Assembly: GCA_031177355.1 (NCBI GenBank)
Contig: JAPSGR010000005.1
Span: forward strand, 1-64,000
DNA from: Candidatus Nitrosocosmicus sp.
Lineage (GTDB): Archaea > Thermoproteota > Nitrososphaeria > Nitrososphaerales > Nitrososphaeraceae
DNA length: 64,000 nucleotides
Direction of reading: 5' to 3'
The notes below the pieces were generated by a model. The model made no database searches. It was not told the DNA's origin and worked only from the letters and a program-made list of their open reading frames with translations. Below, in pieces: positions 1 to 64,000 of this stretch. Each line of letters starts with the position of its first letter. Position 1 is the first letter of the stretch. A program made the translations under genes and the position numbers.

Positions 1-1
1 A

Positions 2-562
2 AGCAACAGCAATGACGATAGTGAAAGCAACAGCAATGACGGTGATAATGTAAGGGATATTATTGACAGATTTACCGGCAACAGCAATGACGATAGTGAA
101 AGCAACAGCAATGACGATAGCGAACGGAGCATAACTGACGATGCTGGTGAAGGAAATATCATTGACAGGTTTACAAACGGAATTCCTAATTTTGAAAACG
201 GAGCAAACAATGACGATAGCGAACGGAGCATAACTGACGATGCTGGTGAAGGAAATATCATTGACAGGTTTACAAACGGAATTCCTAATTTTGAAAACGG
301 AGCAAACAATGCTGAAGCAGAGCAACCAGTGACTTCACAACAATTCGAATCAGATGATTTACTAGAATCAATGAGAGGAATTGGCAATGGTGTAATAGAC
401 AATCAGCGAAATATTTACGGACCCCTACTGCAAGGATTCCCTACAGCCCAGGAGAGAGTAGATGAGGGATTAGATAGGGCCCAATCTGCACTAAATGATG
501 CAATTGATAGAGCCAAATACCGCATACAAGGAAGTCTACCCTCAGGGTCAGGCTTCAACTAA
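2..562 (+). CDS. C-terminal part of a low-complexity repeat protein (truncated by window edge)
   Basis: The frame is open from base 2, so the start lies outside the window; about 186 residues are visible. The first 100 residues are Ser/Asn/Asp/Glu-rich and built from repeats: short SNSNDDSE units, a DIIDRF/NIIDRF motif, then two identical 33-residue units encoded at 110-208 and 209-307. The last 85 residues are less repetitive and predicted helical (LDRAQSALNDAIDRAKYRIQ), ending just before a T-rich stretch. Acidic Asn/Ser-rich repeats suggest an exported or surface protein, but the N-terminus that would show a signal peptide is missing. A GTG at 329 could be mistaken for the start; the open upstream frame in the same register argues against this. 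Family not recognised. Confidence 0.75.
   Translation, partial: SNSNDDSESNSNDGDNVRDIIDRFTGNSNDDSESNSNDDSERSITDDAGEGNIIDRFTNGIPNFENGANNDDSERSITDDAGEGNIIDRFTNGIPNFENGANNAEAEQPVTSQQFESDDLLESMRGIGNGVIDNQRNIYGPLLQGFPTAQERVDEGLDRAQSALNDAIDRAKYRIQGSLPSGSGFN
110..307 (+). repeat. two exact 99-bp tandem direct repeats in a coding region
   Basis: Copies at 110-208 and 209-307 are base-for-base identical. The 99-bp period keeps the reading frame and encodes a 33-residue unit with SERSITDDAGEGN and IIDRF motifs. Identity at third codon positions points to recent duplication or ongoing slippage/recombination. Confidence 0.95.
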
Positions 563-618
563 TTTTTTTTTATAAAAATAAATTTAATTAACTACAAATT
601 ATCTTAATAGATTTAGTA

Positions 619-1725
619 TCAATCAAATTTATTAATTATTGATTTTAATCCTTTTAAGGACTCTGATGTATCTAGTGCTTCAAGTAAATTTTTTAAACTG
701 AATGTATTTGAAATCAGGTTTCTAATGTTAATTTCTTTGGAATTAACTAGCTCCATTGCCTCGCTGAGGTTCTGAGGGTTAGAGCTAAAACTTCCAGTGA
801 CAGTAACTTGATTATAATGAATGAAATTTGCGTCTATTAAAACATCATTATCATGATTTTTCATGTTGGAAGGATTCTTGACTCCTGAAAATAAAATTAT
901 GTTTCCATTTTTGTTAACCAATTGCAATGCGACTTTTAAAGACCTTATATCATTGTTGGAAACAAAAATCAAGTTAGGAGCAACATTTTCCATCGGTCCA
1001 TGTATATGATCGCGAGGATTTGTAAAAAAGTGTTCATCTTTTATTTCGTATATATAATCAGCACCGAGTTTTCTTGCCATATCCAACCGTGGTCTTATCT
1101 TGCCTATCATTGTGATTTGTCTGTCTGGGAATTGTTTTTTGAGTAACATCAGTTGCATTAATCCAATTGGTCCGTCGCCAATTATTATAATAGATTCGAA
1201 ATCGTTATTTTTAATTTGAGATAACCCATTCACACAGCACGCTAAAGGCTCAATAAGCGAAGCTTCCTCATTGCTGGTACTGTCCAACACTGGAACTATC
1301 CCCCCTATTTCAAAAATAGCTTTGGGAATTGAGATATACTCTGCAAACCCTCCATTAAGGGATGAACCCAGTTCCTTTAAATTAGAACAAAGATTATATT
1401 TCTTATGTTTACAATACCAGCAATATAAACACGGTATAACTGGGTATACAGATACTCTTTGGTTAGCCTTCACGCTAAAATTTTCTCCACAGTATGTATC
1501 AATAGTTTCGGCGCATATTTCATGTCCGAGTATTACAGGTGGATTAACTTTAAAACTTCCATGTCTATATGTTCTCACATCATAACTGCATACAGAACAA
1601 GAGAGCACTTTTAGTACAATGCTGTCAACTGAAGGCACAGGCATATTGACATTTTCTATTCTTAATTTATTAGGTCCATAAAACAGAGCGGCATCCATCT
1701 GTGTACCAATCTGTTTTGATGACAA
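619..1725 (-). CDS. zinc-dependent medium-chain alcohol/polyol dehydrogenase
   Basis: A 368-residue MDR-superfamily protein of normal length. Catalytic zinc ligands are visible as C46, GHE at 67-69 and E161 in an EP motif. A structural zinc site has the spacing C-x2-C-x2-C-x7-C at about 99-113. The Rossmann loop GDGPIG is at about 185-190. These are the features of the sorbitol/threonine dehydrogenase branch, which oxidises a secondary alcohol or sugar alcohol with NAD(P). Substrate cannot be read from sequence. It is transcribed divergently from the TatD-type hydrolase, with only 41 bp between starts, so the two probably share a promoter region. Confidence 0.9.
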   Translation of the reverse strand: MSSKQIGTQMDAALFYGPNKLRIENVNMPVPSVDSIVLKVLSCSVCSYDVRTYRHGSFKVNPPVILGHEICAETIDTYCGENFSVKANQRVSVYPVIPCLYCWYCKHKKYNLCSNLKELGSSLNGGFAEYISIPKAIFEIGGIVPVLDSTSNEEASLIEPLACCVNGLSQIKNNDFESIIIIGDGPIGLMQLMLLKKQFPDRQITMIGKIRPRLDMARKLGADYIYEIKDEHFFTNPRDHIHGPMENVAPNLIFVSNNDIRSLKVALQLVNKNGNIILFSGVKNPSNMKNHDNDVLIDANFIHYNQVTVTGSFSSNPQNLSEAMELVNSKEINIRNLISNTFSLKNLLEALDTSESLKGLKSIINKFD

Positions 1726-1766
1726 AGTTATAATTGTTATATAGAATTAGTTGATAAAAATTTGAT

Positions 1767-2576
1767 ATGACGCGATATTTTGATCCACATGTGCATATGT
1801 ATTCCAGAACGACCGATGACTATGAAAAGATGTCGATAGCTGGTATAGAAGTGGTAGTTCAACCCTCGTTTTGGCTCGGTTCTCCTAGAACTAGTGTAGG
1901 AACTTTTATTGATTATTGGGAGCACATGATATCATTCGAACCAAAAAGAGCAATTGAATATGGGATCCAACATTACACGTGTATTTCAGTTAATCCAAAA
2001 GAATCTATTCAGAGACCACTTGCATTCGATGCAATGGAAGCTATGATTGAAGGAAAATTTTTAGATAGAGAACGCGTCGTTGGTTTAGGCGAAATAGGAT
2101 ATAATCTTATTAATGATCTGGAGGAAGAAATTTTTGTAGAACAGTTAAATTTTTGTAAAAAACAAGATCTTTTAGCAATGATACATCTGCCTCACAACAA
2201 TAAGCCCGAAGCGATTAAAAAAATGAAAACAATTTTTGATACCGGAAAGTATAACTATAATAAAATTTTGATAGATCACAACACCGAGGAAACGATAAAA
2301 GAAACGTTAGATTTAGGGGTATGGGCAGGATTATCAGTGTATCCAGTTACCAAATTAAACCCCAAGAGAGTAATAAATATAATAAACCAATACGGAAGCG
2401 ACAGGGTAATGGTAAATAGTGCCGCAGACTGGGGAGTATCGGATCCCTTAAGCGTTCCACTGACAGCAAGAGATATGAGAATTAACTCTTGCAAAAGTAA
2501 GGATATCGAGAAAATTACCTTTTTGAATGCGTATGAATTTTATAGACAGTCAAAGCGATTTGATTGGAAGCCATAA
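1767..2576 (+). CDS. TatD-family metal-dependent hydrolase (EboB-like)
   Basis: A 269-residue TIM-barrel hydrolase. The TatD metal set is recognisable: HxH at residues 8-10 near the N-terminus, the GEIG glutamate at about 109, H140 in MIHLP, H171 in IDHN and D221 in SAADWG. Family members are nucleases or hydrolases with two divalent metals. The sequence is closer in style to the TatD-like proteins of bacterial ebo clusters than to housekeeping TatD DNase, but this is an impression from memory. It is divergent from the MDR dehydrogenase. Other families of the ebo set (TIM-barrel isomerase, UbiA-like, phosphodiesterase) lie within the next 14 kb on the same strand. Confidence 0.85.
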   Translation: MTRYFDPHVHMYSRTTDDYEKMSIAGIEVVVQPSFWLGSPRTSVGTFIDYWEHMISFEPKRAIEYGIQHYTCISVNPKESIQRPLAFDAMEAMIEGKFLDRERVVGLGEIGYNLINDLEEEIFVEQLNFCKKQDLLAMIHLPHNNKPEAIKKMKTIFDTGKYNYNKILIDHNTEETIKETLDLGVWAGLSVYPVTKLNPKRVINIINQYGSDRVMVNSAADWGVSDPLSVPLTARDMRINSCKSKDIEKITFLNAYEFYRQSKRFDWKP

Positions 2577-2761
2577 TTCAAAATAGATTAAATCATAATT
2601 ATTTCGCGATATCAATCTAAATCGGGGCCCTTTTTTGTAATATTTATTATTTAAAGAATATGTTTATGACGTTGTCATTTAATTTGATATTACTGTTGTC
2701 CATTGATCCAGGTTGAAAAGAAGTTAATTTTAAAATAAGAAATTAGTGAATTTTTTTATTT

Positions 2762-3508
2762 TTACTTAATCAGTTTCTTATAATTAGCATATAATGTAGA
2801 TTTAGCTATGTCGTCCGGATTAAAAATTTTTATTGATCTAACGGAATTCTCAAAATCTTGTAAATATTTATTGAACTCATCTTCACTAGCAGTGAATCCG
2901 ACTAAAATTACAGAATTGTCCGAAGTTGCAAAAGCATAGGCTTCAGTAATAATTGTTGACGCTCCTACCGTACAAATGTAACGAGATTGTTCTGCCTTTA
3001 AATTGTTAATTGTAATGATTTTAGGAACTTCTGGGTCACAATATTCATCTTCTGGAGATTGCAAATCAGGTGTATTAGTCCCGTCGGCTTCTGAAGAAAT
3101 ATTTGTTGGACTTGTGTTGATAGAATCACTTATTTGATTATAGATCTCATTGTTGATACTATTTATCATCATTACAGTTTCAGGTTCATCTCCGGTTGTT
3201 AAATCGATACTATAAGGACTCACCATTACCATGTCGTGAAGAAAGTTTATCTGATTTCCAGTCCAGTTGTTTGGCAAAGTAATTGAAAATCCGGTCACAT
3301 TATTTATATAAGTCCCATTAACCTTTGGTAAGGTCAAATCAAGATCAGGCAAATGAGTGATACCGTTGCTTGAATTTGAAATAAGTGAATCAATCACTAA
3401 TGCAGAATCATTAGTTTGTGATTGAACATCATTTGTATTCACCGTTGATGCCATGGCTAACAAAAGCGCAATCCAAAGCCCACTGAATCCTCTTAAGTAA
3501 ATATGCAT
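2762..3508 (-). CDS. exported protein of unknown function
   Basis: A hydrophobic N-terminal segment (LWIALLLAMAS) followed by polar residues and VQSQ looks like a signal peptide. The mature part contains a segment beginning FSITLPNNWTG, reminiscent of PsbP/Tfp-type beta domains in archaeal exported proteins, and two cysteines (EYCDPE, RYICTVG) that could form a disulfide. ATG at 3508 is preferred; a TTG at 3526 would add six residues. It is monocistronic, with 2 kb of poorly coding DNA upstream. No specific function can be assigned. Confidence 0.75.
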   Translation of the reverse strand: MHIYLRGFSGLWIALLLAMASTVNTNDVQSQTNDSALVIDSLISNSSNGITHLPDLDLTLPKVNGTYINNVTGFSITLPNNWTGNQINFLHDMVMVSPYSIDLTTGDEPETVMMINSINNEIYNQISDSINTSPTNISSEADGTNTPDLQSPEDEYCDPEVPKIITINNLKAEQSRYICTVGASTIITEAYAFATSDNSVILVGFTASEDEFNKYLQDFENSVRSIKIFNPDDIAKSTLYANYKKLIK

Positions 3509-3976
3509 GATTGAAATATTGACCAAATGACTAACTTATTTTTCTTTCTAACCGGGCATGCACTGCATTTTATAACTACTGATCATATCTGTGAGATAAT
3601 TTTAGTTCGTTCTGTAATTTAATAGCTATTTTAATATTAGTGGTTGCATTTGAAATCCAAATAAAATTTTAATCTTTAAACAAATTTCTAAATTTGAAAG
3701 ATTCAAGTCAAGTATAGCATGACAACAATACACAAATAATACTGGAAACAATATTTTCCATAATTAATTCATACTACTAGCAGAAACAATTATCATTTCA
3801 AAGTTATTTTATAAATAGTTCAACCTAACATGGTGCTTTAACAATTGAATGAAATATAACACCGTGTATCTGAGAAAATGTCATATTGCAAAATATTAAC
3901 AAAATGGTTGTTTAGGTACAAATAACAAATTTTTAAAATTTGTTTGTTGCATACTATTTCCAATCCTTATTGAATT

Positions 3977-4132
3977 CTAATATTTTTCTTCCTCTTGCAT
4001 GTATTTTACAATTCTACTAGCAATCTGAAGATCTGTAGCTTTGTTAATATTCTGTATATCTGTAGGGTCAGTGCCGATTTTATATCTATTAGCAGCTGTG
4101 CTTCTAAGGCCTCTGGGTCTAACTTTTTTCAT
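3977..4132 (-). CDS. small basic protein, 51 aa, hypothetical
   Basis: An ATG-initiated 51-residue frame starting MKKVRPRGLRSTAANRYKIG and ending in a charged helix (MQEEEKY). The basic N-terminus with RPRGLRS, followed by an amphipathic helix (NKATDLQIASRIVKYM), suggests a small nucleic-acid-associated protein, but the family is not recognised. Codon use looks coding rather than random, and the low-complexity bias of the surrounding AT-rich DNA is absent. It is one of several short frames in a 2-kb stretch with no long gene. Confidence 0.5.
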   Translation of the reverse strand: MKKVRPRGLRSTAANRYKIGTDPTDIQNINKATDLQIASRIVKYMQEEEKY

Positions 4133-4332
4133 ACTTTGTGGATTAAAAAACTATAAAACCGGTCAACAAACCTTTTAAAAAAATTTATATTTTTAAGGCG
4201 TTTCATATGTATCCTTCAAGAACCACTTACCTATCTGTTACAATATTATAACACCAGGCATAGGTAATGTAGGTAGAATAAATATAAATTATTTAGAGCC
4301 ATCTATCAAGGTCCTAAATAAATATAAAAAAT

Positions 4333-4482
4333 TTAAGATACACCACTTGGCTGCTTATGCTCTGCGTGTTCTAGCTTCATATGTTCTTCTTTTTCATCAT
4401 TAGTTTGAAAAGTAAGTCCACATAGATTGCAAGTGTGTCCTGAATTTGTACCTGCCGCTGCTGCTGGCTGTTCTGTTGCCAT
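4333..4482 (-). CDS. small C2H2 zinc-finger protein, 49 aa
   Basis: An ATG-initiated frame with a single classical zinc finger: C18-x2-C21-x12-H34-x4-H39, with the hydrophobic core residues (L, F) of the fold in place. An Ala-rich N-terminus and a short polar tail (EHKQPSGVS) flank the finger. Single-finger C2H2 proteins of about 50 residues are common in archaea and are thought to bind DNA or RNA or act as adaptors; the role here is unknown. The overlapping 77-residue frame at 4377-4610 on the same strand is out of phase and lacks the zinc ligands, so this one is preferred. Confidence 0.75.
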   Translation of the reverse strand: MATEQPAAAAGTNSGHTCNLCGLTFQTNDEKEEHMKLEHAEHKQPSGVS

Positions 4483-4708
4483 ACTAATTCTACTAATACA
4501 AATGTAAATATAAGCATTCTATCTTGACCGACCTTGAGAGATCTTTTTGCTATCAACATTCTTTTTCGTCGATTGAGGATAGTGCGAAAATTTCCTATTT
4601 TAAGGCTCAATTAGTTGATATCTACATCAATAAATAATTCAAACTTGTTTTGATAAAGATCTCATCAATGATGTGATCTTCAATTTTCTCCCTTGTGTGA
4701 ATATCTTT

Positions 4709-5003
4709 CTAGGATGACATTTTTGAAAAATCACTTTTAGATTGAGCCATGACTTTTCTTATCTTTGTAAAATAAATATTAACAACAGAAGTGAACAAGA
4801 CATAGCATCTGAAAATTTGCATATAATCGGAAAAGCCGAGTAAACTTTGAAACACATAGGCTAAGAAATTAAATGTGATTGGAATTAGAGTTAGTAACAT
4901 ATTAACAAGGCTGCCTGCCAAAGCACTAGGAAGTATTACCAATAAGTTTCAGAATTGGTAGACTATACTTCATTAATAGTTCTCTTAATGTGACTTTTTT
5001 CAT
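4709..5003 (-). pseudogene. probable frameshifted small membrane protein
   Basis: An ATG at 5003, preceded by a purine-rich GGTAGG, opens MKKVTLRELLMKYSLPILK and stops at 4926. A second frame on the same strand (4709-4942) continues with a strongly hydrophobic segment (LVILPSALAGSLVNMLLTLI), a second hydrophobic stretch and a polar C-terminus. Joining the two near 4940 with a one-base shift gives a plausible 95-residue protein with two to three membrane segments. The second frame on its own has only a TTG start and no good upstream signal. It may be a decayed gene, a base-call error or chance overlap. Confidence 0.4.
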
Positions 5004-5089
5004 CCTACCTTTTTTTTAATCAATCATAATAATGGAATAAACTAACTAACTATATTATTTCTTTAAACCAACATACAACTATACTCTAA

Positions 5090-5386
5090 ATACCTACGCT
5101 TTTTTTTGGAGGAAATGATGTACCTCAAATAACAATGGCACTTATAGATGACAACAAATGAGGAATAAAGTACAACTTAGTGTAATTTCTCAACCTCCTA
5201 AGACCTCATGTACAATTTTTGTTACTTGTGACAATGACATTTTGGTTAAAGGTATTGACTTAAAGCCTATACATACGGAAGTTGTGAATTTGTTTTAGCG
5301 GAGAATATAAACCAAATACTTATGAGGACATAGTCTTTCAGTGTCCTTCTTACAAATCTAATAATGAGATAACAAGCATAGACTAA
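5090..5386 (+). pseudogene. decayed reading frame with two frameshifts
   Basis: Three consecutive frames read like one protein. The first (from 5090, no start codon) gives TLFFGGNDVPQITMALIDDN and stops at 5159. The second (ATG 5158 to stop 5298) gives RNKVQLSVISQPPKTSC and so on to IHTEVVNLF. The third (from about 5299 to TAA at 5386) gives SGEYKPNTYEDIVFQCPSYK and a short tail. The second junction falls in a TTTT run, where removing one T restores the frame. The protein family is not recognised. A chance assembly is possible, but residue composition is protein-like across both shifts. Confidence 0.4.
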
Positions 5387-5570
5387 TAACCATTTTAAAC
5401 AATTCTATATCCTCATATTTTCTAACTCGATAAAAATGAGTCTGACAATACTTTGTTTTAGCAGGACAATCTTGTTATTTACGAATAATGGTCTCTAACA
5501 TCAATATGATTCAAAGAATGTAAATACAAGATATATTTATTATTATATGAGAAAGGTAGGCATATGAAAT

Positions 5571-6236
5571 ATGGAAGGGATAGAAGACAACAATGAAAAC
5601 GATTCTAACATTATAAAAAAATTCCTCCTTGAAATATCTGGAAGATTCAAGGTTAACTCTACAGTTGAGTTCTCCAATTATCAGGAAGCGCTCGAATCAT
5701 TCAACCAGCATTCAAAGTCTGGCAAAAATCTAATTCTTTACGAGGTCCATAAATCTACGCTAAACGGAACTGTTGTTAAAAAGGTTCCAGTATTAAACAC
5801 ATCAAAACATGCAGAAAGGTTGAGGATGCTTGAGGAAGAAAAAGCAAGGGCTAAAGCATTATCACAAAAGGGATCCGATACCTCTTCCCCCTCGGCCAGT
5901 TACACCTCGTCGTCTTCATTGCCATCGGCCGGCGGGTCTTCGCCATCAACACCATCCTCATTTTCGCCAGGCTCCCCGGATGGGCAGGCTAAAAAAAATA
6001 AAGTAACACTTGCAAGCATGAAGTATAAAATCATCATTTTGGCAGCAGTGGTAGCAGGCTTTATTGTGACCTTGTTAATAGTTAGTATACTTGCCGACAT
6101 CAACAGTGGCGGCGGCTTGGGAGGAGGAGGCCACCATGTGACAGTATATGAAACAATGCATAATTATCTTCAAATATCTCTTGGCGAATTTGACAAAAGT
6201 GACCACAGTATAATCTCAAGCGATTTGTCGTATTAA
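5571..6236 (+). CDS. single-pass membrane protein with Ser/Pro-rich linker
   Basis: A 221-residue protein in four parts: an N-terminal alpha/beta-looking domain (residues 1-75), a charged coiled segment (AERLRMLEEEKARAKAL), a Ser/Pro/Gly low-complexity linker (about 100-140), and one membrane helix (IIILAAVVAGFIVTLLIVSI, about 152-172) followed by a Gly/His-rich extracellular tail. There is no signal peptide, so the N-terminal domain is probably cytoplasmic. The start has GAAAGGTAGG upstream. The linker has higher GC content than its surroundings. Family not recognised. Confidence 0.75.
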   Translation: MEGIEDNNENDSNIIKKFLLEISGRFKVNSTVEFSNYQEALESFNQHSKSGKNLILYEVHKSTLNGTVVKKVPVLNTSKHAERLRMLEEEKARAKALSQKGSDTSSPSASYTSSSSLPSAGGSSPSTPSSFSPGSPDGQAKKNKVTLASMKYKIIILAAVVAGFIVTLLIVSILADINSGGGLGGGGHHVTVYETMHNYLQISLGEFDKSDHSIISSDLSY

Positions 6237-6438
6237 GCCTGATATGAAACAAAGTCTATAATACAAATAGCTTTATGATTAACGGGACTGTTCTGCGAAG
6301 GCTGTTTGGTAAGCATATTTCTTTATATGATTTCAATAATACTTTTTTTAAGTTAAATATGCCTTAAGAATTTAGAAATAATATAGTTTTTGTCAATTAT
6401 TCCCAATTAGATAATAAGGTTACTTTTTATTATCTTAT

Positions 6439-7770
6439 GTGATTAACCGATTTTTTATAATTTTGATAATGGGGATCACTTGCACTGCTGTACTAATTGT
6501 TATGGCCGCATCAGCCGTAATAGCAACAACAACAACAACAACAACAATAACAGATAATGAAATGGACAATACCTTATTATCCAAATTCTACAATTTTGTA
6601 TCGAGTTCATTATTTATCAAGTATGACTATGCATACGGTCAGGCAACAGACGATTTTCAAACGTTCTCCTTATCCTTGTCAACACCTTATTCAGATATGC
6701 CCATTGGTTTTGAAGGCACATTATCCGATATAGAAACACTAAAAGATGACCTGGATGACTCTCTGAAAGAGACTATAATGCCATCATCACCTTCACCATC
6801 GTCACCATCACCACAAGATAAACATATCACAAAAGGTGATAAAGTATTGGATTTTTCTCAATCACCACTTTTAAAATCAAAAGATACTGATATTGATAAA
6901 GATAATAAATATAACTCAAACAAAGAAAATGTTTATGTTGTTGACTATAAAAACATCAGAGTTCAAAAATTCACAGATGAAGGAAACTTTATCTTAAAGT
7001 GGGGTACAAATGGCAGAGACAACGGTCAATTCGGCGTGCCACATGGAATAGACTTGGACAAAAAGGGCAATGTGTTTGTAGTAGATATGAACAATAACAA
7101 TGTACAAAAGTTTGACAGCGAAGGTAATTTTCTATTAAAGTGGGGTTCTATGGGTACGGATGATGGTCAGTTCATGCATCCGCACAGTATTGCACTAGAT
7201 TCTAATGCAAATGTGTATGTGACGGATATGGCAAGCTTTAATGTACAAAAGTTTGACAGCGAAGGTAATTTTCTATTAAAGTGGGGTTCTATGGGTACGG
7301 ATGATGGTCAGTTTAATGCACCAGAAGGAATAGCAATAGACTCTTTAGATAACGTGTATGTAAGTGACACTGACAATAACAATGTACAAAAGTTTGACAG
7401 CGAAGGTAATTTTCTATTAAAGTGGGGTTCTATGGGTACGGATGATGGTCAGTTTAAACGCCCTGCAGGGTTGGATGTCGATGATGCAAACAATGTATAT
7501 GTGGTAGATGCGGGAAATAACAGAATTCAAAAATTTAACTCAGAAGGCCATTTCATAACCTCTTGGGGATCAAAGGGTTCTCAACCCGGAGATCTTTCAA
7601 GTCCACACGATATAGCAATCGATTCAGTAGGAAACTCTTTTGTTGTAGAACAGGATAATTTCAGAGTACAAAAGTTTGATGCAGATGGCAAGCATATCTC
7701 CTCTTGGGGATCTGAAGGTGGATCCGATTATCAATTTCTAGATCCGCATAGCGTAGCTGTAGGGCACTGA
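6439..7770 (+). CDS. exported NHL-repeat beta-propeller protein
   Basis: GTG start. Residues 1-30 form a signal peptide or membrane anchor followed by a poly-Thr run. Residues 40-160 are a Ser/Pro-rich linker. From about residue 160 to the end there are six NHL repeats with the pattern NVYVVD...NNVQKFDSEGNFLLKWGS..GDGQF..P.GIA.D. Such repeats build a beta-propeller that binds proteins or ligands outside the cell. Three successive repeats are nearly identical even at DNA level (see repeat entry). It ends 70 bp before a strong hairpin terminator. Probably a cell-surface adhesion or binding protein; ligand unknown. Confidence 0.85.
   Translation: MINRFFIILIMGITCTAVLIVMAASAVIATTTTTTTITDNEMDNTLLSKFYNFVSSSLFIKYDYAYGQATDDFQTFSLSLSTPYSDMPIGFEGTLSDIETLKDDLDDSLKETIMPSSPSPSSPSPQDKHITKGDKVLDFSQSPLLKSKDTDIDKDNKYNSNKENVYVVDYKNIRVQKFTDEGNFILKWGTNGRDNGQFGVPHGIDLDKKGNVFVVDMNNNNVQKFDSEGNFLLKWGSMGTDDGQFMHPHSIALDSNANVYVTDMASFNVQKFDSEGNFLLKWGSMGTDDGQFNAPEGIAIDSLDNVYVSDTDNNNVQKFDSEGNFLLKWGSMGTDDGQFKRPAGLDVDDANNVYVVDAGNNRIQKFNSEGHFITSWGSKGSQPGDLSSPHDIAIDSVGNSFVVEQDNFRVQKFDADGKHISSWGSEGGSDYQFLDPHSVAVGH
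7099..7454 (+). repeat. three identical 74-bp blocks with 141-bp period
   Basis: Blocks at 7099-7172, 7240-7313 and 7381-7454 are identical in nucleotide sequence and encode NVQKFDSEGNFLLKWGSMG plus TDDGQF. The intervening 67 bp differ. The 47-codon period equals one propeller blade unit. Conserved silent positions indicate recent duplication or gene conversion of the blade core. Confidence 0.95.
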
Positions 7771-7838
7771 TGATACTTTGATGTTGGCTCCTAACTTCTT
7801 TAACAACAAGTAAGGGCTGGTTCAGATAATCTGTCAGA

Positions 7839-7868
7839 GCGGCTGGTAGCCGCAATGGCCATTTTTTT
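7839..7868 (+). terminator. hairpin plus T-tract terminator
   Basis: GCGGCT-GGT-AGCCGC forms a perfect six-base-pair stem at 7839-7853 and is followed by a short AATGGCCATT palindrome and seven T residues (7862-7868). It lies between the NHL protein and the next gene. The T-tract is the recognised archaeal termination signal; the stem may add stability. Confidence 0.65.
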
Positions 7869-7963
7869 GTATCTTTTTATCTTCTCTTTTATTAAATTGT
7901 ATCCAGAGCATTTTTGTTATATTGTAATAACTTTTTAACTTGTTAAAAAATATCATCTCTATT

Positions 7964-8797
7964 ATGAAATTTGCGTTTAGTTCAAATGCCTTTACAAAAT
8001 ATTCATTAATTGATTCGCTAAAAGAAATTGCCCAATTAGGATATCAAGGCGCAGAGATCTTGTGCGATATACCTCACGCGTATCCACCCACTTTAAACAA
8101 TCAAAAAATCCAGGAAATCAAAAATACTTTAGATAAATATAATTTGCAAATTTCAAACTTGAATGCATTTACCCTTTTTGCATTAGGAGATACTTACCAT
8201 CCTTCATGGATTGATCCAGATAAAGAAAAAAGACAAGCCCGAATACAGCATACAATAGATTGTATTGATCTTGCTTTTCAACTGGGTGCTAAAAACATAT
8301 CAATAGAACCGGGTGGTCCAACAAATCTTTTAGAAAATAAGATGAGCAGACAACAGGCATTAAGGTTATTTCAAGAAGGTATTGACCAGGTGCTGCCTGA
8401 GGCTGAGAAAAAAATGATTAAAATTCTAATCGAGCCTGAGCCTGAGTTATTATTGCAAACATCCATAGAGTTTGTAGAATTTATGAAAAATTTTGATTCT
8501 AAATACCTAAAACTAAATTTTGATATTGGTCATTTTTATTGTGTAAATGAAGATCCAAGTAACTTGATTTTGAGGCTTAGAAAGTTTATTGGACATTTTC
8601 ATATGGCAGATATTAAAGACAGGGTGCACTATCATTTAATACCAGGATTGGGAACAATTGATTATAATAGAGTGTTCAAAACCATCAAAGAGATAAATTA
8701 CGATGGATTTGTCACAGTTGAACTTTATCCATACAAGGAAAATCCAATAGAAGCAGCTACGAGATCAATTAATTTTATAAATACTTTAGACTATTAA
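7964..8797 (+). CDS. TIM-barrel sugar isomerase/epimerase-like protein (EboE-like)
   Basis: A 277-residue xylose isomerase-like/AP endonuclease 2 superfamily TIM barrel. Candidate metal and acid/base residues are E157 (LIEPEPE), D187 and H190 (NFDIGH), H213 (HFHMADIKD), H224 and E253 (TVELYPY). Family members isomerise or epimerise sugars or cyclic polyols with a divalent metal. ATG at 7964 is chosen; a TTG at 7940 would add eight residues. The UbiA-like gene follows after 30 bp, suggesting co-transcription. This isomerase/UbiA pairing is also found in bacterial ebo clusters. Substrate unknown. Confidence 0.8.
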   Translation: MKFAFSSNAFTKYSLIDSLKEIAQLGYQGAEILCDIPHAYPPTLNNQKIQEIKNTLDKYNLQISNLNAFTLFALGDTYHPSWIDPDKEKRQARIQHTIDCIDLAFQLGAKNISIEPGGPTNLLENKMSRQQALRLFQEGIDQVLPEAEKKMIKILIEPEPELLLQTSIEFVEFMKNFDSKYLKLNFDIGHFYCVNEDPSNLILRLRKFIGHFHMADIKDRVHYHLIPGLGTIDYNRVFKTIKEINYDGFVTVELYPYKENPIEAATRSINFINTLDY

Positions 8798-8827
8798 TTA
8801 TACAAAAAAATATCTGCATGAAGTATC

Positions 8828-9823
8828 TTGTTAAATAATCCATACCTTAAACTTTTACGAATTCCAAATATTTTTACAGTACCGCCTGATATCATATTAG
8901 GGTTCCTTATTGCGATATCATCATTTGAGGTTTCTTATTTTTTATCTCAAGGCAACACTATAGCAAACCTTCTCATGCTGATTATCTCTTCTATTTTGTT
9001 ATACCTTGGAGGATTAGTTTCAAATGATTTCTTTGACATTAAAGCAGACAAGATCGAGCGACCAAGCCGACCTTTGGTCTCTGGTGCTATACAAAAAAAA
9101 GTAGCGGTTACTCTTGTTATTTTATTTTTTGTATCAGGATGTCTTTTATCCTTGCTTGTTAATATTACAAGTACCGCAGTAGCAGTTTTTTTGATAACTT
9201 TGATAATTTTGTACAATTTTAAGTTAAAGAACGGGTTTTATAGACCCTTTATAATGGGGTCTATTCGTTCCCTAAATATTATATTTGGCTTTAGTTCATT
9301 TATTGGTTTTTTCGGTGCACATACTGTAATGTCATCCCCTCAAATTCCTTTTGGATATAATACAGAACCACACTCATTTATGTTACTATCTTTAGTATGT
9401 ATTTCTATTTTCTTTCATATCTTTATGTTGACTTTTGTTAGCTCTAAAGAAACTTCGAGAGAGTTTTCTTTAAAAAATAAGTTAGGCATTAATATTAAAA
9501 AGATATTTTATGTTTATATCTCGTTTCTTATTATAATAGGAATTATTGGAACGCTCTTAGTAGAGCATCCAAGAGATTATTTGGTCTTTCTTATAATTCT
9601 AGGAATATCGTCTAGTTTGGTTTATTACAAGGCTCATCAAAAAATATTGAATTTGAAGGAGGGTAGCCTGGCAATGCAATTTATAGTAAAAAACATGATA
9701 ACTTTGCTTATCTTGCTTGATTCCACGTTTATAGCGGGCATCTCTGGGGCCTTGATTGGGCTGGTTGTAGCTTTTTTTATATTTCCTGTCATTTTTTTAA
9801 GTAAAAAAATCAACATGACCTGA
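8828..9823 (+). CDS. UbiA-family prenyltransferase-like membrane protein (EboC-like)
   Basis: A 331-residue protein with about eight or nine membrane helices. The first Asp-rich motif NDFFDIKAD (66-74) and the following RPSRPLVSG match UbiA prenyltransferases, where the aspartates bind Mg-diphosphate. In place of the usual second DxxxD motif there is GSIRSLNIIFGFS, as in the UbiA-like EboC group, so transferase activity is uncertain. TTG start. It lies 30 bp after the TIM-barrel gene, probably in one operon. It could alternatively be a geranylgeranylglyceryl phosphate synthase-type lipid enzyme, but the second-motif change argues against this. Confidence 0.85.
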   Translation: MLNNPYLKLLRIPNIFTVPPDIILGFLIAISSFEVSYFLSQGNTIANLLMLIISSILLYLGGLVSNDFFDIKADKIERPSRPLVSGAIQKKVAVTLVILFFVSGCLLSLLVNITSTAVAVFLITLIILYNFKLKNGFYRPFIMGSIRSLNIIFGFSSFIGFFGAHTVMSSPQIPFGYNTEPHSFMLLSLVCISIFFHIFMLTFVSSKETSREFSLKNKLGINIKKIFYVYISFLIIIGIIGTLLVEHPRDYLVFLIILGISSSLVYYKAHQKILNLKEGSLAMQFIVKNMITLLILLDSTFIAGISGALIGLVVAFFIFPVIFLSKKINMT

Positions 9824-9976
9824 ATCTAGTTTTTTTTGGATATAGTTGACTTCATATTACCTTTGGCTTGATAATTTTTTTGTTCATCATTTGAATTGTT
9901 TATTTTACGAGTGGCTATCTTGTGTTTAGAAAATGTAATCTAATAAGGGAGTCACCATAGGTTCTTAAACCCTTTT

Positions 9977-10468
9977 TTGACTAATAGGTTTGTGAAAAAG
10001 AATAACCTTTCAATTATATTTACAGTCCTTCTAGTCAGCAGTTTTGCAACTGTTGTTCTGGTTCTAGATTCGTCAAATAAAAATGTGGCAGTTCTGGCGC
10101 AGACCCCATCATCCTCTTTAAACTCCACTAACACCACCCCTAATAATACAACCCCTTTTATATCTGAAGGAAATTCAACATATTCTGGCACAGGCTCAAT
10201 TACTTCTGAAACCAATGATAAAGATGTCTCTACCACTATATTAATTCCCAACCCCAAGTCGTCATCTTCCGACCCAACTCAAAAGGACTCTTCAAATTTA
10301 ACTACAGCTTCAAATGCAACGCAGCGAGGTGAATATAAGGTAGATAGCAATGGTGTTCACTATTATGATATCAACAATTGCAGCCTAGTTAAAGGCTCCT
10401 CAGGAATTGGAGATCTATCAGAATGCGAAGATGCAGAACGAGTTATTAAGAAAGAACAAAGAGGTTGA
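9977..10468 (+). CDS. exported Ser/Thr/Asn-rich protein
   Basis: The N-terminus has basic residues (VKKNN), a hydrophobic core (LSIIFTVLLVSSFATVVLV) and a VLAQ cleavage-like site, i.e. a signal peptide. Residues 40-120 are a Ser/Thr/Asn/Pro linker with several N-x-S/T sequons. The C-terminal 40 residues carry two cysteines (NNCSLVKG, LSECEDAE) that may pair. The start may be TTG 9977 or GTG 9992; the latter leaves a cleaner signal peptide. An overlapping minus-strand frame (9952-10257) is antisense noise. Function unknown; probably cell-surface. Confidence 0.7.
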   Translation: MTNRFVKKNNLSIIFTVLLVSSFATVVLVLDSSNKNVAVLAQTPSSSLNSTNTTPNNTTPFISEGNSTYSGTGSITSETNDKDVSTTILIPNPKSSSSDPTQKDSSNLTTASNATQRGEYKVDSNGVHYYDINNCSLVKGSSGIGDLSECEDAERVIKKEQRG

Positions 10469-10539
10469 TATTTCCTCATTCAATAATCCTTTCCTTTTTT
10501 TTGAAATGTTAAATAACTATTGATGTATAATACTACTAA

Positions 10540-10902
10540 TTAACTTATTTTTTCTTTTACATCTGTTATCTTATTCTTATCTCTAAAAGCCATTATCCCA
10601 GCAATTACAAATAGAGCTAAGGCAGGAATTGCAAACCATTGAATTAATGCAAAGAGCAGAACCCCGCAGGCAATAAGTATTGCTCCCACCAGTTTTGTGT
10701 TTTTGAGTTTAAAAGATGCCACAATTGCTCCCACATTGATTGCAATAATTGCAACGGCAATTAACAAGGCCCAACCAACAACCAAAGCCAATAGTGGAAT
10801 TCCAATAAAACTATTAATAAAAAAGTAAAGAAAAAGACCAATGAACGGGATAATCATTCCTAATATAGCAGTAATAATTGTTAATTTCTGGTAATTTTTC
10901 AT
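10540..10902 (-). CDS. small four-helix membrane protein
   Basis: A 120-residue protein with four hydrophobic segments (about 8-30, 36-60, 70-85 and 88-105) and a charged C-terminus (RDKNKITDVKEKIS). Topology and Ala/Ile/Leu composition resemble DUF4064-type small membrane proteins, but that is only a resemblance. ATG start. Monocistronic and convergent with the preceding exported protein. Function unknown. Confidence 0.75.
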   Translation of the reverse strand: MKNYQKLTIITAILGMIIPFIGLFLYFFINSFIGIPLLALVVGWALLIAVAIIAINVGAIVASFKLKNTKLVGAILIACGVLLFALIQWFAIPALALFVIAGIMAFRDKNKITDVKEKIS

Positions 10903-11311
10903 CTCTAATTCTAGTTAAAGATAATAACTATTAAACAACGCTATAATTTTTTTGATCGATGACTTTGTGTAAAAACTAAAAAAAATGGTAATTGATTAAA
11001 TGCATCCCCATTCTGTTATCACAAATAAAGTATGCATTTACAAATCTGGTCAAATCTTTAGATAAAAAAAGCCTAAGTAAAGAGAGTATCATGTGTAATT
11101 GATTACTACTATGAAATGAATCGACCTTGTTCGAAGAGTTTGAATTACTAATTTCGATCACAAGTAATCGATTCACTTCATATGTATCTTTGTATAAAGT
11201 CGTTTGACTACATATACAATTGTATCTGCATTTACATATGTCAATCACCAAGCGATATTATTTGTGGTACAGATATCTAAACAAAATTGATATTTAAAAG
11301 ATATAACCATG
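10903..11311. other. non-coding or weakly coding stretch
   Basis: About 400 bp between the four-helix protein and the next candidate. A 91-residue minus-strand frame (10976-11251) exists, but its composition is not protein-like. No RNA gene or repeat is seen. Confidence 0.5.
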
Positions 11312-11419
11312 CTAATTTTTTCTTACAGAACGATTGAATATTGAAGCAAGTCTTTTTTTAATTGATTTGATAAACCCTTGGTTTGTGTTACCTGATTCAT
11401 TTGGATTCTCAGATATCAT
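11312..11419 (-). CDS. possible 35-aa basic micropeptide
   Basis: An ATG frame with a polar N-terminus (MISENPNESGNTNQ) and a basic amphipathic C-terminal helix (FIKSIKKRLASIFNRSVRKN). An archaeal TATA-like CTTAAATAG lies about 30-40 nt upstream of the ATG on the minus strand, which fits a short or absent leader. The length is short enough for chance; support is composition plus promoter only. Confidence 0.35.
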   Translation of the reverse strand: MISENPNESGNTNQGFIKSIKKRLASIFNRSVRKN

Positions 11420-12114
11420 AATTTTATATATAACAACAATCTATTTAAGCCGGATCCGCAAGTACCCCATCTTAAAAAATTAATAAATTTAATTTATCAT
11501 ATCTTCACGATACTTCTTCTGCATATTTTCCATATTCTACATATTCTCCTTCGTATATCGATAAGATTTAATAATGATTAAACGACAGCAGTATTTTAAC
11601 AACTCAAATACCTTTTCTTTCTAAAAAATTAATAAATGAAGTACCAACAGCCGAGCGCCTGTGTTATCCGTATTAGCAACGATATATCCAGACCGTGTAA
11701 CCTCCATTTAGTCAAAAGTTATCTCAGGCTCCGTTCAAATAGCTTCATATTTGTTTATACAATCTAAAGAGGGCTTGTTGCAAAATGATTATTAAATTAT
11801 CTTTACGAATTAAATTAGACCGCAGTCGAAATTCTCTCGGTAACAGATCACCTCAAGCTCGTATTGTTTTGTTAGCAAAAAAATCTTAATAACAGAACAG
11901 ATCATTTATCTTTGAGAAGTTAGATTGATGTAAAAGAAGATCCTCATTAAAGGAAAAGTTTAGCCGTTACTATAGAATGATCTTTATTTGGATGTTTCTA
12001 AAAAAACAACCTTAATAAAAGAAAATATTTTCTATTTAAAACTACTCTAAGATACTCATATTCTATTTTGAAATACCATATATATATTGAATTGTAATAG
12101 TAAAATTTACAGAC
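11420..12114. other. 695-bp gap without a recognisable gene
   Basis: All six frames are broken. The right end holds a CATATATATA element about 35 nt before the ATG at 12115, a likely promoter for the next gene. Nothing else is seen. Confidence 0.55.
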
Positions 12115-12378
12115 ATGAATACAAGTAAAACATTACTATTATCGACAGCAGTAATACTTGCATTTGCTTTGGTCTTGGCTCCGTTAGCTGCAGCTGATGA
12201 TGCATTTGCTGGAAAGAAAAAAGTAAATAAGGCAAAACAAAGTATCAGTCAATCACAATCATCAAGTCAAAACAGCCAAGTAGTTTCTGGCGGCAGTTCC
12301 ATAGCTTCTGGAAACAACATCAACTTACAGTTCCAATCAAACTCTGGTAACAACGCTTTAGCACAATCAAACAACTAA
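12115..12378 (+). CDS. small exported Gln/Ser/Asn-rich protein
   Basis: An 87-residue protein with a clear signal peptide (TLLLSTAVILAFALVLAPLA) followed by ADDAFAG, a cleavage-site style common in thaumarchaeal exported proteins. The mature part is almost entirely polar (Q, S, N, G). It has a segment SNSGNNALAQSNN whose G-N-x-A-L-A-Q spacing resembles a curlin-type repeat strand. Composition fits an aggregation-prone or surface-fibre subunit, but only one such strand is seen. A TATA-like element lies about 35 nt upstream and the leader is short. Confidence 0.7.
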   Translation: MNTSKTLLLSTAVILAFALVLAPLAAADDAFAGKKKVNKAKQSISQSQSSSQNSQVVSGGSSIASGNNINLQFQSNSGNNALAQSNN

Positions 12379-12780
12379 CTATAAGTATACACCATACAAT
12401 ATATTTTTTTATTTAATACCCCCATAAGCTAATTGAATGCTTTAAGATAATAGTAATCACATATAATATGAAGTATTTTACAATTTCGTTTGCTATTTTT
12501 TACTCTACCGAATCAATATTCGACATAGATTTATCACATAACCGTGTCGATACAATTTTGATTCCGAAAGGTCTTGGAGGCAATACAGCCATCTCCCACT
12601 TACAAGAAAATCCTTGCACATGATGTCTCAAATATTAAATTTGTAGCTATGATTGTTAATCATCACAAATAAACCATTGATGTTAATCTAGTATTCTATC
12701 GCGTAAACAAACAGTAGTCCGTCAAACACATTAGAAATTTGACTTTTATTGTTTTTTTTTTGGTAATAAAATAGGTTTAT
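12379..12780. other. intergenic region with a possible 51-aa ORF and inverted repeat
   Basis: An ATG frame at 12468-12623 (+) encodes 51 residues starting MKYFTISFAIFYSTESIF and containing ILIPKGLGGN; it could be a micropeptide or a remnant, with no family match. An inverted repeat TCGACA (12520-12525) / TGTCGA (12545-12550) lies within it. Neither is convincing alone. Confidence 0.3.
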
Positions 12781-12972
12781 TTAAATGAAAGTTGAAAATT
12801 GGGTGACATTAAAAATCATCCTCTTTTTCAATTTCCTATTAGCCAATTGATTTTTTAGTACCGCCATGTCTACCCATTCAACAACTTCCAGATTTTCCAG
12901 ATGTGTATTGGATTGATGGTAAAGCCATTGGGCATCAAGCAAGGGATTTGGTAGTTTTTCGCTTGACAACAA
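12781..12972 (-). CDS. small hypothetical protein, 63 aa
   Basis: A TTG-initiated frame on the minus strand with mixed, protein-like composition (LLDAQWLYHQ, LENLEVVEWVDMAV, basic NRKLKKR). It is preceded on the minus strand by GTTTAAATATT about 40 nt upstream, a TATA-like box. No family recognised, and no signal peptide or membrane segment. A chance ORF is possible. Confidence 0.35.
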   Translation of the reverse strand: MLSSEKLPNPLLDAQWLYHQSNTHLENLEVVEWVDMAVLKNQLANRKLKKRMIFNVTQFSTFI

Positions 12973-13139
12973 TGCTTCCTATTAGATGCATTATTAGGTT
13001 TGCCTAACAAATATTTAAACAATTCTCTAATTCTCTATCAATAAAACAAGACACAACGATAACGAAATAATAACTAGCGACTTTGAATAAACTATTATCT
13101 TCATAAATTTAAATATATATATCTTGATAATACATTGTA

Positions 13140-13286
13140 ATGGCAAAATGTCCCTATTGCAAAGAAATGATCAATTTAAGTCAGCTTATAACAGAAGAGT
13201 TTGAAGACGGAGACTTGTTGTTTAAGTTTTTGGGTTTGAGTTGTCCTAACTGCCAAGTGTTATTAAAGATACAAAAAATTGATTAA
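13140..13286 (+). CDS. small zinc-ribbon protein, 48 aa
   Basis: ATG start. Two CPxC knuckles (CPYC at residues 4-7 and CPNC at 35-38) separated by an acidic/hydrophobic segment form a typical zinc ribbon. The C-terminus is a short beta-strand-like tail (VLLKIQKID). Such stand-alone ribbons occur widely in archaea as nucleic-acid or protein-binding modules; the partner is unknown. TATA-like AAATATATAT lies about 30 nt upstream. Confidence 0.75.
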   Translation: MAKCPYCKEMINLSQLITEEFEDGDLLFKFLGLSCPNCQVLLKIQKID

Positions 13287-13370
13287 TTTCTGATAACGTA
13301 TTTGCATTTTTGATACTGTAATAACCCTTTCTTAATTTACTTGTAGAATAGATATAAAGGGGTAAGAGAG

Positions 13371-13390
13371 GAAAGGAAAGGAAAGGAAAG
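13371..13390 (+). repeat. GAAAG x4 simple repeat
   Basis: Four perfect GAAAG units inside a purine-only run (about 13358-13400) upstream of the phosphodiesterase gene. This is a short microsatellite-like tract that may vary in length. Confidence 0.8.
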
Positions 13391-13548
13391 AGAAGAAAAA
13401 ATAGTAGCAAACAAAGTGCTAATATTTGTAGTTAATCTATATATCAAATTGATGAGATTGCTAGCCACATTTTTTAGGTTTATGAAAATTCGGTTGCTTC
13501 AAGCCTTCAAATAACAAATAAATGGTTTAAAGTTATTTTAAAAAATGT

Positions 13549-15012
13549 TTGTCAAACAATATTACTAAATCAAAATACTTTATTATTTTAGATATAGTGG
13601 GCTTGGACGTATCTCATTTAGACTCACAATCCCAAAAATATCAAAATATTTCCAGTTTAATTGAATCTGTTGAATCTGCCGGAGGTGGGAGAGGAGGAAG
13701 AGGAGGAGAATATGGTTACATGAAACCAGTTTTTCCTTCAGTAACATGTACGGTACAATCAAGCCTAACCACAGGCAAATACCCTTCCGAACATGGAATA
13801 ATATCTAATGGTATGTTCGATAGAGAGAATCTTCAAACAATGTTTTGGGAGCAATCCACACATCTGGTTCAATCTAAAAAGGCATGGGATGTAATAAAAC
13901 AACATAATATAGATTTAAAAACTGCAATGCTGTTTTGGCAAAACTCTTTGTATACAAATAATGACTTTGTTATCTCACCTCGTCCGATTCATCTAGAAAA
14001 TGGCCAGATGGACCTGTGGTGTTATTCTAAACCAGTAAACTTTTACGAAGACGTAATCAAAAGTTTAGGTGAATTTAATTTAATGAACTATTGGGGACCA
14101 TTTGCTTCTATAAAATCATCAGAATGGATTACAAGTGCAGTTCAATATACAATAAAAAAGAAGAGGCCAAATCTGCTTTATGCTTACTTTCCGCAAATAG
14201 ATTACACCGCTCAAAAACATGGTAAAAGCAGTTCCCAGGTACAAGATGACCTACAAAAGATAGATAGTTTTGTGGGCTCCATCATTTCAACTGTCAAAGA
14301 GTCAGGGATATTCGACCAAACCCAATTTGTATTACTCTCCGAATATGGATTCAATGATGTAAGCAAGGCGATTTCTATTAACAGGATTCTTAGGGATAAA
14401 GGGCTACTACAAGTCAGAACCATTAAAGATAAAGAGTACATTGATTATGAGTATAGTGAGGCTTTTGCCATGGTAGATCACCAAATTGCTCATATTTATT
14501 TAAATAATTCTGGTAAGTCGAAAATTGATACAATAAAAAAGGCTATAGAAGAAATAACTGGTATAGAAAGTGTTTGCGGTGAAACAGAAAAGAAAAATTT
14601 ACATATAAATCATCAAAGAAGCGGAGACTTGATTGCCATAGCCGACAAGGATAAATGGTTCAGCTATTATTGGTGGTATGATGAAATAATGAAAGATTTT
14701 GCTGATAGTGATGCAGACGCCAAATCCTTAAGCGACAAAGCGCCGACATTTACCAAAACAGTGGACATTCACAGAAAGCCAGGTTATGATCCGCTGGAAC
14801 TTTTCATAGACCCAGAAAGGAAATGCATCTCAACTAATACTAGCTTGATAAAGGGTTCTCATGGAAGACCGTTTAACACCGACACTGGTGAGGGACTGTC
14901 CGCTTTTGTGTCTAATAAAAAAGTAGAGAATATTTCAAAAGAAACGTTCAATGGTCATTCATTAATTGATTGCATAGATATCTTTAAATTAGTAACAAAA
15001 AATTTCACTTAA
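13549..15012 (+). CDS. alkaline-phosphatase-superfamily phosphodiesterase (EboF-like)
   Basis: A 487-residue type I phosphodiesterase/nucleotide pyrophosphatase-like protein. D15 is the first metal aspartate. The catalytic-loop FPSVTCTVQSSLTTGKYPSE (62-81), with its nucleophilic Thr and EHGI following, is well conserved. IDYTAQKHG (about 220) supplies a D..H pair and GSHG (about 440) the last histidine. The usual DH of SDHGM is replaced by EY in SEYGF (about 264). There is no signal peptide, so it is probably cytoplasmic. TTG start. The next gene, a TIM-barrel isomerase, begins 35 bp downstream; together they recall the ebo metabolite cluster. Confidence 0.85.
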   Translation: MSNNITKSKYFIILDIVGLDVSHLDSQSQKYQNISSLIESVESAGGGRGGRGGEYGYMKPVFPSVTCTVQSSLTTGKYPSEHGIISNGMFDRENLQTMFWEQSTHLVQSKKAWDVIKQHNIDLKTAMLFWQNSLYTNNDFVISPRPIHLENGQMDLWCYSKPVNFYEDVIKSLGEFNLMNYWGPFASIKSSEWITSAVQYTIKKKRPNLLYAYFPQIDYTAQKHGKSSSQVQDDLQKIDSFVGSIISTVKESGIFDQTQFVLLSEYGFNDVSKAISINRILRDKGLLQVRTIKDKEYIDYEYSEAFAMVDHQIAHIYLNNSGKSKIDTIKKAIEEITGIESVCGETEKKNLHINHQRSGDLIAIADKDKWFSYYWWYDEIMKDFADSDADAKSLSDKAPTFTKTVDIHRKPGYDPLELFIDPERKCISTNTSLIKGSHGRPFNTDTGEGLSAFVSNKKVENISKETFNGHSLIDCIDIFKLVTKNFT

Positions 15013-15046
15013 ATGAATTTTCACAAACTTATTAAGGCGTTGTAAG

Positions 15047-15883
15047 ATGGTCTTTTCGTATGCAATAACTTTATCATCTTTTTTAAAATTGGGCGAAAAA
15101 TTTGAGACAACTTTAGAGAATCTAAATGAAATGGGCATATCCAATTTAGAAATGTATGGGGAACCTGAAGAAATTAATTCATCTTATTTCAAAGATATTT
15201 TCTCTGTACATCGAATGCGAATTACAGGTATAACAGGCATGTGGGGTAAATCTAGTCGCAATGGATGGAAAAGGAGGTTACTAAGCAAAGATCCTGGATT
15301 AGTGAAATACTCTGAAGATTATGTAATCAGCTGCATAAAGCTTTGTGACTACTTTGGAGGAGATAAAATTAATATTTGTCTTTTTTCTGATCCTATAAAT
15401 CTTTTTGATGTTACACATAGTAACGTAATTTTGGATGAAAAAATCAAATTAATTGAAAAGTGTGTACCAGTATTAAACAATCTTTCTTCTATTGCAAGAG
15501 ATCATAATATTGACCTAATTATTGAACCACTAAACCGTTACTCTACACCATACTGCTGCAATCTTGAAGACGCATCAATTTTACTAAATAATTGCCCCCA
15601 GCTACAATTAATGCTAGATACCTTCCATATGAATATTGAGGAAGATTCATTTAGTCATACCATAATGAAAGCAAAAGATTGGTTAGTTCATATGCATTTT
15701 GCAGATAATAATAGAAAAATGCCAGGTGAAGGTCATATTGATTTTAGAACCATAATTATAGCGCTAAAGAAAATATCATTTACTGGATTTATCAGCTTTG
15801 AGCCAATTATTTCATTCATTAACTACCAAAAGAAAATTAAGTATGGATTAGACTTTATAAAAAACTTGGATTCAAAGTATTAA
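15047..15883 (+). CDS. TIM-barrel sugar-phosphate isomerase/epimerase
   Basis: A 278-residue xylose isomerase-like superfamily protein. The metal and catalytic tetrad of the ketose 3-epimerase/hydroxypyruvate isomerase type is visible: E160 (IIEPLNRY), D191 and H194 (LDTFHM), H217 (MHFADN), H230 (GEGHIDF) and E252 (SFEPI). The RY motif after IIEPLN is typical of tagatose/psicose 3-epimerase relatives. Start ATG 15047. It is 35 bp after the phosphodiesterase gene and likely shares its transcript. It is the second barrel of this superfamily in 8 kb, so the two may act on related intermediates. Confidence 0.85.
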   Translation: MVFSYAITLSSFLKLGEKFETTLENLNEMGISNLEMYGEPEEINSSYFKDIFSVHRMRITGITGMWGKSSRNGWKRRLLSKDPGLVKYSEDYVISCIKLCDYFGGDKINICLFSDPINLFDVTHSNVILDEKIKLIEKCVPVLNNLSSIARDHNIDLIIEPLNRYSTPYCCNLEDASILLNNCPQLQLMLDTFHMNIEEDSFSHTIMKAKDWLVHMHFADNNRKMPGEGHIDFRTIIIALKKISFTGFISFEPIISFINYQKKIKYGLDFIKNLDSKY

Positions 15884-15981
15884 TCTCAAATTATTCGTCA
15901 TTGTTAGAAAATTTAAATTATTATCCCATCCCATATCGTCAAGATTTATTAACAAAGACAATCCCATAAATTGGAGACACG

Positions 15982-16212
15982 ATGAATGAAGCATATGTAT
16001 TATTGAATGTGAATTATAAAATGCAAAGTAGTATAATTGATCAAGTTAAAAAATTATCGACTGTAAAAGCGGTCAAGTCAGTTTATGGCATTTATGATCT
16101 GTTGGTTGTGCTCGAATCGGATAATCTTCAGAAAATTAAAGGTGAGATCGACAATAATTTTCATACAATCGAAGGTATAGAGAATCTAACGACTCTCATT
16201 TCTGTCGACTAA
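15982..16212 (+). CDS. stand-alone Lrp/AsnC ligand-binding (RAM) domain protein
   Basis: A 76-residue protein covering only the alpha-beta RAM domain of Lrp/AsnC regulators. It begins AYVLLNV, has the turn VKAVKSVYGIYDLLVVLE, and ends ENLTTLISVD. No helix-turn-helix is present. Stand-alone RAM proteins form dimers/octamers, bind amino acids and may modulate full-length Lrp regulators. ATG start; a TATA-like element is at -30. It is followed by the thioredoxin-reductase-like gene after 49 bp. Confidence 0.85.
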   Translation: MNEAYVLLNVNYKMQSSIIDQVKKLSTVKAVKSVYGIYDLLVVLESDNLQKIKGEIDNNFHTIEGIENLTTLISVD

Positions 16213-16261
16213 CATAATTAATGTTTAATGTATATATGAGTATAAAGGACTGAGATATATT

Positions 16262-17245
16262 TTGAGTATCGAAGAATATGAAGTAATTATAGTTGGAGCA
16301 GGACCATCAGGACTCTCCGCAGGCATCTTTGTTTCAAGACAGAGGGCAAAATGTATGCTCATTTCTAAAGATTTGGGAGGGCAATTAAATTTAATTCCTA
16401 AACTTGAAAACTATCCAGGTACTATAATGTCAAGCGGACCATTGCTTGCAAAGACTTTGGAAAATCAATATCTGACGTTTAATGGCGAAATGACCTATGA
16501 CACAGTAGAAAAGGTTGAAGAAATTGAAGGTACTACAGATTTAAGAGTTAAAACAGTCAGAGCAGAATATCGTACTAAGGCTTTGGTGTTGGCACCTGGA
16601 AAAGTACCTAATAACCTAGGAGTTGAAAATGAGATTCAGTTTCAAAATAAAGGAGTACATTATTGTACTAAATGTGACGCGCCTTTTTATCAAGGTAGAA
16701 CGACGGCGACCGTTGGTGTCGGCGGCTATTTGCTTGAATCCGGAATTTTGCTCTCAAGAATGGCTTCAAAAGTATATTTGATTTATCGAGGGGGTCAACT
16801 TGGTGGAGATAGAGAAATGATAGAATCTATAAAAAGAAAAAATAATGTAGAACTTGTTCCGAATAGTTCGGTTACACTGGTAAAGGGTACTAATTCTTTA
16901 CAGCAAATTCAAATCAAAGACAATTCTGGAAGAGAGAAAACAATAGATGTGGATGGATTATTTATAGAGATGGGTTCTAAAATAAACCTAGATTTTGTCA
17001 AACATTTAATAAAGATTAATACCAAGGGTGAAATCGAAGTTACCGAAGGTGGAAAAACTACTCATCCAGCAATATTTGCAGCAGGAGATGCTACAAATAT
17101 TCCTTATAAACAAATCGTTGCTGCTTGTGGGGATGGGGCAGCTGCAGGCTTATCGGCATTTAACTATATTGAAAAATCAAAGGGAAAGCCCGGCATAAGA
17201 TCAGACTGGAAAAAAACAATTGGCGATACCATATTTCATTATTAA
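16262..17245 (+). CDS. trxB: thioredoxin reductase-like flavoprotein
   Basis: A 327-residue protein of TrxB length. FAD loop GAGPSG is at 12-17, the redox pair C135-T-K-C138 sits in the usual HYCTKCDA context, and AAGDAT near the C-terminus binds FAD. The second Rossmann site reads GVGGYL (152-157) rather than GGGNSA, and the segment that normally carries HRRxxxR reads IYRGGQLGGDRE. NADPH binding is therefore doubtful; ferredoxin or another donor may be used. TTG start. It follows the RAM protein closely. The disulfide-reductase assignment is firm; the electron donor is an open question. Confidence 0.88.
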   Translation: MSIEEYEVIIVGAGPSGLSAGIFVSRQRAKCMLISKDLGGQLNLIPKLENYPGTIMSSGPLLAKTLENQYLTFNGEMTYDTVEKVEEIEGTTDLRVKTVRAEYRTKALVLAPGKVPNNLGVENEIQFQNKGVHYCTKCDAPFYQGRTTATVGVGGYLLESGILLSRMASKVYLIYRGGQLGGDREMIESIKRKNNVELVPNSSVTLVKGTNSLQQIQIKDNSGREKTIDVDGLFIEMGSKINLDFVKHLIKINTKGEIEVTEGGKTTHPAIFAAGDATNIPYKQIVAACGDGAAAGLSAFNYIEKSKGKPGIRSDWKKTIGDTIFHY

Positions 17246-17349
17246 TATACTTATTTTTACAAGATAGATAAAAGGTAACTGTATATTAAAAGGCTATAAA
17301 GTCTTGTGCAACTTTTTTTTAATTCAAGTCCATAAATAGATTATATAGA

Positions 17350-17631
17350 TTAGTTTTTATTATATTTAGAAAGGTTAACACGGTAAAATTTTCTAAACGA
17401 TTCAACATTTTTGTTATATTCATCGAAAATTATGAAAACGTTAAATTTGAGAAATTCTTCAATACTGTTTGATTTGATGGCTTTTGATTCAAACAAATCA
17501 TTTACTATAGTTTTTAACTTTGCTATCTCTTCATCTTCTAGTCTGACCTCAATTTTTGAAATATCTGGCAATCCTCTTGTTATAATAGTTGTAAGAGTAT
17601 TTATCTTAGACCCGGTATTAAATATGCACAA
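17350..17631 (-). CDS. small hypothetical protein
   Basis: A 93-residue frame with a mixed alpha/beta, charged composition (SKIEVRLEDEEIAKLKTIVN, FIIFDEYNKNVESFRKFYRV). TTG is the only start before an upstream stop. The overlapping plus-strand 90-residue frame (17411-17683) is its antisense shadow and is hydrophobic without pattern. Family not recognised. No neighbours on the same strand. Confidence 0.5.
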   Translation of the reverse strand: MCIFNTGSKINTLTTIITRGLPDISKIEVRLEDEEIAKLKTIVNDLFESKAIKSNSIEEFLKFNVFIIFDEYNKNVESFRKFYRVNLSKYNKN

Positions 17632-17942
17632 TATTCACAATTATTGTAGGTCTTTTGGTGCAGTGATACTAACAATATTTTAGATAATATCATTGTATAG
17701 GAATAATAAATTCAGCCACTTTTCAAAGCAGACAAATTTTAGATAAAATGATACCTTATGGTTCAATCTATTGTTATATTCGTACTAAAGAATCTAATAC
17801 GACAAGTCGACCATGATTTTTTATTGAATATTCTTAAAGTACTAATACTTAGATAAATTATACGGCTCATTTGGGTAGCGATTTTTTACTGCAAGATTCT
17901 TCAAATTTGATATAAATTATAACACGTAAATCCTAGTAGTCT
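17632..17942. other. 311-bp gap
   Basis: No gene is seen. The right end contains a TATAAATTATA element about 30 nt before the ATG at 17943, a likely promoter. Confidence 0.5.
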
Positions 17943-18548
17943 ATGACTAGTACTAAAAGTTTTTCTACAAAGAACGCAACTATACTAATAGTAGCAGTAT
18001 TTTCCCTAGCGATTTCAATTGGGTTAAGTCAAATTTCGTCAGCATTAGCACAAACAAACATGGTGAATTGCAGCACTGAAGTCGACGACGAATCTAACGA
18101 TAGCGAAGTGAATAATGCAAGATCTTGTGACGACGAAGCAGAAAAAGAAGATGAAAGTAATGAATCAAATTCATCTCAAGCTTCTTCTATCTCTTCCTCC
18201 ACCTCCTCTTCAAATAATGATGATGACGAAGATGAACAGAGTGAACGCAATGATAATGTCACAACAAAACCACAAGATGTCGTTAGCAGCGGTCCTGCAT
18301 CTGCTTCGCCGGAAGACAATATCATAAAGCCGATCAACTTAAACAAAGGGTTAGTTTCAGACAAACCACTCAAGACAAACAATATGAATAACATGAATAA
18401 CAATAACAATCACGATGAAGAAATAGATGCTATAAAAGTTATAGAGGACGAATTTGAATTCAAAAAACAAATGGATAAAACTTCGGATGTCTCAGAAATA
18501 TACAAATCCTTTGATTTACCCTACACAGCATTATACAAGAATCCATAA
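17943..18548 (+). CDS. exported acidic Ser/Asn/Asp-rich protein
   Basis: Residues 1-36 are a signal peptide (ATILIVAVFSLAISIGLSQI...ALAQ). The mature protein is acidic and low complexity, with Asp/Glu clusters, poly-Ser (SSISSSTSSSNN) and an Asn/Met run. There are two cysteines in the N-terminal part (VNCSTEV, RSCDDEA). The C-terminal 40 residues are more ordered (IDAIKVIEDEFEFKKQM). Probably a disordered surface protein. Other frames in 18115-18409 are shadows of its repetitive codons. Confidence 0.8.
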   Translation: MTSTKSFSTKNATILIVAVFSLAISIGLSQISSALAQTNMVNCSTEVDDESNDSEVNNARSCDDEAEKEDESNESNSSQASSISSSTSSSNNDDDEDEQSERNDNVTTKPQDVVSSGPASASPEDNIIKPINLNKGLVSDKPLKTNNMNNMNNNNNHDEEIDAIKVIEDEFEFKKQMDKTSDVSEIYKSFDLPYTALYKNP

Positions 18549-18758
18549 CCCTGAAATTTTTTTTAAGATATTAACAAAATAATTATTTTATTTATTTATT
18601 AATGTGATCCTCTGGTAGAGAAACTTTTCCAATAACTTTATTATTAGAGTATTGTAACCGTATATTAGTAAATATGTAAATAATCGCTAAAGGTCAAATC
18701 ATTATGATGCATAAATCAATCAATCTAGAGTTGTAAGGAAAAGATAACTCGAGTTATT

Positions 18759-19403
18759 CTACCTTACTGTGTGTATTAGATCTGTCAATTTTCTTTTTGG
18801 TTTTGGCATGAGCATTTTTTTTGGATATCCGATACAAAGAATTGAAGAGGGCTGGAGATCAGTACTTATTATACTTTTAACCTTATTCTCGTCTATCATT
18901 CCTATCCAGATAGAACTTAGGCCCAAAGCATGAGCGGCTAGTTGTGCATATCCAGCTGCCAAAGTTGCATCTTGAACTGAAAATTTGTGCAAGATTTGGG
19001 GATTAAAATTTAATTTAATTCTCTCGGGGTTCATACAAAACACGAGGACCAGGGGTGCTCGCACATATGGCTGGTTATTTGCTGCTTTGACAAGCTCTAG
19101 TTTTATTTGGTCGTTAACGATGTGATACACCTCAAATCCTTGAAAACCCCCCGCAGTAGGGGCTGTATCGGCCGCAGCAAATATGATATCAATTTTCCAA
19201 CTCTCTATATCTTTTTCTTCAAATCTTCTTTGAGACCTTCTATTGAGCATGATGTTAAAGATATTGCTGTTTAGAACATCATCTATTTCCGTTTTATCTT
19301 GTTGAGTTTGTTCTTTTGGATAAACCTTTGGTAGTATGTCAGCAGGAAACATGCTCTCTAAGACTTTATTATCTTCCAATATGAATAGGATTGTTATTCT
19401 CAT
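18759..19403 (-). CDS. nitroreductase-family flavoprotein
   Basis: A 214-residue FMN-dependent nitroreductase-like protein. LNRRSQRRFEEKDI (about 53-66) is the N-terminal FMN-phosphate motif, APTAGGFQGFEVY (about 82) the second contact, and DATLAAGYAQLAAHALGLSSIWIG (in two parts) the dimer/FMN helix. IGYPKK closes the fold. The first 45 residues are longer than usual; an internal Met at about 18 may be the true start. Family members reduce nitro groups, quinones or flavins with NAD(P)H. No operon partner. Confidence 0.85.
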   Translation of the reverse strand: MRITILFILEDNKVLESMFPADILPKVYPKEQTQQDKTEIDDVLNSNIFNIMLNRRSQRRFEEKDIESWKIDIIFAAADTAPTAGGFQGFEVYHIVNDQIKLELVKAANNQPYVRAPLVLVFCMNPERIKLNFNPQILHKFSVQDATLAAGYAQLAAHALGLSSIWIGMIDENKVKSIISTDLQPSSILCIGYPKKMLMPKPKRKLTDLIHTVR

Positions 19404-19559
19404 AGAAAAGGATTCTATTTCCCCTCACAGAACAAAAAATAATAAAGACGAGATTTTGTATAACTGACAAATAACATAAATTATATTTTTTTATCTCTGA
19501 ATGTTATAAGTGCGCATTTTAGCATGGTGGTTTTCTCATTATACAAATTTCAGCCCTTA

Positions 19560-20126
19560 TTATCTTGGAATGAATCCCTTGTACTTTTCTCTATTTCTGT
19601 CCTTTAAATAAAAAATTATACCAATGATTAAAGTTACAACAGCAGAGATAAATGAAATCACTCCTATTACTAATCCTCCAAAAATGCTAAAGTCGATTTC
19701 CCCATTTTCCTTTAAGAAAGGTAGATTTCCAAAGAATAGATACAAAGAGGCTGATTCAGTACGGTCTAAATTAGTTACTGAAAGTTGATAAATGCCCGTT
19801 GTATCAGGTCTAATAGTTGAAAAATACGTCTTTTGAAATGTGGAATTGGAGACAATATTGTCATTTGGATCCAAAACTAATTCCTTTAAAAGGATTTGAT
19901 CATTATCGATAGAGTCTATGGTAACTGTCAATAACTTTGAAGTAGAGTCAATTGTGACAGTGGAATTAAAAGATTCTAATGGGTCAAGTGTAATCTGATT
20001 GGTAGATAGACTAGGATTGTTTTGAATGAATATACTGCTAAAGGACATTCCCCATGTAAAAAATATAACAATTGAAAGAATAAACAGTATACCGCTTACA
20101 ATCAGTACCTTAAGTCCACGCTGCAT
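19560..20126 (-). CDS. membrane-anchored extracytoplasmic beta-domain protein
   Basis: A 188-residue protein with an N-terminal hydrophobic segment (LKVLIVSGILFILSIVIFF), an approximately 115-residue outer domain rich in beta strands and N-x-S/T sites, and a second membrane helix (IGVISFISAVVTLIIGIIFY, about 154-174) followed by a basic tail (KDRNREKYKGF). This topology resembles archaeal GOLD-like or emp24-like proteins, but the match is only by eye. ATG start. Function unknown. Confidence 0.75.
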   Translation of the reverse strand: MQRGLKVLIVSGILFILSIVIFFTWGMSFSSIFIQNNPSLSTNQITLDPLESFNSTVTIDSTSKLLTVTIDSIDNDQILLKELVLDPNDNIVSNSTFQKTYFSTIRPDTTGIYQLSVTNLDRTESASLYLFFGNLPFLKENGEIDFSIFGGLVIGVISFISAVVTLIIGIIFYLKDRNREKYKGFIPR

Positions 20127-20466
20127 TCTTTATCTATCTATTTGTATTCCTAAATATAATTTGTCGCAGTCATTAGGTTTGTTGAGACAAGATATGATAC
20201 TGCTTAACTATCTTATATTTCCGACTAATTTTTGCTTGCTAAATTAATACATTTATTTAATACTTATTGATATCAAAATATTTCACTATATAAAATAAAT
20301 TTTCAAAATGAATCTTTCGTAAGCGTTATTTAGTTGCCTTATTTGTGTAACACAACATGTTTTGTGTTATTGCCTTTGTTAGGTATTGCCGGATAACAAC
20401 AGGTATTAGTAAAAAAAGTATACAGATGTTTAACAGTTTCAACAATTTGCAAAAAAATGATCATCC
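20127..20466. other. non-coding gap
   Basis: All frames are short and AT-biased. No RNA or repeat was recognised. It lies between divergent elements: the minus-strand gene starting at 20126 and the RNA candidate below. Confidence 0.45.
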
Positions 20467-20475
20467 TTTAAATAG
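20467..20475 (+). promoter_or_regulatory. TATA-box-like element
   Basis: TTTAAATAG matches the archaeal TATA consensus. About 25 nt downstream, near 20497-20500, base composition changes sharply to GC-richer sequence, the expected transcription start of the RNA candidate. Confidence 0.5.
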
Positions 20476-20496
20476 TTTAATTTATATTTTTAGATA

Positions 20497-20570
20497 GTAA
20501 CCTCTCCAGGTCAAACGGAAGGTGCATGTAGGAATCTGGTAGGAAATTCCATAGTCAACCTACCTTTTTT
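20497..20570 (+). ncRNA. candidate small structured RNA
   Basis: A roughly 70-nt island of higher GC content in an AT-rich gap. It has a TATA-like box about 25 nt before its left edge and ends in TTTTTT (20565-20570). Possible helices are CCAGGT (20506-20511) with ATCTGG (20534-20539), GGAAT with ATTCC, and GGTAGG (20538-20543) with CCTACC (20559-20564); some are mutually exclusive, so alternative folds are possible. The CCAGGTCAAACGGAAGG segment superficially recalls the SRP helix 8 GGAA loop, but the AGCAG side and Alu domain are missing. No known RNA family could be assigned. Confidence 0.4.
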
Positions 20571-21054
20571 CTGCTGGTTTGAATTACTGCTAGTTAGGTG
20601 TTTTGCACTTTTTTAAATAAAAAATAATTATTAATTTGGATAGATTCATCTTCTTTTTATTTTTGTACATAAAGACCTCATATTTTACTGAAGTATTAAC
20701 GGACTCAATTATCCATAAATCGATGTAGAGGAAGATAATAGCTATGGAGCGTGTCAATACAAATACACACTTATTCTGTGATTATATACTCTTATCATTG
20801 ACTTTATTATCTATTGGTCTTGGCTAAAAAAAAATATAGAAAGATTATAATTCATTTAAATCTAAGTTATCAGATGAAGTACCATAAAGGTCCTATTACT
20901 ATACAGTTAACACTTTATTCAAAATATCCAAATATTATTCTTAACGCTTTTAACACGATCTTATACGTATGCTCTAGTTCTCGTAACTGGTCTACCAACA
21001 TTCATGCAAATATTGAGCAGGCTCACCGTCGATGTATGTCTTAAGTGAAAACGA
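20571..21054. other. non-coding gap before the 129-aa protein gene
   Basis: A plus-strand frame at 20814-21044 lacks protein-like composition. Nothing else is seen. Confidence 0.45.
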
Positions 21055-21444
21055 TTGATTGATAAGGTAACAGATTACAAGGAGATATACCAGTATATTC
21101 TGGGACTGGATGATAAAATCAGATTTGTTGGTATCATTAATGACCTGGGTAGACTTGTGTATGGAGGAATGAGGCCTGGAGTACTATCACTTGAAAGTGA
21201 AACCGAGTCAATCAAAATTTACATGGAATTTGCACTTATTTCTAAATTACATACCGATTTTGATTCTAAATTGGGGGAAGTTTTATATTCATTAACTGTT
21301 AGAAAAAAAATTAAAATGCTTTCTTTTCCAGTTAGCGATCATATTATCAGGTTATCTCTTGAAAAAACCGCTGACCATGAGAAAATAGTCAAAAACATCC
21401 TCAGTTTTTTAAAAGCGATAGATCCTGGCAGATATGAATTCTAA
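21055..21444 (+). CDS. conserved-looking cytoplasmic protein, 129 aa, unknown function
   Basis: An alpha/beta protein with the core DDKIRFVGIINDLGRLVYGG followed by MRPGVLSLESETESIKIYM. A strand (VRKKIKMLSFPVSDHIIRLSLE) and a C-terminal helix follow. This pattern recalls a family expanded in thaumarchaeal genomes and listed as a domain of unknown function (possibly DUF6659; from memory, unverified), and also roadblock-like sensor folds. TTG start. The stop codon overlaps the stop of the convergent gene at 21441. Confidence 0.7.
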   Translation: MIDKVTDYKEIYQYILGLDDKIRFVGIINDLGRLVYGGMRPGVLSLESETESIKIYMEFALISKLHTDFDSKLGEVLYSLTVRKKIKMLSFPVSDHIIRLSLEKTADHEKIVKNILSFLKAIDPGRYEF

Positions 21445-21794
21445 TCCTTCATTCGGTCCTCATAACTTTGTATAATAGCTTTAATGGCCTTAATTTCTTG
21501 TAAGCATTGGTCCCTAAACTCTAAATAAATACCTTCTTTTCTGAGTTGTTCAAGCCAGAGCTCCATTTGTCCAAAGTATGAAATAAAACTGCCTAACTCA
21601 TTTGAAAAGATGTTATTGTTATTGGGATTTTCTAATCCAGCAAAATAATCCAGAATTGTCAGCTGAAAATACAGCCTGCTTAATCTGAGATCTGCAAAAA
21701 ATCTTCTATAACTAATGATTCTATCTTCATGAGACTTGGATTTTATTTCAGAGATCTTGGGTAAAACCCTACTCCTCCCCCCAATATTATTCAT
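21441..21794 (-). CDS. helical hypothetical protein, 117 aa
   Basis: Predicted all-helical and charged, with long amphipathic helices (YRRFFADLRLSRLYFQLTIL, FGQMELWLEQLRKE, LQEIKAIKAIIQSYEDRM). No membrane segment or cysteine motif. ATG start. Its last four bases overlap the convergent gene. Family not recognised. Confidence 0.7.
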   Translation of the reverse strand: MNNIGGRSRVLPKISEIKSKSHEDRIISYRRFFADLRLSRLYFQLTILDYFAGLENPNNNNIFSNELGSFISYFGQMELWLEQLRKEGIYLEFRDQCLQEIKAIKAIIQSYEDRMKD

Positions 21795-21894
21795 GTAGAT
21801 TTTAAATATCGCGAAAAATTAAGTCTTATTATTTGAGTACACAAATTTCGACTACCTAAATAGAAGACAGAATAACTTTTTTTATGATATTTTT

Positions 21895-23166
21895 TTACTT
21901 GGACGTGAATGAGGAATAGGGCTTTGATATAGATATAAAAGATCCTATAACACCGCCTATAACGGAAAGAGGAAGTATAATCATAAAATTATCTAAGAAA
22001 ATCATCAAATAAATCTTGACAATTAAGTTTTGATATATAAGATACCCGTAAAGTTCTTCATTAAGGATATATGTGTTTAATGGAAAGCATAGTGAATAAG
22101 AGAGTAGAGCGAATATTATTCCAAGTATTATTTTTCTGAAAAATTTTGCAGAAGGAAAATTTATTGCTAAATCATTATGTTGGATCTTTTTACTTTTTTT
22201 AGAAAACCTTCCAATTCTAAAACTCTTGTTTACTACATAAAAAGCCCCAAAAGGAATCAGATTTAGTATGTAATAACCCCAAAGACCATAAAGAAATGGA
22301 TTTGACAAGATTTGAGTAAACAAGGTTAACACGATATAAAAAGAACCAATCAGAAAAACCAATATAGATAAATTTGAATATTTTTCAAATACTTTAATAA
22401 AATAGGCTGAAAAAAGTATTGGAAAACCTAATCCATAGATGAAAAATGCAAAGTCCGAGGGCGGATTGAAATTATAACTTTGGGTTTCTGAAAATGGAAG
22501 TGAAAAAAAATATAACAATCCCGATAAAATCATCAAGAGTATAGAAAGATTCAAAAATAATTGAATTTTAAGTACAATATCTCTCTCTCTTCTCTTCTTT
22601 TTGATAACATTTATACTCTCACCATCCAGCTTCCAATTTTTAATGTAACCATTTTTTTCTATATCGTCACCTTGAATTCCAATGTGAGAAGTCATTGGGT
22701 GAATGTTATCAAATATTCCAGGTGTTAATTTAAAATTTGTTATTCGTAAATTACCTATTGCTATGAGCAACCAGCCTGTCAGGAGGGTTAAATGTGGAGG
22801 ACTCAGTAATCCATCTAGGCCAAATTTCAAGTGCCAATAAAAGTCAAACGGTCCCGCAGCTAGTATCAGTATTATACCCGCAAAAATAATAATGTAATTT
22901 TTTTTTAGCATCTTTTCAGTATTAAAATTTCTCCTAATGTTGAGAAAAAAAGTGCTTATAATCAAGAGAATTCCAGAGTAAACCAATGAATGAGGGTATG
23001 AAAAAAAAGTTTCTGGTTGACTTAAAATATGGAATGTAATATCCCAACTTCCACCAGAAAATGAAAGAATCAGTCCAATTATCATGAGGAGATTCTGATA
23101 TGCATACATTGAAGCTCCAAGAGCAATCTTTGGCTTTAAAAGAGTACTTTTCATTTTGATCTTCAT
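21895..23166 (-). CDS. polytopic membrane protein of unknown function
   Basis: A 423-residue protein with about ten to eleven membrane helices. Helix 1 (LLMIIGLILSFSGGSWDITFH) is followed by YPHSLVYSGILLI and further His-containing helices (FDFYWHLKFG, LSPPHLTLLTGWLLI); the repeated His/Trp/Asp in membrane segments could bind a metal or haem. A cytoplasmic loop of about 60 residues is basic (KKKRRERD). ATG at 23166, or at 23154 (MKST). It is 48 bp downstream of lysK on the same strand. Transport or redox roles are both possible. Confidence 0.75.
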   Translation of the reverse strand: MKIKMKSTLLKPKIALGASMYAYQNLLMIIGLILSFSGGSWDITFHILSQPETFFSYPHSLVYSGILLIISTFFLNIRRNFNTEKMLKKNYIIIFAGIILILAAGPFDFYWHLKFGLDGLLSPPHLTLLTGWLLIAIGNLRITNFKLTPGIFDNIHPMTSHIGIQGDDIEKNGYIKNWKLDGESINVIKKKRRERDIVLKIQLFLNLSILLMILSGLLYFFSLPFSETQSYNFNPPSDFAFFIYGLGFPILFSAYFIKVFEKYSNLSILVFLIGSFYIVLTLFTQILSNPFLYGLWGYYILNLIPFGAFYVVNKSFRIGRFSKKSKKIQHNDLAINFPSAKFFRKIILGIIFALLSYSLCFPLNTYILNEELYGYLIYQNLIVKIYLMIFLDNFMIILPLSVIGGVIGSFISISKPYSSFTSK

Positions 23167-23214
23167 CCATCCTATACTCTTGAATCCGTAGTTAATAATA
23201 TAAGCAACCTCAAG

Positions 23215-24930
23215 TTAAGAAATTACTTCCTCCAAAGTCTTTATCACATTTTCCAAGCCCAAATCAGCAATGTAATTACCCAATCTTGGACCCCTTTCGG
23301 AATTTGTCAATATTTGATATAACAACTTGAAGGCCTCTTTTGGTTGTAGACCATTACTTTTTGCATTATTGAATATAATGGATTGTATATTTTGCGCTAT
23401 TTCATCCTGATTCTGAAACGCCGAATTCTGAACCTCTACATTCTTTCGGGTTTGCTGTACTGATAAAATATTCTTAAAATCTTCTATTATCTTTTGAAGC
23501 AACTGCTTTTGTTGTGGACCTAAGCTAAAGGCATCTTTTCTGGTTTTGTGAGAACCTCCGTTTAGATCTAAATTTGACACTTCAGTTGCCCAGTTTATTG
23601 CCAATGTAATTTTTTTTAGTAGAACATAATTAGAATTATCTTCTGGTTTTATCAGTCCATACTTTTTCAACCTCTCAAGTATCTGAGTAACGATATCGGT
23701 CTTGATGGTCTGATTTTTAAATAAATCGGCTTGTTGCATTAACATTCTATAAGGGATGTGTAATCCAGGATAAATTTTTGGCGGGTTAAGATGATTTATG
23801 TATTCATAAATACCATTTATTTTTATCCGTTTGCTTTCGTTCGATTCCTTTATTTTTCCAAAATAAACATCTTCATACAAATCGTATTCATCCATCAATT
23901 GGGGTATATCGTCTATGCCAACATGCCTTGTTCCAGATATCCTTTTAAATAACAATAGCAATAGAGACTCAGGCGTTCCGTATTGTAACCACATCTGTGG
24001 GGTCAGGACATTTCCAGAGGATTTACTTATTTTTTTACCACCTTTATCTAAAAACATTTCATATTTTGCGTGAAGTGGATGACTATAATTTAGTATTTCT
24101 TCTGATATCCAATCATTAATTTTAACTGAGTCCATAATGTCTTTTCCAAATGCTTCAAATCTAATGTCAAAGGCTTGCCACCTAGCTGCAAATTCTACTT
24201 TCCAGGCTAATTTACCGTTTCCTGAGTCAATTTTTGCCTGGCCTGAATGACCGCAACCCTTTACAAGTTTTCTTCCTATTGTGTTACCACTGCAAGTATA
24301 CGTCACTACCTTTTCGATAGGAATATATTCAATCGCATTAGCAACATAGAGTCTGTTGCACTGCTCGCAAATGGGAAAATAAGGCAAGAACTGTGTATAT
24401 TTTTGCTGTCCAACTGATTCGGAAATCTTGTTGCCGATAAGTTTACTCTTTGAGAGAATATTATGGATCTGATTTGCTAAAATTCCGCTTTTGTAAGTCT
24501 CTGTCCCACTCTTAAACACATATTTTACTTTTGAGGCATTTAAACCTTCAAGCAAAAGGTTACTCATATGAGCACCATAAGAATCGTGACAATCGCCAAA
24601 AGGATCGGGAATAAATGAAACCGGTTTACAAATATATTCATTCAGCCATTCAGGCATCCCGTAAGGTACTTTTCGAAGTCCATCTAGATCGTCAGAAAAT
24701 GTAATCAGTTCGGATTTAAATCCGAGGTTTTGTAAGGCTAAGGATATCCCATAAGCTCTAACTGCATCACCCATACTTCCTATATGCGGAATTCCGGAAG
24801 CACCTAATCCACTTTCAACTCTAAGGAGACTAGTGGACCTTGCTAATTTTTTTTCTCTTTCAACAATCGTATTTGCAATCTTGTCAATCCAGGTTCCTTT
24901 TCCAATAGTATCTTCAATGGTTTTGCTCAT
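23215..24930 (-). CDS. lysK: class I lysyl-tRNA synthetase
   Basis: A 571-residue archaeal-type LysRS. The HIGH-like motif is HIGS in SGIPHIGSMGD (about 44-54), and the KMSKS-like loop is KKISKSSGNV (about 287-296). A zinc-type cluster CEQC...TC...GCGH (about 180-222) lies in the connective region. It charges tRNA-Lys using ATP. Class I LysRS is characteristic of most archaea. ATG start. The upstream elp3 second half ends 10 bp before its start, so the two are co-transcribed. Confidence 0.95.
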   Translation of the reverse strand: MSKTIEDTIGKGTWIDKIANTIVEREKKLARSTSLLRVESGLGASGIPHIGSMGDAVRAYGISLALQNLGFKSELITFSDDLDGLRKVPYGMPEWLNEYICKPVSFIPDPFGDCHDSYGAHMSNLLLEGLNASKVKYVFKSGTETYKSGILANQIHNILSKSKLIGNKISESVGQQKYTQFLPYFPICEQCNRLYVANAIEYIPIEKVVTYTCSGNTIGRKLVKGCGHSGQAKIDSGNGKLAWKVEFAARWQAFDIRFEAFGKDIMDSVKINDWISEEILNYSHPLHAKYEMFLDKGGKKISKSSGNVLTPQMWLQYGTPESLLLLLFKRISGTRHVGIDDIPQLMDEYDLYEDVYFGKIKESNESKRIKINGIYEYINHLNPPKIYPGLHIPYRMLMQQADLFKNQTIKTDIVTQILERLKKYGLIKPEDNSNYVLLKKITLAINWATEVSNLDLNGGSHKTRKDAFSLGPQQKQLLQKIIEDFKNILSVQQTRKNVEVQNSAFQNQDEIAQNIQSIIFNNAKSNGLQPKEAFKLLYQILTNSERGPRLGNYIADLGLENVIKTLEEVIS

Positions 24931-24940
24931 TTATGCTATC

Positions 24941-26494
24941 CTATAGTAGTTTTGTTACATATGGACCATTATTAGTATATCCAAATTTTCTATAATACTC
25001 TCGTGTCCCTACTGCACTTATTATGGAGATGGCTTTCAAGTTGAATTCTTCTTTACATATTTTTTCAGCTTCAGAAAGCAACGTGCTTCCAAGTCCTTTA
25101 TGTTGAAATTCGATGCTATTAGTATTAGTAGAATTTGTAGCAGTAGCAGTTCCAGACCTGACCTCATTATTACTGAAAGGGCCAAAATCCGTATAGGCTA
25201 ATTTACCAAGTTCAATAGTGCTATTAGACAAAGTGCCTTCTTTTTGTTTTCTAATGCTCGTTTTTACATTCTCGTTAACATTTCTGAAAGTATTATAAGT
25301 ATTTACAATTTTAGCAACTTGTCCGTAAACATGAAGCTCCCTTACTATGGCCGCATAGCGTGGTTTTTCATTTGATATTTTATCCCTATTTGTAAAACTA
25401 CCACTAGAGTTAACCGAATCTACACACAACTCGGTTCTTAAAGGTGCAGGCATAAGTCTAAGCCTCAGGAATCCAAAAAGAAGATTCTTTTTGGTAATTT
25501 CAAAAGATAAAAAGATCTCTTTACCTCCAGAAGCATTATAGTCTAATCTTGTTAATTCCATGTCATCCTTGGACACATCGACATGTTGATTGATTAGCCC
25601 AATTTCCCTGCATCGGATACATTTACACCTAACTCCTTCCCTTTTCAGTCTGTCTAAGACCAACTGCCTAATGTTTCCCAAATTGGGTCCTGAAATAATA
25701 TCTTTAGGTTCCACCTCCCTCTGTATTCTCATAATCCTAACCCATGGTGGGATTATTTTTTTTATCTCAACCAAAAGATTAACCAATTCCTCTGTTGAGT
25801 AACTTTCATATTTGTTTTTCCTGTATAATTCATATAATCCCGTATTTGGGACGACCAATGTAGGATAAATCTTTAACATGTCTGGCTTTAGCCGGTCATC
25901 TTCGAATAACTGCTCCGCATCAGCAATGTCCTTTTCATAGGTAGAGCCTGGAAGTCCGGGCATCATGTGAGCTCCTATTTTGTAACCCGAGTTACGAGCT
26001 ATATAAAACGCTTCATAAACATCATTTAGATTGTGACCGCGGTTAGTTATCTTGTAAACTTTATCGTCTAAAGACTGAATTCCTAATTCTATGCGAGTTG
26101 TCCCTAACTCAAGCATCAGGTTTACATGATCATATTTGCAATAGTCAGGTTTTGTTTCAATTGTATACCCTACGCATCTAATTGACGCTGTCTCATTTTT
26201 TCTCTTAGACTGTTGAAGATCTTCTATTAACCTTTTAGTATTAGACATTGACTCTTGTACATTTATCTTTTGTTCTGTGGTTTGGTTTTGGTTTTTATTT
26301 TCAACAGATAAAATATCAATATTGCTATTTTTATTGAATTCATCATCAAAAGAATTTAAGGCATCAAAACATTTTTTTGAAAATTCAATTTGATAGTTGA
26401 TTGGGTAAAATGGAAAGGTTCCTCCGACAATTACTATTTCAGCTTTACTAACCTCATGACCTCGATCCATTAGTTGAATAATTTTAGTTCGCAC
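24941..26494 (-). CDS. elp3: Elp3, C-terminal part (radical-SAM body and GNAT domain)
   Basis: A 517-residue frame lacking the start of the radical-SAM domain. It carries VGGTFPFYP, the TIETKPDYC motif, GIQS, GHNLNDV, PGLPGST and IYPTLVV, all standard Elp3 landmarks. A C-terminal acetyltransferase domain follows, with the acetyl-CoA loop QHKGLGSTLL and the closing YYRKFGY. Elp3 modifies U34 of tRNA (cm5U chemistry). The true frame extends upstream of 26494: codons reading AQQVNYDAYQQVRTKI precede the annotated Met, so the 26494 GTG is an artefact of a frameshift near 26530. It is functional only if the shift is an error or is bypassed. Confidence 0.9.
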   Translation of the reverse strand: MRTKIIQLMDRGHEVSKAEIVIVGGTFPFYPINYQIEFSKKCFDALNSFDDEFNKNSNIDILSVENKNQNQTTEQKINVQESMSNTKRLIEDLQQSKRKNETASIRCVGYTIETKPDYCKYDHVNLMLELGTTRIELGIQSLDDKVYKITNRGHNLNDVYEAFYIARNSGYKIGAHMMPGLPGSTYEKDIADAEQLFEDDRLKPDMLKIYPTLVVPNTGLYELYRKNKYESYSTEELVNLLVEIKKIIPPWVRIMRIQREVEPKDIISGPNLGNIRQLVLDRLKREGVRCKCIRCREIGLINQHVDVSKDDMELTRLDYNASGGKEIFLSFEITKKNLLFGFLRLRLMPAPLRTELCVDSVNSSGSFTNRDKISNEKPRYAAIVRELHVYGQVAKIVNTYNTFRNVNENVKTSIRKQKEGTLSNSTIELGKLAYTDFGPFSNNEVRSGTATATNSTNTNSIEFQHKGLGSTLLSEAEKICKEEFNLKAISIISAVGTREYYRKFGYTNNGPYVTKLL

Positions 26495-26514
26495 TTGTTG
26501 ATAAGCATCATAAT

Positions 26515-26898
26515 TTACCTGCTGGGCAATTTGGTTGAAGGTTCAGTTCCAATATAGCTTAGTGGAGTATTATACTCTTTTCCACCAGGACAATAAATGC
26601 ACCTGCCGTGCGGACAATCATAAGGCATTGGCATAACTGTGACTACTGCAACTCCAGATTGAGTCTTTACAGGTTTTATTCGCAGCAGTTTTTTATAATG
26701 ACTATTACTAGGGATAAATTTTATGATGTCACTATATTTAGGTATACTTGGAAGTTTATAATTAGATGACTTTGTTTTTATGATTTTGTCAATTTCCTTT
26801 ACAGATAGTTGGTTAGAAAATTCATCATATGATAAAATAGTATTAGCTATCTCACGACAAATCGATTCGTATTCTCTATTAAATTTGTATTCATACAT
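26515..26898 (-). CDS. elp3: Elp3, N-terminal part (radical-SAM cluster), ends by frameshift
   Basis: A 127-residue frame matching the Elp3 N-terminus. It carries the 4Fe-4S motif C95-x4-C100-x2-C103 in DCPHGRCIYCPGG, preceded by RIKPVKTQSGVAVVTVM and followed by SYIGTEPSTK. After the codon AAA (ttt at 26530-26532 on the plus strand) the frame runs into LPSR and stops. Stepping back one base at AAA-TTG restores AAA-ATT-GCC, giving KIAQQVNYDAY, which has the exact length expected of Elp3 between EP and YDPY. The break is therefore a single -1 change. ATG start. Confidence 0.9.
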   Translation of the reverse strand: MYEYKFNREYESICREIANTILSYDEFSNQLSVKEIDKIIKTKSSNYKLPSIPKYSDIIKFIPSNSHYKKLLRIKPVKTQSGVAVVTVMPMPYDCPHGRCIYCPGGKEYNTPLSYIGTEPSTKLPSR

Positions 26899-27222
26899 GT
26901 ATCTTCACGCACACCCTCACACAGTGAGATTTCCTAATCAGTTGAACGTAAAGGGCTCAAATATCTCTTCCGGCCTTTTCAGGAGTACTATAAAAAAAAT
27001 CAAATACTTTTAAATCACAATCACCAAACTAACAAAAGAAAATACAGATACTCGTGCTGCATTTGCAAACAAAAAATCGCAAGAGGTAACTTTGCTATAT
27101 TACGCTAATCAAGCGTTATGGGGTTTGGTGTTTTGTGTTTACAAATTCTTAAAATTCATAGCCGTTATTGATCTGGTGCTAGGGACTTTTATAATGAATT
27201 TGCCTGCTATTTTTGTCTAGTA
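26899..27222. other. 324-bp gap between purM and elp3
   Basis: No gene is recognised. The short plus-strand frame at 26780-27013 is antisense to elp3. The region near 26930-27000 should hold the elp3 promoter. Confidence 0.5.
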
Positions 27223-28287
27223 CTATAATTTTATCAAATTTTCTTTCAGCATTTCTTCAGTTTTTACGAAGGTCTCGCCGGTACCATTTCGTTTTATGCT
27301 TCCTATAATTTTCCCTCTTGACTTGTGTTGTCTTAAAACAGTCATTACCTCATTGGCCTTATCCTTAGAAACTATTAAACAAAATCCTATACCCATATTG
27401 AAAGTTCGATACATTTCTTCGAAGGTAACGTTACCTTCAAGTTGGATTTGCTTAAATATACCTTCAATTAAAGGCATTTTATCAAGCACAAAATCCACTT
27501 TTGAATTTAGTCTTTTCAGTTTTGTATATCCTCCCCCGGTAATATGTGCCAAACCATGGATATCTTTATCAAAGATTTCTAAAATCTTTAGGACAATTTT
27601 GGTGTAGATAGCAGTAGGCTTTAGCAGTTCCTCCCCAACTGTGGCATTTATTGATTCGACCTTATCATTGATATCATGTTTCTCTAAGAGGATTTTTCTT
27701 GCAAGTGTATAACCATTTGAATGTAAGCCGGAACTCTTTAACCCGATAATTACATCTCCCGGTTTAATCTTATCTCCAAACATTAATCTTTTCTTATCTT
27801 TGAGATGACCCAGCGTCATACCGGCCAAATCAAAATTAAATCCTATCTTGGGTCCCGTAATAATTTCTGGTAAAATAGCTGTTTCGCCGCCCACGATAGC
27901 AATATCTGACATTTTTGCTCCTTTTACCAATCCTTTTGTTATCTCACTTATCAAATCATTACTGGTTTCTTGTAACGCTATATAAGAAAGAAATCCAATG
28001 GGCGTTGCACCGACGCATATTGTGTCATTAACATTCATAGCGACACAGTCAATTCCTATAGTGTCGTATTTATTCAAAAGCTGGGCGACCAATATTTTGG
28101 AACCAACCCCATCAGTATGTAAAGTCAAGTGGCTGTCGCCTAATTGTATCACACCTGCGTAATGCCCAAATCCAGAAATTACTTTTCCAATTTTAGGTAA
28201 CTTGTGAGTGCTACTTATGCTTCTTCCAATTAAAGTCTGAATAGACTTTATTTTTTTAACGTCTATTCCTACATCACTATATTTCAT
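27223..28287 (-). CDS. purM: phosphoribosylformylglycinamidine cyclo-ligase
   Basis: A 354-residue AIR synthetase, step five of purine synthesis, ATP-dependent. It starts MKYSDVGIDVKK. The conserved segment LTLHTDGVGSK binds substrate/metal, VAMNVNDTICVGATPIGF is the PurM core, GGETAILPE the active-site loop, GLKSSGLHSNGYTLAR and AHITGGGYTKL complete the family signature. ATG at 28287 is chosen over TTG 28296. Monocistronic; other pur genes are not in the window. Confidence 0.95.
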   Translation of the reverse strand: MKYSDVGIDVKKIKSIQTLIGRSISSTHKLPKIGKVISGFGHYAGVIQLGDSHLTLHTDGVGSKILVAQLLNKYDTIGIDCVAMNVNDTICVGATPIGFLSYIALQETSNDLISEITKGLVKGAKMSDIAIVGGETAILPEIITGPKIGFNFDLAGMTLGHLKDKKRLMFGDKIKPGDVIIGLKSSGLHSNGYTLARKILLEKHDINDKVESINATVGEELLKPTAIYTKIVLKILEIFDKDIHGLAHITGGGYTKLKRLNSKVDFVLDKMPLIEGIFKQIQLEGNVTFEEMYRTFNMGIGFCLIVSKDKANEVMTVLRQHKSRGKIIGSIKRNGTGETFVKTEEMLKENLIKL

Positions 28288-28378
28288 ATTGACCAATGGA
28301 TCAACAAATAAATTTTTAATCAGATTTATAAATCAAGGAGATAAGATTTAATCTTCTGAAAGATAAAAAAGAAGATGC

Positions 28379-29629
28379 CTAAGAATTCGGGGGTTTTCTA
28401 TAAAGCAGGTTAATATATTCACAACCCATAGGACCGCAATATCTTCCTACATACACTGCTTTTGGCCTGTACAATGCAGGTTTTGGAGCAGCTTCAGCAA
28501 ATTTCTCTTCAATTATATGAGCATTCCACCCCGCAATTCTTGAAATAGCAAAAATGGGTGTATTAAGATCCATTGGAATTCCTAAGCTATAGTAAAGTGA
28601 GGCGCTATAAAGGTCAACGTTAGGATAAATATGGATTTTTTTTGTTTGATACATTATTTTTTTTGTGACAATTTCAACTTTTTCTGTCATGTCAAACCAT
28701 TTTGTCTCTCTTTCCTTTGAAATAGCCCGCGAAAGTGTAGCAAGTACCTCCGATCGTGGATCAGTTGTTCGATAAACAGCATGACCCATGCCCATAACCC
28801 TTTTACCATCGGTTATTCTTTTAGATACCCATTTTTCCACATTATTTATATCACCGATTTCAAGTAACATTTTCATTACTTGGATGTTAGCTCCTCCATG
28901 AAGTTCTCCAGACAATGCGCCTACTGCGCCTCCGACGCTAGCATAAATACTCGCACGAGTGGATGCGATCTCTCTAGCTGCAAATGTTGACGCATTAAAG
29001 CTGTGTTCTGCATGGAGAATCAAACTTATATCAAAAATTTTAGAAATTTCATGCTTAGGATGTTCTCCTGTAAGCATATATAAGAAATTATGAGCATGTG
29101 AATTATCAGTCAAAGGGTCAACAGGTTCTTGCTTGTTTCTAATTCGATCCCATCCTGCTACGATGGTAGGAATCTTTGCTATGAGAGATATTGCCCTTTC
29201 TATGTTGGCGTTTTTTCCTTCGTCGGTTCTATCAACATCGTAGTCTGCAAGCTCTAAGATAGATGATTGTAAAATGTCCATTGGATGAGCGGTGACAGGT
29301 TTATTTTTCATATTAGTATAAATTGAAACTGGAATCTTTCTTGCTGAAGTCAGCTTCTTGCCAAATTCATCAAGTTGCTCTTTTACTGGAAGATCCCCAA
29401 AGAGCAAAAGGTATGCAGTTTCTTCATAGGTAGAGTGGTTAGCAAGATCAAGAATATCATAGCCTCTGTAGATCAATTTCCCATTTTCCCCATCGATAGA
29501 GGATATTTTGGTATCAGCTACTTCGATATTCCTTAAACCTATATTGCGTGTGTCCAATGATCTTAATTTTACATATGTTTTCTGGATATTAAAATATTCT
29601 ATCCATAGATCTATATTATTTTGGATCAT
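28379..29629 (-). CDS. gltA: citrate synthase
   Basis: A 416-residue citrate/2-methylcitrate synthase-family protein. Catalytic residues are recognisable: His in HAEHSFNASTF, His in GMGHAVYRTTDPR and the Asp of NVDLYSASLYYSLG. LHGGANIQVM and DGENGKLIYRGYDI are typical landmarks. It condenses acetyl-CoA with oxaloacetate. The N-terminus is about 30 residues longer than usual (to MIQNNIDLW), so a downstream start is possible. It is divergent from nadE. Confidence 0.93.
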   Translation of the reverse strand: MIQNNIDLWIEYFNIQKTYVKLRSLDTRNIGLRNIEVADTKISSIDGENGKLIYRGYDILDLANHSTYEETAYLLLFGDLPVKEQLDEFGKKLTSARKIPVSIYTNMKNKPVTAHPMDILQSSILELADYDVDRTDEGKNANIERAISLIAKIPTIVAGWDRIRNKQEPVDPLTDNSHAHNFLYMLTGEHPKHEISKIFDISLILHAEHSFNASTFAAREIASTRASIYASVGGAVGALSGELHGGANIQVMKMLLEIGDINNVEKWVSKRITDGKRVMGMGHAVYRTTDPRSEVLATLSRAISKERETKWFDMTEKVEIVTKKIMYQTKKIHIYPNVDLYSASLYYSLGIPMDLNTPIFAISRIAGWNAHIIEEKFAEAAPKPALYRPKAVYVGRYCGPMGCEYINLLYRKPPNS

Positions 29630-29710
29630 ATACAGAACCTTTTTTATTATCGTTGTTGATAATGAATCGGAACAAATTTAACGGAATATTACTAAGCGTC
29701 TCCAATTTCA

Positions 29711-30499
29711 ATGAATATTAGACGGGTCAGCGGAGAAATTGTCAATTTTATAAAAACTGAAATAACAAATAGAAAATCTGAAGGAGTAGTAATAGGAATT
29801 TCTGGAGGAGTAGATTCTGCTGTCCTTGCGTATCTAGCGGTAAAGGCTTTAGGTAATGCAAGGGTTTTTGGACTGCTTTTGTCAGATAAAGATGTCACTC
29901 CATCAAATGACATAGATGATGCTCTAGAAGTGTGTGACAGATTAGACATTGAATACAGAAAAATAAACATCGATGACCCTAAACAGGGTTTTCTTCAACT
30001 GTTAGATCAAACAGAGAATAAAATTATCAAAGGAAATTTGGTAGCAAGAATAAGAATGTGCTTTTTGTATTATTACGCAGGGCTAAAAAATAGATTGGTA
30101 TTAGGTTCATCTAACAAAACTGAGCTCAACTTAGGTTATTTCACAAAGTATGGAGATGGTGCTGCAGATTTATTGCCTTTAGGCGATTTATACAAAACTC
30201 AGATAACTGCTTTGGCAAAATACGTTGAAGTACCACACACTATTGTTGAAAAAAAAAGTAGTGCTAGATTGTGGGCAGACCAGATCACAGAAGTAGAGTT
30301 AGGGCTGCCTTTCAATCAACTCGACAAGATTATAGATAAAATAATAAATACCCAAAATTTTGAAAGTGCAGACGCAGAAATGTTATCTGATTTGCTAGAC
30401 ATAAATAAAGAATCTATTCAAAAAATCCAGAACCTAATAAGTGCAAATAGACATAAATTGTCATTTCCACCTATTTGTAAAGTAACTATAGGAATATAG
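29711..30499 (+). CDS. nadE: NH3-dependent NAD+ synthetase
   Basis: A 262-residue protein with only the synthetase domain. The ATP-pyrophosphatase loop SGGVDSA lies at about 36-42, GSSNKTELNLGYFTKYGD is the deamido-NAD/ATP site, and LLPLGDLYKTQI follows. No glutaminase domain is present, so ammonia is the nitrogen donor. ATG start. It lies immediately upstream of the aro locus but is separated from it by a TATA-like box. Confidence 0.95.
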   Translation: MNIRRVSGEIVNFIKTEITNRKSEGVVIGISGGVDSAVLAYLAVKALGNARVFGLLLSDKDVTPSNDIDDALEVCDRLDIEYRKINIDDPKQGFLQLLDQTENKIIKGNLVARIRMCFLYYYAGLKNRLVLGSSNKTELNLGYFTKYGDGAADLLPLGDLYKTQITALAKYVEVPHTIVEKKSSARLWADQITEVELGLPFNQLDKIIDKIINTQNFESADAEMLSDLLDINKESIQKIQNLISANRHKLSFPPICKVTIGI

Positions 30500-30534
30500 T
30501 ATAAATTGGATTTAAAAGTGGATGAACATATCAC

Positions 30535-30543
30535 TTTTAAATA
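30535..30543 (+). promoter_or_regulatory. TATA-like box before the aro locus
   Basis: TTTTAAATA is centred about 27 nt before the ATG at 30566, the spacing for a leaderless or very short-leader archaeal transcript. Confidence 0.55.
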
Positions 30544-30565
30544 GGGTTACAATTTTCCTTTTATT

Positions 30566-31360
30566 ATGGTCCTTGGGAAAGAAATACGTCTTAACCGCAT
30601 TCTTAAGAAAGGCAAAATGTTGTGCATCCCATTAGATCATGGGATAAGTAGTGGACCCATAGAAGGCATAAAAAACATTGCTAAATTGATCGATCAAACT
30701 CAAGATTCTGGATTGACTTGTTTTCTTGTCAATAAGGGTATAATCAAATCATTACCTGTAGCTCCAAATATTGGGATTATTGCTCATATGTCAGCGGCTA
30801 CATCACTTGGTCCTGATCCTAATAATAAAATTTTAATGGGCTCGGTCAAAGAGGCAATTAGGTTAGGAGCGGACGGCGTATCATTGCATATCAATATAGG
30901 ATCAAAAGAGGAACCTAATATGTTATATAAACTTGGACTTGTTGCAGATGAATGCAATGAATGGAATATCCCGTTAATTGCCATGATGTATCCAAGAGGT
31001 GAGAATATCAAGAATCCACATGAACCCTCGGTTGTTGCCCATGCTGCAAGGATTGGTGCAGAAGCTGGAGCAGATATTGTCAAAACTGTTTACACCGGTG
31101 AGATGAATTCTTTCAAAGATGTCGTAAAGAGTTGTCCTGTCCCTATCGTTATTGCAGGAGGTCCGAAGTCTAACACTGATACTGAAATATTGCAAATGTG
31201 TAAAGATGCCATGAAGGCAGGAGCTATTGGAGTAACCTTTGGAAGAAATATTTTTCAACATAGAGAGCCCAATGAAATAATAAAAGCCCTATATTCTATA
31301 ATATTTGAGAGGGATTATAATGAAGGAACCAAACATAAAAATGGTAAAAAATCATCTTAG
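30566..31360 (+). CDS. 2-amino-3,7-dideoxy-D-threo-hept-6-ulosonate (ADTH) synthase
   Basis: A 264-residue DhnA-type class I aldolase. CIPLDHGISSGPIEGI is the N-terminal signature; DIVKTVYTG carries the Schiff-base lysine; VIAGGPK and GAIGVTFGRNIFQH bind phosphate. In archaea without DAHP synthase, this enzyme joins aspartate semialdehyde to a sugar-derived fragment to start the shikimate pathway. The DHQ synthase II gene overlaps its 3' end, confirming the pathway. ATG start. Fructose-1,6-bisphosphate aldolase of the same family is the alternative; the neighbour decides against it. Confidence 0.92.
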   Translation: MVLGKEIRLNRILKKGKMLCIPLDHGISSGPIEGIKNIAKLIDQTQDSGLTCFLVNKGIIKSLPVAPNIGIIAHMSAATSLGPDPNNKILMGSVKEAIRLGADGVSLHINIGSKEEPNMLYKLGLVADECNEWNIPLIAMMYPRGENIKNPHEPSVVAHAARIGAEAGADIVKTVYTGEMNSFKDVVKSCPVPIVIAGGPKSNTDTEILQMCKDAMKAGAIGVTFGRNIFQHREPNEIIKALYSIIFERDYNEGTKHKNGKKSS

Positions 31361-32531
31361 AAGGCAAAAAAAGATCATCATTAGACCATCTATATATTAT
31401 AATTCTGATTTATCAAAGATACCCGAAAGATTAACCAAAAATGAATTTGACAAGTTCAAAAACCTAATTAGTGATGTTAATGATAAAGTAGATCTCATAT
31501 ACATAAACCCGTCAGATATCACCTCTCATGGTGGAGCCGAGATTTTTGATGGAAAAATTATTTTTAATTCTAAAAATGCAGACTATGTTATATTGGATGA
31601 TATGACAGATCTTAGTAAAGAAATATCGTCTACATATTCTCGGTCTGCTTCACCTACTAAAAGAGATTCTACGGATCTAAAATATGGGATCTATAAAAAA
31701 ATCAAAAGCAATGAAGATATTAATCAAATCAAGGAACATTCGGTTCTTCATAATTTATCATTTGTGATTATTGATCTGGACGATTGGAGGATTATTCCTC
31801 TTGAGAATATTATTGCCTCACTTCATGGTACCAATATTGAAATTTTTGCTGTCGCTAAATCAATTGACGAAGTTCAAACTCTTTTTACGGTGTTAGAAAT
31901 TGGGGTAGATGGCGTTGTTATTTCTGCACAAAGTGCAGAGGAGATAGAACAAGTAAGTAATATCATTCACAAATCTGTCTTTGATATAAAGACAGCAATA
32001 ATAAAAGAAATAATTGATGTTGGCATAGGAGAACGAGTTTGTATAGATACAGTTTCTATGTTAAGTCAAGGTGAAGGTATGCTAGTTGGAAATAAGTCCA
32101 ATTTTTTATTTTTAGTCCATAATGAATCTATTGGCTCATCGTTTACATCTCCAAGACCCTTCAGAGTTAACGCAGGAGCTGTCCATTGCTATACTATTAT
32201 TCCAGGCGGAACAACAAATTACCTCTCCGAACTTGAATCTGGTAGTAGGGTGTTTGTAGTTAATGAGGAGGGAGTTGGAAGAATTGTTGTGGTGGGAAGG
32301 GCAAAAATTGAATCCAGGCCTCTTAGGTTGTTTAAGGCAGAGATAAATGAAGACGAGCACGGAAGTATAATAGTTCAGAATGCAGAAACAATAAGGTTTT
32401 TGAGAGAAGATGGTAGTATCCTTCCGGTTACTCATGCTAAGGTGGGAGATTCGGTTTTGGTGTATTCCAAACCACCTACAGGAAGGCACTTCGGGATGGA
32501 AGTCTCTGACGAATTTATCCTTGAGAAGTAG
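31320..32531 (+). CDS. 3-dehydroquinate synthase II
   Basis: A roughly 403-residue archaeal DHQ synthase (AroB'), which oxidatively deaminates and cyclises ADTH using NAD. Landmarks are VGIGERVCIDTVSMLSQGEG in the middle and FRVNAGAVHCYTIIPGGTTNYLSEL near the C-terminus. The C-terminal part is a beta-rich domain (VGRAKIESRPLRLFKA). ATG 31320 has GAGAGG upstream and overlaps the ADTH synthase gene by 41 bp; an earlier TTG at 31305 is less likely. Translational coupling is probable. Confidence 0.93.
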   Translation: MKEPNIKMVKNHLRRQKKIIIRPSIYYNSDLSKIPERLTKNEFDKFKNLISDVNDKVDLIYINPSDITSHGGAEIFDGKIIFNSKNADYVILDDMTDLSKEISSTYSRSASPTKRDSTDLKYGIYKKIKSNEDINQIKEHSVLHNLSFVIIDLDDWRIIPLENIIASLHGTNIEIFAVAKSIDEVQTLFTVLEIGVDGVVISAQSAEEIEQVSNIIHKSVFDIKTAIIKEIIDVGIGERVCIDTVSMLSQGEGMLVGNKSNFLFLVHNESIGSSFTSPRPFRVNAGAVHCYTIIPGGTTNYLSELESGSRVFVVNEEGVGRIVVVGRAKIESRPLRLFKAEINEDEHGSIIVQNAETIRFLREDGSILPVTHAKVGDSVLVYSKPPTGRHFGMEVSDEFILEK

Positions 32532-32608
32532 TATTGTTAAATTTTTTTATCAATGTGTTTATATTTTTAGAGTAATAAGATTATGGACTCGCTGCAAAAA
32601 AGTGGTCT

Positions 32609-33484
32609 GTGCTAGTTAGACCTGAATCTATTTATGATAAAATATTATTGGGAAATTGTAACAAATTACTAAAGAATATCCCTGCTAACTCTATTCAGTT
32701 GACAGTTACATCTCCTCCATATGGAAATGCAATTGATTACGACTTGCATACAACTAAAAAGAATAATGAATATTACAGAGGTGTTACCAAAGTTACACTC
32801 GAAGAATATCTTGATAACATGGTATCAGTTTTCAACGACCAGGTTTTTAGAGTAACAAAAGAGGGAGGATACTGCTGCATCGTAATAGCAAACGAAGTCG
32901 TAAATGGGACTTTGATCCCTTTACCGCACCTTCTTTTATCTAAACTAGTAAATCCAATTGGAAATTGGAGTTTACATGAGGAAATAATTTGGCACAAAGT
33001 GACTGGAGGTACTAACAGATATGGCTCCTTTGTGATTAATCCATATCCGAAATATTATCGAGCCAATATAATGCACGAATTCATTCTTGTATTACGTAAG
33101 GGCGATGTCAAAAGTGGCCGTAACCAGAGAAGAGAAATACTTCCTGCTACTCATGAGGAATGGACAAAAGAAATTGCCAATTCAGTTTGGCATATAGCTC
33201 CGGTACCTCCTGGATATATCAATCATCCATGTCCATTTCCCGAGGAAATTCCATACAGATTAATGAAAATTTATTCTTACAATGGAGACATTATTTTGGA
33301 TCCGTTTAATGGAAGTGGTCAGACAACAAAGGTAGCATATAATTTGGATCGACACTTTCTAGGAATGGACGTCAAGCAAGAGTATGTGGACCTCGCAAAA
33401 TCTAGAATTACTAGTGAAGAGCTTCATATCAGGCCCGAAGCCCTAATTGCAAATTGGAAAAAGATAACATCTCATGTTGTATAG
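32609..33484 (+). CDS. orphan site-specific DNA methyltransferase (N4-cytosine/N6-adenine type)
   Basis: A 291-residue methyltransferase. TSPPYGNAIDYD (about 33-44) is the catalytic motif IV in the SPPY form typical of N4-cytosine enzymes. DPFNGSGQTTKVAYNLDR (about 231-248) is the S-adenosylmethionine motif I, placed C-terminal as in the beta class. HIAPVPPGYINHPCPFPEEI is also typical. GTG start. No restriction endonuclease or recognition subunit lies nearby, so it is probably a regulatory or genome-marking enzyme. Position inside the aro locus is unexpected; the upstream gap is only 77 bp. Confidence 0.88.
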   Translation: MLVRPESIYDKILLGNCNKLLKNIPANSIQLTVTSPPYGNAIDYDLHTTKKNNEYYRGVTKVTLEEYLDNMVSVFNDQVFRVTKEGGYCCIVIANEVVNGTLIPLPHLLLSKLVNPIGNWSLHEEIIWHKVTGGTNRYGSFVINPYPKYYRANIMHEFILVLRKGDVKSGRNQRREILPATHEEWTKEIANSVWHIAPVPPGYINHPCPFPEEIPYRLMKIYSYNGDIILDPFNGSGQTTKVAYNLDRHFLGMDVKQEYVDLAKSRITSEELHIRPEALIANWKKITSHVV

Positions 33485-33599
33485 GGCATACCAATCCTTG
33501 AGATTATTTTAAAAAACTCATAGATGGGCTCGTTACCAGTTAGTATGATATAAGCATAGTTTATATCTTTTATTCCCACACATTAGCATTCTAGGGTAC

Positions 33600-34400
33600 A
33601 TGACGCCTGGGGACATGTTTTTAATTGATCATTTAAAGGAGCTTAGAAATCGGTTCTTAAGAATCATTGTCATTACAATAGCCATTATGGTTGTCTGTAC
33701 CGTTTTTGGGATTCACTTGATTACAATTAACGACTATTCTTTTTATTTTTTTGTCCCCACTGTTTACAATAATATAGCTAGTCAAGTTACTCTCTTTTTA
33801 AGCGAAAATTTGGTACCACCTCAGGTAAATTTAATTCAAACAGCTCCAGGTCAAGCGCTTTTCGCACAGATTTATGTGGCCATTCTAATTGCGATTTCGT
33901 GTGCAGTACCGGTTATCGTCAGAGAAATTTTGGCTTTCATCAGTCCTGCCATATCAATAACCAGTAAAAGAAAGGCAGTTATGACCACAATCCTTCCAAC
34001 TGCGGTGCTTTTTCTTTCTGGTATTATGTTTTCATTTTATTTTACTATACCAATAACTTTGACTTTCCTGTATCAATATGGACAATCGATTGGAATACTA
34101 ACTTTCTTAAATATATCAGATTTTATCAATTTCGTTCTACAATTTTTTATAGCCTTTGGAATATCATTTCAGCTTCCACTGATAATGTTTTTCCTTTCTT
34201 TTGGTGGGATTGTAAGATTAGAGTTTTGGATTAAAAACTTTAAGTATGCATTACTAATAATAATCATCTTTGGAGCAATAATAACGCCGGACGGTAGTGG
34301 GATAACTATGTGGTTTATCTCTATTCCTATGATGCTTTTGTACTTGTTAGGAATATTATTAATTAAAATACGAATTAAAAATCCAGATAAAGAGCAATAA
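33600..34400 (+). CDS. tatC: Sec-independent protein translocase TatC
   Basis: A 266-residue protein with six membrane helices. The N-terminal DHLKELRNRFLRII carries the conserved Glu of the signal-peptide site. APGQALFAQIYVAI, VREILAFISPAI and the helix 5-6 segment ITPDGSGITMWFISIPM are the usual TatC landmarks. It exports folded proteins bearing twin-arginine signals. TATA-like TTTATAT lies about 40 nt upstream. tatA is not in the window. Confidence 0.93.
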   Translation: MTPGDMFLIDHLKELRNRFLRIIVITIAIMVVCTVFGIHLITINDYSFYFFVPTVYNNIASQVTLFLSENLVPPQVNLIQTAPGQALFAQIYVAILIAISCAVPVIVREILAFISPAISITSKRKAVMTTILPTAVLFLSGIMFSFYFTIPITLTFLYQYGQSIGILTFLNISDFINFVLQFFIAFGISFQLPLIMFFLSFGGIVRLEFWIKNFKYALLIIIIFGAIITPDGSGITMWFISIPMMLLYLLGILLIKIRIKNPDKEQ

Positions 34401-34485
34401 TAACTATTTATTTGTTTAATCTTCATCTATAAACCAGATTTTGGTTGAATCGCCAAACGAATTATAAAATGCTGATAGTATTTTA

Positions 34486-35214
34486 ATGATAGTGGCAATT
34501 AAAAGAAGGATTTGCGTATCAATTCCGATTGTAAATGACCCTCCCAATAACGATGATTTAGATTCAACACTGGCGAATATTGATAGGGCTATTCAAAAGG
34601 GCGCGGATCTAATTGAATGTAGATTTGATTTTCTTAAGGACTTTGGACAAATCGATCAGTATCTAAAGATATTGTCAAGGTATAAAGATCAATGTATTTA
34701 TACATTAAGGTCATTGAGTGATGGAGGAAACTTTAGTAACGATCACCTAAAACGGATTAATATATTAAAAAGGTTAATTGAAGCTAAACCACTTTTTGTA
34801 GATATTGAATATGAACTGATCTCTAGCGATGATGAATTTGCAGATTACATAGAATGTAGTAATTCTACAATATTAGTCTCCTGGCATGATTTTGTAAAAA
34901 CCCCAAATCAAGATGAATTAATATCATTGATTAATAAAATGCGAGTTTTTACTCCTTACTTAAAAATTGTTACCACTGCCATGAATATAGATGATTCAAT
35001 CAATATACTAAGGCTATATCAATTCGTAGATAATCATGTTAATCTTATCGCATTTGCAATGGGTGGAGCAGGATCGATTAGCAGGATTTTATGCGTTATT
35101 ACAGGAGACGCACCTTTTACATATGCATCTTTAGAGACACCAATCGCCCCCGGACAGTTATCAATTGACCAAATGATAGCGTTTAAAAAACTATTTGAAT
35201 CTAAACTTATTTAA
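34486..35214 (+). CDS. aroD: 3-dehydroquinate dehydratase, type I
   Basis: A 242-residue class I dehydratase. ECRFDFLKD (44-52) forms the substrate pocket, H134 in VSWHDF is the general base, and K160 in LKIVTTAM forms the Schiff base. MGGAGSISRI binds the carboxylate. It converts 3-dehydroquinate to 3-dehydroshikimate. ATG start. A 200-bp gap to aroE is occupied by an antisense frame. Confidence 0.95.
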   Translation: MIVAIKRRICVSIPIVNDPPNNDDLDSTLANIDRAIQKGADLIECRFDFLKDFGQIDQYLKILSRYKDQCIYTLRSLSDGGNFSNDHLKRINILKRLIEAKPLFVDIEYELISSDDEFADYIECSNSTILVSWHDFVKTPNQDELISLINKMRVFTPYLKIVTTAMNIDDSINILRLYQFVDNHVNLIAFAMGGAGSISRILCVITGDAPFTYASLETPIAPGQLSIDQMIAFKKLFESKLI

Positions 35215-35418
35215 AACTGCGGTTAAAACCGAAAATTCGAAGATACCCGATAGAAAGACGCTGGCAAAAGCACTCACTCCTAAATTTCTAAACAGCGAAG
35301 TGAAAAAAAGGATAGCAAGAGTCATATGGTGACAGAATATATTGATTTTCTTTAGTCTCTCGAAGCGAATTCGATAAATTGGATTAAATATCGACAAGAC
35401 TAAGATTGATACGTCCAT
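35191..35418 (-). CDS. small antisense membrane protein filling the aroD-aroE gap
   Basis: An ATG at 35418 opens a 75-residue frame with MDVSILVLSIFNPIYRIRFE, a basic loop, HHMTLAILFFTSLF, a second hydrophobic segment (VSAFASVFLSGIFEFSVLTA) and a basic C-terminus (NKFRFK). Its start codon overlaps the aroE ATG and its end overlaps the last 24 bases of aroD, so the gene fits the gap almost exactly. An upstream extension to 35487 runs antisense to aroE and is less likely. The otherwise tight aro operon has no reason for a 200-bp gap unless something lies there. Function unknown. Confidence 0.5.
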   Translation of the reverse strand: MDVSILVLSIFNPIYRIRFERLKKINIFCHHMTLAILFFTSLFRNLGVSAFASVFLSGIFEFSVLTAVLNKFRFK

Positions 35419-36313
35419 GAGCATCATTCGAAAAGATTCTTTGTCTCCAAATAAAGCAAGAGATAAAACATCCAAAGCCTTTTGCATTATTGGAAACCCT
35501 ATTGAGCATTCTTTATCGCCGATTATGCAAAACGCAGCGTTTAGATATATGAATCTTAATTATTCTTATATTGCGTTCAAGGTTACAGATGAAGAACTTG
35601 AGGATGCTGTAGAGTCACTGAGGAAAATAAATATTGCAGGGTTTAACGTTACTATTCCACACAAAGTTCAAATTGTAAAATTACTGGACAAGCTTAGTGA
35701 TGAAGCTATCCTTGCTGGTTCAGTCAACACAGTTAACAATGAGGGCGGCTTATTGATAGGGTATAACACGGATATAGACGGACTAATGCAACCAATTGAA
35801 AAACGAATCTCCAATTTTAATGGCATTAAAATACTGATATTAGGAGCAGGCGGTTCTTGCAGAGCTGCTTTGGTTGGTCTGGCAAGAAAAAAAGGTATTG
35901 AATCAATAAACATAATCAACAGGAATAAAGATAGGCTCATGGAGGTTTTGATTTTGGGAAAACGTTTGGGATTAAATTGTATTCCTAACGATTATGAAAA
36001 CAGGGCACGTCTGTCCGAAATCTGCTTAAGTTCTAATTTAATAATAAATACAACTTCAATAGGTCTCCGAGGGGAAAAAAGTCCTATAAAATCGGATTTC
36101 ATTCACAGTAATACAATCGTTTTTGATATTGTATACAGACCTGTCAATACAGACCTGATTGAGAACGCAAAAAAGGCTGGTTGTAAAATAATATTCGGAT
36201 ATGAAATGCTATTAACTCAAGGGTATAGAGCATTTGAGATTTGGACAGGCTTACAAGCACCAAAAGAAATTATGAAACAGGCTCTAATTGGAACATTTGG
36301 AGATCCTAAATAA
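35417..36313 (+). CDS. aroE: shikimate dehydrogenase
   Basis: A 298-residue protein reducing 3-dehydroshikimate with NADPH. Shikimate site: IEHSLSPIMQNAAF and FNVTIPHK with the catalytic Lys. NTDIDG carries the catalytic Asp. The Rossmann loop is LGAGGSCRAAL. TTSIGLRG and the C-terminal GYEMLLTQGYRAFEIWTG complete the family pattern. The N-terminus is about 20 residues longer than in typical AroE. The stop codon is 1 bp before the shikimate kinase ATG. Confidence 0.96.
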   Translation: MSIIRKDSLSPNKARDKTSKAFCIIGNPIEHSLSPIMQNAAFRYMNLNYSYIAFKVTDEELEDAVESLRKINIAGFNVTIPHKVQIVKLLDKLSDEAILAGSVNTVNNEGGLLIGYNTDIDGLMQPIEKRISNFNGIKILILGAGGSCRAALVGLARKKGIESINIINRNKDRLMEVLILGKRLGLNCIPNDYENRARLSEICLSSNLIINTTSIGLRGEKSPIKSDFIHSNTIVFDIVYRPVNTDLIENAKKAGCKIIFGYEMLLTQGYRAFEIWTGLQAPKEIMKQALIGTFGDPK

Positions 36314-36314
36314 A

Positions 36315-37157
36315 ATGGCATTATCGGCAACAGCAACAATGTATGGTGCAATATCTATAGTAAATGCAATCGCTACAGGAAAAGGATCTACTTTGGGTAT
36401 ATCATTAAAAGTAACTGTAAAAATTACTTTAGAGCCGGGACATGTAGGCGTATCGAGAAATTTTGTTAATGACAAGCTGGTAAACAGAATAATTCGAACC
36501 ATTCTACCTAACAGCATAATTAAGAACCACTTCATTTCCATAAGTTTGACATCTGAAATACCTGCAGGATGGGGATTGAAAAGCTCAAGTGCTGTCTCAA
36601 ATGCAGTATCACTTGCATGCTATAAGTTGCTTAACAACAAAATATATGACAAGGACGTTTTAAACACTGCCGTAAACTCTTCTTTATGGGCCAAAGTGAG
36701 CATAACTGGCGCATATGACGACGCATGCGGATGCTATTATGGAGGACTCGTATTAACTGATAACTATTACAAAAGGTTGATCAGGAGAGATCCAGTAAAT
36801 AAAGATCTTCATGTGATTATTTTTCTCCCGACAGGGGTCGCTAGAGGCGAGGTTAAAAATTTAATTTATCATAAAGAACTTTTTAACCATGCATTTAAGT
36901 TGGCTTTAAGGGGTGATTATTGGAAAGCCATGAATATAAACGGAGTTGTTACTAATTCTGTTCTTTATAACAACTATTCTCCAGCCATAAAATCGCTCGA
37001 GAATAGTTGTTTAGGAGTGAGCTATTCTGGAAATGGCCCTGCAATAGCGTCTGTAGTTCATAAGGATAATGTTGAGAACCTAAAAAATTCAATTGAAAAA
37101 CTGCAAGGAAAGGTAATTCATACTAAGGCAAATAATATGAAGTCCAGCGTTGAATAG
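36315..37157 (+). CDS. aroK: archaeal shikimate kinase (GHMP family)
   Basis: A 280-residue GHMP kinase, unrelated to the bacterial P-loop AroK. The N-terminal MALSATATMYGAISIVNAIA is typical, the ATP loop is PAGWGLKSSSAVSNAV (about 77-92), and ITGAYDDACGCYYGG plus SYSGNGPAIASV follow. It phosphorylates shikimate. ATG 36315 is chosen because it follows the aroE stop directly; an upstream TTG would place nine codons inside aroE. Confidence 0.93.
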   Translation: MALSATATMYGAISIVNAIATGKGSTLGISLKVTVKITLEPGHVGVSRNFVNDKLVNRIIRTILPNSIIKNHFISISLTSEIPAGWGLKSSSAVSNAVSLACYKLLNNKIYDKDVLNTAVNSSLWAKVSITGAYDDACGCYYGGLVLTDNYYKRLIRRDPVNKDLHVIIFLPTGVARGEVKNLIYHKELFNHAFKLALRGDYWKAMNINGVVTNSVLYNNYSPAIKSLENSCLGVSYSGNGPAIASVVHKDNVENLKNSIEKLQGKVIHTKANNMKSSVE

Positions 37158-37597
37158 GAAATCTTTTAGATTTATGCGCAGACTTCTGTCAACTACCTTT
37201 TTGGTATCAGGCTTTTTAAAGAAGGCAGCAAAACTAAAATTATGAGGATGTGTTAACGGTAAGTACATATTTTATATTTATAGAAATAAATAGATGACAA
37301 TGTCTCCATTTCTTCCCTTAAAAAGTGAATATGATCGCGCATAATTTGTAAATTCCTAATACAATTACTTTGAGGATGTTGGCATAAATTTATTATTTGA
37401 AGGTACAGTAATTTTTGATATATTACCAAGATTCAATATACAAATTCTCCATTTCAAAATATATGTAAGTGTAAAAGAGTGATTAAAATAGGATCAAAAT
37501 ATTTATTAGGCTGAATATCAAAAAAATATGAAATTGTTTAATCATATGGACATCTTTGATACTAATTTGGTGAATTATTTCTGAACAGTGATATATA
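37158..37597. other. 440-bp gap inside the aro locus
   Basis: No gene is seen; the frames are short. The right end has TGATATATA immediately before the aroA ATG at 37598, and several AT-rich elements further up could serve as a second promoter for aroA onward. Confidence 0.5.
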
Positions 37598-38992
37598 ATG
37601 AAAATAAATGTACAAAAGTCTAATTTGTATGGCGAAATCCATTGTCCTCCAAGTAAGAGCTATACTCATAGGGCTCTAATAACATCTAGCTTGGCCAGTG
37701 GTAAATCTCGACTGGGCAATGTATTACTTTCGAGAGATACTAAGGCGACGATCAATTGCTGTAGGATGTTAGGAATAGATGTATGCATTGACGAAACCAC
37801 AAGTTTGAAGGATTACAAAGCTGATATTACTGTATGTAGTAAAGGTGGTAAATTTGGTTTCTTAACTCCAAATGATGTGTTAATCGCAGATAATTCAGGT
37901 ACAACAATAAGGTTGTTAACTTCTCTTTGCGCGTTGGTATCCCAAGGTTACAGTGTTCTGACAGGTGACGACAGTTTAAGAAAAAGGCCTATGGGTGACC
38001 TTATTAAAGCTCTTAATCAACTTGGTGTAAATTGCTTTTCTACTAATTCAAACTATTTCCCACCTATTATAGTCAAGGGTGGAGGAATCGAAGGAGGGAA
38101 AACTCAGATTAATGGTCAGATTTCTAGTCAGTTTATTTCTTCATTGCTGTTATCAGGAGTTTTTTCCCGAAAGGGTGTGAATATCGAAGTTCTTGGAAAA
38201 CAAGTCTCAAAGCCCTATATAGAATCAACTGTTTATATCATGAAATATTTTGGTGTAGATATTCAAAATGATGTGTATGACTCCGTATATAAGACTTCTG
38301 AGAGAAACGATTCAATAATATCCCAGCCCGGTATTTCCCTTGAGAGTCAAGTGACCGAATCATACACTATACCTCCTGATCTTAATTATGACTCCAAGCA
38401 ATTCGATGTACCTGGAGATTTTTCCACTGCAGCTTTACTAATCTCTGCTGCATTTTTGTCAAAAGGACAAATAACTATTAAAGGTTTGAATTTTGATATG
38501 CCTCAAGGCGATATGGAGATTATAGATATTGTAAAATCGATGGGAGGACAAGTATCAACAGACAGAATTAACGGAACTGTAAGGGTTGAAGGTAATTCTA
38601 GCCTATTTGGTGGAGTTTTCAACCTGAGAAAAACACCAGATCTTTTACCCGTCTTATCAATTTTATCTCTTGTGGCAAAAGGGAGAACCAAGATCGAAGG
38701 AATATTACACGCTAGATTCAAAGAGACTGATCGTATATCGATTATAGCATCACAATTGGCTAAGTTTGGTGCAACCATAACTGAGAAGAAAGACTCAATA
38801 ACGATTCAACCACCAGATAAATTAAGGGATACTACCGTTAAATCATTTAATGATCATAGGCTTTTTATGGCTTTTACAATAGCTGGACTGGCAACAGATA
38901 ATTCAATAATAGATGGTGCAGAATCTGTAGACGTTTCATATCCTCATTTCGTAAAAGACCTGAAAGCTTTAGGTGCAGATATCAAAATTTGA
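37598..38992 (+). CDS. aroA: 5-enolpyruvylshikimate-3-phosphate synthase
   Basis: A 464-residue EPSP synthase. CPPSKSYTHRALI (N-terminal Lys/Ser for phosphate), LIADNSGTTIRLLTS with the NSGT motif, SSQFISSLLLSG, DVPGDFSTAALLISAA, RFKETDRI and FNDHRLFMAF are all present. It transfers enolpyruvate from PEP to shikimate 3-phosphate. It is slightly longer than usual because of an insertion at about residues 228-268 (YKTSERNDSII...). ATG start. aroC follows after 94 bp. Confidence 0.96.
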   Translation: MKINVQKSNLYGEIHCPPSKSYTHRALITSSLASGKSRLGNVLLSRDTKATINCCRMLGIDVCIDETTSLKDYKADITVCSKGGKFGFLTPNDVLIADNSGTTIRLLTSLCALVSQGYSVLTGDDSLRKRPMGDLIKALNQLGVNCFSTNSNYFPPIIVKGGGIEGGKTQINGQISSQFISSLLLSGVFSRKGVNIEVLGKQVSKPYIESTVYIMKYFGVDIQNDVYDSVYKTSERNDSIISQPGISLESQVTESYTIPPDLNYDSKQFDVPGDFSTAALLISAAFLSKGQITIKGLNFDMPQGDMEIIDIVKSMGGQVSTDRINGTVRVEGNSSLFGGVFNLRKTPDLLPVLSILSLVAKGRTKIEGILHARFKETDRISIIASQLAKFGATITEKKDSITIQPPDKLRDTTVKSFNDHRLFMAFTIAGLATDNSIIDGAESVDVSYPHFVKDLKALGADIKI

Positions 38993-39092
38993 AAATGTAG
39001 ATTATAACAGTTTCCCCCCTTCTAATAGTAATATCACACATATGTACTTTTAAGAATAATAATATAACAGAGTCACGACAAAGTTTTTGATC

Positions 39093-40202
39093 ATGCCACC
39101 TAACATCCTTGGAAGCAACTTCACATTACAAAGTTTCGGAGAAAGTCATGGCAAGTGTATTGGGGCTGTAATTGACGGATGCCCAGCTGGATTGATGTTA
39201 TCTGAAGAAGATATCCAACCAATGCTCGATCTTAGAAAACCTGGTCAGTCTGTTATTACGACCCAGAGAAAAGAGACTGATGTGGTTAATATATTGTCCG
39301 GTGTTTTTCAGGGCTACACAACTGGCGCCCCCATTTGCATGATGATATGGAATACCGACACAGATTCAAAATCTTATGAAGAGTTTAAAGTAAAACCTAG
39401 GCCAGGTCATGCAGATTATACAGGGTTTCTGAAGTATGGCGGATTCAATGACCATAGAGGTAGTGGTCGATTTTCTGGCAGGTTGACCGCTACATTAGTC
39501 ATGGGTGGTGCAATAGCATTAAAAATTTTAAACAAATATCTCAATATTGAAGTAGCTAGTTATACAAAATCAATAGGCAAGATAGAATTAGACACCAAAC
39601 ACATCCCCTTTGATATGCTCATGACAGAGCGATACACAAACGACACACGATGTCCTGATGCAAATGTATCTGCAAAGATGCGAGAGGAGATATTAAATGC
39701 TAGGCGAGATGGCGATTCGCTAGGAGGTGTAATTGAGTGTGTTGTTCAAGGAGTTCCAGCAGGATTGGGTGAACCAATATTTGAATCGATAGAATCGGAA
39801 ATATCAAGAGGATTATTCAGTATCCCGGCAGTAAAAGGAGTGGAATTCGGAAGCGGCTTTAGAGGTTCAGAATTGAGAGGCTCAATTAACAACGATTCAT
39901 TTCTAATAAATAAAGAAAATGATACCATTGTTACGAAATCCAATAATTCAGGTGGAATATTAGGTGGGATTACCGATGGCATGCCATTAGTATTCCGTGT
40001 TGCTTTTAAGCCTGCCGCGTCTATTCCGAAACCGCAAAAAACCGTAGATCTGAAAACAATGACCGAGTCTGATCTTATTGTAACTGGAAGACATGACCCA
40101 TGTGTGGTTCCGCGAGCCCCGCCCGTAGTTGATAGTGTCGTAGGTATTATCTTATTAGATAACTGCATGAAATCAAACTTAGTTCCGCGAGTTTTAAAAT
40201 AG
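39093..40202 (+). CDS. aroC: chorismate synthase
   Basis: A roughly 369-residue FMN-dependent enzyme. GESHGKCIGAVIDGCPAG is signature 1, HRGSGRFSGRLTA with the catalytic His-Arg region is signature 2 (about 126-140), and RHDPCVVPRA is signature 3. It forms chorismate from EPSP. ATG 39093 (MPPNILGSN) is preferred over TTG 39087. The next gene begins 4 bp after its stop. Confidence 0.96.
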   Translation: MPPNILGSNFTLQSFGESHGKCIGAVIDGCPAGLMLSEEDIQPMLDLRKPGQSVITTQRKETDVVNILSGVFQGYTTGAPICMMIWNTDTDSKSYEEFKVKPRPGHADYTGFLKYGGFNDHRGSGRFSGRLTATLVMGGAIALKILNKYLNIEVASYTKSIGKIELDTKHIPFDMLMTERYTNDTRCPDANVSAKMREEILNARRDGDSLGGVIECVVQGVPAGLGEPIFESIESEISRGLFSIPAVKGVEFGSGFRGSELRGSINNDSFLINKENDTIVTKSNNSGGILGGITDGMPLVFRVAFKPAASIPKPQKTVDLKTMTESDLIVTGRHDPCVVPRAPPVVDSVVGIILLDNCMKSNLVPRVLK

Positions 40203-40206
40203 GAGT

Positions 40207-41733
40207 GTGAAGAGGAACTTGTCTATCGAAGAAGTCAATCAACTGAGAAATGAGATGAAACAGGTTACAAATGAAATATTGACATTGATAAGCCACAGAA
40301 TGGAGATTGCGCGGAAAATAGGAGAGATTAAAAATTCATTAGACATTGCAATTGTAGATGATAAAGCAGAGTTAAGCGTAAAGAACCATGTTTTGGATAA
40401 TTCAAAAAATTTTAAACTTGATCCGGAATTCATGGGAAGAGTAGTCAACCTGCTCATATCCGAAGCTATTAAAATTCAGAACGTTGAAAGAATGAAAAAA
40501 TTAAATGAAAGAGTAAAGGATTGTGAATGGTCTAACCAAGATCAAAATTCACGAAACGATATAGGTACTTATAAAAGTTCTACAGTAACAAAACGGGAGA
40601 TTAAATCTCATCTAGATGTCTTTAACGTTGCCAAACAACTAGAAGCTGAAGGAAAGAGTATTATACATATGGAGGTAGGAGAGCCAGATTTTCTTCCACC
40701 CAAACAAGTTAGAGAAGAATTAAAGCAAATATATGATAAGCGGAAGTTTCATTATACTCAGACTTCCGGATTATCAGAATTACGTGAAAGACTCTCAAAG
40801 TATATAGACAATTTTATTGGAGAAAATAGTAACACTATTAACAGAGCAACAAATCCAGAGGATATCATAGTAACGCCAGGTGGTAGGTTCGGCATTTTTG
40901 GCATTTTTTCGTCATTATTAAGACCAGGTGATGAGATAATAGTAATAGAGCCAGCTTGGCCGGCATGTCAGGATTGTGCCAATTACCTTGGTGTAAAAAC
41001 CAGAATAGTAAAGTCTAATTTAGACACATTGTGGGAGCCTAACATTGAGGAGATAGAAAATCAAATAAATATTAATACAAAGATTATTTGCCTTAATTAC
41101 CCAAATAATCCCACTGGGAAAATCCTTTCAAAGGATACTCTACAAAAGATAGTATCATTAGCTTCAAAGTCGAACTTGTACCTTTTAAGCGATGAGGTTT
41201 ATTCACATTACACTTATGAACCATTTGAGAGTATCATCAACTTTGATTATCAAAAAGCGATATTAATTAATTCTTTCTCCAAAACCTTTGCCATGACAGG
41301 GTTTAGGATAGGATTTGCATATTCATTGGATAAAAATATTATAGAGAAATTAAAAGAAGTTCAAGCCCTAGCGATTACGTCTGTAGCAGAGCCGATGCAG
41401 CATTGTGCCTCAATTGCACTTCAATCAGATCCCAAAACGTATCGCAGTATTATGAAAAAGCGAATAGATACTGTATGTGAAGGATTATCTAAACTCCCTT
41501 TCGATTATGTAGTTCCTGACGGGGGCATGTATGTGTTTGCAAGAATAGATAAAAGTCTTAACACTACTGATCTAAAATTAGTCGAAAGATTACTGGCCAA
41601 TGGAGTTGCTGTTGCGCCTGGTCGCGGATTTGGTTTGGATTATTCCAATTTTATACGCTTCTCCACTTGCATCGAAGTAGAAAAAATTAATAAAGCTCTC
41701 GAAGTGATTAGAAGAACTATTGATATAAATTGA
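40207..41733 (+). CDS. chorismate mutase-aminotransferase fusion
   Basis: A 508-residue two-domain protein. Residues 1-95 form an AroQ-type chorismate mutase helix bundle (EVNQLRNEMKQVTNEILTLI, HRMEIARKIGEIK). Residues 130-508 form a class I PLP aminotransferase: GEPDF, NYPNNPTGKI, SDEVYSHYTYE and the PLP lysine in SFSKTFAMTGFRIGF (about 357-371). The fusion would convert chorismate to prephenate and transaminate prephenate or its keto-acid products. GTG start 4 bp after aroC. The following tyrA supports this role. Confidence 0.92.
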   Translation: MKRNLSIEEVNQLRNEMKQVTNEILTLISHRMEIARKIGEIKNSLDIAIVDDKAELSVKNHVLDNSKNFKLDPEFMGRVVNLLISEAIKIQNVERMKKLNERVKDCEWSNQDQNSRNDIGTYKSSTVTKREIKSHLDVFNVAKQLEAEGKSIIHMEVGEPDFLPPKQVREELKQIYDKRKFHYTQTSGLSELRERLSKYIDNFIGENSNTINRATNPEDIIVTPGGRFGIFGIFSSLLRPGDEIIVIEPAWPACQDCANYLGVKTRIVKSNLDTLWEPNIEEIENQININTKIICLNYPNNPTGKILSKDTLQKIVSLASKSNLYLLSDEVYSHYTYEPFESIINFDYQKAILINSFSKTFAMTGFRIGFAYSLDKNIIEKLKEVQALAITSVAEPMQHCASIALQSDPKTYRSIMKKRIDTVCEGLSKLPFDYVVPDGGMYVFARIDKSLNTTDLKLVERLLANGVAVAPGRGFGLDYSNFIRFSTCIEVEKINKALEVIRRTIDIN

Positions 41734-41783
41734 TAACCTGGAAACTAAATAGCATAGCACATTACTAAATTACTGTGGTGTAA

Positions 41784-42755
41784 ATGGCTAACGTTCTAAT
41801 AATTGGTGCTGGAGGAAGGATGGGAAATTGGTTTTATCGCTATCTTCTTTATAGGAGAAACCAGGACGATGATCTTTTGCAAAATATTCAAATCAATAGC
41901 AAGAAAGGTAAGAATAAAATGTGTATAAACAAATTATTCCTTGTCGATAGTAAGAAATTAGAGAACATTACCGAACAGGGTGTGTATACCTCGAACCGAA
42001 TAACCGACTTTGTCAATGAATCTAACATAATTATTTTCTGTACTCCAACAGAAGTAACTATGAACTTAATAAGTAAATTATTTAAACTATTCAAAGCAGG
42101 TACTACGATAATCGAAGTATCATCAATAAAGAATCAAATTTACGAAAAATTAGAAAAATATTCTCGCCTTAGAACGGAGATTCAATTCTTGTCCATCCAC
42201 CCGATGTTTGGGCCGGGCGCCTTAGTATCTTCAACTAATAATATCATTCTTCATGTACTCATGAATAGCCGTTATAAACCACGAGAAACTAAGTTAGTGA
42301 AAGCAATATTTCCAAACTTTAAAATAATTGAACTGGATGGGCCAGCAAATCATGATAAATTGGTATCATTGATGATAAGCTTAATTTACTTTATTAACTT
42401 AATTTTCTCAAAGATGTTACTTGAGACAGTAAAAGAGTTAGATCTCAAAAGTAACGACACAAAGTTGAAATTCATAAAACAGATATCGGGGAGCTCGTAT
42501 AAACTTCAATCGCTATTAAGTGAAAGTATTTTAACTGATGATATCTCGCTTTTTATTGGCTTATTCTTAAGCAGTCCAATATCCAAACAAATCATAAAAA
42601 AATATGGTAGGTTATATAATGAATTAGCTACAAAATTAGAGAAAAGAAATAGGTCTTTTCTCGAGGATTATATATTGATGACTAAGAAAGAAATTACAGC
42701 ACAAATTAATATAGAATCGTCGTATGAGAGCTTGTATAAATTTCTCAATAGTTGA
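41784..42755 (+). CDS. tyrA: prephenate dehydrogenase-like protein
   Basis: A 323-residue protein with a Rossmann loop GAGGRMGNWF at 8-17 and the motifs FCTPTEV, IEVSSIKN and LSIHPMFGPGA, which match TyrA/arogenate dehydrogenases. It oxidatively decarboxylates prephenate or arogenate with NAD(P). The C-terminal half is helical, Lys-rich and more divergent. It is 50 bp after the mutase-aminotransferase and is the last gene of the locus. ATG start. Confidence 0.9.
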   Translation: MANVLIIGAGGRMGNWFYRYLLYRRNQDDDLLQNIQINSKKGKNKMCINKLFLVDSKKLENITEQGVYTSNRITDFVNESNIIIFCTPTEVTMNLISKLFKLFKAGTTIIEVSSIKNQIYEKLEKYSRLRTEIQFLSIHPMFGPGALVSSTNNIILHVLMNSRYKPRETKLVKAIFPNFKIIELDGPANHDKLVSLMISLIYFINLIFSKMLLETVKELDLKSNDTKLKFIKQISGSSYKLQSLLSESILTDDISLFIGLFLSSPISKQIIKKYGRLYNELATKLEKRNRSFLEDYILMTKKEITAQINIESSYESLYKFLNS

Positions 42756-42796
42756 TTTTCTGGTATTTTCTGATATAAGAAACAATAAGAACATAT

Positions 42797-43825
42797 ATGA
42801 ATTTAAATTCCTCTAAACTTATGGCTATAAGAAAATGGTTAGATAACCAAGTGTCATTGGAACCGCTAAGAGATTTAAAAATTGCGGTAATAGGTTATGG
42901 TATTCAGGGGGCTGCTCAAGCTTCAAATATAAAGGATTCAGGGCTTACAGTATCAGTGGGCTTAAGGCCAAACGGCCCGACCTGGGAAAAAGCCGTATCA
43001 GAAGGTCATCGCGTTTTAAAGGTCGATGAAGCGGTAGCTGAATCAGATTTAATCCATATCTTGATACCAGATATGGAACAAGAAAACACATATAGAAACA
43101 ATATCGCCCCTTATCTGACTGAAAATAAAGCAATTAGTTTCTCTCATGGAGCAGCTATACACTGGAAATGGATCGAACCCCCAAATAACATCGATGTGAT
43201 AATGGTAGCACCAAAAGGTCCAGGGCAGAGGGTCAGAGAATTATTTCTAGATGGATTTGGAACTCCATCTTTAGTCGCTGTATACCAGGATTATACAAAC
43301 AAGGCATGGCAAAAGGTATTGGCTTTGGCTAAAGCAATAGGTAGTACCAGACCCGGGGTCTTAGAAACTAATTTCAAAGAAGAAGTTGAAACAGACTGGT
43401 TTGGAGAACAAGTAGATCTTTGTGGAGGAGTGCACCAAATGATTATGAAATCCTTTGAAACACTGGTGGAGGCTGGATATCAACCAGAAATTGCATATTT
43501 TGAATGTCTTCACGAACTAAAACTAATTGTAGATTTGATCCAGAAATATGGAATTATAGGCATGTATAATAGAGTAAGTGAAACTGCAAGGTACGGTGGC
43601 TTAACACGGGGTAAAAGAGTAATTGATAATAGTTCAAAGTCAAAAATGAAAGAAGTTTTAGATGAAATTCAGTCGGGACATTTTGCTAATGAATGGGTAA
43701 GCAATTACAAGAAGAATAGAAAAGGTGCCTTTGAAACCATGTTATCGGAATTAGAAAATCATCCTATCGAACAGGTCGGTAAAGATTTAAGGAAAATGAT
43801 GTGGCCCAAGGAAAATGTAATTTAG
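42797..43825 (+). CDS. ilvC: ketol-acid reductoisomerase
   Basis: A 342-residue class I KARI. The NADPH loop is GYGIQGAAQASNIKDSG (about 33-49), MVAPKGPG and the Mg sites EEVETDWFGEQVDLCGG and FECLHELKLIVDL with the conserved Asp/Glu are present. It converts acetolactate to dihydroxyisovalerate for branched-chain amino acids. The catalytic region is complete. ATG start. No other ilv gene is adjacent; it lies 41 bp after tyrA and may share its transcript. Confidence 0.95.
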   Translation: MNLNSSKLMAIRKWLDNQVSLEPLRDLKIAVIGYGIQGAAQASNIKDSGLTVSVGLRPNGPTWEKAVSEGHRVLKVDEAVAESDLIHILIPDMEQENTYRNNIAPYLTENKAISFSHGAAIHWKWIEPPNNIDVIMVAPKGPGQRVRELFLDGFGTPSLVAVYQDYTNKAWQKVLALAKAIGSTRPGVLETNFKEEVETDWFGEQVDLCGGVHQMIMKSFETLVEAGYQPEIAYFECLHELKLIVDLIQKYGIIGMYNRVSETARYGGLTRGKRVIDNSSKSKMKEVLDEIQSGHFANEWVSNYKKNRKGAFETMLSELENHPIEQVGKDLRKMMWPKENVI

Positions 43826-43858
43826 GTAAAGGCCAATCATCATAATCTCTGTAACTGT

Positions 43859-44308
43859 TTATTTTTTTACATTTTTTGTTATATGCTCTATTATCACATC
43901 GAGCGAGGTGCCTGGACCAAAATTTCCGGTTACTCCAAATTTTTCTAATTCATCCTTGTCAGACTCTGGTATTACGCCTCCCCCAACTAAAAGGATATCG
44001 TCAACGTTCTTTTCTTTTAAAAGCCTAGACACTTTCGGAAAAAGTGTCAGATGAGCTCCATTTAATAAGCTCATAGCGATTACATTGACATCCTCTTCGA
44101 TAGCCATTTTAACTACTTGTTCTGGAGTACAAAATAAGCCAGAATAAATAACTTCCATACCCGCATCCCTCAATGCTCTACATATAACGAGTGCACCTCG
44201 GTCGTGACCATCCAATCCTAGTTTGGTAACAAGGATTCTAATTTTCTTTGCCTGAGATTGCATAGATTTATCTTCATTTTCCTTGTCGTTGGTCAATATA
44301 GCAGCCAT
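43859..44308 (-). CDS. methylmalonyl-CoA mutase, cobalamin-binding subunit
   Basis: A 149-residue B12-binding domain protein. The base-off cobalamin motif D33-x-H35-x-x-G38 is in KLGLDGHDRGA. SLLNGAHLTLF and VGGGVIPESD follow as in the small subunit or C-terminal domain of archaeal methylmalonyl-CoA mutase. This mutase acts in the thaumarchaeal 3-hydroxypropionate/4-hydroxybutyrate cycle. The catalytic subunit is not in the window. ATG start; the first 20 residues are a variable polar extension. Confidence 0.92.
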   Translation of the reverse strand: MAAILTNDKENEDKSMQSQAKKIRILVTKLGLDGHDRGALVICRALRDAGMEVIYSGLFCTPEQVVKMAIEEDVNVIAMSLLNGAHLTLFPKVSRLLKEKNVDDILLVGGGVIPESDKDELEKFGVTGNFGPGTSLDVIIEHITKNVKK

Positions 44309-44523
44309 ATTCTACATTATTATATATTAAGGGATTAAAATATTTTGTACTCAAAATAATTAAAAAATGTCTAGATGAAACTCCGGATAATTTTCGTCTT
44401 TTTCTAGAAGTACCAATGACCAAAAAAATTCTCTTAGATTTTATATTAAAAATACAACAATCATGATTGAAAGGTTAGCAATACTTTAATGTTCATTAAA
44501 CATATCAAATATATCAAAAATAA

Positions 44524-45759
44524 ATGAAATTATCTAATAATCTTGAAAAACCTCATGTTCAAGGTCATATAAGTTCTCAATATTCCGAAACTAGGCAAGC
44601 TTTGGTAGAGAGGAAAACAGTTAACAAGTATGAATTAACAGATTTTCTGCTGCGAAGTAATTTAGAAGATTTGATGTGTCTTTCTGCTCAATTAAGAAAT
44701 GCTTCAAACCCAAGATTTATCAGTTATTCTAGAAAAGTTTTCATTAACCTCATTAATCTTTGCAAGGATACTTGTTCATACTGCACCTATAAGAAAGAAC
44801 CCGATGACCGATATGCGGTGATGCTTACACCATCACAGGTGCTTGCACTCGCTGAGGCAGGCAAACGATTAGGTTGTACAGAAGCGCTCATTGTCACTGG
44901 AGAAAGGCCCGAAACAAAGTATCAGCATGTACGTTCTTGGCTAGCTAACTTAGGCTACAAAAACCTCAGTGAGTTAATAGCCGATATAAGCGAGCAGATA
45001 TTAAAAAAAACGGGTTTGCTACCCCATACAAATGCCGGAAGTCTCGTGAAAACTGAGATGGCCAATCTGAAATCAACCAATGTGAGTCTTGGAATGATGC
45101 TTGAAAGTACGAGCAATCGATTAAATGCAGCAGGAGCAGCCCATGAGAAAGCCCCAAGCAAAATACCCAAAATAAGAATCAAGTCCTTGATATCAGCAGG
45201 CGAGTTGAATTTTCCTATTACTACGGGATTATTGATCGGAATCGGTGAAACCTTTGAAGAAGTATTAGACTCATTGATAACGATTGATGAAATTAACAAA
45301 AAATACGGTCATATACAAGAGGTAATAATGCAAAATTTTCTACCAAAAATAGGTACAGCGATGGCATATTCCCTTTCACCCACTTTTACATATTTTCTAC
45401 GATGTGTAGCATCTGCAAGAATTATTCTAAAAAATATAAATATCCAAGTACCTCCTAATCTGAGCCCAAATATTTACTCAAAATACATTGATGCAGGAAT
45501 AAATGATTGGGGAGGCATTTCTCCAGTGACTCCGGATTTTGTAAATCCAGAATGTCCTTGGCCAACGATCAAAGAATTAAAAAAGGCTACATATGATAGT
45601 GGTTTTATACTAAGAGCAAGGCTACCATTATATCCGAGCTACATAATCGATCCTTTGCTTAAAAATCGATTTATTCATCCTCGCCTTAAAGGCTATATAG
45701 AACCACTTGTAGATAATTACGGTTTGGTCAAAGAGGATTATATTAAGGATGAGTATTGA
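44524..45759 (+). CDS. cofG: 7,8-didemethyl-8-hydroxy-5-deazariboflavin synthase, CofG subunit
   Basis: A 411-residue radical-SAM protein. Cluster motif C80-x3-C84-x2-C87 in CKDTCSYCTYKK. It continues with ALIVTGERPE, SLGMMLES, LIGIGETFEEV and NFLPKIGTAM. With CofH it builds the deazaflavin chromophore of F420 from tyrosine and a ribityl-uracil. ATG start. cofH overlaps its last 11 bases, so the two are translationally coupled. Confidence 0.95.
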   Translation: MKLSNNLEKPHVQGHISSQYSETRQALVERKTVNKYELTDFLLRSNLEDLMCLSAQLRNASNPRFISYSRKVFINLINLCKDTCSYCTYKKEPDDRYAVMLTPSQVLALAEAGKRLGCTEALIVTGERPETKYQHVRSWLANLGYKNLSELIADISEQILKKTGLLPHTNAGSLVKTEMANLKSTNVSLGMMLESTSNRLNAAGAAHEKAPSKIPKIRIKSLISAGELNFPITTGLLIGIGETFEEVLDSLITIDEINKKYGHIQEVIMQNFLPKIGTAMAYSLSPTFTYFLRCVASARIILKNINIQVPPNLSPNIYSKYIDAGINDWGGISPVTPDFVNPECPWPTIKELKKATYDSGFILRARLPLYPSYIIDPLLKNRFIHPRLKGYIEPLVDNYGLVKEDYIKDEY

Positions 45760-46999
45760 AAAATTATTCAGAAGTATTGACCCTGTGGTATCTTCAACGT
45801 TAAATAAGGTTTTAGACAATAAAGAGATAACAAGAGAAGAAACAATCCAACTATTTGAATCAACAGGATCAAACATTTCTGCAATTTCTATAGTAGCGGA
45901 TGAATTGAGAAGAAGAAAGAAAGGCGAAATCGTCACTTACATTATAAATCGAAATATCAATTTCACCAACGTATGTATAAAACAATGTGGGTTTTGTGCT
46001 TTTAGTAGAGATTTTCGGATGGAAGAAGGATATTTGTTACCTATCGAAGAAGTGGTCAGAAGGGCTAAGGAGGCATGGAAATTAGGCGCTACTGAGGTAT
46101 GCATACAAGCAGGTCTCCCTCCGAATATGGATGGATTTTTATATGTTGATATATGCAAAGCTATTAAAAAAGAAATTCCTGATATTCATATCCACGCGTT
46201 TTCTCCCGAAGAAATTCTGTATGGATCAACACGCTCCAATACACCGATTCGGGACTATTTGAAAATGTTAAAGGAGGCCGGACTGGGTAGTCTACCAGGA
46301 ACATCTGCAGAAATTTTGGTTAAGGAGATAAGGAACAAAATATCTCCAGGACGAATTAAGGTCGAAGATTGGATTTATATAATTTCAACTGCGCATTCAC
46401 TGGGTATTCCTACGACATCCACTATAATGTATGGTCATATCGAGACCTATAAGGATATAACGACACATCTTGAAATAATTAGAAACATTCAAAAAAAGAC
46501 AAAAGGTTTTACTGAATTTGTTCCTCTGAGTTTCGTTCATAATGAGGCTCCTATGTCATCACATCACTTAATTGAGGGCCTACGCAATGGCGCTGATGGT
46601 ATGGAAATAATGAAAATGCACTCTATATCCAGAATCTTTTTCAACAACGTATTAGACAATCTCCAGGTGTCGTGGGTCAAGGAAGGTCCTAAATTATCTC
46701 AGGTATTATTAAATGCAGGTGTTAATGATTTTGGAGGCTGTTTAATAAATGAAAGCATATCTACAGCTGCTGGATCACAGTTTGGTCAATTTATGAGACC
46801 TATTGATATGCGGAAATTAATTAGATCTAGTGGTAAGATACCTGCTCAAAGAACATCTAAGTACGATATTATAAAGAAGTTTGAATCTCCTGAAGAAAAC
46901 GATAAGGAAAGCATACTTGATCGAACCGATCCTGAAACCTTTGGGTCGTATAACAAACTTATCAAACTTCATGAATATAGATATAATAGAAAACGGTGA
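45749..46999 (+). CDS. cofH: 5-amino-6-(D-ribitylamino)uracil-L-tyrosine transferase, CofH subunit
   Basis: A 416-residue radical-SAM protein. Cluster motif C76-x3-C80-x2-C83 in CIKQCGFCAFSRD. ATEVCIQAGLPPNMDG, SPEEILYGSTRSN, LPGTSAEIL, SHSLGIPTTSTIMYG-like and VNDFGGCLINESIS follow. It couples tyrosine to the ribityl-uracil for F420. The usual length is about 370; the extra is a C-terminal charged tail. ATG start overlaps cofG. Confidence 0.95.
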   Translation: MSIEKLFRSIDPVVSSTLNKVLDNKEITREETIQLFESTGSNISAISIVADELRRRKKGEIVTYIINRNINFTNVCIKQCGFCAFSRDFRMEEGYLLPIEEVVRRAKEAWKLGATEVCIQAGLPPNMDGFLYVDICKAIKKEIPDIHIHAFSPEEILYGSTRSNTPIRDYLKMLKEAGLGSLPGTSAEILVKEIRNKISPGRIKVEDWIYIISTAHSLGIPTTSTIMYGHIETYKDITTHLEIIRNIQKKTKGFTEFVPLSFVHNEAPMSSHHLIEGLRNGADGMEIMKMHSISRIFFNNVLDNLQVSWVKEGPKLSQVLLNAGVNDFGGCLINESISTAAGSQFGQFMRPIDMRKLIRSSGKIPAQRTSKYDIIKKFESPEENDKESILDRTDPETFGSYNKLIKLHEYRYNRKR

Positions 47000-47092
47000 T
47001 TGTCAGACACATAGAGAAATCATATAAGCATAATCCATTAGATAAGATGTTACAAAAATTTTTATATCCTCTTTCTAAACATTAAATAAAAT

Positions 47093-48073
47093 TTGGATTT
47101 GGATAAAAATAACGATGAATTTAGAAATGATATCTTAAAGGGATTAAGTAATCCTGATCAAAAATTTACTCCTTCAAAATATCTTTATGACACTCAAGGT
47201 TCTCAATTATTTGAACTCATTACAGAACAGCCTGAATACTATCCCACCAACACAGAACTACGTATTTTAGAACAAAAAGCAAGGCCATTAATTAATAGCA
47301 TCTCTAAGGATATAGTATTAATAGAATTAGGAAGTGGAAGCTCAAAAAAAACTAGGTATTTATTTGATGAAATACTGAAAAGACAACCAAAGCTTTTTTA
47401 CTTCCCAATCGATATATCCATAACTTTTTTGGGTAATATAGTCAATGACCTCGAATCAAGGAATAAAAATTTAGTTGTCAGAGGCATCCCAGATGAGTAT
47501 ATAAATGGTATCAAAGAATGCAATCAAATTTTATTTGAGAACAATATCAGCTTTGATACATTTTCTCGCCTAATAGTGTTTTTTGGTTCGAGCATCGGTA
47601 ACTTTGAGCCTGAGCAGGCCAGAGACTTTTTGAAACACTTGAGACTTAATATGCATGATAAAGATTTTCTTCTAGTAGGATTTGATTTAATAAAACAAGT
47701 TGATATAATTGAAAGAGCCTATAATGACAAAGCTGGGTATACCTCAAGGTTTAATTTAAATTTGTTGAACAGGATTAACAAAGAATTGGGAGGGAATTTT
47801 GAGTTAGATAAGTACTTTCATCATGCGTTTTACAATAAACAAGAAAATCGGATCGAAATGCATATAAAATCAAAATTAGATCAAAAAATTAGTATCTCCG
47901 GAAGTGAACAAACGTTTTATATCAAAACTGATGAAACAATTCATACGGAAAATTCATATAAATACGACAAAACAAAAATTGAAAAGTTAGCATCAAGGTC
48001 AGGGTTTACGATTGAGAGAACATTCTCAGACAAAAATCAATGGTTTGACTTAGTTTTGTTAAGACCTTGCTGA
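47093..48073 (+). CDS. egtD: histidine N-alpha-methyltransferase EgtD-like
   Basis: A 326-residue SAM methyltransferase of the EgtD type. The N-terminal SKYLYDTQGSQLFELITEQP and EYYPTNTELRIL motifs are diagnostic; the SAM loop is ELGSGSSKKTRYLFD (about 77-91). FGSSIGNFEPEQA and LVGFDLIK follow. EgtD trimethylates histidine for ergothioneine. No EgtB sulfoxide synthase or cysteine ligase is visible here, so the pathway must be completed elsewhere or the product is hercynine. TTG start. It is 93 bp after cofH and may be co-transcribed. Confidence 0.92.
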   Translation: MDLDKNNDEFRNDILKGLSNPDQKFTPSKYLYDTQGSQLFELITEQPEYYPTNTELRILEQKARPLINSISKDIVLIELGSGSSKKTRYLFDEILKRQPKLFYFPIDISITFLGNIVNDLESRNKNLVVRGIPDEYINGIKECNQILFENNISFDTFSRLIVFFGSSIGNFEPEQARDFLKHLRLNMHDKDFLLVGFDLIKQVDIIERAYNDKAGYTSRFNLNLLNRINKELGGNFELDKYFHHAFYNKQENRIEMHIKSKLDQKISISGSEQTFYIKTDETIHTENSYKYDKTKIEKLASRSGFTIERTFSDKNQWFDLVLLRPC

Positions 48074-48286
48074 AAGTCCTCTCAGAACCATCCGCCGGAG
48101 TAAAAGATTCATTGATAAATTTATAGATAACCGAGTTCCCTCGTATTGAGAAGTAAAATTTTCACAAACTTTTATAATTAATTAATTTACTTTTGCTATA
48201 GATGTATCATCATTTCTAAAGGTTATAACCGCCATAATGGTAATACGTTATATGTGGTAGTGATTGAATTCAATCTTATCTTTTTT

Positions 48287-48841
48287 CTAACGATGACTGA
48301 ACGGCGAATCGAACCAAGTTGTTTGTAGACTTCTAATTCGTTCAGAACCATTAAGTTCATGTATGATTTTTTTGACTGCTGTGGGTACTAGATTTTCCCA
48401 TTCTAAATCGTTTGAAGCCAACAATTTTCTTATATTAGAACCGTTGTAAGATTTCTTATTGATAAACTTTGGTTCGCGCAGCTGGATATTTTCGTGCTCT
48501 AACAACAACTTAATAAAAACATTCCCAGAGTATATTACCTCGAATGGCGGTGAGTAAGATTTTAAGTTGCTAAACCATCTATAGTTATTTTCGTCATCCA
48601 TTAAGTGTATCAGAATCACTTTTTCCATATTTACCTTTGATTCAAGCAAACTGTTCCTTATCATAGTAACTCTTTCGCCGGCGGTAAACGGATTATGCGG
48701 GGTATAATTTGCTTGGGAACTGCCAATTATCACAATTATTTCGCTGAATTCGAGAAGAATCTGATTTACCAATTCTAAATGTCCTAAATGAAAGGGTTGA
48801 AACCTTCCAATCAAGGCAGCACCATTAAGCGATTTTTGCAT
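48287..48841 (-). CDS. nadM: nicotinamide-nucleotide adenylyltransferase
   Basis: A 184-residue archaeal NadM. GRFQPFHLGHLELVNQIL (about 11-28) contains the HxGH site. IIIGSSQANYTPHNPFTAGER and SNIRKLL in place of the ISTSxxR motif complete the site. It forms NAD from NMN and ATP. The last 20 residues (RIRSLQTTWFDSPFSHR) extend past the usual end. ATG start. metG is 43 bp upstream on the same strand. Confidence 0.95.
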   Translation of the reverse strand: MQKSLNGAALIGRFQPFHLGHLELVNQILLEFSEIIVIIGSSQANYTPHNPFTAGERVTMIRNSLLESKVNMEKVILIHLMDDENNYRWFSNLKSYSPPFEVIYSGNVFIKLLLEHENIQLREPKFINKKSYNGSNIRKLLASNDLEWENLVPTAVKKIIHELNGSERIRSLQTTWFDSPFSHR

Positions 48842-48884
48842 TATTAATGTTCAATCTTTCTAGAATTCGTTATTAATTTATTCC

Positions 48885-50687
48885 CTACCTATTATCATTT
48901 TTATTTTTTATTATTTCAATATCCTTCTTTTCAATTTTTTCGAAAATGGGATTTATATCGTTACCAATTTTATGGCCTTCTTTGATCACCAGCTCGCTTG
49001 CATTATACCAATTTTGATTAGTAATTTCATCATTGATTCCAAGTTGATTCCAAATCGCAACGGCCGATTTTGGAATAAAAGGATATAAAAGAATTGCCAT
49101 CGTTCTTACTCCATTGACTGATACCCATATGGTATTTTTTGATGTAGCAGTATATTTCCAGGGTTGCTTATTTTGAAAGTATTGGTTAAGGTGGCAGCTG
49201 AATTGTAGAATCCCTTTCATCGCTTTGTCAATTTGGTTATTATATAGGAGTTCTCCAATCACATGAGCAATCTTTCTGATCTCCTCTACAGCATTGTTAT
49301 CAATTTCATCTAAATTTCCTGGAGAGGGAACAGTTCCCGAAAACTGTTTTTTTACGAAGGATAAGGCCCGATTAATAAAGTTTCCAATATTGGATATCAA
49401 CTCGTTGTTTATCTTTTCATAAAATCCCTCCCAATCAAAATTTATATCGGATTGAGAAAATGGGATGATTGAGGCTAAGTAAAATCTTATATAATCTGGA
49501 TTAAAATCCCTTGTGAATCCACTTAAACTTATTGACCAGTTTCTACTTTTGGATAATTTTTTATTTTGAAATAATAGGTGACCCCTAGTTATTATTTGAT
49601 CTGGTAGTTTATATTCACAATCGATACCCATTCTGATAGCAGGTAAAAAAAGGTAATGGTGATAGATTATATCTTTACCAATAAAGTGTATTATTTTTGA
49701 GCTATTCCACATATTCTTACCGTCTCTTTTAAGAACGTTGTGAGAGAATTCTTTTAACGAAGAAATATAACACAAATGATTATCAAACCAGCCATAGAAA
49801 ACTTTACCACCGTAATTATCACCTCCCTTCCTTTGTGGGATAGGTACTCCCCACGAAAGATCCCGCGTTATATCCCAATCCTGAAGCCCAGAGTCGATCC
49901 AATTTAATACATAGTTAACTATATCCGACTGGAGATTCTCATTACTATTGAGCCAATTCCTTAATTTCTCACCAAATTCGGAAAGTCTAAAAAAATAATG
50001 CAGGCTCTCTTTCTTTAATGGTGTTGTTCCGCATAATATACATTTGGGGTTTAAAATTTTTTCTGGAACTCGGCCGCAGGATTCACATAAATCTGAATAT
50101 TGATTTGAAGCGTTACAAAAAGGACATGTTCCTATGACATACCTATCTGGAAGATATTTCTTGTCAACGCTGCAGTAATATTGCACTACAGTTTCCTCTT
50201 TTATATGGCCATTTTCTTTTAATTTTAGGAACACCTGCTGTACAAACTCAACGTTTTCTAGAGAGCTTGTCTTTGAAAAATAGTCAAAATTTATGTCTAC
50301 TGAATCAAAATCCATTTTATCCTTTATATACCATCCCTTCACGTATTCTTCAGGAGATTTTCCTTCCTTTTCTGATTTAATTAAGATTGGAGTTCCGTAA
50401 TCATCAGTTGCACAAATATGATAGGCATTTATTCCCGATAGTTTTAAGAACCTGGTGTAAATATCTGCTGGAAGGTAAGTAGATGCTATATGTCCAAGGT
50501 GTATTTCTCCATTTGCATAGGGGAGAGCCGAAGTAACTATAATACTCTTGTCGAAGTTTATTTTAGATAGAGCGTTTGTTTTGCTATCAACAGGGACTCT
50601 TCTGTTATCTCCATATCTTTTCTTGTGAAGGGATTTTTCAAAATTTTGGATCGAATCTAATTTGTTGGAATCGGAGATCACAGACAT
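48885..50687 (-). CDS. metG: methionyl-tRNA synthetase
   Basis: A 600-residue class I synthetase. HLGH motif in SALPYANGEIHLGHIAS (about 53-69). Zinc knuckles CPFC...CESC and CILC. KKLSKSRNWS is the KMSKS-like loop (about 376). LSKSR instead of KMSKS is common in archaea. No C-terminal tRNA-binding domain is fused. N-terminal 45 residues are an unusual polar extension. ATG start; divergent from the Rieske gene. Confidence 0.95.
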   Translation of the reverse strand: MSVISDSNKLDSIQNFEKSLHKKRYGDNRRVPVDSKTNALSKINFDKSIIVTSALPYANGEIHLGHIASTYLPADIYTRFLKLSGINAYHICATDDYGTPILIKSEKEGKSPEEYVKGWYIKDKMDFDSVDINFDYFSKTSSLENVEFVQQVFLKLKENGHIKEETVVQYYCSVDKKYLPDRYVIGTCPFCNASNQYSDLCESCGRVPEKILNPKCILCGTTPLKKESLHYFFRLSEFGEKLRNWLNSNENLQSDIVNYVLNWIDSGLQDWDITRDLSWGVPIPQRKGGDNYGGKVFYGWFDNHLCYISSLKEFSHNVLKRDGKNMWNSSKIIHFIGKDIIYHHYLFLPAIRMGIDCEYKLPDQIITRGHLLFQNKKLSKSRNWSISLSGFTRDFNPDYIRFYLASIIPFSQSDINFDWEGFYEKINNELISNIGNFINRALSFVKKQFSGTVPSPGNLDEIDNNAVEEIRKIAHVIGELLYNNQIDKAMKGILQFSCHLNQYFQNKQPWKYTATSKNTIWVSVNGVRTMAILLYPFIPKSAVAIWNQLGINDEITNQNWYNASELVIKEGHKIGNDINPIFEKIEKKDIEIIKNKNDNR

Positions 50688-50793
50688 GCGTAACTGTATT
50701 GGTTACTAACAAAGGTTGATTTATGTTAAGCGATTAAAAAAGCATTAATTAATAAACATTTATAATTTTTGACTTTGGATATTATCTATATAA

Positions 50794-51099
50794 ATGACAT
50801 GGATCAAAGTAGCTAATACTAATGACATTCAGGAAGGAAAGGGGAAGGAATTAAACGTAAATGGCCAACGTATAGCTTTATTTTTATCTAAGAATAAGTA
50901 CTACGCTATCGAAGCTCTTTGCAGACATCAAGATGGTTCGTTAGCCCCTGGAAAGATTGAGGGGGAGATAGTTGAATGCCCATTACATTTTTGGCATTAC
51001 AATCTCCGCACCGGAGATTTGCTAGATTATATGGAGGGAGTTAAATTGAATACATATCCGATTGAAGTAAGAAAGAACGAAATTTTTTTGGACGTTTAA
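50794..51099 (+). CDS. Rieske-type [2Fe-2S] ferredoxin
   Basis: A 101-residue soluble Rieske protein. Cluster ligands C43-x-H45 (LCRHQDG) and C62-x2-H65 (CPLHFWHYN). Single domain with no membrane helix, so it acts as a cytoplasmic electron carrier like Rieske ferredoxins of dioxygenase systems or the NirD type. The partner is not identifiable nearby. ATG start; cysS begins 26 bp downstream and may be co-transcribed. Confidence 0.93.
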   Translation: MTWIKVANTNDIQEGKGKELNVNGQRIALFLSKNKYYAIEALCRHQDGSLAPGKIEGEIVECPLHFWHYNLRTGDLLDYMEGVKLNTYPIEVRKNEIFLDV

Positions 51100-51125
51100 A
51101 AAAAAGATTTTAAGAACTCAAAATT

Positions 51126-52544
51126 ATGAAATTATACAATACTCTATCAAATAAACTTGAGGATGTTACATTTCCTCAAAAGAATTTGAATATTTATTTG
51201 TGCGGCGTAACAGTGTATGACGAGTGCCACATTGGCCATGCCAGAACCATCATTGTTTTTGATGTTTTAAAAAGATTCTTAAAGTCAAGAGGTATTAATG
51301 TGACATTCATTCAAAATTTTACCGATATTGATGACAAGATAATAACAAAATCTCTAGAAGAAAGTGTAACAGCCCAAGAAATATCACGTAAATACATAGA
51401 GAGTTATTTCAGAGATTTTAAGGCTCTTAACGTAGAGAATGCCACGCAGTATCCACTAGTAACAGAAAACATGAAAGAAATAATAGATTTCATTCAACAG
51501 CTCATGGATAAGAAAATTGCATACTTGGGATTAAATGGAGTATACTTTCGAGTTGCTCAGTTTCCTGAGTACGGAAAATTGTCGAAGAAAAATCTCGAGC
51601 AAATGAATACAGGAGCAAGAATCGAAGTTGATGAGACAAAAGATGATCCCAGGGACTTTGCCCTATGGAAGTTTAGTTCTAAAAATCCAACTTGGCCTAG
51701 CCCGTGGGGTAATGGTAGACCTGGTTGGCATATTGAATGCTCTGCGATGGCACTAAAGTATTTGGGACACAGTATCGATATTCACGGAGGAGGTCAAGAT
51801 CTGATTTTTCCGCATCATGAAAATGAAATTGCCCAATCGGAGGGATTATTAGGGTTACCATTCGCCAGATTATGGATGCACGTCGGAATGGTAACAATTA
51901 ATTCAGAAAAAATGTCCAAATCTATCGGCAATACCGTTAAAATCTCTGCATTACTAAAAACCACTGGACCAAATGTGATCAGACTGTTTTGCTTATCATC
52001 CCACTATTCTAAACCCATTGATTACTCAGAAAATATCCTTTTAGAATTAAAAAACAAGTGGAGACAAATTGCTAATGCATTTTACGAATTAGAATATAGA
52101 ACAAGAAACAGTATATCCTCGAGTTCAATCGAACCTGATATTACAACAGTTCAATTTGAACTTTTGAGGTACTACCAAGAGTTTATAAAAGAATTAGAGA
52201 ATGATTTGAATTTTTCATTGGCTATGACTGCTTTTTATAAATTTATAAACAAACTTAACAACATTCTTAATTCAAATGATAGAATAGCAGTCACGTTTTT
52301 AGAGAATTCATACAAAACTTTAAAAAATTTTTTAGATATAATTGGCTTGAAGATCCGTTACGTAGACGATAACGATCGAATTGAGATAGAGAGATTCATC
52401 GAAAAAAGAAACCTTTTACGTAAGAATAAGGAATATGGGGAGTCGGATCGTGTTCGCTCTCAGGTCGAAAGTATGTATAATATAGAACTAATTGATCACA
52501 AGAATTATACCTTCTGGAAGACGAGGACTATTGATGACCTTTGA
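51126..52544 (+). CDS. cysS: cysteinyl-tRNA synthetase
   Basis: A 472-residue class I synthetase. CGVTVYDECHIGHARTI has the zinc Cys and HIGH motif (about 26-42). FPHHENEIAQSE provides the second zinc region and EKMSKSIGN (about 262) is the KMSKS loop. It charges tRNA-Cys. ATG start. Length and order normal. Confidence 0.96.
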   Translation: MKLYNTLSNKLEDVTFPQKNLNIYLCGVTVYDECHIGHARTIIVFDVLKRFLKSRGINVTFIQNFTDIDDKIITKSLEESVTAQEISRKYIESYFRDFKALNVENATQYPLVTENMKEIIDFIQQLMDKKIAYLGLNGVYFRVAQFPEYGKLSKKNLEQMNTGARIEVDETKDDPRDFALWKFSSKNPTWPSPWGNGRPGWHIECSAMALKYLGHSIDIHGGGQDLIFPHHENEIAQSEGLLGLPFARLWMHVGMVTINSEKMSKSIGNTVKISALLKTTGPNVIRLFCLSSHYSKPIDYSENILLELKNKWRQIANAFYELEYRTRNSISSSSIEPDITTVQFELLRYYQEFIKELENDLNFSLAMTAFYKFINKLNNILNSNDRIAVTFLENSYKTLKNFLDIIGLKIRYVDDNDRIEIERFIEKRNLLRKNKEYGESDRVRSQVESMYNIELIDHKNYTFWKTRTIDDL

Positions 52545-52626
52545 TTTGTTAAAACAGATTGTAATGATTCAAAAAATAATTTCCTTTTTAATCAAAAGTT
52601 GTATCTATTGTAGTGTGATTTATTAA

Positions 52627-53118
52627 ATGAAAAAGACTGAAAAAAGAAAAACTGCTTTTCTTATCGGAGTGTCTCTTGTAGCTATAATATTACTAATATT
52701 TGTAAACATGAAAACAGCAAAAACTTCTCAAGATGAGTACGCAAATTATTTTGCATCCGTTACTAATGAATCTGTCAATTTAACTAGAGCATTTCAAGAT
52801 GAAATTGCATTATGGCAGCTAGGACGAATTTCCAATACTTCTATGGCTAAGATAACTGAAGATTACCTAAAAAACTTTACTACTCAAAAAAACGAATTTA
52901 ATAGCACAGCTTCTCCCGAGGTTTTTAAAAGCACCAAGGAAAACTTGTTAAATTCATTTATAAATGAGATAAAGAGCTATGAATTCTTTCGAGATTACCT
53001 GCTTACAGGCAATGTTACTAAAAATGACATATCCACTGAATACCTCTCCAAAGCATTAGAAGAAGAAGCATTATCATTCAGAAGCTATGAGAAAATCGTA
53101 AACGAATCTCGCTCTTAA
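52627..53118 (+). CDS. membrane-anchored helical protein
   Basis: A 163-residue protein with a basic start (KKTEKRKT), one membrane helix (AFLIGVSLVAIILLIFVNM) and an extracytoplasmic all-helical domain rich in N-x-S/T. No cleavage site, so it is an N-terminal anchor. ATG start. Function unknown. Confidence 0.75.
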   Translation: MKKTEKRKTAFLIGVSLVAIILLIFVNMKTAKTSQDEYANYFASVTNESVNLTRAFQDEIALWQLGRISNTSMAKITEDYLKNFTTQKNEFNSTASPEVFKSTKENLLNSFINEIKSYEFFRDYLLTGNVTKNDISTEYLSKALEEEALSFRSYEKIVNESRS

Positions 53119-53175
53119 CTAGAGTTGGAGGAATCTCGACTATATTTCTTATGATGTCTAGATTTGTTTATACAG

Positions 53176-54177
53176 TTATTTCGAGAATATTGTTCCTGCG
53201 GGCACAATAGAGTCTGGAGGGATTTTACGACCCGGTAGTATTATTACTGAAGCACCTATCGAGGAATTATTAGAGACGACTGCGCCGAAATGATTGCGAC
53301 CTGTATCTACGAGTTCTCCGTTTATGCGATATTGAACATTTTTTCTAGTAAGAAGCACGTTCGCAGTTCCTGAATAACCACCAAACCATACGTTTTTTCC
53401 TATCATGCTGTCTAGGATTACATTATGATGTGAAATTTTAGCGTTCCCAGCAAAATACGTTTTTCCGATTTCGCAATTATATCCTATATTCGTATTGTAA
53501 TCAAGCATGCTATTTCGAATGAGTGATCCCATTCCAATAAAGCTCCCATTTCCAATGTAAGCAGGTCCTTTGATCTTTGCAAAGTCATCAATAACTACGT
53601 TGTCTTCTATGATACATGGACCTTCTATTACAGCAGACTTTGCAATAGTTGCCTTGTTAGAGATGATCGAGTGCGTAACTTCATTCTTTAATAATTCTTG
53701 CATAATTTCTAAAAATTCCCAAGGATATTGAAATCTATAGTATTGAATGCTTTTCCTATTAGACCGTTTGCCAATGACCGTGTTACAGGGTAAGAATAGT
53801 GTGTTCTTATTCAATATAATGGAATTTTGTTGAGTATAAGGAGTCGTATTAGTAAAATCATTTCTTTCTGGGACTTGTATCTTGTGAGAGATTCTCAAGT
53901 CACTTTTAATGAGTCTTCCATACGTACTATCATCAATCTCTTCGACGGGTATGTTAGTAGTGGACTTAACTATATTTGCTATAGAGTTTAATTTCTTCGG
54001 CACAATTACTGTCTCCAATCCATATAATGAATCAAGTAATTCGATATTCCTCGTTACCAATGCTCGACCAAACAGGTATAAAGAACAATTTGAAGGTACA
54101 GAACTATCAACCTCGCTTTCGTTATAATCTATAAAAGAGTACGAAGTAGACGAGGACTGCATAAATACTATTTTCAT
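53176..54177 (-). CDS. left-handed beta-helix (hexapeptide) protein, sugar-nucleotidyltransferase-like
   Basis: A 333-residue protein. The last 170 residues carry hexapeptide repeats (IEGPCIIEDNVVIDDFAKI, PAYIGNGSFIGMGSLIRN, SIGASVIILPG), as in the C-terminal half of GlmU and archaeal bifunctional sugar-1-phosphate nucleotidylyl/acetyltransferases. The N-terminal 150 residues have no GGxGTR loop, so the nucleotidyltransferase part is degenerate or different. ATG start. It lies upstream of sugar/envelope-type genes but no operon is clear. Confidence 0.85.
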   Translation of the reverse strand: MKIVFMQSSSTSYSFIDYNESEVDSSVPSNCSLYLFGRALVTRNIELLDSLYGLETVIVPKKLNSIANIVKSTTNIPVEEIDDSTYGRLIKSDLRISHKIQVPERNDFTNTTPYTQQNSIILNKNTLFLPCNTVIGKRSNRKSIQYYRFQYPWEFLEIMQELLKNEVTHSIISNKATIAKSAVIEGPCIIEDNVVIDDFAKIKGPAYIGNGSFIGMGSLIRNSMLDYNTNIGYNCEIGKTYFAGNAKISHHNVILDSMIGKNVWFGGYSGTANVLLTRKNVQYRINGELVDTGRNHFGAVVSNNSSIGASVIILPGRKIPPDSIVPAGTIFSK

Positions 54178-54290
54178 TATACCGTCAATAGAGTCAATAA
54201 AATAATATAATTAGATTTTGGAACAAGTACCTTGGGTTATTAATGTAAAAATGCTAACAGACGAGTGCTATATAAGATTGTGATGTAACA

Positions 54291-55277
54291 TTAGTATTTA
54301 TGTTTTGATACCTTCCGTGCTTCTATTAGATCAAGGAAATAAAAAAGATAAGTCCTTTCGTTTATCTTTAAAATCCATGGGATATATGACTCTTTCTTTG
54401 TTTTGATTGTTATTTCAAAACCGCTTTTTTCTATTGTTGACCGTAGGGTACGGTCATTCAAATCTGGATTATACACCTTCTCTCTGTTGTAATCATAGGG
54501 AGTAGTCGTCACAAAAAAAGAGTGAGGTTTTAATAGGTTGCTAATAATTGGTAATAACTTTTCAATAGGGAGAAATTCCACAATATTTAATCCGAAAATT
54601 AAATCAAATCTCAAATTCTTGAAGGGTAAATTGAGAATATCACAAACAATATATTCAACGTTAGTAATTCCGGCTTCGCCTGCCTTCTTTTTTGCTTCCA
54701 CCATAAATGAGAATGATGAATCTATTCCAAAAACAAATGAAAATTTATTAGATAACTCGATTGTTGATAGTCCCAAAGCACAACCTAGATCCAATGCTAA
54801 CCCTTCAGGTTCATAATGAATTCCAGAAGTCAATTTTCTGTAAACATCTGAAGGCTTTATTTTCCAGCGCAACAGATGCAAGAACTTGTCACTCTCGAAA
54901 TTCTCATTATGCAGCCACTTGTAACTTTGAAAATATCGGCTATCTATTTCATACCTATCTTCATCTTGAGAATTCTTATTCAGTCGGCTCGACAAATTCT
55001 TCAAATAGTTTTTCATTTCTTCACTTTTGCTGTTTGAATACCATTTACCAAATATTGATAATCTCTGCGAAGCATAGGATATTATGTCTTTAACAATTAT
55101 AGCAATACCTGAAAGGATCGGATATTGAGATTTACATTCGGGACAAACGAGGAAACCTTCAACGCATTCGTTTTTGTTTTCAGGGTCTTCTATAAGTATA
55201 TCTAATCGCAAAGGGTAGTTCCTCTCATTATGATTTATACAATACAAGAGTTTAAAATTAAGGAGTGATGACTTCAA
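54291..55277 (-). CDS. SAM-dependent methyltransferase with N-terminal Trm112-like domain
   Basis: A 328-residue protein. Residues 8-55 form a Trm112-like zinc module with a CxxC (LVCPECKSQYPIL) in the usual place plus YCIN. Residues 155-270 are a class I methyltransferase: LALDLGCALGLSTIEL (motif I), FGIDSS (motif II) and LIFGLNIVEFLP. The substrate is not evident; a lipid, polyketide or RNA acceptor is possible. Start is TTG at 55277. The previous gene encodes a hexapeptide protein on the same strand 114 bp downstream. Confidence 0.85.
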   Translation of the reverse strand: MKSSLLNFKLLYCINHNERNYPLRLDILIEDPENKNECVEGFLVCPECKSQYPILSGIAIIVKDIISYASQRLSIFGKWYSNSKSEEMKNYLKNLSSRLNKNSQDEDRYEIDSRYFQSYKWLHNENFESDKFLHLLRWKIKPSDVYRKLTSGIHYEPEGLALDLGCALGLSTIELSNKFSFVFGIDSSFSFMVEAKKKAGEAGITNVEYIVCDILNLPFKNLRFDLIFGLNIVEFLPIEKLLPIISNLLKPHSFFVTTTPYDYNREKVYNPDLNDRTLRSTIEKSGFEITIKTKKESYIPWILKINERTYLFYFLDLIEARKVSKHKY

Positions 55278-55496
55278 TGGTTATAATCTTTGTTAAAGTA
55301 TTATAGATGTTTTTATGGAGATACTTGAAGTTTTAGCTAAATTAGCAGTTTGATTTTGATTTTAACAATTTGTATAAAATTCAATCTATTTTAGAGTATT
55401 AGAGGAAAGCATTTAAAATTAAAAAGAAATAGGTATACTAATGTCTTATTGAAAACCAAATGGGTTAGAGACATTGTTCATCTAAACTTTTTTCGA

Positions 55497-56723
55497 TCAT
55501 TTAAGCAAATATGGTAAGGCAATTGATAAAACGACCACAATGACCATAGCATATGTCAATATCTTGGATGAGTGTCTAATTAACCCCTTCTTATTTTGTG
55601 TTTTTTTATCTATGAGTGAATTGTAAAGCTGGCCGCCATCCAAAGGTCCAATTGGTAATGCATTAAATATAGCCACATTGAAGTTTATGAACCATAACCA
55701 GAAAAAGAGATTCGCTGGAATGGTGTAATAAGAACCAAAAATTGGTGAAGAATATTTATCAGCCATGAAATCAGAATAAGGAACCATGCCTTGAACGAAT
55801 GTGGGGGGCGCCAATAATGCCAAGGGTGAACTGAATATCATTGTGTTATATCTATCTAAAACTTCTTTCGGATCTGTCACTGGAGTTATTGAAACCCCTA
55901 ATATCCCCTTGCCCGGTTCTCTTTGTTCAGGGAGAGTGGTTTCCTTTACTATAGTGTCCCCTTTATTCGATATTATTTCGATAGTCACAGGCTTTCCAAG
56001 GTTGATATTCAAATTTTCATTAAGCTGTACGGGATCTCGAATTTCAGCACCTTGAATTCCTTGTATAGTGTCTCCTTTTGATAACCCTATAGATGCTGCA
56101 AGAGAGTCAGGGTTGACATTAGTAATTACAACTCCATACAAATTCTGGTCCATTGGCTTTGTAATTATTAATGTTGATGTTATCAACAAAATAGCTAGTA
56201 ATGAAATTGCTGCCAATACGATGTTAGTCATTGGACCAGCAGTCAGGATTGAACTTTTTTGCTTAGTAGATATCCGATTTAATTCATCGCGCTCTATGTT
56301 TACAAATGCCCCGATTGGAATACCGAGAAATAAAACCAGACCTGTAGATTCCACTTTAACGCCGTAAACTCTAGCTATAATTCCATGACCCGCTTCGTGG
56401 ACAATAATCGTAACTACCAAAGCGATCCAACCTTCCCAAATAGGGAGATATGGATTAAGCCCTGGAATAAGTAAATTTGCCTGGGGGCCCACACCTCTTG
56501 CCCCTTCTCTAATACTTTCACTAGAAAACAATGCAGCGACGCTGCCTATAATAAGGAAAAGCGCCATGAGTGTAATTAGAGGCATTAAATAAGTATTAAA
56601 TTTGGCATAAAATCTTGCAGCTCTAGTTTTAGATACTCGGTCGAAGAATTTTAAACCGTAAGGAGTATGAATTAGAATAAGAGGTAAATGAAGGTCGAAC
56701 TTAATTTTAGATTGCTGTTCCAA
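55497..56723 (-). CDS. site-2-type intramembrane metalloprotease
   Basis: A 408-residue M50-family protein. HEAGHGIIARVYG (about 107-119) carries the HExxH zinc motif within a membrane helix. A PDZ domain lies at about 195-275 (NPDSLAASIGLSKGDTIQGI). NALPIGPLDGGQLYN (about 344-358) is the second zinc motif. Four or more membrane helices. It cleaves membrane-anchored regulators. TTG start. No obvious anti-sigma-type target here, as expected in archaea. Confidence 0.93.
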   Translation of the reverse strand: MEQQSKIKFDLHLPLILIHTPYGLKFFDRVSKTRAARFYAKFNTYLMPLITLMALFLIIGSVAALFSSESIREGARGVGPQANLLIPGLNPYLPIWEGWIALVVTIIVHEAGHGIIARVYGVKVESTGLVLFLGIPIGAFVNIERDELNRISTKQKSSILTAGPMTNIVLAAISLLAILLITSTLIITKPMDQNLYGVVITNVNPDSLAASIGLSKGDTIQGIQGAEIRDPVQLNENLNINLGKPVTIEIISNKGDTIVKETTLPEQREPGKGILGVSITPVTDPKEVLDRYNTMIFSSPLALLAPPTFVQGMVPYSDFMADKYSSPIFGSYYTIPANLFFWLWFINFNVAIFNALPIGPLDGGQLYNSLIDKKTQNKKGLIRHSSKILTYAMVIVVVLSIALPYLLK

Positions 56724-56999
56724 CTATAAATGATGAACATTCTTATTATTTAAATGCATCATAGAAACATTTAGTTTGATAAAACATGTTTCTCTAAAAT
56801 GTGAGGTAGAATATAACATGATTAAAAATGATAAATCACATTAAAGGTATCTAAATAAAAGTAGTACTTTGAGAGGAACGCTGAGATCTAATTCCGGGAA
56901 GCAATACTATAAAAATAATATTAAATATTTCAAACTTCAGAATTTTAAAAATATTCGAGAGAACTCCATTAGGTTGTTTTTATGTGGACCTAGGCGCTG

Positions 57000-57392
57000 T
57001 TATCCTTTGACTCTTACTATTTTTATCCTTTCGAGCACTTTCCAATATTCAACTTCGCCTCCTTGATTAATTTTGTCTCTAATCTCATCTTCTACTGCAG
57101 AGGTTTCAAACACCTCAAAAGTTTCGAGATCCATTATCTGCAATACCTGCCCAGACATGGAAATAATTTGTCCATTTCTCTTGTCTATTAATGGAACATC
57201 AACGCTTGCTGAAACTGGTGATACAAGACTATGCCTTGATCCATCGAATACACCCATAGCTGCTACACGAGCCTTAGCTGAACCATGCTTACCTGGCTTA
57301 CTGTGATCGTAAGAAACTATTCTACACGGCTCTCCATCAATGATGATGTAAGAACCCACTTTCAAACTACCAAGGTCCATAGGTTTGCTCAA
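57000..57392 (-). CDS. eif5A: translation factor aIF5A
   Basis: A 130-residue archaeal IF5A. The hypusine/deoxyhypusine lysine is K35 in SKPGKHGSAKARV. MSKPMDLGSLKVGSYIIIDG is the conserved N-terminus, and the C-terminal OB fold follows. It relieves ribosome stalling at proline runs. Start is TTG at 57392; an ATG three residues later is an alternative, but the MSKP start matches family members. Monocistronic. Confidence 0.95.
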   Translation of the reverse strand: MSKPMDLGSLKVGSYIIIDGEPCRIVSYDHSKPGKHGSAKARVAAMGVFDGSRHSLVSPVSASVDVPLIDKRNGQIISMSGQVLQIMDLETFEVFETSAVEDEIRDKINQGGEVEYWKVLERIKIVRVKG

Positions 57393-57630
57393 TTATAATC
57401 ACAAAAATTCATATGCGATACATATTTAACAGTTATGATTTTGTCCCTTGATTAAATAAAGAGGAGGCATCAAAATATTGCTGCGGATCGAAGATTCCAT
57501 AAATTTATTAACAACAAAGCAATTATGACTCAGGTAAAAAATACCTTTTAAAGATCTGTGATTGAAAAACTCCAGTTTTAAAAGTAAAAATCGACTATCA
57601 TGCTTAAAGCCGTGACATTAATTTACCCCA

Positions 57631-59016
57631 GTGATTTTCATTCTGATAGTGCATTCGTCGAAGGAAAAAAAAGCTCTTACAATAGCAGGAAGTGACTCGT
57701 CTGCTGGTGCTGGAATTCAGGCAGATTTAAAGACCTTTTCAGCACTGGGTATTTATGCGACAACAGCAATCACTACCCTCACTGCTCAAAATACTAAAAC
57801 AGTGTCAGACATATTTGTCGTACCCGAGGGGTTTTTTAAAAACCAACTTGAAACAACGATTGAAGACATTAAACCAGATGTTATCAAGGTTGGTGTTCTC
57901 TACGACAATTCCATTATAAAAATAGTGAAGGATGTACTACTCGATTTCGAAAAACCAAAAATTATTGATCCTGTTTTATACTCTGGCACGGGCGTTAAAT
58001 TGCTTGATGAAAAATCTTATGACTCCTTTAAAAAAAATATCATCCCATTAGCAGACATACTAACACCAAATTTAAAAGAGGCTGAATCATTGAGTGAGAT
58101 TCACATCCAATCCGACAGTGATTTGCCGAAAGTTGCAGATTCAATCCTAGATTTGGGAGCGAAAAGCGTCATTATAAAAGGTGGACATTTTAAAAGAAAG
58201 AATAAATACATTTCAGATTATTATTACACAAAAAATGGCAGTGAATCTTTTAAAATTACAAATAAGAGACTTCCATTTGATGAAACACATGGAACTGGCT
58301 GTAACTTCTCTGCAGCAATTGCTTCGTATATAGCTATGGGTTATAGCCCGAAAGATGCTTTCATCCTTGCAAATTCGTATGTATATCTAGCATTAAAGAA
58401 TGCGAGCAAAGTGGGCAATGGCGTATTAGTTGCTAATCCACTGCGCCAGATATATTACAACTCCCAGAAATATGAGACTATTATTGAATTGCAAAAGTGT
58501 GTTAGCTATCTTGAGCGGATAGACAAATTCTCTTTGCTAATACCTGAAACCAAAACTAATTTTGTTTACTCTATTCCAAATCCCACAGATCCTCTTGAAG
58601 TAGCGGGTGTTGTTGGCAGAGTTACAAATTATCGAAATCGCATACGGTCTCCAAATACAATAGATTTTGGAGCTTCCATTCATGTTGCAAATGCACTGTT
58701 GGTGGCCAAACGGTTTAATCCTTATCTGAGATCTGCAATAAACATACGATATTCGGATAATCTGATAAAAATATGCTCAGACAATTTCATATGTTCTAAT
58801 TATAATCGGAGATCTGAACCAAAATCGAGTAAGAACAGGGAAGGGTCTTCAATCAAATGGGGAATAAAAAGTGCATTTATTAATAATCCTAATGCTGAAG
58901 TAGTTTACCATGATGGAGATTACGGAAAAGAGCCAATGATATTATTATTTGCTAAAACTCCTAGAAGAATTTTGACTATGATTTTGACTATATTGAAAAG
59001 ATATACTACGAGCTAA
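57631..59016 (+). CDS. thiDN: ThiD-ThiN bifunctional thiamine synthesis protein
   Basis: A 461-residue fusion. Residues 13-270 are HMP/HMP-P kinase ThiD (ALTIAGSDSSAGAGIQADLK, PVLYSGTGVKLL, LTPNLKEAE, DETHGTGCNFSAAIA). Residues 285-461 are ThiN, the archaeal thiamine-phosphate synthase that replaces ThiE. It phosphorylates HMP and joins it to HET-P. The start may be GTG 57631, which lies about 25 nt after a CTTAAAG TATA-like box, or GTG 57649. No TPP riboswitch is visible. Confidence 0.93.
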   Translation: MIFILIVHSSKEKKALTIAGSDSSAGAGIQADLKTFSALGIYATTAITTLTAQNTKTVSDIFVVPEGFFKNQLETTIEDIKPDVIKVGVLYDNSIIKIVKDVLLDFEKPKIIDPVLYSGTGVKLLDEKSYDSFKKNIIPLADILTPNLKEAESLSEIHIQSDSDLPKVADSILDLGAKSVIIKGGHFKRKNKYISDYYYTKNGSESFKITNKRLPFDETHGTGCNFSAAIASYIAMGYSPKDAFILANSYVYLALKNASKVGNGVLVANPLRQIYYNSQKYETIIELQKCVSYLERIDKFSLLIPETKTNFVYSIPNPTDPLEVAGVVGRVTNYRNRIRSPNTIDFGASIHVANALLVAKRFNPYLRSAINIRYSDNLIKICSDNFICSNYNRRSEPKSSKNREGSSIKWGIKSAFINNPNAEVVYHDGDYGKEPMILLFAKTPRRILTMILTILKRYTTS

Positions 59017-59049
59017 TATTATAAATAATCTAGTCTCACTCATAGGACT

Positions 59050-59763
59050 GTGAAAGCAGTGATTTTAGCTGGTGGCCTAGGTACTAGATTACAGCCATAT
59101 ACTTTTTTTATACCGAAACCTATGCTCCCTCTCGGGAACAAACCGTTATTAGAGTATCTGATAGAGTGGTTAAACAAATCTAAAAAAATTGACCAAATAA
59201 TAATCTGCGTCAGTTACTTGCATAGATCGATAGAAGATTATTTCGAGGACGGGACGAGGTTTGGGATAGAAATCAAGTATTCAAGATCCGATCGACCTTT
59301 AGCAACGGCCGGTCAGCTTAAAACTGCATCAAATTATTTGGACGAATCATTTGTATGTCTTTACGGCGACTCTGTTTACGAATTTCCGTTAAACAAGATG
59401 ATCGATAATCATATAAGTGATAATGCGTTTATTTCCATGGCCCTTACTAAATATAAGACAAACCTAAAATATGGGTTTATTGAGCTAGACAAGAACGAAA
59501 AGACGTTAGTATCTGAATGGAAAGAAAAACCCGAAATCGCAGGTTTAATAAATATTGGCTGTTATGTATTTGAACCAGAGTTTTTAAAAAAGATTCCTCA
59601 TTCCGTATCCTTTGGAATGGATGAAGCTGTGAGAGACTGTATAAAAGATAAAAAGAAAGTAAAATCGTATATTGTAAATGAGGGTAGTTTTATAGATATT
59701 GGAGACAAAAAATCATATCTAGAGGCGTACAAGCAATATGTGAAAAGACTAGGAAAGATATAA
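59050..59763 (+). CDS. sugar-1-phosphate nucleotidyltransferase
   Basis: A 237-residue RfbA/GalU-like protein. LAGGLGTRLQPYTFFIPKPM carries the nucleotide loop and the catalytic Lys. CLYGDSVYE provides the metal-binding Asp. ATAGQLK is the substrate region. No C-terminal hexapeptide domain. It makes an NDP-sugar for glycan or lipid synthesis; which sugar is not decidable. GTG start. 33 bp after thiDN. Confidence 0.9.
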   Translation: MKAVILAGGLGTRLQPYTFFIPKPMLPLGNKPLLEYLIEWLNKSKKIDQIIICVSYLHRSIEDYFEDGTRFGIEIKYSRSDRPLATAGQLKTASNYLDESFVCLYGDSVYEFPLNKMIDNHISDNAFISMALTKYKTNLKYGFIELDKNEKTLVSEWKEKPEIAGLINIGCYVFEPEFLKKIPHSVSFGMDEAVRDCIKDKKKVKSYIVNEGSFIDIGDKKSYLEAYKQYVKRLGKI

Positions 59764-59872
59764 CCTTTAATTTTAAACATATTGTAGATATTAAAATACA
59801 AATAATTGGATAATAGTATCTCCATTTTATAAGAACAATCCTGTAAAGATAATTGGGCATGACAAGTAGGGA

Positions 59873-60583
59873 TTAGAAATTTATAAATTCAGAAACAGTC
59901 TTAAAAGTCTCATCTGTGTAATTAAACGATTCAAGGTATGGAACCACACCTATTACTGGCACCATAGTAAGCTTTTCTATAAAGGAAGGAGTGCGAGATT
60001 CGATCAGATTTGGAAGCATAGGCATCTTATTAACTATAATTCCTCTAATCGATATTCCATTTGACTTACATTCTTTAACAGTTAGCATAGTATGGTTAAG
60101 AGTTCCCACGAAAGGAGTCGATACAATTATTACTTCAAGTTTTGTTAACTTTATAAAATCTAACAGAGTGGAATTACTATTTAATGGTACTAATAGCCCA
60201 CCGATGCCTTCAAGGATAAGAAATTCATATTTACCTCTCAGATATTCGTATTTTTTTAGGGCGTAATCTAGGTCCAGTTGTTCCATTTGTAAGAGTTCAG
60301 CAGCCATATAAGGAGAGCAAGCTAAGGGAAAATAGTATGGGTTTATGTTCTCATCAAGCTCATCTATGTAGATGGATTTATGTAGCATAGCCACATCCTC
60401 GGACCTAAAGGTTTTAGAATAAACCCCGTTTCCTGTAGCAAAGGGTTTCATCATACATATTTTATTAATCTTTTTTGAAAGCTTCCATCCAAGGGAAGCA
60501 GAGATCAAGGTTTTTCCAACATTAGTATCGGTCCCAATTATAAAAATGCCCTTAGACACTATCACTACATGCAACTCGTTCAT
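59873..60583 (-). CDS. bioD: dethiobiotin synthetase
   Basis: A 236-residue P-loop ATPase. GTDTNVGKT (17-25) is the BioD-specific loop; MKPFATG carries the catalytic Lys, and EGIGGLLVPL is the second motif. It closes the ureido ring of dethiobiotin. No bioA, bioB or bioF is in the window, so it is an orphan here. ATG start; convergent with the nucleotidyltransferase. Confidence 0.93.
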   Translation of the reverse strand: MNELHVVIVSKGIFIIGTDTNVGKTLISASLGWKLSKKINKICMMKPFATGNGVYSKTFRSEDVAMLHKSIYIDELDENINPYYFPLACSPYMAAELLQMEQLDLDYALKKYEYLRGKYEFLILEGIGGLLVPLNSNSTLLDFIKLTKLEVIIVSTPFVGTLNHTMLTVKECKSNGISIRGIIVNKMPMLPNLIESRTPSFIEKLTMVPVIGVVPYLESFNYTDETFKTVSEFINF

Positions 60584-60852
60584 TAATATTTGTTATACAA
60601 ACATATCCAAAGTTCTTTAAACATTGACTTAAAAGTGTTATTCATAAAAACACAAAAAAGGAAGTTCTTCCCAGTATAATGCAATAGACTTTACCGACTT
60701 AATCCGTTTTGTTTGATGTGATATGACAATGGAGGGCCAAGAGAATTTGAATATATTTTAATTTTTTTGACGGATATCTAATCTAATTTACTCAGAAAAG
60801 AAAATTTTTTGATACAAATCTATATTGCATTCTAATAACATAAGTTCAAGTA

Positions 60853-61581
60853 TTGAAGGTACCCTCCAAGGACATAGTTTTTAGTGAAAGCGAGAAAGAG
60901 TCATTTTATAGAGTAATATTTTCACGACGCGATGTCCGAAAAAATTTTGTTAATAAGACTATTTCTGATGCGATCATATGCAAGATTTTGCTTGCAGCTC
61001 ATCATGCACCATCGGTTGGGTTTTCTCAGCCATGGAACTTTATTTTGATAAGGGACATAGAGACCCGTAAACGGATTAAACAATCCTTTATTAAAGAACG
61101 ATTAAAGTCTATTGAATTGATTTCAAATGATAACAATAGAAAGGATAAATATTTGAATTTGAAGTTGGAAGGAATTTTGGAATCTGATCTAAATATATGT
61201 ATTACTTATGACCGAGATCGATTCGGTCCTTTTGTCATTGGTAAGATGACGATCAAGGATGCTGGCATCTATAGTGTTTGCTGTGCAGTTCAAAATTTGT
61301 GGTTGGCCGCTAGGGTTGAAAACATCGGCGTAGGATGGGTAAGCATACTTAGCAATAACGATCTTTGTAGTATTCTGAACCTTCCTACTAACATACAGCC
61401 TATTGCTTATTTATGCCTGGGGTATGTAAAGGAATTCGAGGACAGACCTGATTTGCAGTCAAGTAAATGGCTTGATCGAATGCCCTTAAATAATGTAGTG
61501 AATTTTGAAAGTTGGGATAATAGGTGTGATGTTGACTCTTCATGGTTGAAATTAATGGAGATATTGAAGAGTCAAATGTAA
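60853..61581 (+). CDS. bluB: 5,6-dimethylbenzimidazole synthase BluB
   Basis: A 242-residue nitroreductase-fold enzyme of BluB type: FSRRDVRKNF (about 23), AAHHAPSVGFSQPWNFI, GPFVIG and GVGWVSIL are typical. It fragments reduced FMN to make the lower ligand of B12. A simple nitroreductase is the alternative, but the SVGFSQPWNF motif favours BluB. TTG start. Other cob genes are not adjacent; the B12-binding mutase subunit in this window needs the product. Confidence 0.9.
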   Translation: MKVPSKDIVFSESEKESFYRVIFSRRDVRKNFVNKTISDAIICKILLAAHHAPSVGFSQPWNFILIRDIETRKRIKQSFIKERLKSIELISNDNNRKDKYLNLKLEGILESDLNICITYDRDRFGPFVIGKMTIKDAGIYSVCCAVQNLWLAARVENIGVGWVSILSNNDLCSILNLPTNIQPIAYLCLGYVKEFEDRPDLQSSKWLDRMPLNNVVNFESWDNRCDVDSSWLKLMEILKSQM

Positions 61582-61876
61582 CATCTAACACTGAGAAGAT
61601 TATAGTATAGAGAGTTTGACTTGTCAACATAACCCTTGCATCGATTCTAAATAAAAAAATTGGGAAGAACAATTACCACAAGTTATCTTTTGGTTTTAAA
61701 GACTTGGACTTGAGACTGTAAACTACGAATTGGTTTCCTTATCCTTCTTGATTTTTGCAAACATAGATTTGTTTTATCTTGACTAATTTAAGTATTGCGG
61801 GGTCGCTACATTATTGATAAATATCGTAGATTTTTCCCTAAATATCGCAGTACTCTGCCATTTAGTGTTAAAAAAA
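61582..61876. other. non-coding gap with tRNA 3' flank
   Basis: About 295 bp without a gene. The right end carries the T-run that terminates the minus-strand tRNA (AAAAAA at 61871-61876 on the plus strand). Confidence 0.5.
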
Positions 61877-61951
61877 TGCCGGAGGCGGGATTTGAGCCCG
61901 CGACCTTTCGATTATGAGTCGAACGCTCTGACCAGGCTGAGCTACCCCGGC
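61877..61951 (-). tRNA. tRNA-Met (elongator), anticodon CAU
   Basis: A complete 75-nt cloverleaf on the minus strand. Acceptor stem GCCGGGG pairs with CTCCGGC (one G-U), discriminator A. D-arm GCTC/GAGC, anticodon stem TTCGA/TCGAA with a seven-base CTCATAA loop, T-arm GCGGG/CCCGC with CTCAAAT loop. The anticodon stem lacks the three G-C pairs of initiator tRNA and the first pair is G-C, so this is the elongator. CCA is not encoded. A TTTTTT run follows. The antisense 62-aa frame at 61806-61994 is an artefact. Confidence 0.95.
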
Positions 61952-62418
61952 AAGCCCAGCTCTGATGTCTATAAGCAAATCTTCTAAAATACACGTATAA
62001 TATAAGCTAAACTACCAGTGATTATATTAACTAGTAAAATTTCTCTATGTAGCTCTTCCACCATATTAATTTAACTGATTTAAAAGATATTGCTACAGAT
62101 CAAAAATCAAAGGTCTTAGATCAAATATAAAATTTGTTTTCAGCCTATTTTTTGTGTTAATATTATATCGTAGAAGGCATATATTATAGAGAAATAGTTA
62201 GATCTCACCAATAACGATTATTGGTACATTTGTTAAGGTAAAGATTTGTAGCTTTTTGTACCTTTGATTTAGGTAGTTAGTCAAACCACTACTATAGTAT
62301 ACATTGAACAGTTCTAATTTGTTTCTAGGCGAAATGCAAAAAGCATAATCCAATTTGGCAAATGGATTTACATAAGAACCTTTTAATAAACGCGGTGCAA
62401 GATTTTTATTAAAAAGAT
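61952..62418. other. 467-bp gap without a recognised gene
   Basis: AT-rich with no long frame. The left end should hold the tRNA promoter (GCTTATAG about 20-25 nt before the tRNA on the minus strand) and the right end the pyrD promoter. Nothing else is seen. Confidence 0.5.
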
Positions 62419-63324
62419 TTGGCCTGTAATATACCTATTAGTTTTGCTGGACTCGAATTAAAAAACCCCGTTATTGTTGCTTCAGGGATTTTAGGATTAT
62501 CACAAAATATTTTTGAGAGGCTCTCACTTATCGGTGCTGGAGCGATCGTAAGCAAATCGATTAGTATACGGCCTCGAGAAGGTTATAAAAACCCAACAGT
62601 AGTCCCTCTAGAACATACTAGTTGGCTTAATGCAGTTGGGCTTGCTAATCCAGGAGCTGAAGCTTTTTCGAAAGAGATCTCGGGTAACAGGGCACCGCTA
62701 TTCGTTAGTTTAGTGGGTTCTTCAACTGAAGAATTTACCGCAATAGTTCGAAAATTTAGCCGTTCCAATATATTGGGATTTGAACTTAACTTGTCTTGTC
62801 CACATGTGGATAAAATGGGTATGGAGATCGGCGATGATCCAAAACTTGTACAAGAAATTATTCAGTCGATAAAAAACGAAAGCTCAAAGCCATTGATAGT
62901 TAAAGTAGGACTTGGAAACTCTGATATTTTAGAAGTTGCAAAGGTTTCAGAAGAATCTGGGGCTGATGGTATCACAGCGATTAACACACTGAGAGCTATG
63001 AAAATTGATATTACAAATAAATGCCCAGTTCTGGAGAATAATATTGGTGGGCTATCAGGTGCGGCTATCAAACCTATTGGTGTGCGATGCGTGTATGAAC
63101 TACGGAAAAAAATTAATTTACCGATTATTGGATGCGGAGGAATTCTCACAATTTCAGATGTATTAGAGTATATTATGGCCGGGGCCTCAGCAGTGCAGGT
63201 TGGGAGTCTTATCGCCCATAAGGGATTAGAAGCTATAGAAAAATTAGTAACTGGTCTCCACGATTACCTGAAGTCAAATAACTATAACCGTTTGGAGGAA
63301 ATTGTCGGAATTGTCCATCGATAA
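62419..63324 (+). CDS. pyrD: dihydroorotate dehydrogenase, class 1B catalytic subunit
   Basis: A 301-residue FMN enzyme. LNLSCPHVDKMGMEIG (about 121-136) carries the catalytic Cys; AINTLRAMKIDI, GGLSGAAIKPIG and IIGCGGILTISDV bind FMN. The length and motifs are of the NAD-linked 1B type, which needs PyrK. TTG start. pyrK begins 7 bp after its stop. Confidence 0.94.
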   Translation: MACNIPISFAGLELKNPVIVASGILGLSQNIFERLSLIGAGAIVSKSISIRPREGYKNPTVVPLEHTSWLNAVGLANPGAEAFSKEISGNRAPLFVSLVGSSTEEFTAIVRKFSRSNILGFELNLSCPHVDKMGMEIGDDPKLVQEIIQSIKNESSKPLIVKVGLGNSDILEVAKVSEESGADGITAINTLRAMKIDITNKCPVLENNIGGLSGAAIKPIGVRCVYELRKKINLPIIGCGGILTISDVLEYIMAGASAVQVGSLIAHKGLEAIEKLVTGLHDYLKSNNYNRLEEIVGIVHR

Positions 63325-63331
63325 AAATATC

Positions 63332-64000
63332 ATGAGAACAGTGAAGATAACCAATGTTGTGACCGAAACTGAAACGGTGAAGACTTTGCATTTTAATGAT
63401 ACATTATCTAATAAAGCTAAGCCCGGCCAGTTTTTAATGGTTTGGATTCCTAGAAAAGAAGAGATACCATTAAGCGTTATGATTTCTAGTGTACCCGGTC
63501 ATGCCGCCATCACGATAAGAAAAAAAGGTTTTGCTTCAACTTCACTTTTTAACAAAAATATAGGTGACTACATTGGAATACGAGGGCCGTATGGAAATTC
63601 ATTTTCGATTAAAACCAAATCCAAGAGTATCGTTCTTTTGGGAGGAGGTACCGGATTGGTCCCTTTAGTGAGATTACTAGACAACATAAAACATCTAGAT
63701 TTAAAGTTGACAATCATTATCGGAGCAAGAACAAAGGATGAATTGTTCTTTGTTAAACTTATCTCTGACATGTTAAAGAAAAACAAGTTCGAATTACTTC
63801 TTTCGACTGAAGATGGTACAGTGGGGAAAAGGGGATATCCTACAGATATTTTAAGAGATCTCATTATGAAAAATCAGGTGATAGATTTCATTTATACCTG
63901 TGGCCCAGAATTGATGATGAAAACAGTTTACGAATTAACAAAATTAAAAAAAATTCCCCTAGAGGCTAGCATTGAAAGGTACATGAAATGCGGAATTGGC
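63332..64000 (+). CDS. pyrK: dihydroorotate dehydrogenase electron-transfer subunit PyrK (partial)
   Basis: The first 223 codons of a ferredoxin-NADP reductase-type flavoprotein; the end lies beyond the window. FAD/flavin site PLSVMISSV, NAD domain LLGGGTGLVPLVRLL and TCGPELMMK are visible; the visible part ends at YMKCGIG, the start of the [2Fe-2S] cysteine cluster. ATG 63332; an in-frame TTG at 63302 would overlap pyrD. It transfers electrons from PyrD to NAD. Confidence 0.92.
   Translation, partial: MRTVKITNVVTETETVKTLHFNDTLSNKAKPGQFLMVWIPRKEEIPLSVMISSVPGHAAITIRKKGFASTSLFNKNIGDYIGIRGPYGNSFSIKTKSKSIVLLGGGTGLVPLVRLLDNIKHLDLKLTIIIGARTKDELFFVKLISDMLKKNKFELLLSTEDGTVGKRGYPTDILRDLIMKNQVIDFIYTCGPELMMKTVYELTKLKKIPLEASIERYMKCGIG

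Follow-up and report, generated by a model that had tools for sequence, protein, structure and literature searches.

The ebo genes have been described as a gene cluster of bacteria and plastids. In cyanobacteria, they help to export a building block of a sunscreen. Nostoc with ebo deleted fails to produce scytonemin, and a glycolipid carrier with a link to capsule export has been proposed (PMC6282210). Yurchenko et al. proposed a hybrid isoprenoid–cyclitol product for ebo, plastid ebo included (PMC5133447), and Ubi-297, a bacterial EboC, can attach farnesyl groups to quinoline acids in vitro (PMC9235831). The full-text literature that we searched (with closed journals and preprints outside it) reported ebo from bacteria and plastids only, and contained no prior report of ebo in archaea. 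Here, we describe a gene set in a 64,000-nt stretch of a Candidatus Nitrosocosmicus sp. genome (contig JAPSGR010000005.1, positions 1–64,000; hereafter, the window) that we identify, with high confidence, as an ebo-type cluster in an archaeal version; this soil-type ammonia oxidizer shares it with scattered relatives.

The set comprises five genes on the plus strand and a divergent MDR dehydrogenase gene (Table 1). A reading-frame check placed the five frames at or very near their predicted positions, and Pfam assigned them, in order, to TatD_DNase, AP_endonuc_2, UbiA, Phosphodiest, and AP_endonuc_2. For the first TIM barrel (TIM1), the ATG at 7967 is a better start than the predicted 7964. 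The gaps between TIM1 and EboC and between EboF and the second TIM barrel (TIM2) are just 30 and 34 bases, so that each pair forms an operon-like unit. In the window's genus, the set is organized in three linked transcription units (MDR/EboB, TIM1–EboC, and EboF–TIM2). MDR and EboB are read away from each other, and the short spacer that parts their start codons is probably a shared control region. A scan for promoters and terminators of the bacterial type gave little above shuffles. The exported proteins that lie between the ebo pieces are insertions of the window's genus and outside the shared set: Both insertions are present in genomes of this genus, whereas other genera have compact operons that lack them.

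Table 1. Features of the ebo-type gene set in the window
Feature	Position	Strand	Evidence
MDR zinc-dependent dehydrogenase, polyol/keto-cyclitol type; divergent partner of EboB	619..1725	-	Pfam ADH_N + ADH_zinc_N
Spacer (41 bases) of the divergent MDR/EboB pair, start codon to start codon; probably a control region for both genes	1726..1766		from sequence
EboB-type metal hydrolase, TatD superfamily	1767..2576	+	identity, tree, EboB signature
Insertion 1 (EboB–TIM1 gap): exported/membrane proteins, one of them with NHL repeats (6439-7770)	2762..7770		genome comparison
TIM1, xylose-isomerase-like TIM barrel, EboE-related; operon with EboC	7967..8797	+	co-occurrence, EboE profile, motifs
EboC-type membrane protein, UbiA superfamily (prenyltransferase-like)	8828..9823	+	NCBIfam, tree, motifs, fold model
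Insertion 2 (EboC–EboF gap): small exported/membrane proteins	9977..12378		genome comparison
EboF-type phosphodiesterase, alkaline-phosphatase superfamily	13549..15012	+	identity, EboF-specific motifs
TIM2, ketose 3-epimerase/IolO-type TIM barrel; operon with EboF	15047..15883	+	NCBIfam IolO, PDB TM_0416, motifs

The TatD-type hydrolase proved to be of the EboB type, as the original prediction had proposed. It is 39%–45% identical over its whole length to five bacterial EboB proteins, four of which adjoin EboA, and a tree separated it from Escherichia coli TatD and YcfH with full support (100/100). It retains the residues of the EboB signature (PHxHM..SR, GEIGY, H(T/L)PH, DHN, and ADW) and scored 28.8 bits against the housekeeping TatD model (TIGR00010; cut-off 206). 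The window's EboB belongs to a sub-clade (100/100) whose other members are haloarchaeal, Deinococcus (EboG-type), Paenibacillus, and Kiritimatiellota/Lentisphaerota/Planctomycetota sequences, away from the EboA-linked EboB proteins. The two archaeal EboB types formed a single clade in just 2% of bootstrap trees, a pattern that likely reflects separate acquisitions or exchange with bacteria.

The UbiA-like membrane protein could likewise be assigned, to EboC. Its best NCBIfam model overall was EboC (NF035940; 131.9 bits, next best 83.8), although the curated cut-off of 250 for this equivalog was not reached in the window (archaeal orthologs scored 145–191 bits). In the tree, it grouped with EboC from bacteria and haloarchaea, and the lipid-type UbiA paralogs lay apart (94/100, slightly short of the starred level). 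Of its two Asp motifs, the first is intact (NDxxDxxxD; N66 D67 xx D70 xxx D74); the second is absent, in agreement with what had been noted from the sequence, and one invariant Glu (E208) stands in its place. Nearly all EboC-type sequences examined (archaeal, bacterial, and haloarchaeal) carry this Glu, and we therefore regard the replacement as a mark of the family and not as a local defect; lipid-type paralogs keep DxEGD or a close form. The protein thus neither groups with the archaeal paralogs nor has an intact DxEGD, as a DGGGP synthase or another lipid UbiA enzyme would. Its fold model showed an all-helical UbiA fold (pLDDT 80); the fold models, built with window, archaeal, and Paenibacillus rows, support assignments at the superfamily level only. 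Together, the trees ruled out a housekeeping origin of the TatD-type and UbiA-type genes.

The phosphodiesterase is 31%–37% identical to bacterial and haloarchaeal EboF, and its assignment to this family was upheld by a family tree (built without a distant outgroup) and by EboF-specific residues. It shares the motifs LDYxxQ, SEY, and HRKPGYDP with EboF at positions where nucleotide pyrophosphatases have metal ligands; in nearly all EboF proteins, archaeal and bacterial, the D..GH of these enzymes has become LDYxxQ and the SDHG has become SEY. It is the single PF01663 match in each of five carrier archaea searched. With several of the standard phosphodiesterase metal ligands lost, the activity of this EboF may differ or be gone, and the loss of the standard two-metal ligands may mean that EboF chemistry is unusual in all ebo clusters.

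The two TIM barrels had both been counted as Ebo-type proteins, a reading that calls for correction. The EboE profile matched TIM1 (E=8e-13), which shares the EPEP and DxxHF motifs with EboE and, like EboB, retains its likely metal ligands. TIM1 is about 110 residues shorter than EboE, however, and its 42 bits against the EboE model fall far below the cut-off of 250 (the curated cut-off thus being missed here, as for EboC). Judged by sequence, it is EboE-related, the nearest relative of EboE in the set. TIM2 is instead an IolO/tagatose-3-epimerase-type enzyme by its sequence matches and not a member of an Ebo family: Of all NCBIfam models, IolO (NF041099) matched it best (121.7 bits, below the curated cut-off of 300), whereas the EboE profile gave E=0.1. 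Its best PDB match was TM_0416, it is also close to tagatose 3-epimerase, and its active-site motifs are retained (IEPLNRY, DTFHMNI, and PGxGHxDF).

We then asked where else the set occurs. In a protein search of 160 Nitrososphaeria genomes, EboB, TIM1, EboC (full-length orthologs), and EboF were found in an identical 17 genomes, in accord with the predicted co-occurrence. Such an all-or-none pattern has a Fisher exact p = 3e-23, a value that ignores relatedness. EboF was additionally found as a fragment at a contig end in one genome (G153), and the weaker EboB and EboC matches in other genomes are paralogs. Across the whole phylum (398 genomes searched), EboF was confined to the order to which the window belongs. 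The set is present in 6/6 genomes of the window's genus, and in other genera carriers made up 2/6, 2/3, 1/9, 2/9, 1/39, and 2/18 of the genomes. This patchiness inside genera indicates that the ebo set was gained or lost several times as one block.

As in the known ebo operon, the genes are physically clustered, compactly in most other carriers and as linked units in the window's genus. Compact operons came in two types. The first (EboB-TIM1-EboC-EboF-TIM2, with TIM2 after EboF) was seen in G109, G079, G156, G140, G115, and G121, and the second (TIM-EboB-TIM1-EboC-EboF) in the marine-type loci of G141, G022, G011, and G066 (L041-L044). One further genome (G082) has its ebo set in two places, ~90 kb apart. 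The three units of the window's genus are separated by genus-specific insertions but stay within about 15–25 kb; in two genomes (G070 and G127), the MDR/EboB unit has the reverse orientation, still inside the region. Because co-occurrence is all-or-none and operons are compact in other genera, the five window genes are one system and not chance neighbors. The breadth of the Pfam family names and the three separate units of the window might have suggested an accidental grouping of unrelated genes, for a housekeeping TatD, a UbiA of lipid synthesis, and isomerases; the trees, the co-occurrence, and the compact operons refute this, and we assign it next to no probability.

The MDR dehydrogenase had been left open as a substitute for a missing Ebo protein or an unrelated neighbor. 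Its close orthologs (>260 bits) occurred in 13 of the 160 genomes, namely, 12 of the 17 carriers of the full set and the genome with the EboF fragment, and in no Nitrososphaeria genome without ebo genes. It adjoins EboB in all six genomes of the window's genus and in G109, G079, and G156. This confinement to carriers and this position beside EboB rule out an unrelated neighbor, and the gene therefore belongs to the ebo set. In the four marine-type loci, the IolM-like MDR is swapped for a distant MDR, and G082 is without a close ortholog. The best NCBIfam match of the G156 ortholog was IolM (scyllo-inosose 3-dehydrogenase; 164 bits, below the cut-off of 450). We also observed a second MDR–EboB pair on another contig of G127 (G127:C6:10447-12521).

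The predicted absence of EboA and EboD was borne out in all 17 carriers. No EboA match was found in these genomes with a model that finds three bacterial records, and no EboD (sugar phosphate cyclase, PF01761) scored above cut-off, with 11 of 14 controls positive. Neither the window nor the related archaeal loci had an EboG-like match. The sole ring-forming candidate found in the archaea studied was an inositol-phosphate synthase encoded elsewhere in the genome. As a carrier-specific partner, it was ruled out by its presence in 27 of 28 archaeal genomes, and its occurrence in carriers does not prove that the set uses it. Other lineages encode the ring-forming step inside the cluster: EboD in Aureibacter, Azospirillum, Mycetohabitans, and Deinococcus, an EboD-like cyclase in Paenibacillus, and inositol-3-phosphate synthase in three of four haloarchaeal clusters and in Streptomyces. 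Since some clusters have EboD and others inositol-3-phosphate synthase, the ring-forming enzyme appears exchangeable, and the swap between the two suggests the nature of the cyclic building block.

What might such a set make? A proposal to which we give an even chance is a carrier for exported compounds that sits in the membrane, derives from a cyclitol, and is linked to a prenyl chain. The MDR dehydrogenase would oxidize an inositol-like cyclitol or keto-sugar, which the TIM-barrel epimerases/isomerases would then reshape. The membrane-bound EboC would attach an isoprenoid chain to it, and EboF and EboB would remove phosphate and one further group. This would yield an isoprenoid with a cyclitol head, which could serve in the membrane to carry or anchor a compound or surface polymer on its way out of the cell. 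We infer in which order the steps run, that the substrate is a cyclitol, that a prenyl group is transferred, and that the product has a role in export; what our data support directly is the identity of the families, their co-occurrence and linkage, the absence of EboA and EboD, and the likely metal ligands of EboB and TIM1. IolM and IolO, the best curated matches of the MDR and TIM2 orthologs (each below cut-off), act in the same inositol pathway, and these likenesses in sequence add a hint of a keto-cyclitol to the scheme. Some archaeal loci, though not all, lie among glycan genes. Directly downstream of the G156 operon are a sugar epimerase, a glycosyltransferase with DUF3492, and a PelG-like exopolysaccharide exporter (L036:13535-18372), and similar sugar-epimerase/glycosyltransferase genes lie upstream of the MDR gene, on its other side, in G079 (L035).

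The same IolM and IolO likenesses could be read as those of a sugar or cyclitol breakdown operon that oxidizes and epimerizes its substrate, with the UbiA-like protein incidental, and the haloarchaeal clusters do lie near genes for sugar handling (mandelate racemase, an ABC importer, and mannonate dehydratase). Yet every one of the 17 carriers has kept EboC, its donor-site motif included, the archaeal operons have no recurrent sugar importer or kinase as a neighbor, and those bacterial ebo genes that have been studied to date are linked to export (PMC6282210), all of which makes a breakdown operon improbable. A stronger competitor, which we hold to be possible but clearly less probable than a carrier, is that the set makes a prenylated secondary metabolite as its own end product, as in the first proposal for plastid ebo. 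The isoprenoid–cyclitol hybrid proposed there (PMC5133447) and the in vitro prenylation of quinoline acids by bacterial EboC (PMC9235831) are in line with an end product, as is a patchy distribution (2/18, 1/39, and 2/9 genomes per genus) typical of accessory metabolites. Against it, the Nostoc ebo genes are needed for the traffic of another compound and not of a product of their own (PMC6282210), and the surroundings of the archaeal operons show no recurrent genes dedicated to tailoring or resistance. If the set does make a membrane carrier, ammonia-oxidizing archaea and haloarchaea might, we suggest tentatively, both make a cyclitol-headed isoprenoid in which the ring step is supplied interchangeably by an EboD-type cyclase, an inositol-phosphate synthase in the cluster, or the housekeeping inositol-phosphate synthase with an IolM-like dehydrogenase; the general ebo product would then be inositol-like. 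For ammonia-oxidizing archaea, which are environmentally important, the set is a candidate pathway to a surface lipid or an exported compound, and carriers and noncarriers within single genera provide a list on which it can be tested.

Other genes of the window were also inspected. The exported NHL-repeat protein of the first insertion scored 223 bits against the model of the scytonemin protein ScyF (NF035926). An unlinked NHL protein of a related genome (L049) scored nearly alike (183 bits over half the length), and the gene is missing from the compact operons; the match therefore reflects the repeats, and a link to ScyF was ruled out. Elsewhere, translations predict a long shikimate-pathway run (30566-43825), from the archaeal AroA'/AroB' type to chorismate synthase and a prephenate dehydrogenase-like gene, and a putative EgtD-type histidine methyltransferase of the ergothioneine route (47093-48073).

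A comparison across lineages included at least 80 loci from a genome scan. Among the matches listed were a MAG named Nitrosopumilus (L081), in which the MDR–EboB pair is also present, and a Paenibacillus phytorum cluster (L082). A MAG labeled Rickettsia typhi (L133) has EboB and EboF genes and is more likely a mislabeled rickettsial relative; a paper reportedly describes an ebo-bearing endosymbiont with which it can be compared.

The archaeal set shares with the canonical bacterial/plastid operon (eboA-F; Aureibacter L055 and Azospirillum L060) (PMC5133447) EboB, EboC, EboF, and a xylose-isomerase-like TIM barrel, which are co-located and co-occur. It differs in being without EboA and EboD, in the shortness of this TIM barrel, and in having an extra IolO-like TIM barrel and the MDR dehydrogenase. 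The EboG-type operon of Deinococcus (L064) is also without EboA, and its EboB lies on the archaeal side of the tree; unlike the archaea, it encodes EboD and an EboE of the long form, and a short ORF occupies the EboG position. Clusters on four haloarchaeal plasmids (Halocatena L056, Natronococcus L057, Haladaptatus L058, and Halobaculum L059) have the order EboB-TIM-EboC-TIM with an EboF-type gene adjoining, and no EboA was found on these plasmids. They differ in the inositol-3-phosphate synthase that three of the four contain and in a second TIM barrel of another type; their public annotation is generic (TatD, UbiA, and sugar isomerase) and makes no reference to ebo. The actinobacterial SCO3242-type cluster (Streptomyces L061) shares a UbiA homolog (SCO3242-type), EboB, EboF, and an extra TIM barrel, and differs in having EboA, EboE, and inositol-3-phosphate synthase. 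The seven-gene cluster of P. phytorum (L082:1140-7886), whose EboC passes the curated cut-off (269 > 250), has the TIM-EboB-TIM1-EboC-EboF order of the second, marine-type archaeal operon, with a third TIM barrel and the EboD-like cyclase added. Across the lineages compared, EboB, EboC, EboF, and a TIM barrel were constant, and the ring-forming enzyme varied. The ebo cluster is widespread, and its archaeal forms allow the core to be picked out by setting the indispensable parts (EboB, EboC, EboF, and a TIM barrel) apart from those that are missing or exchangeable (EboA/EboG and EboD).
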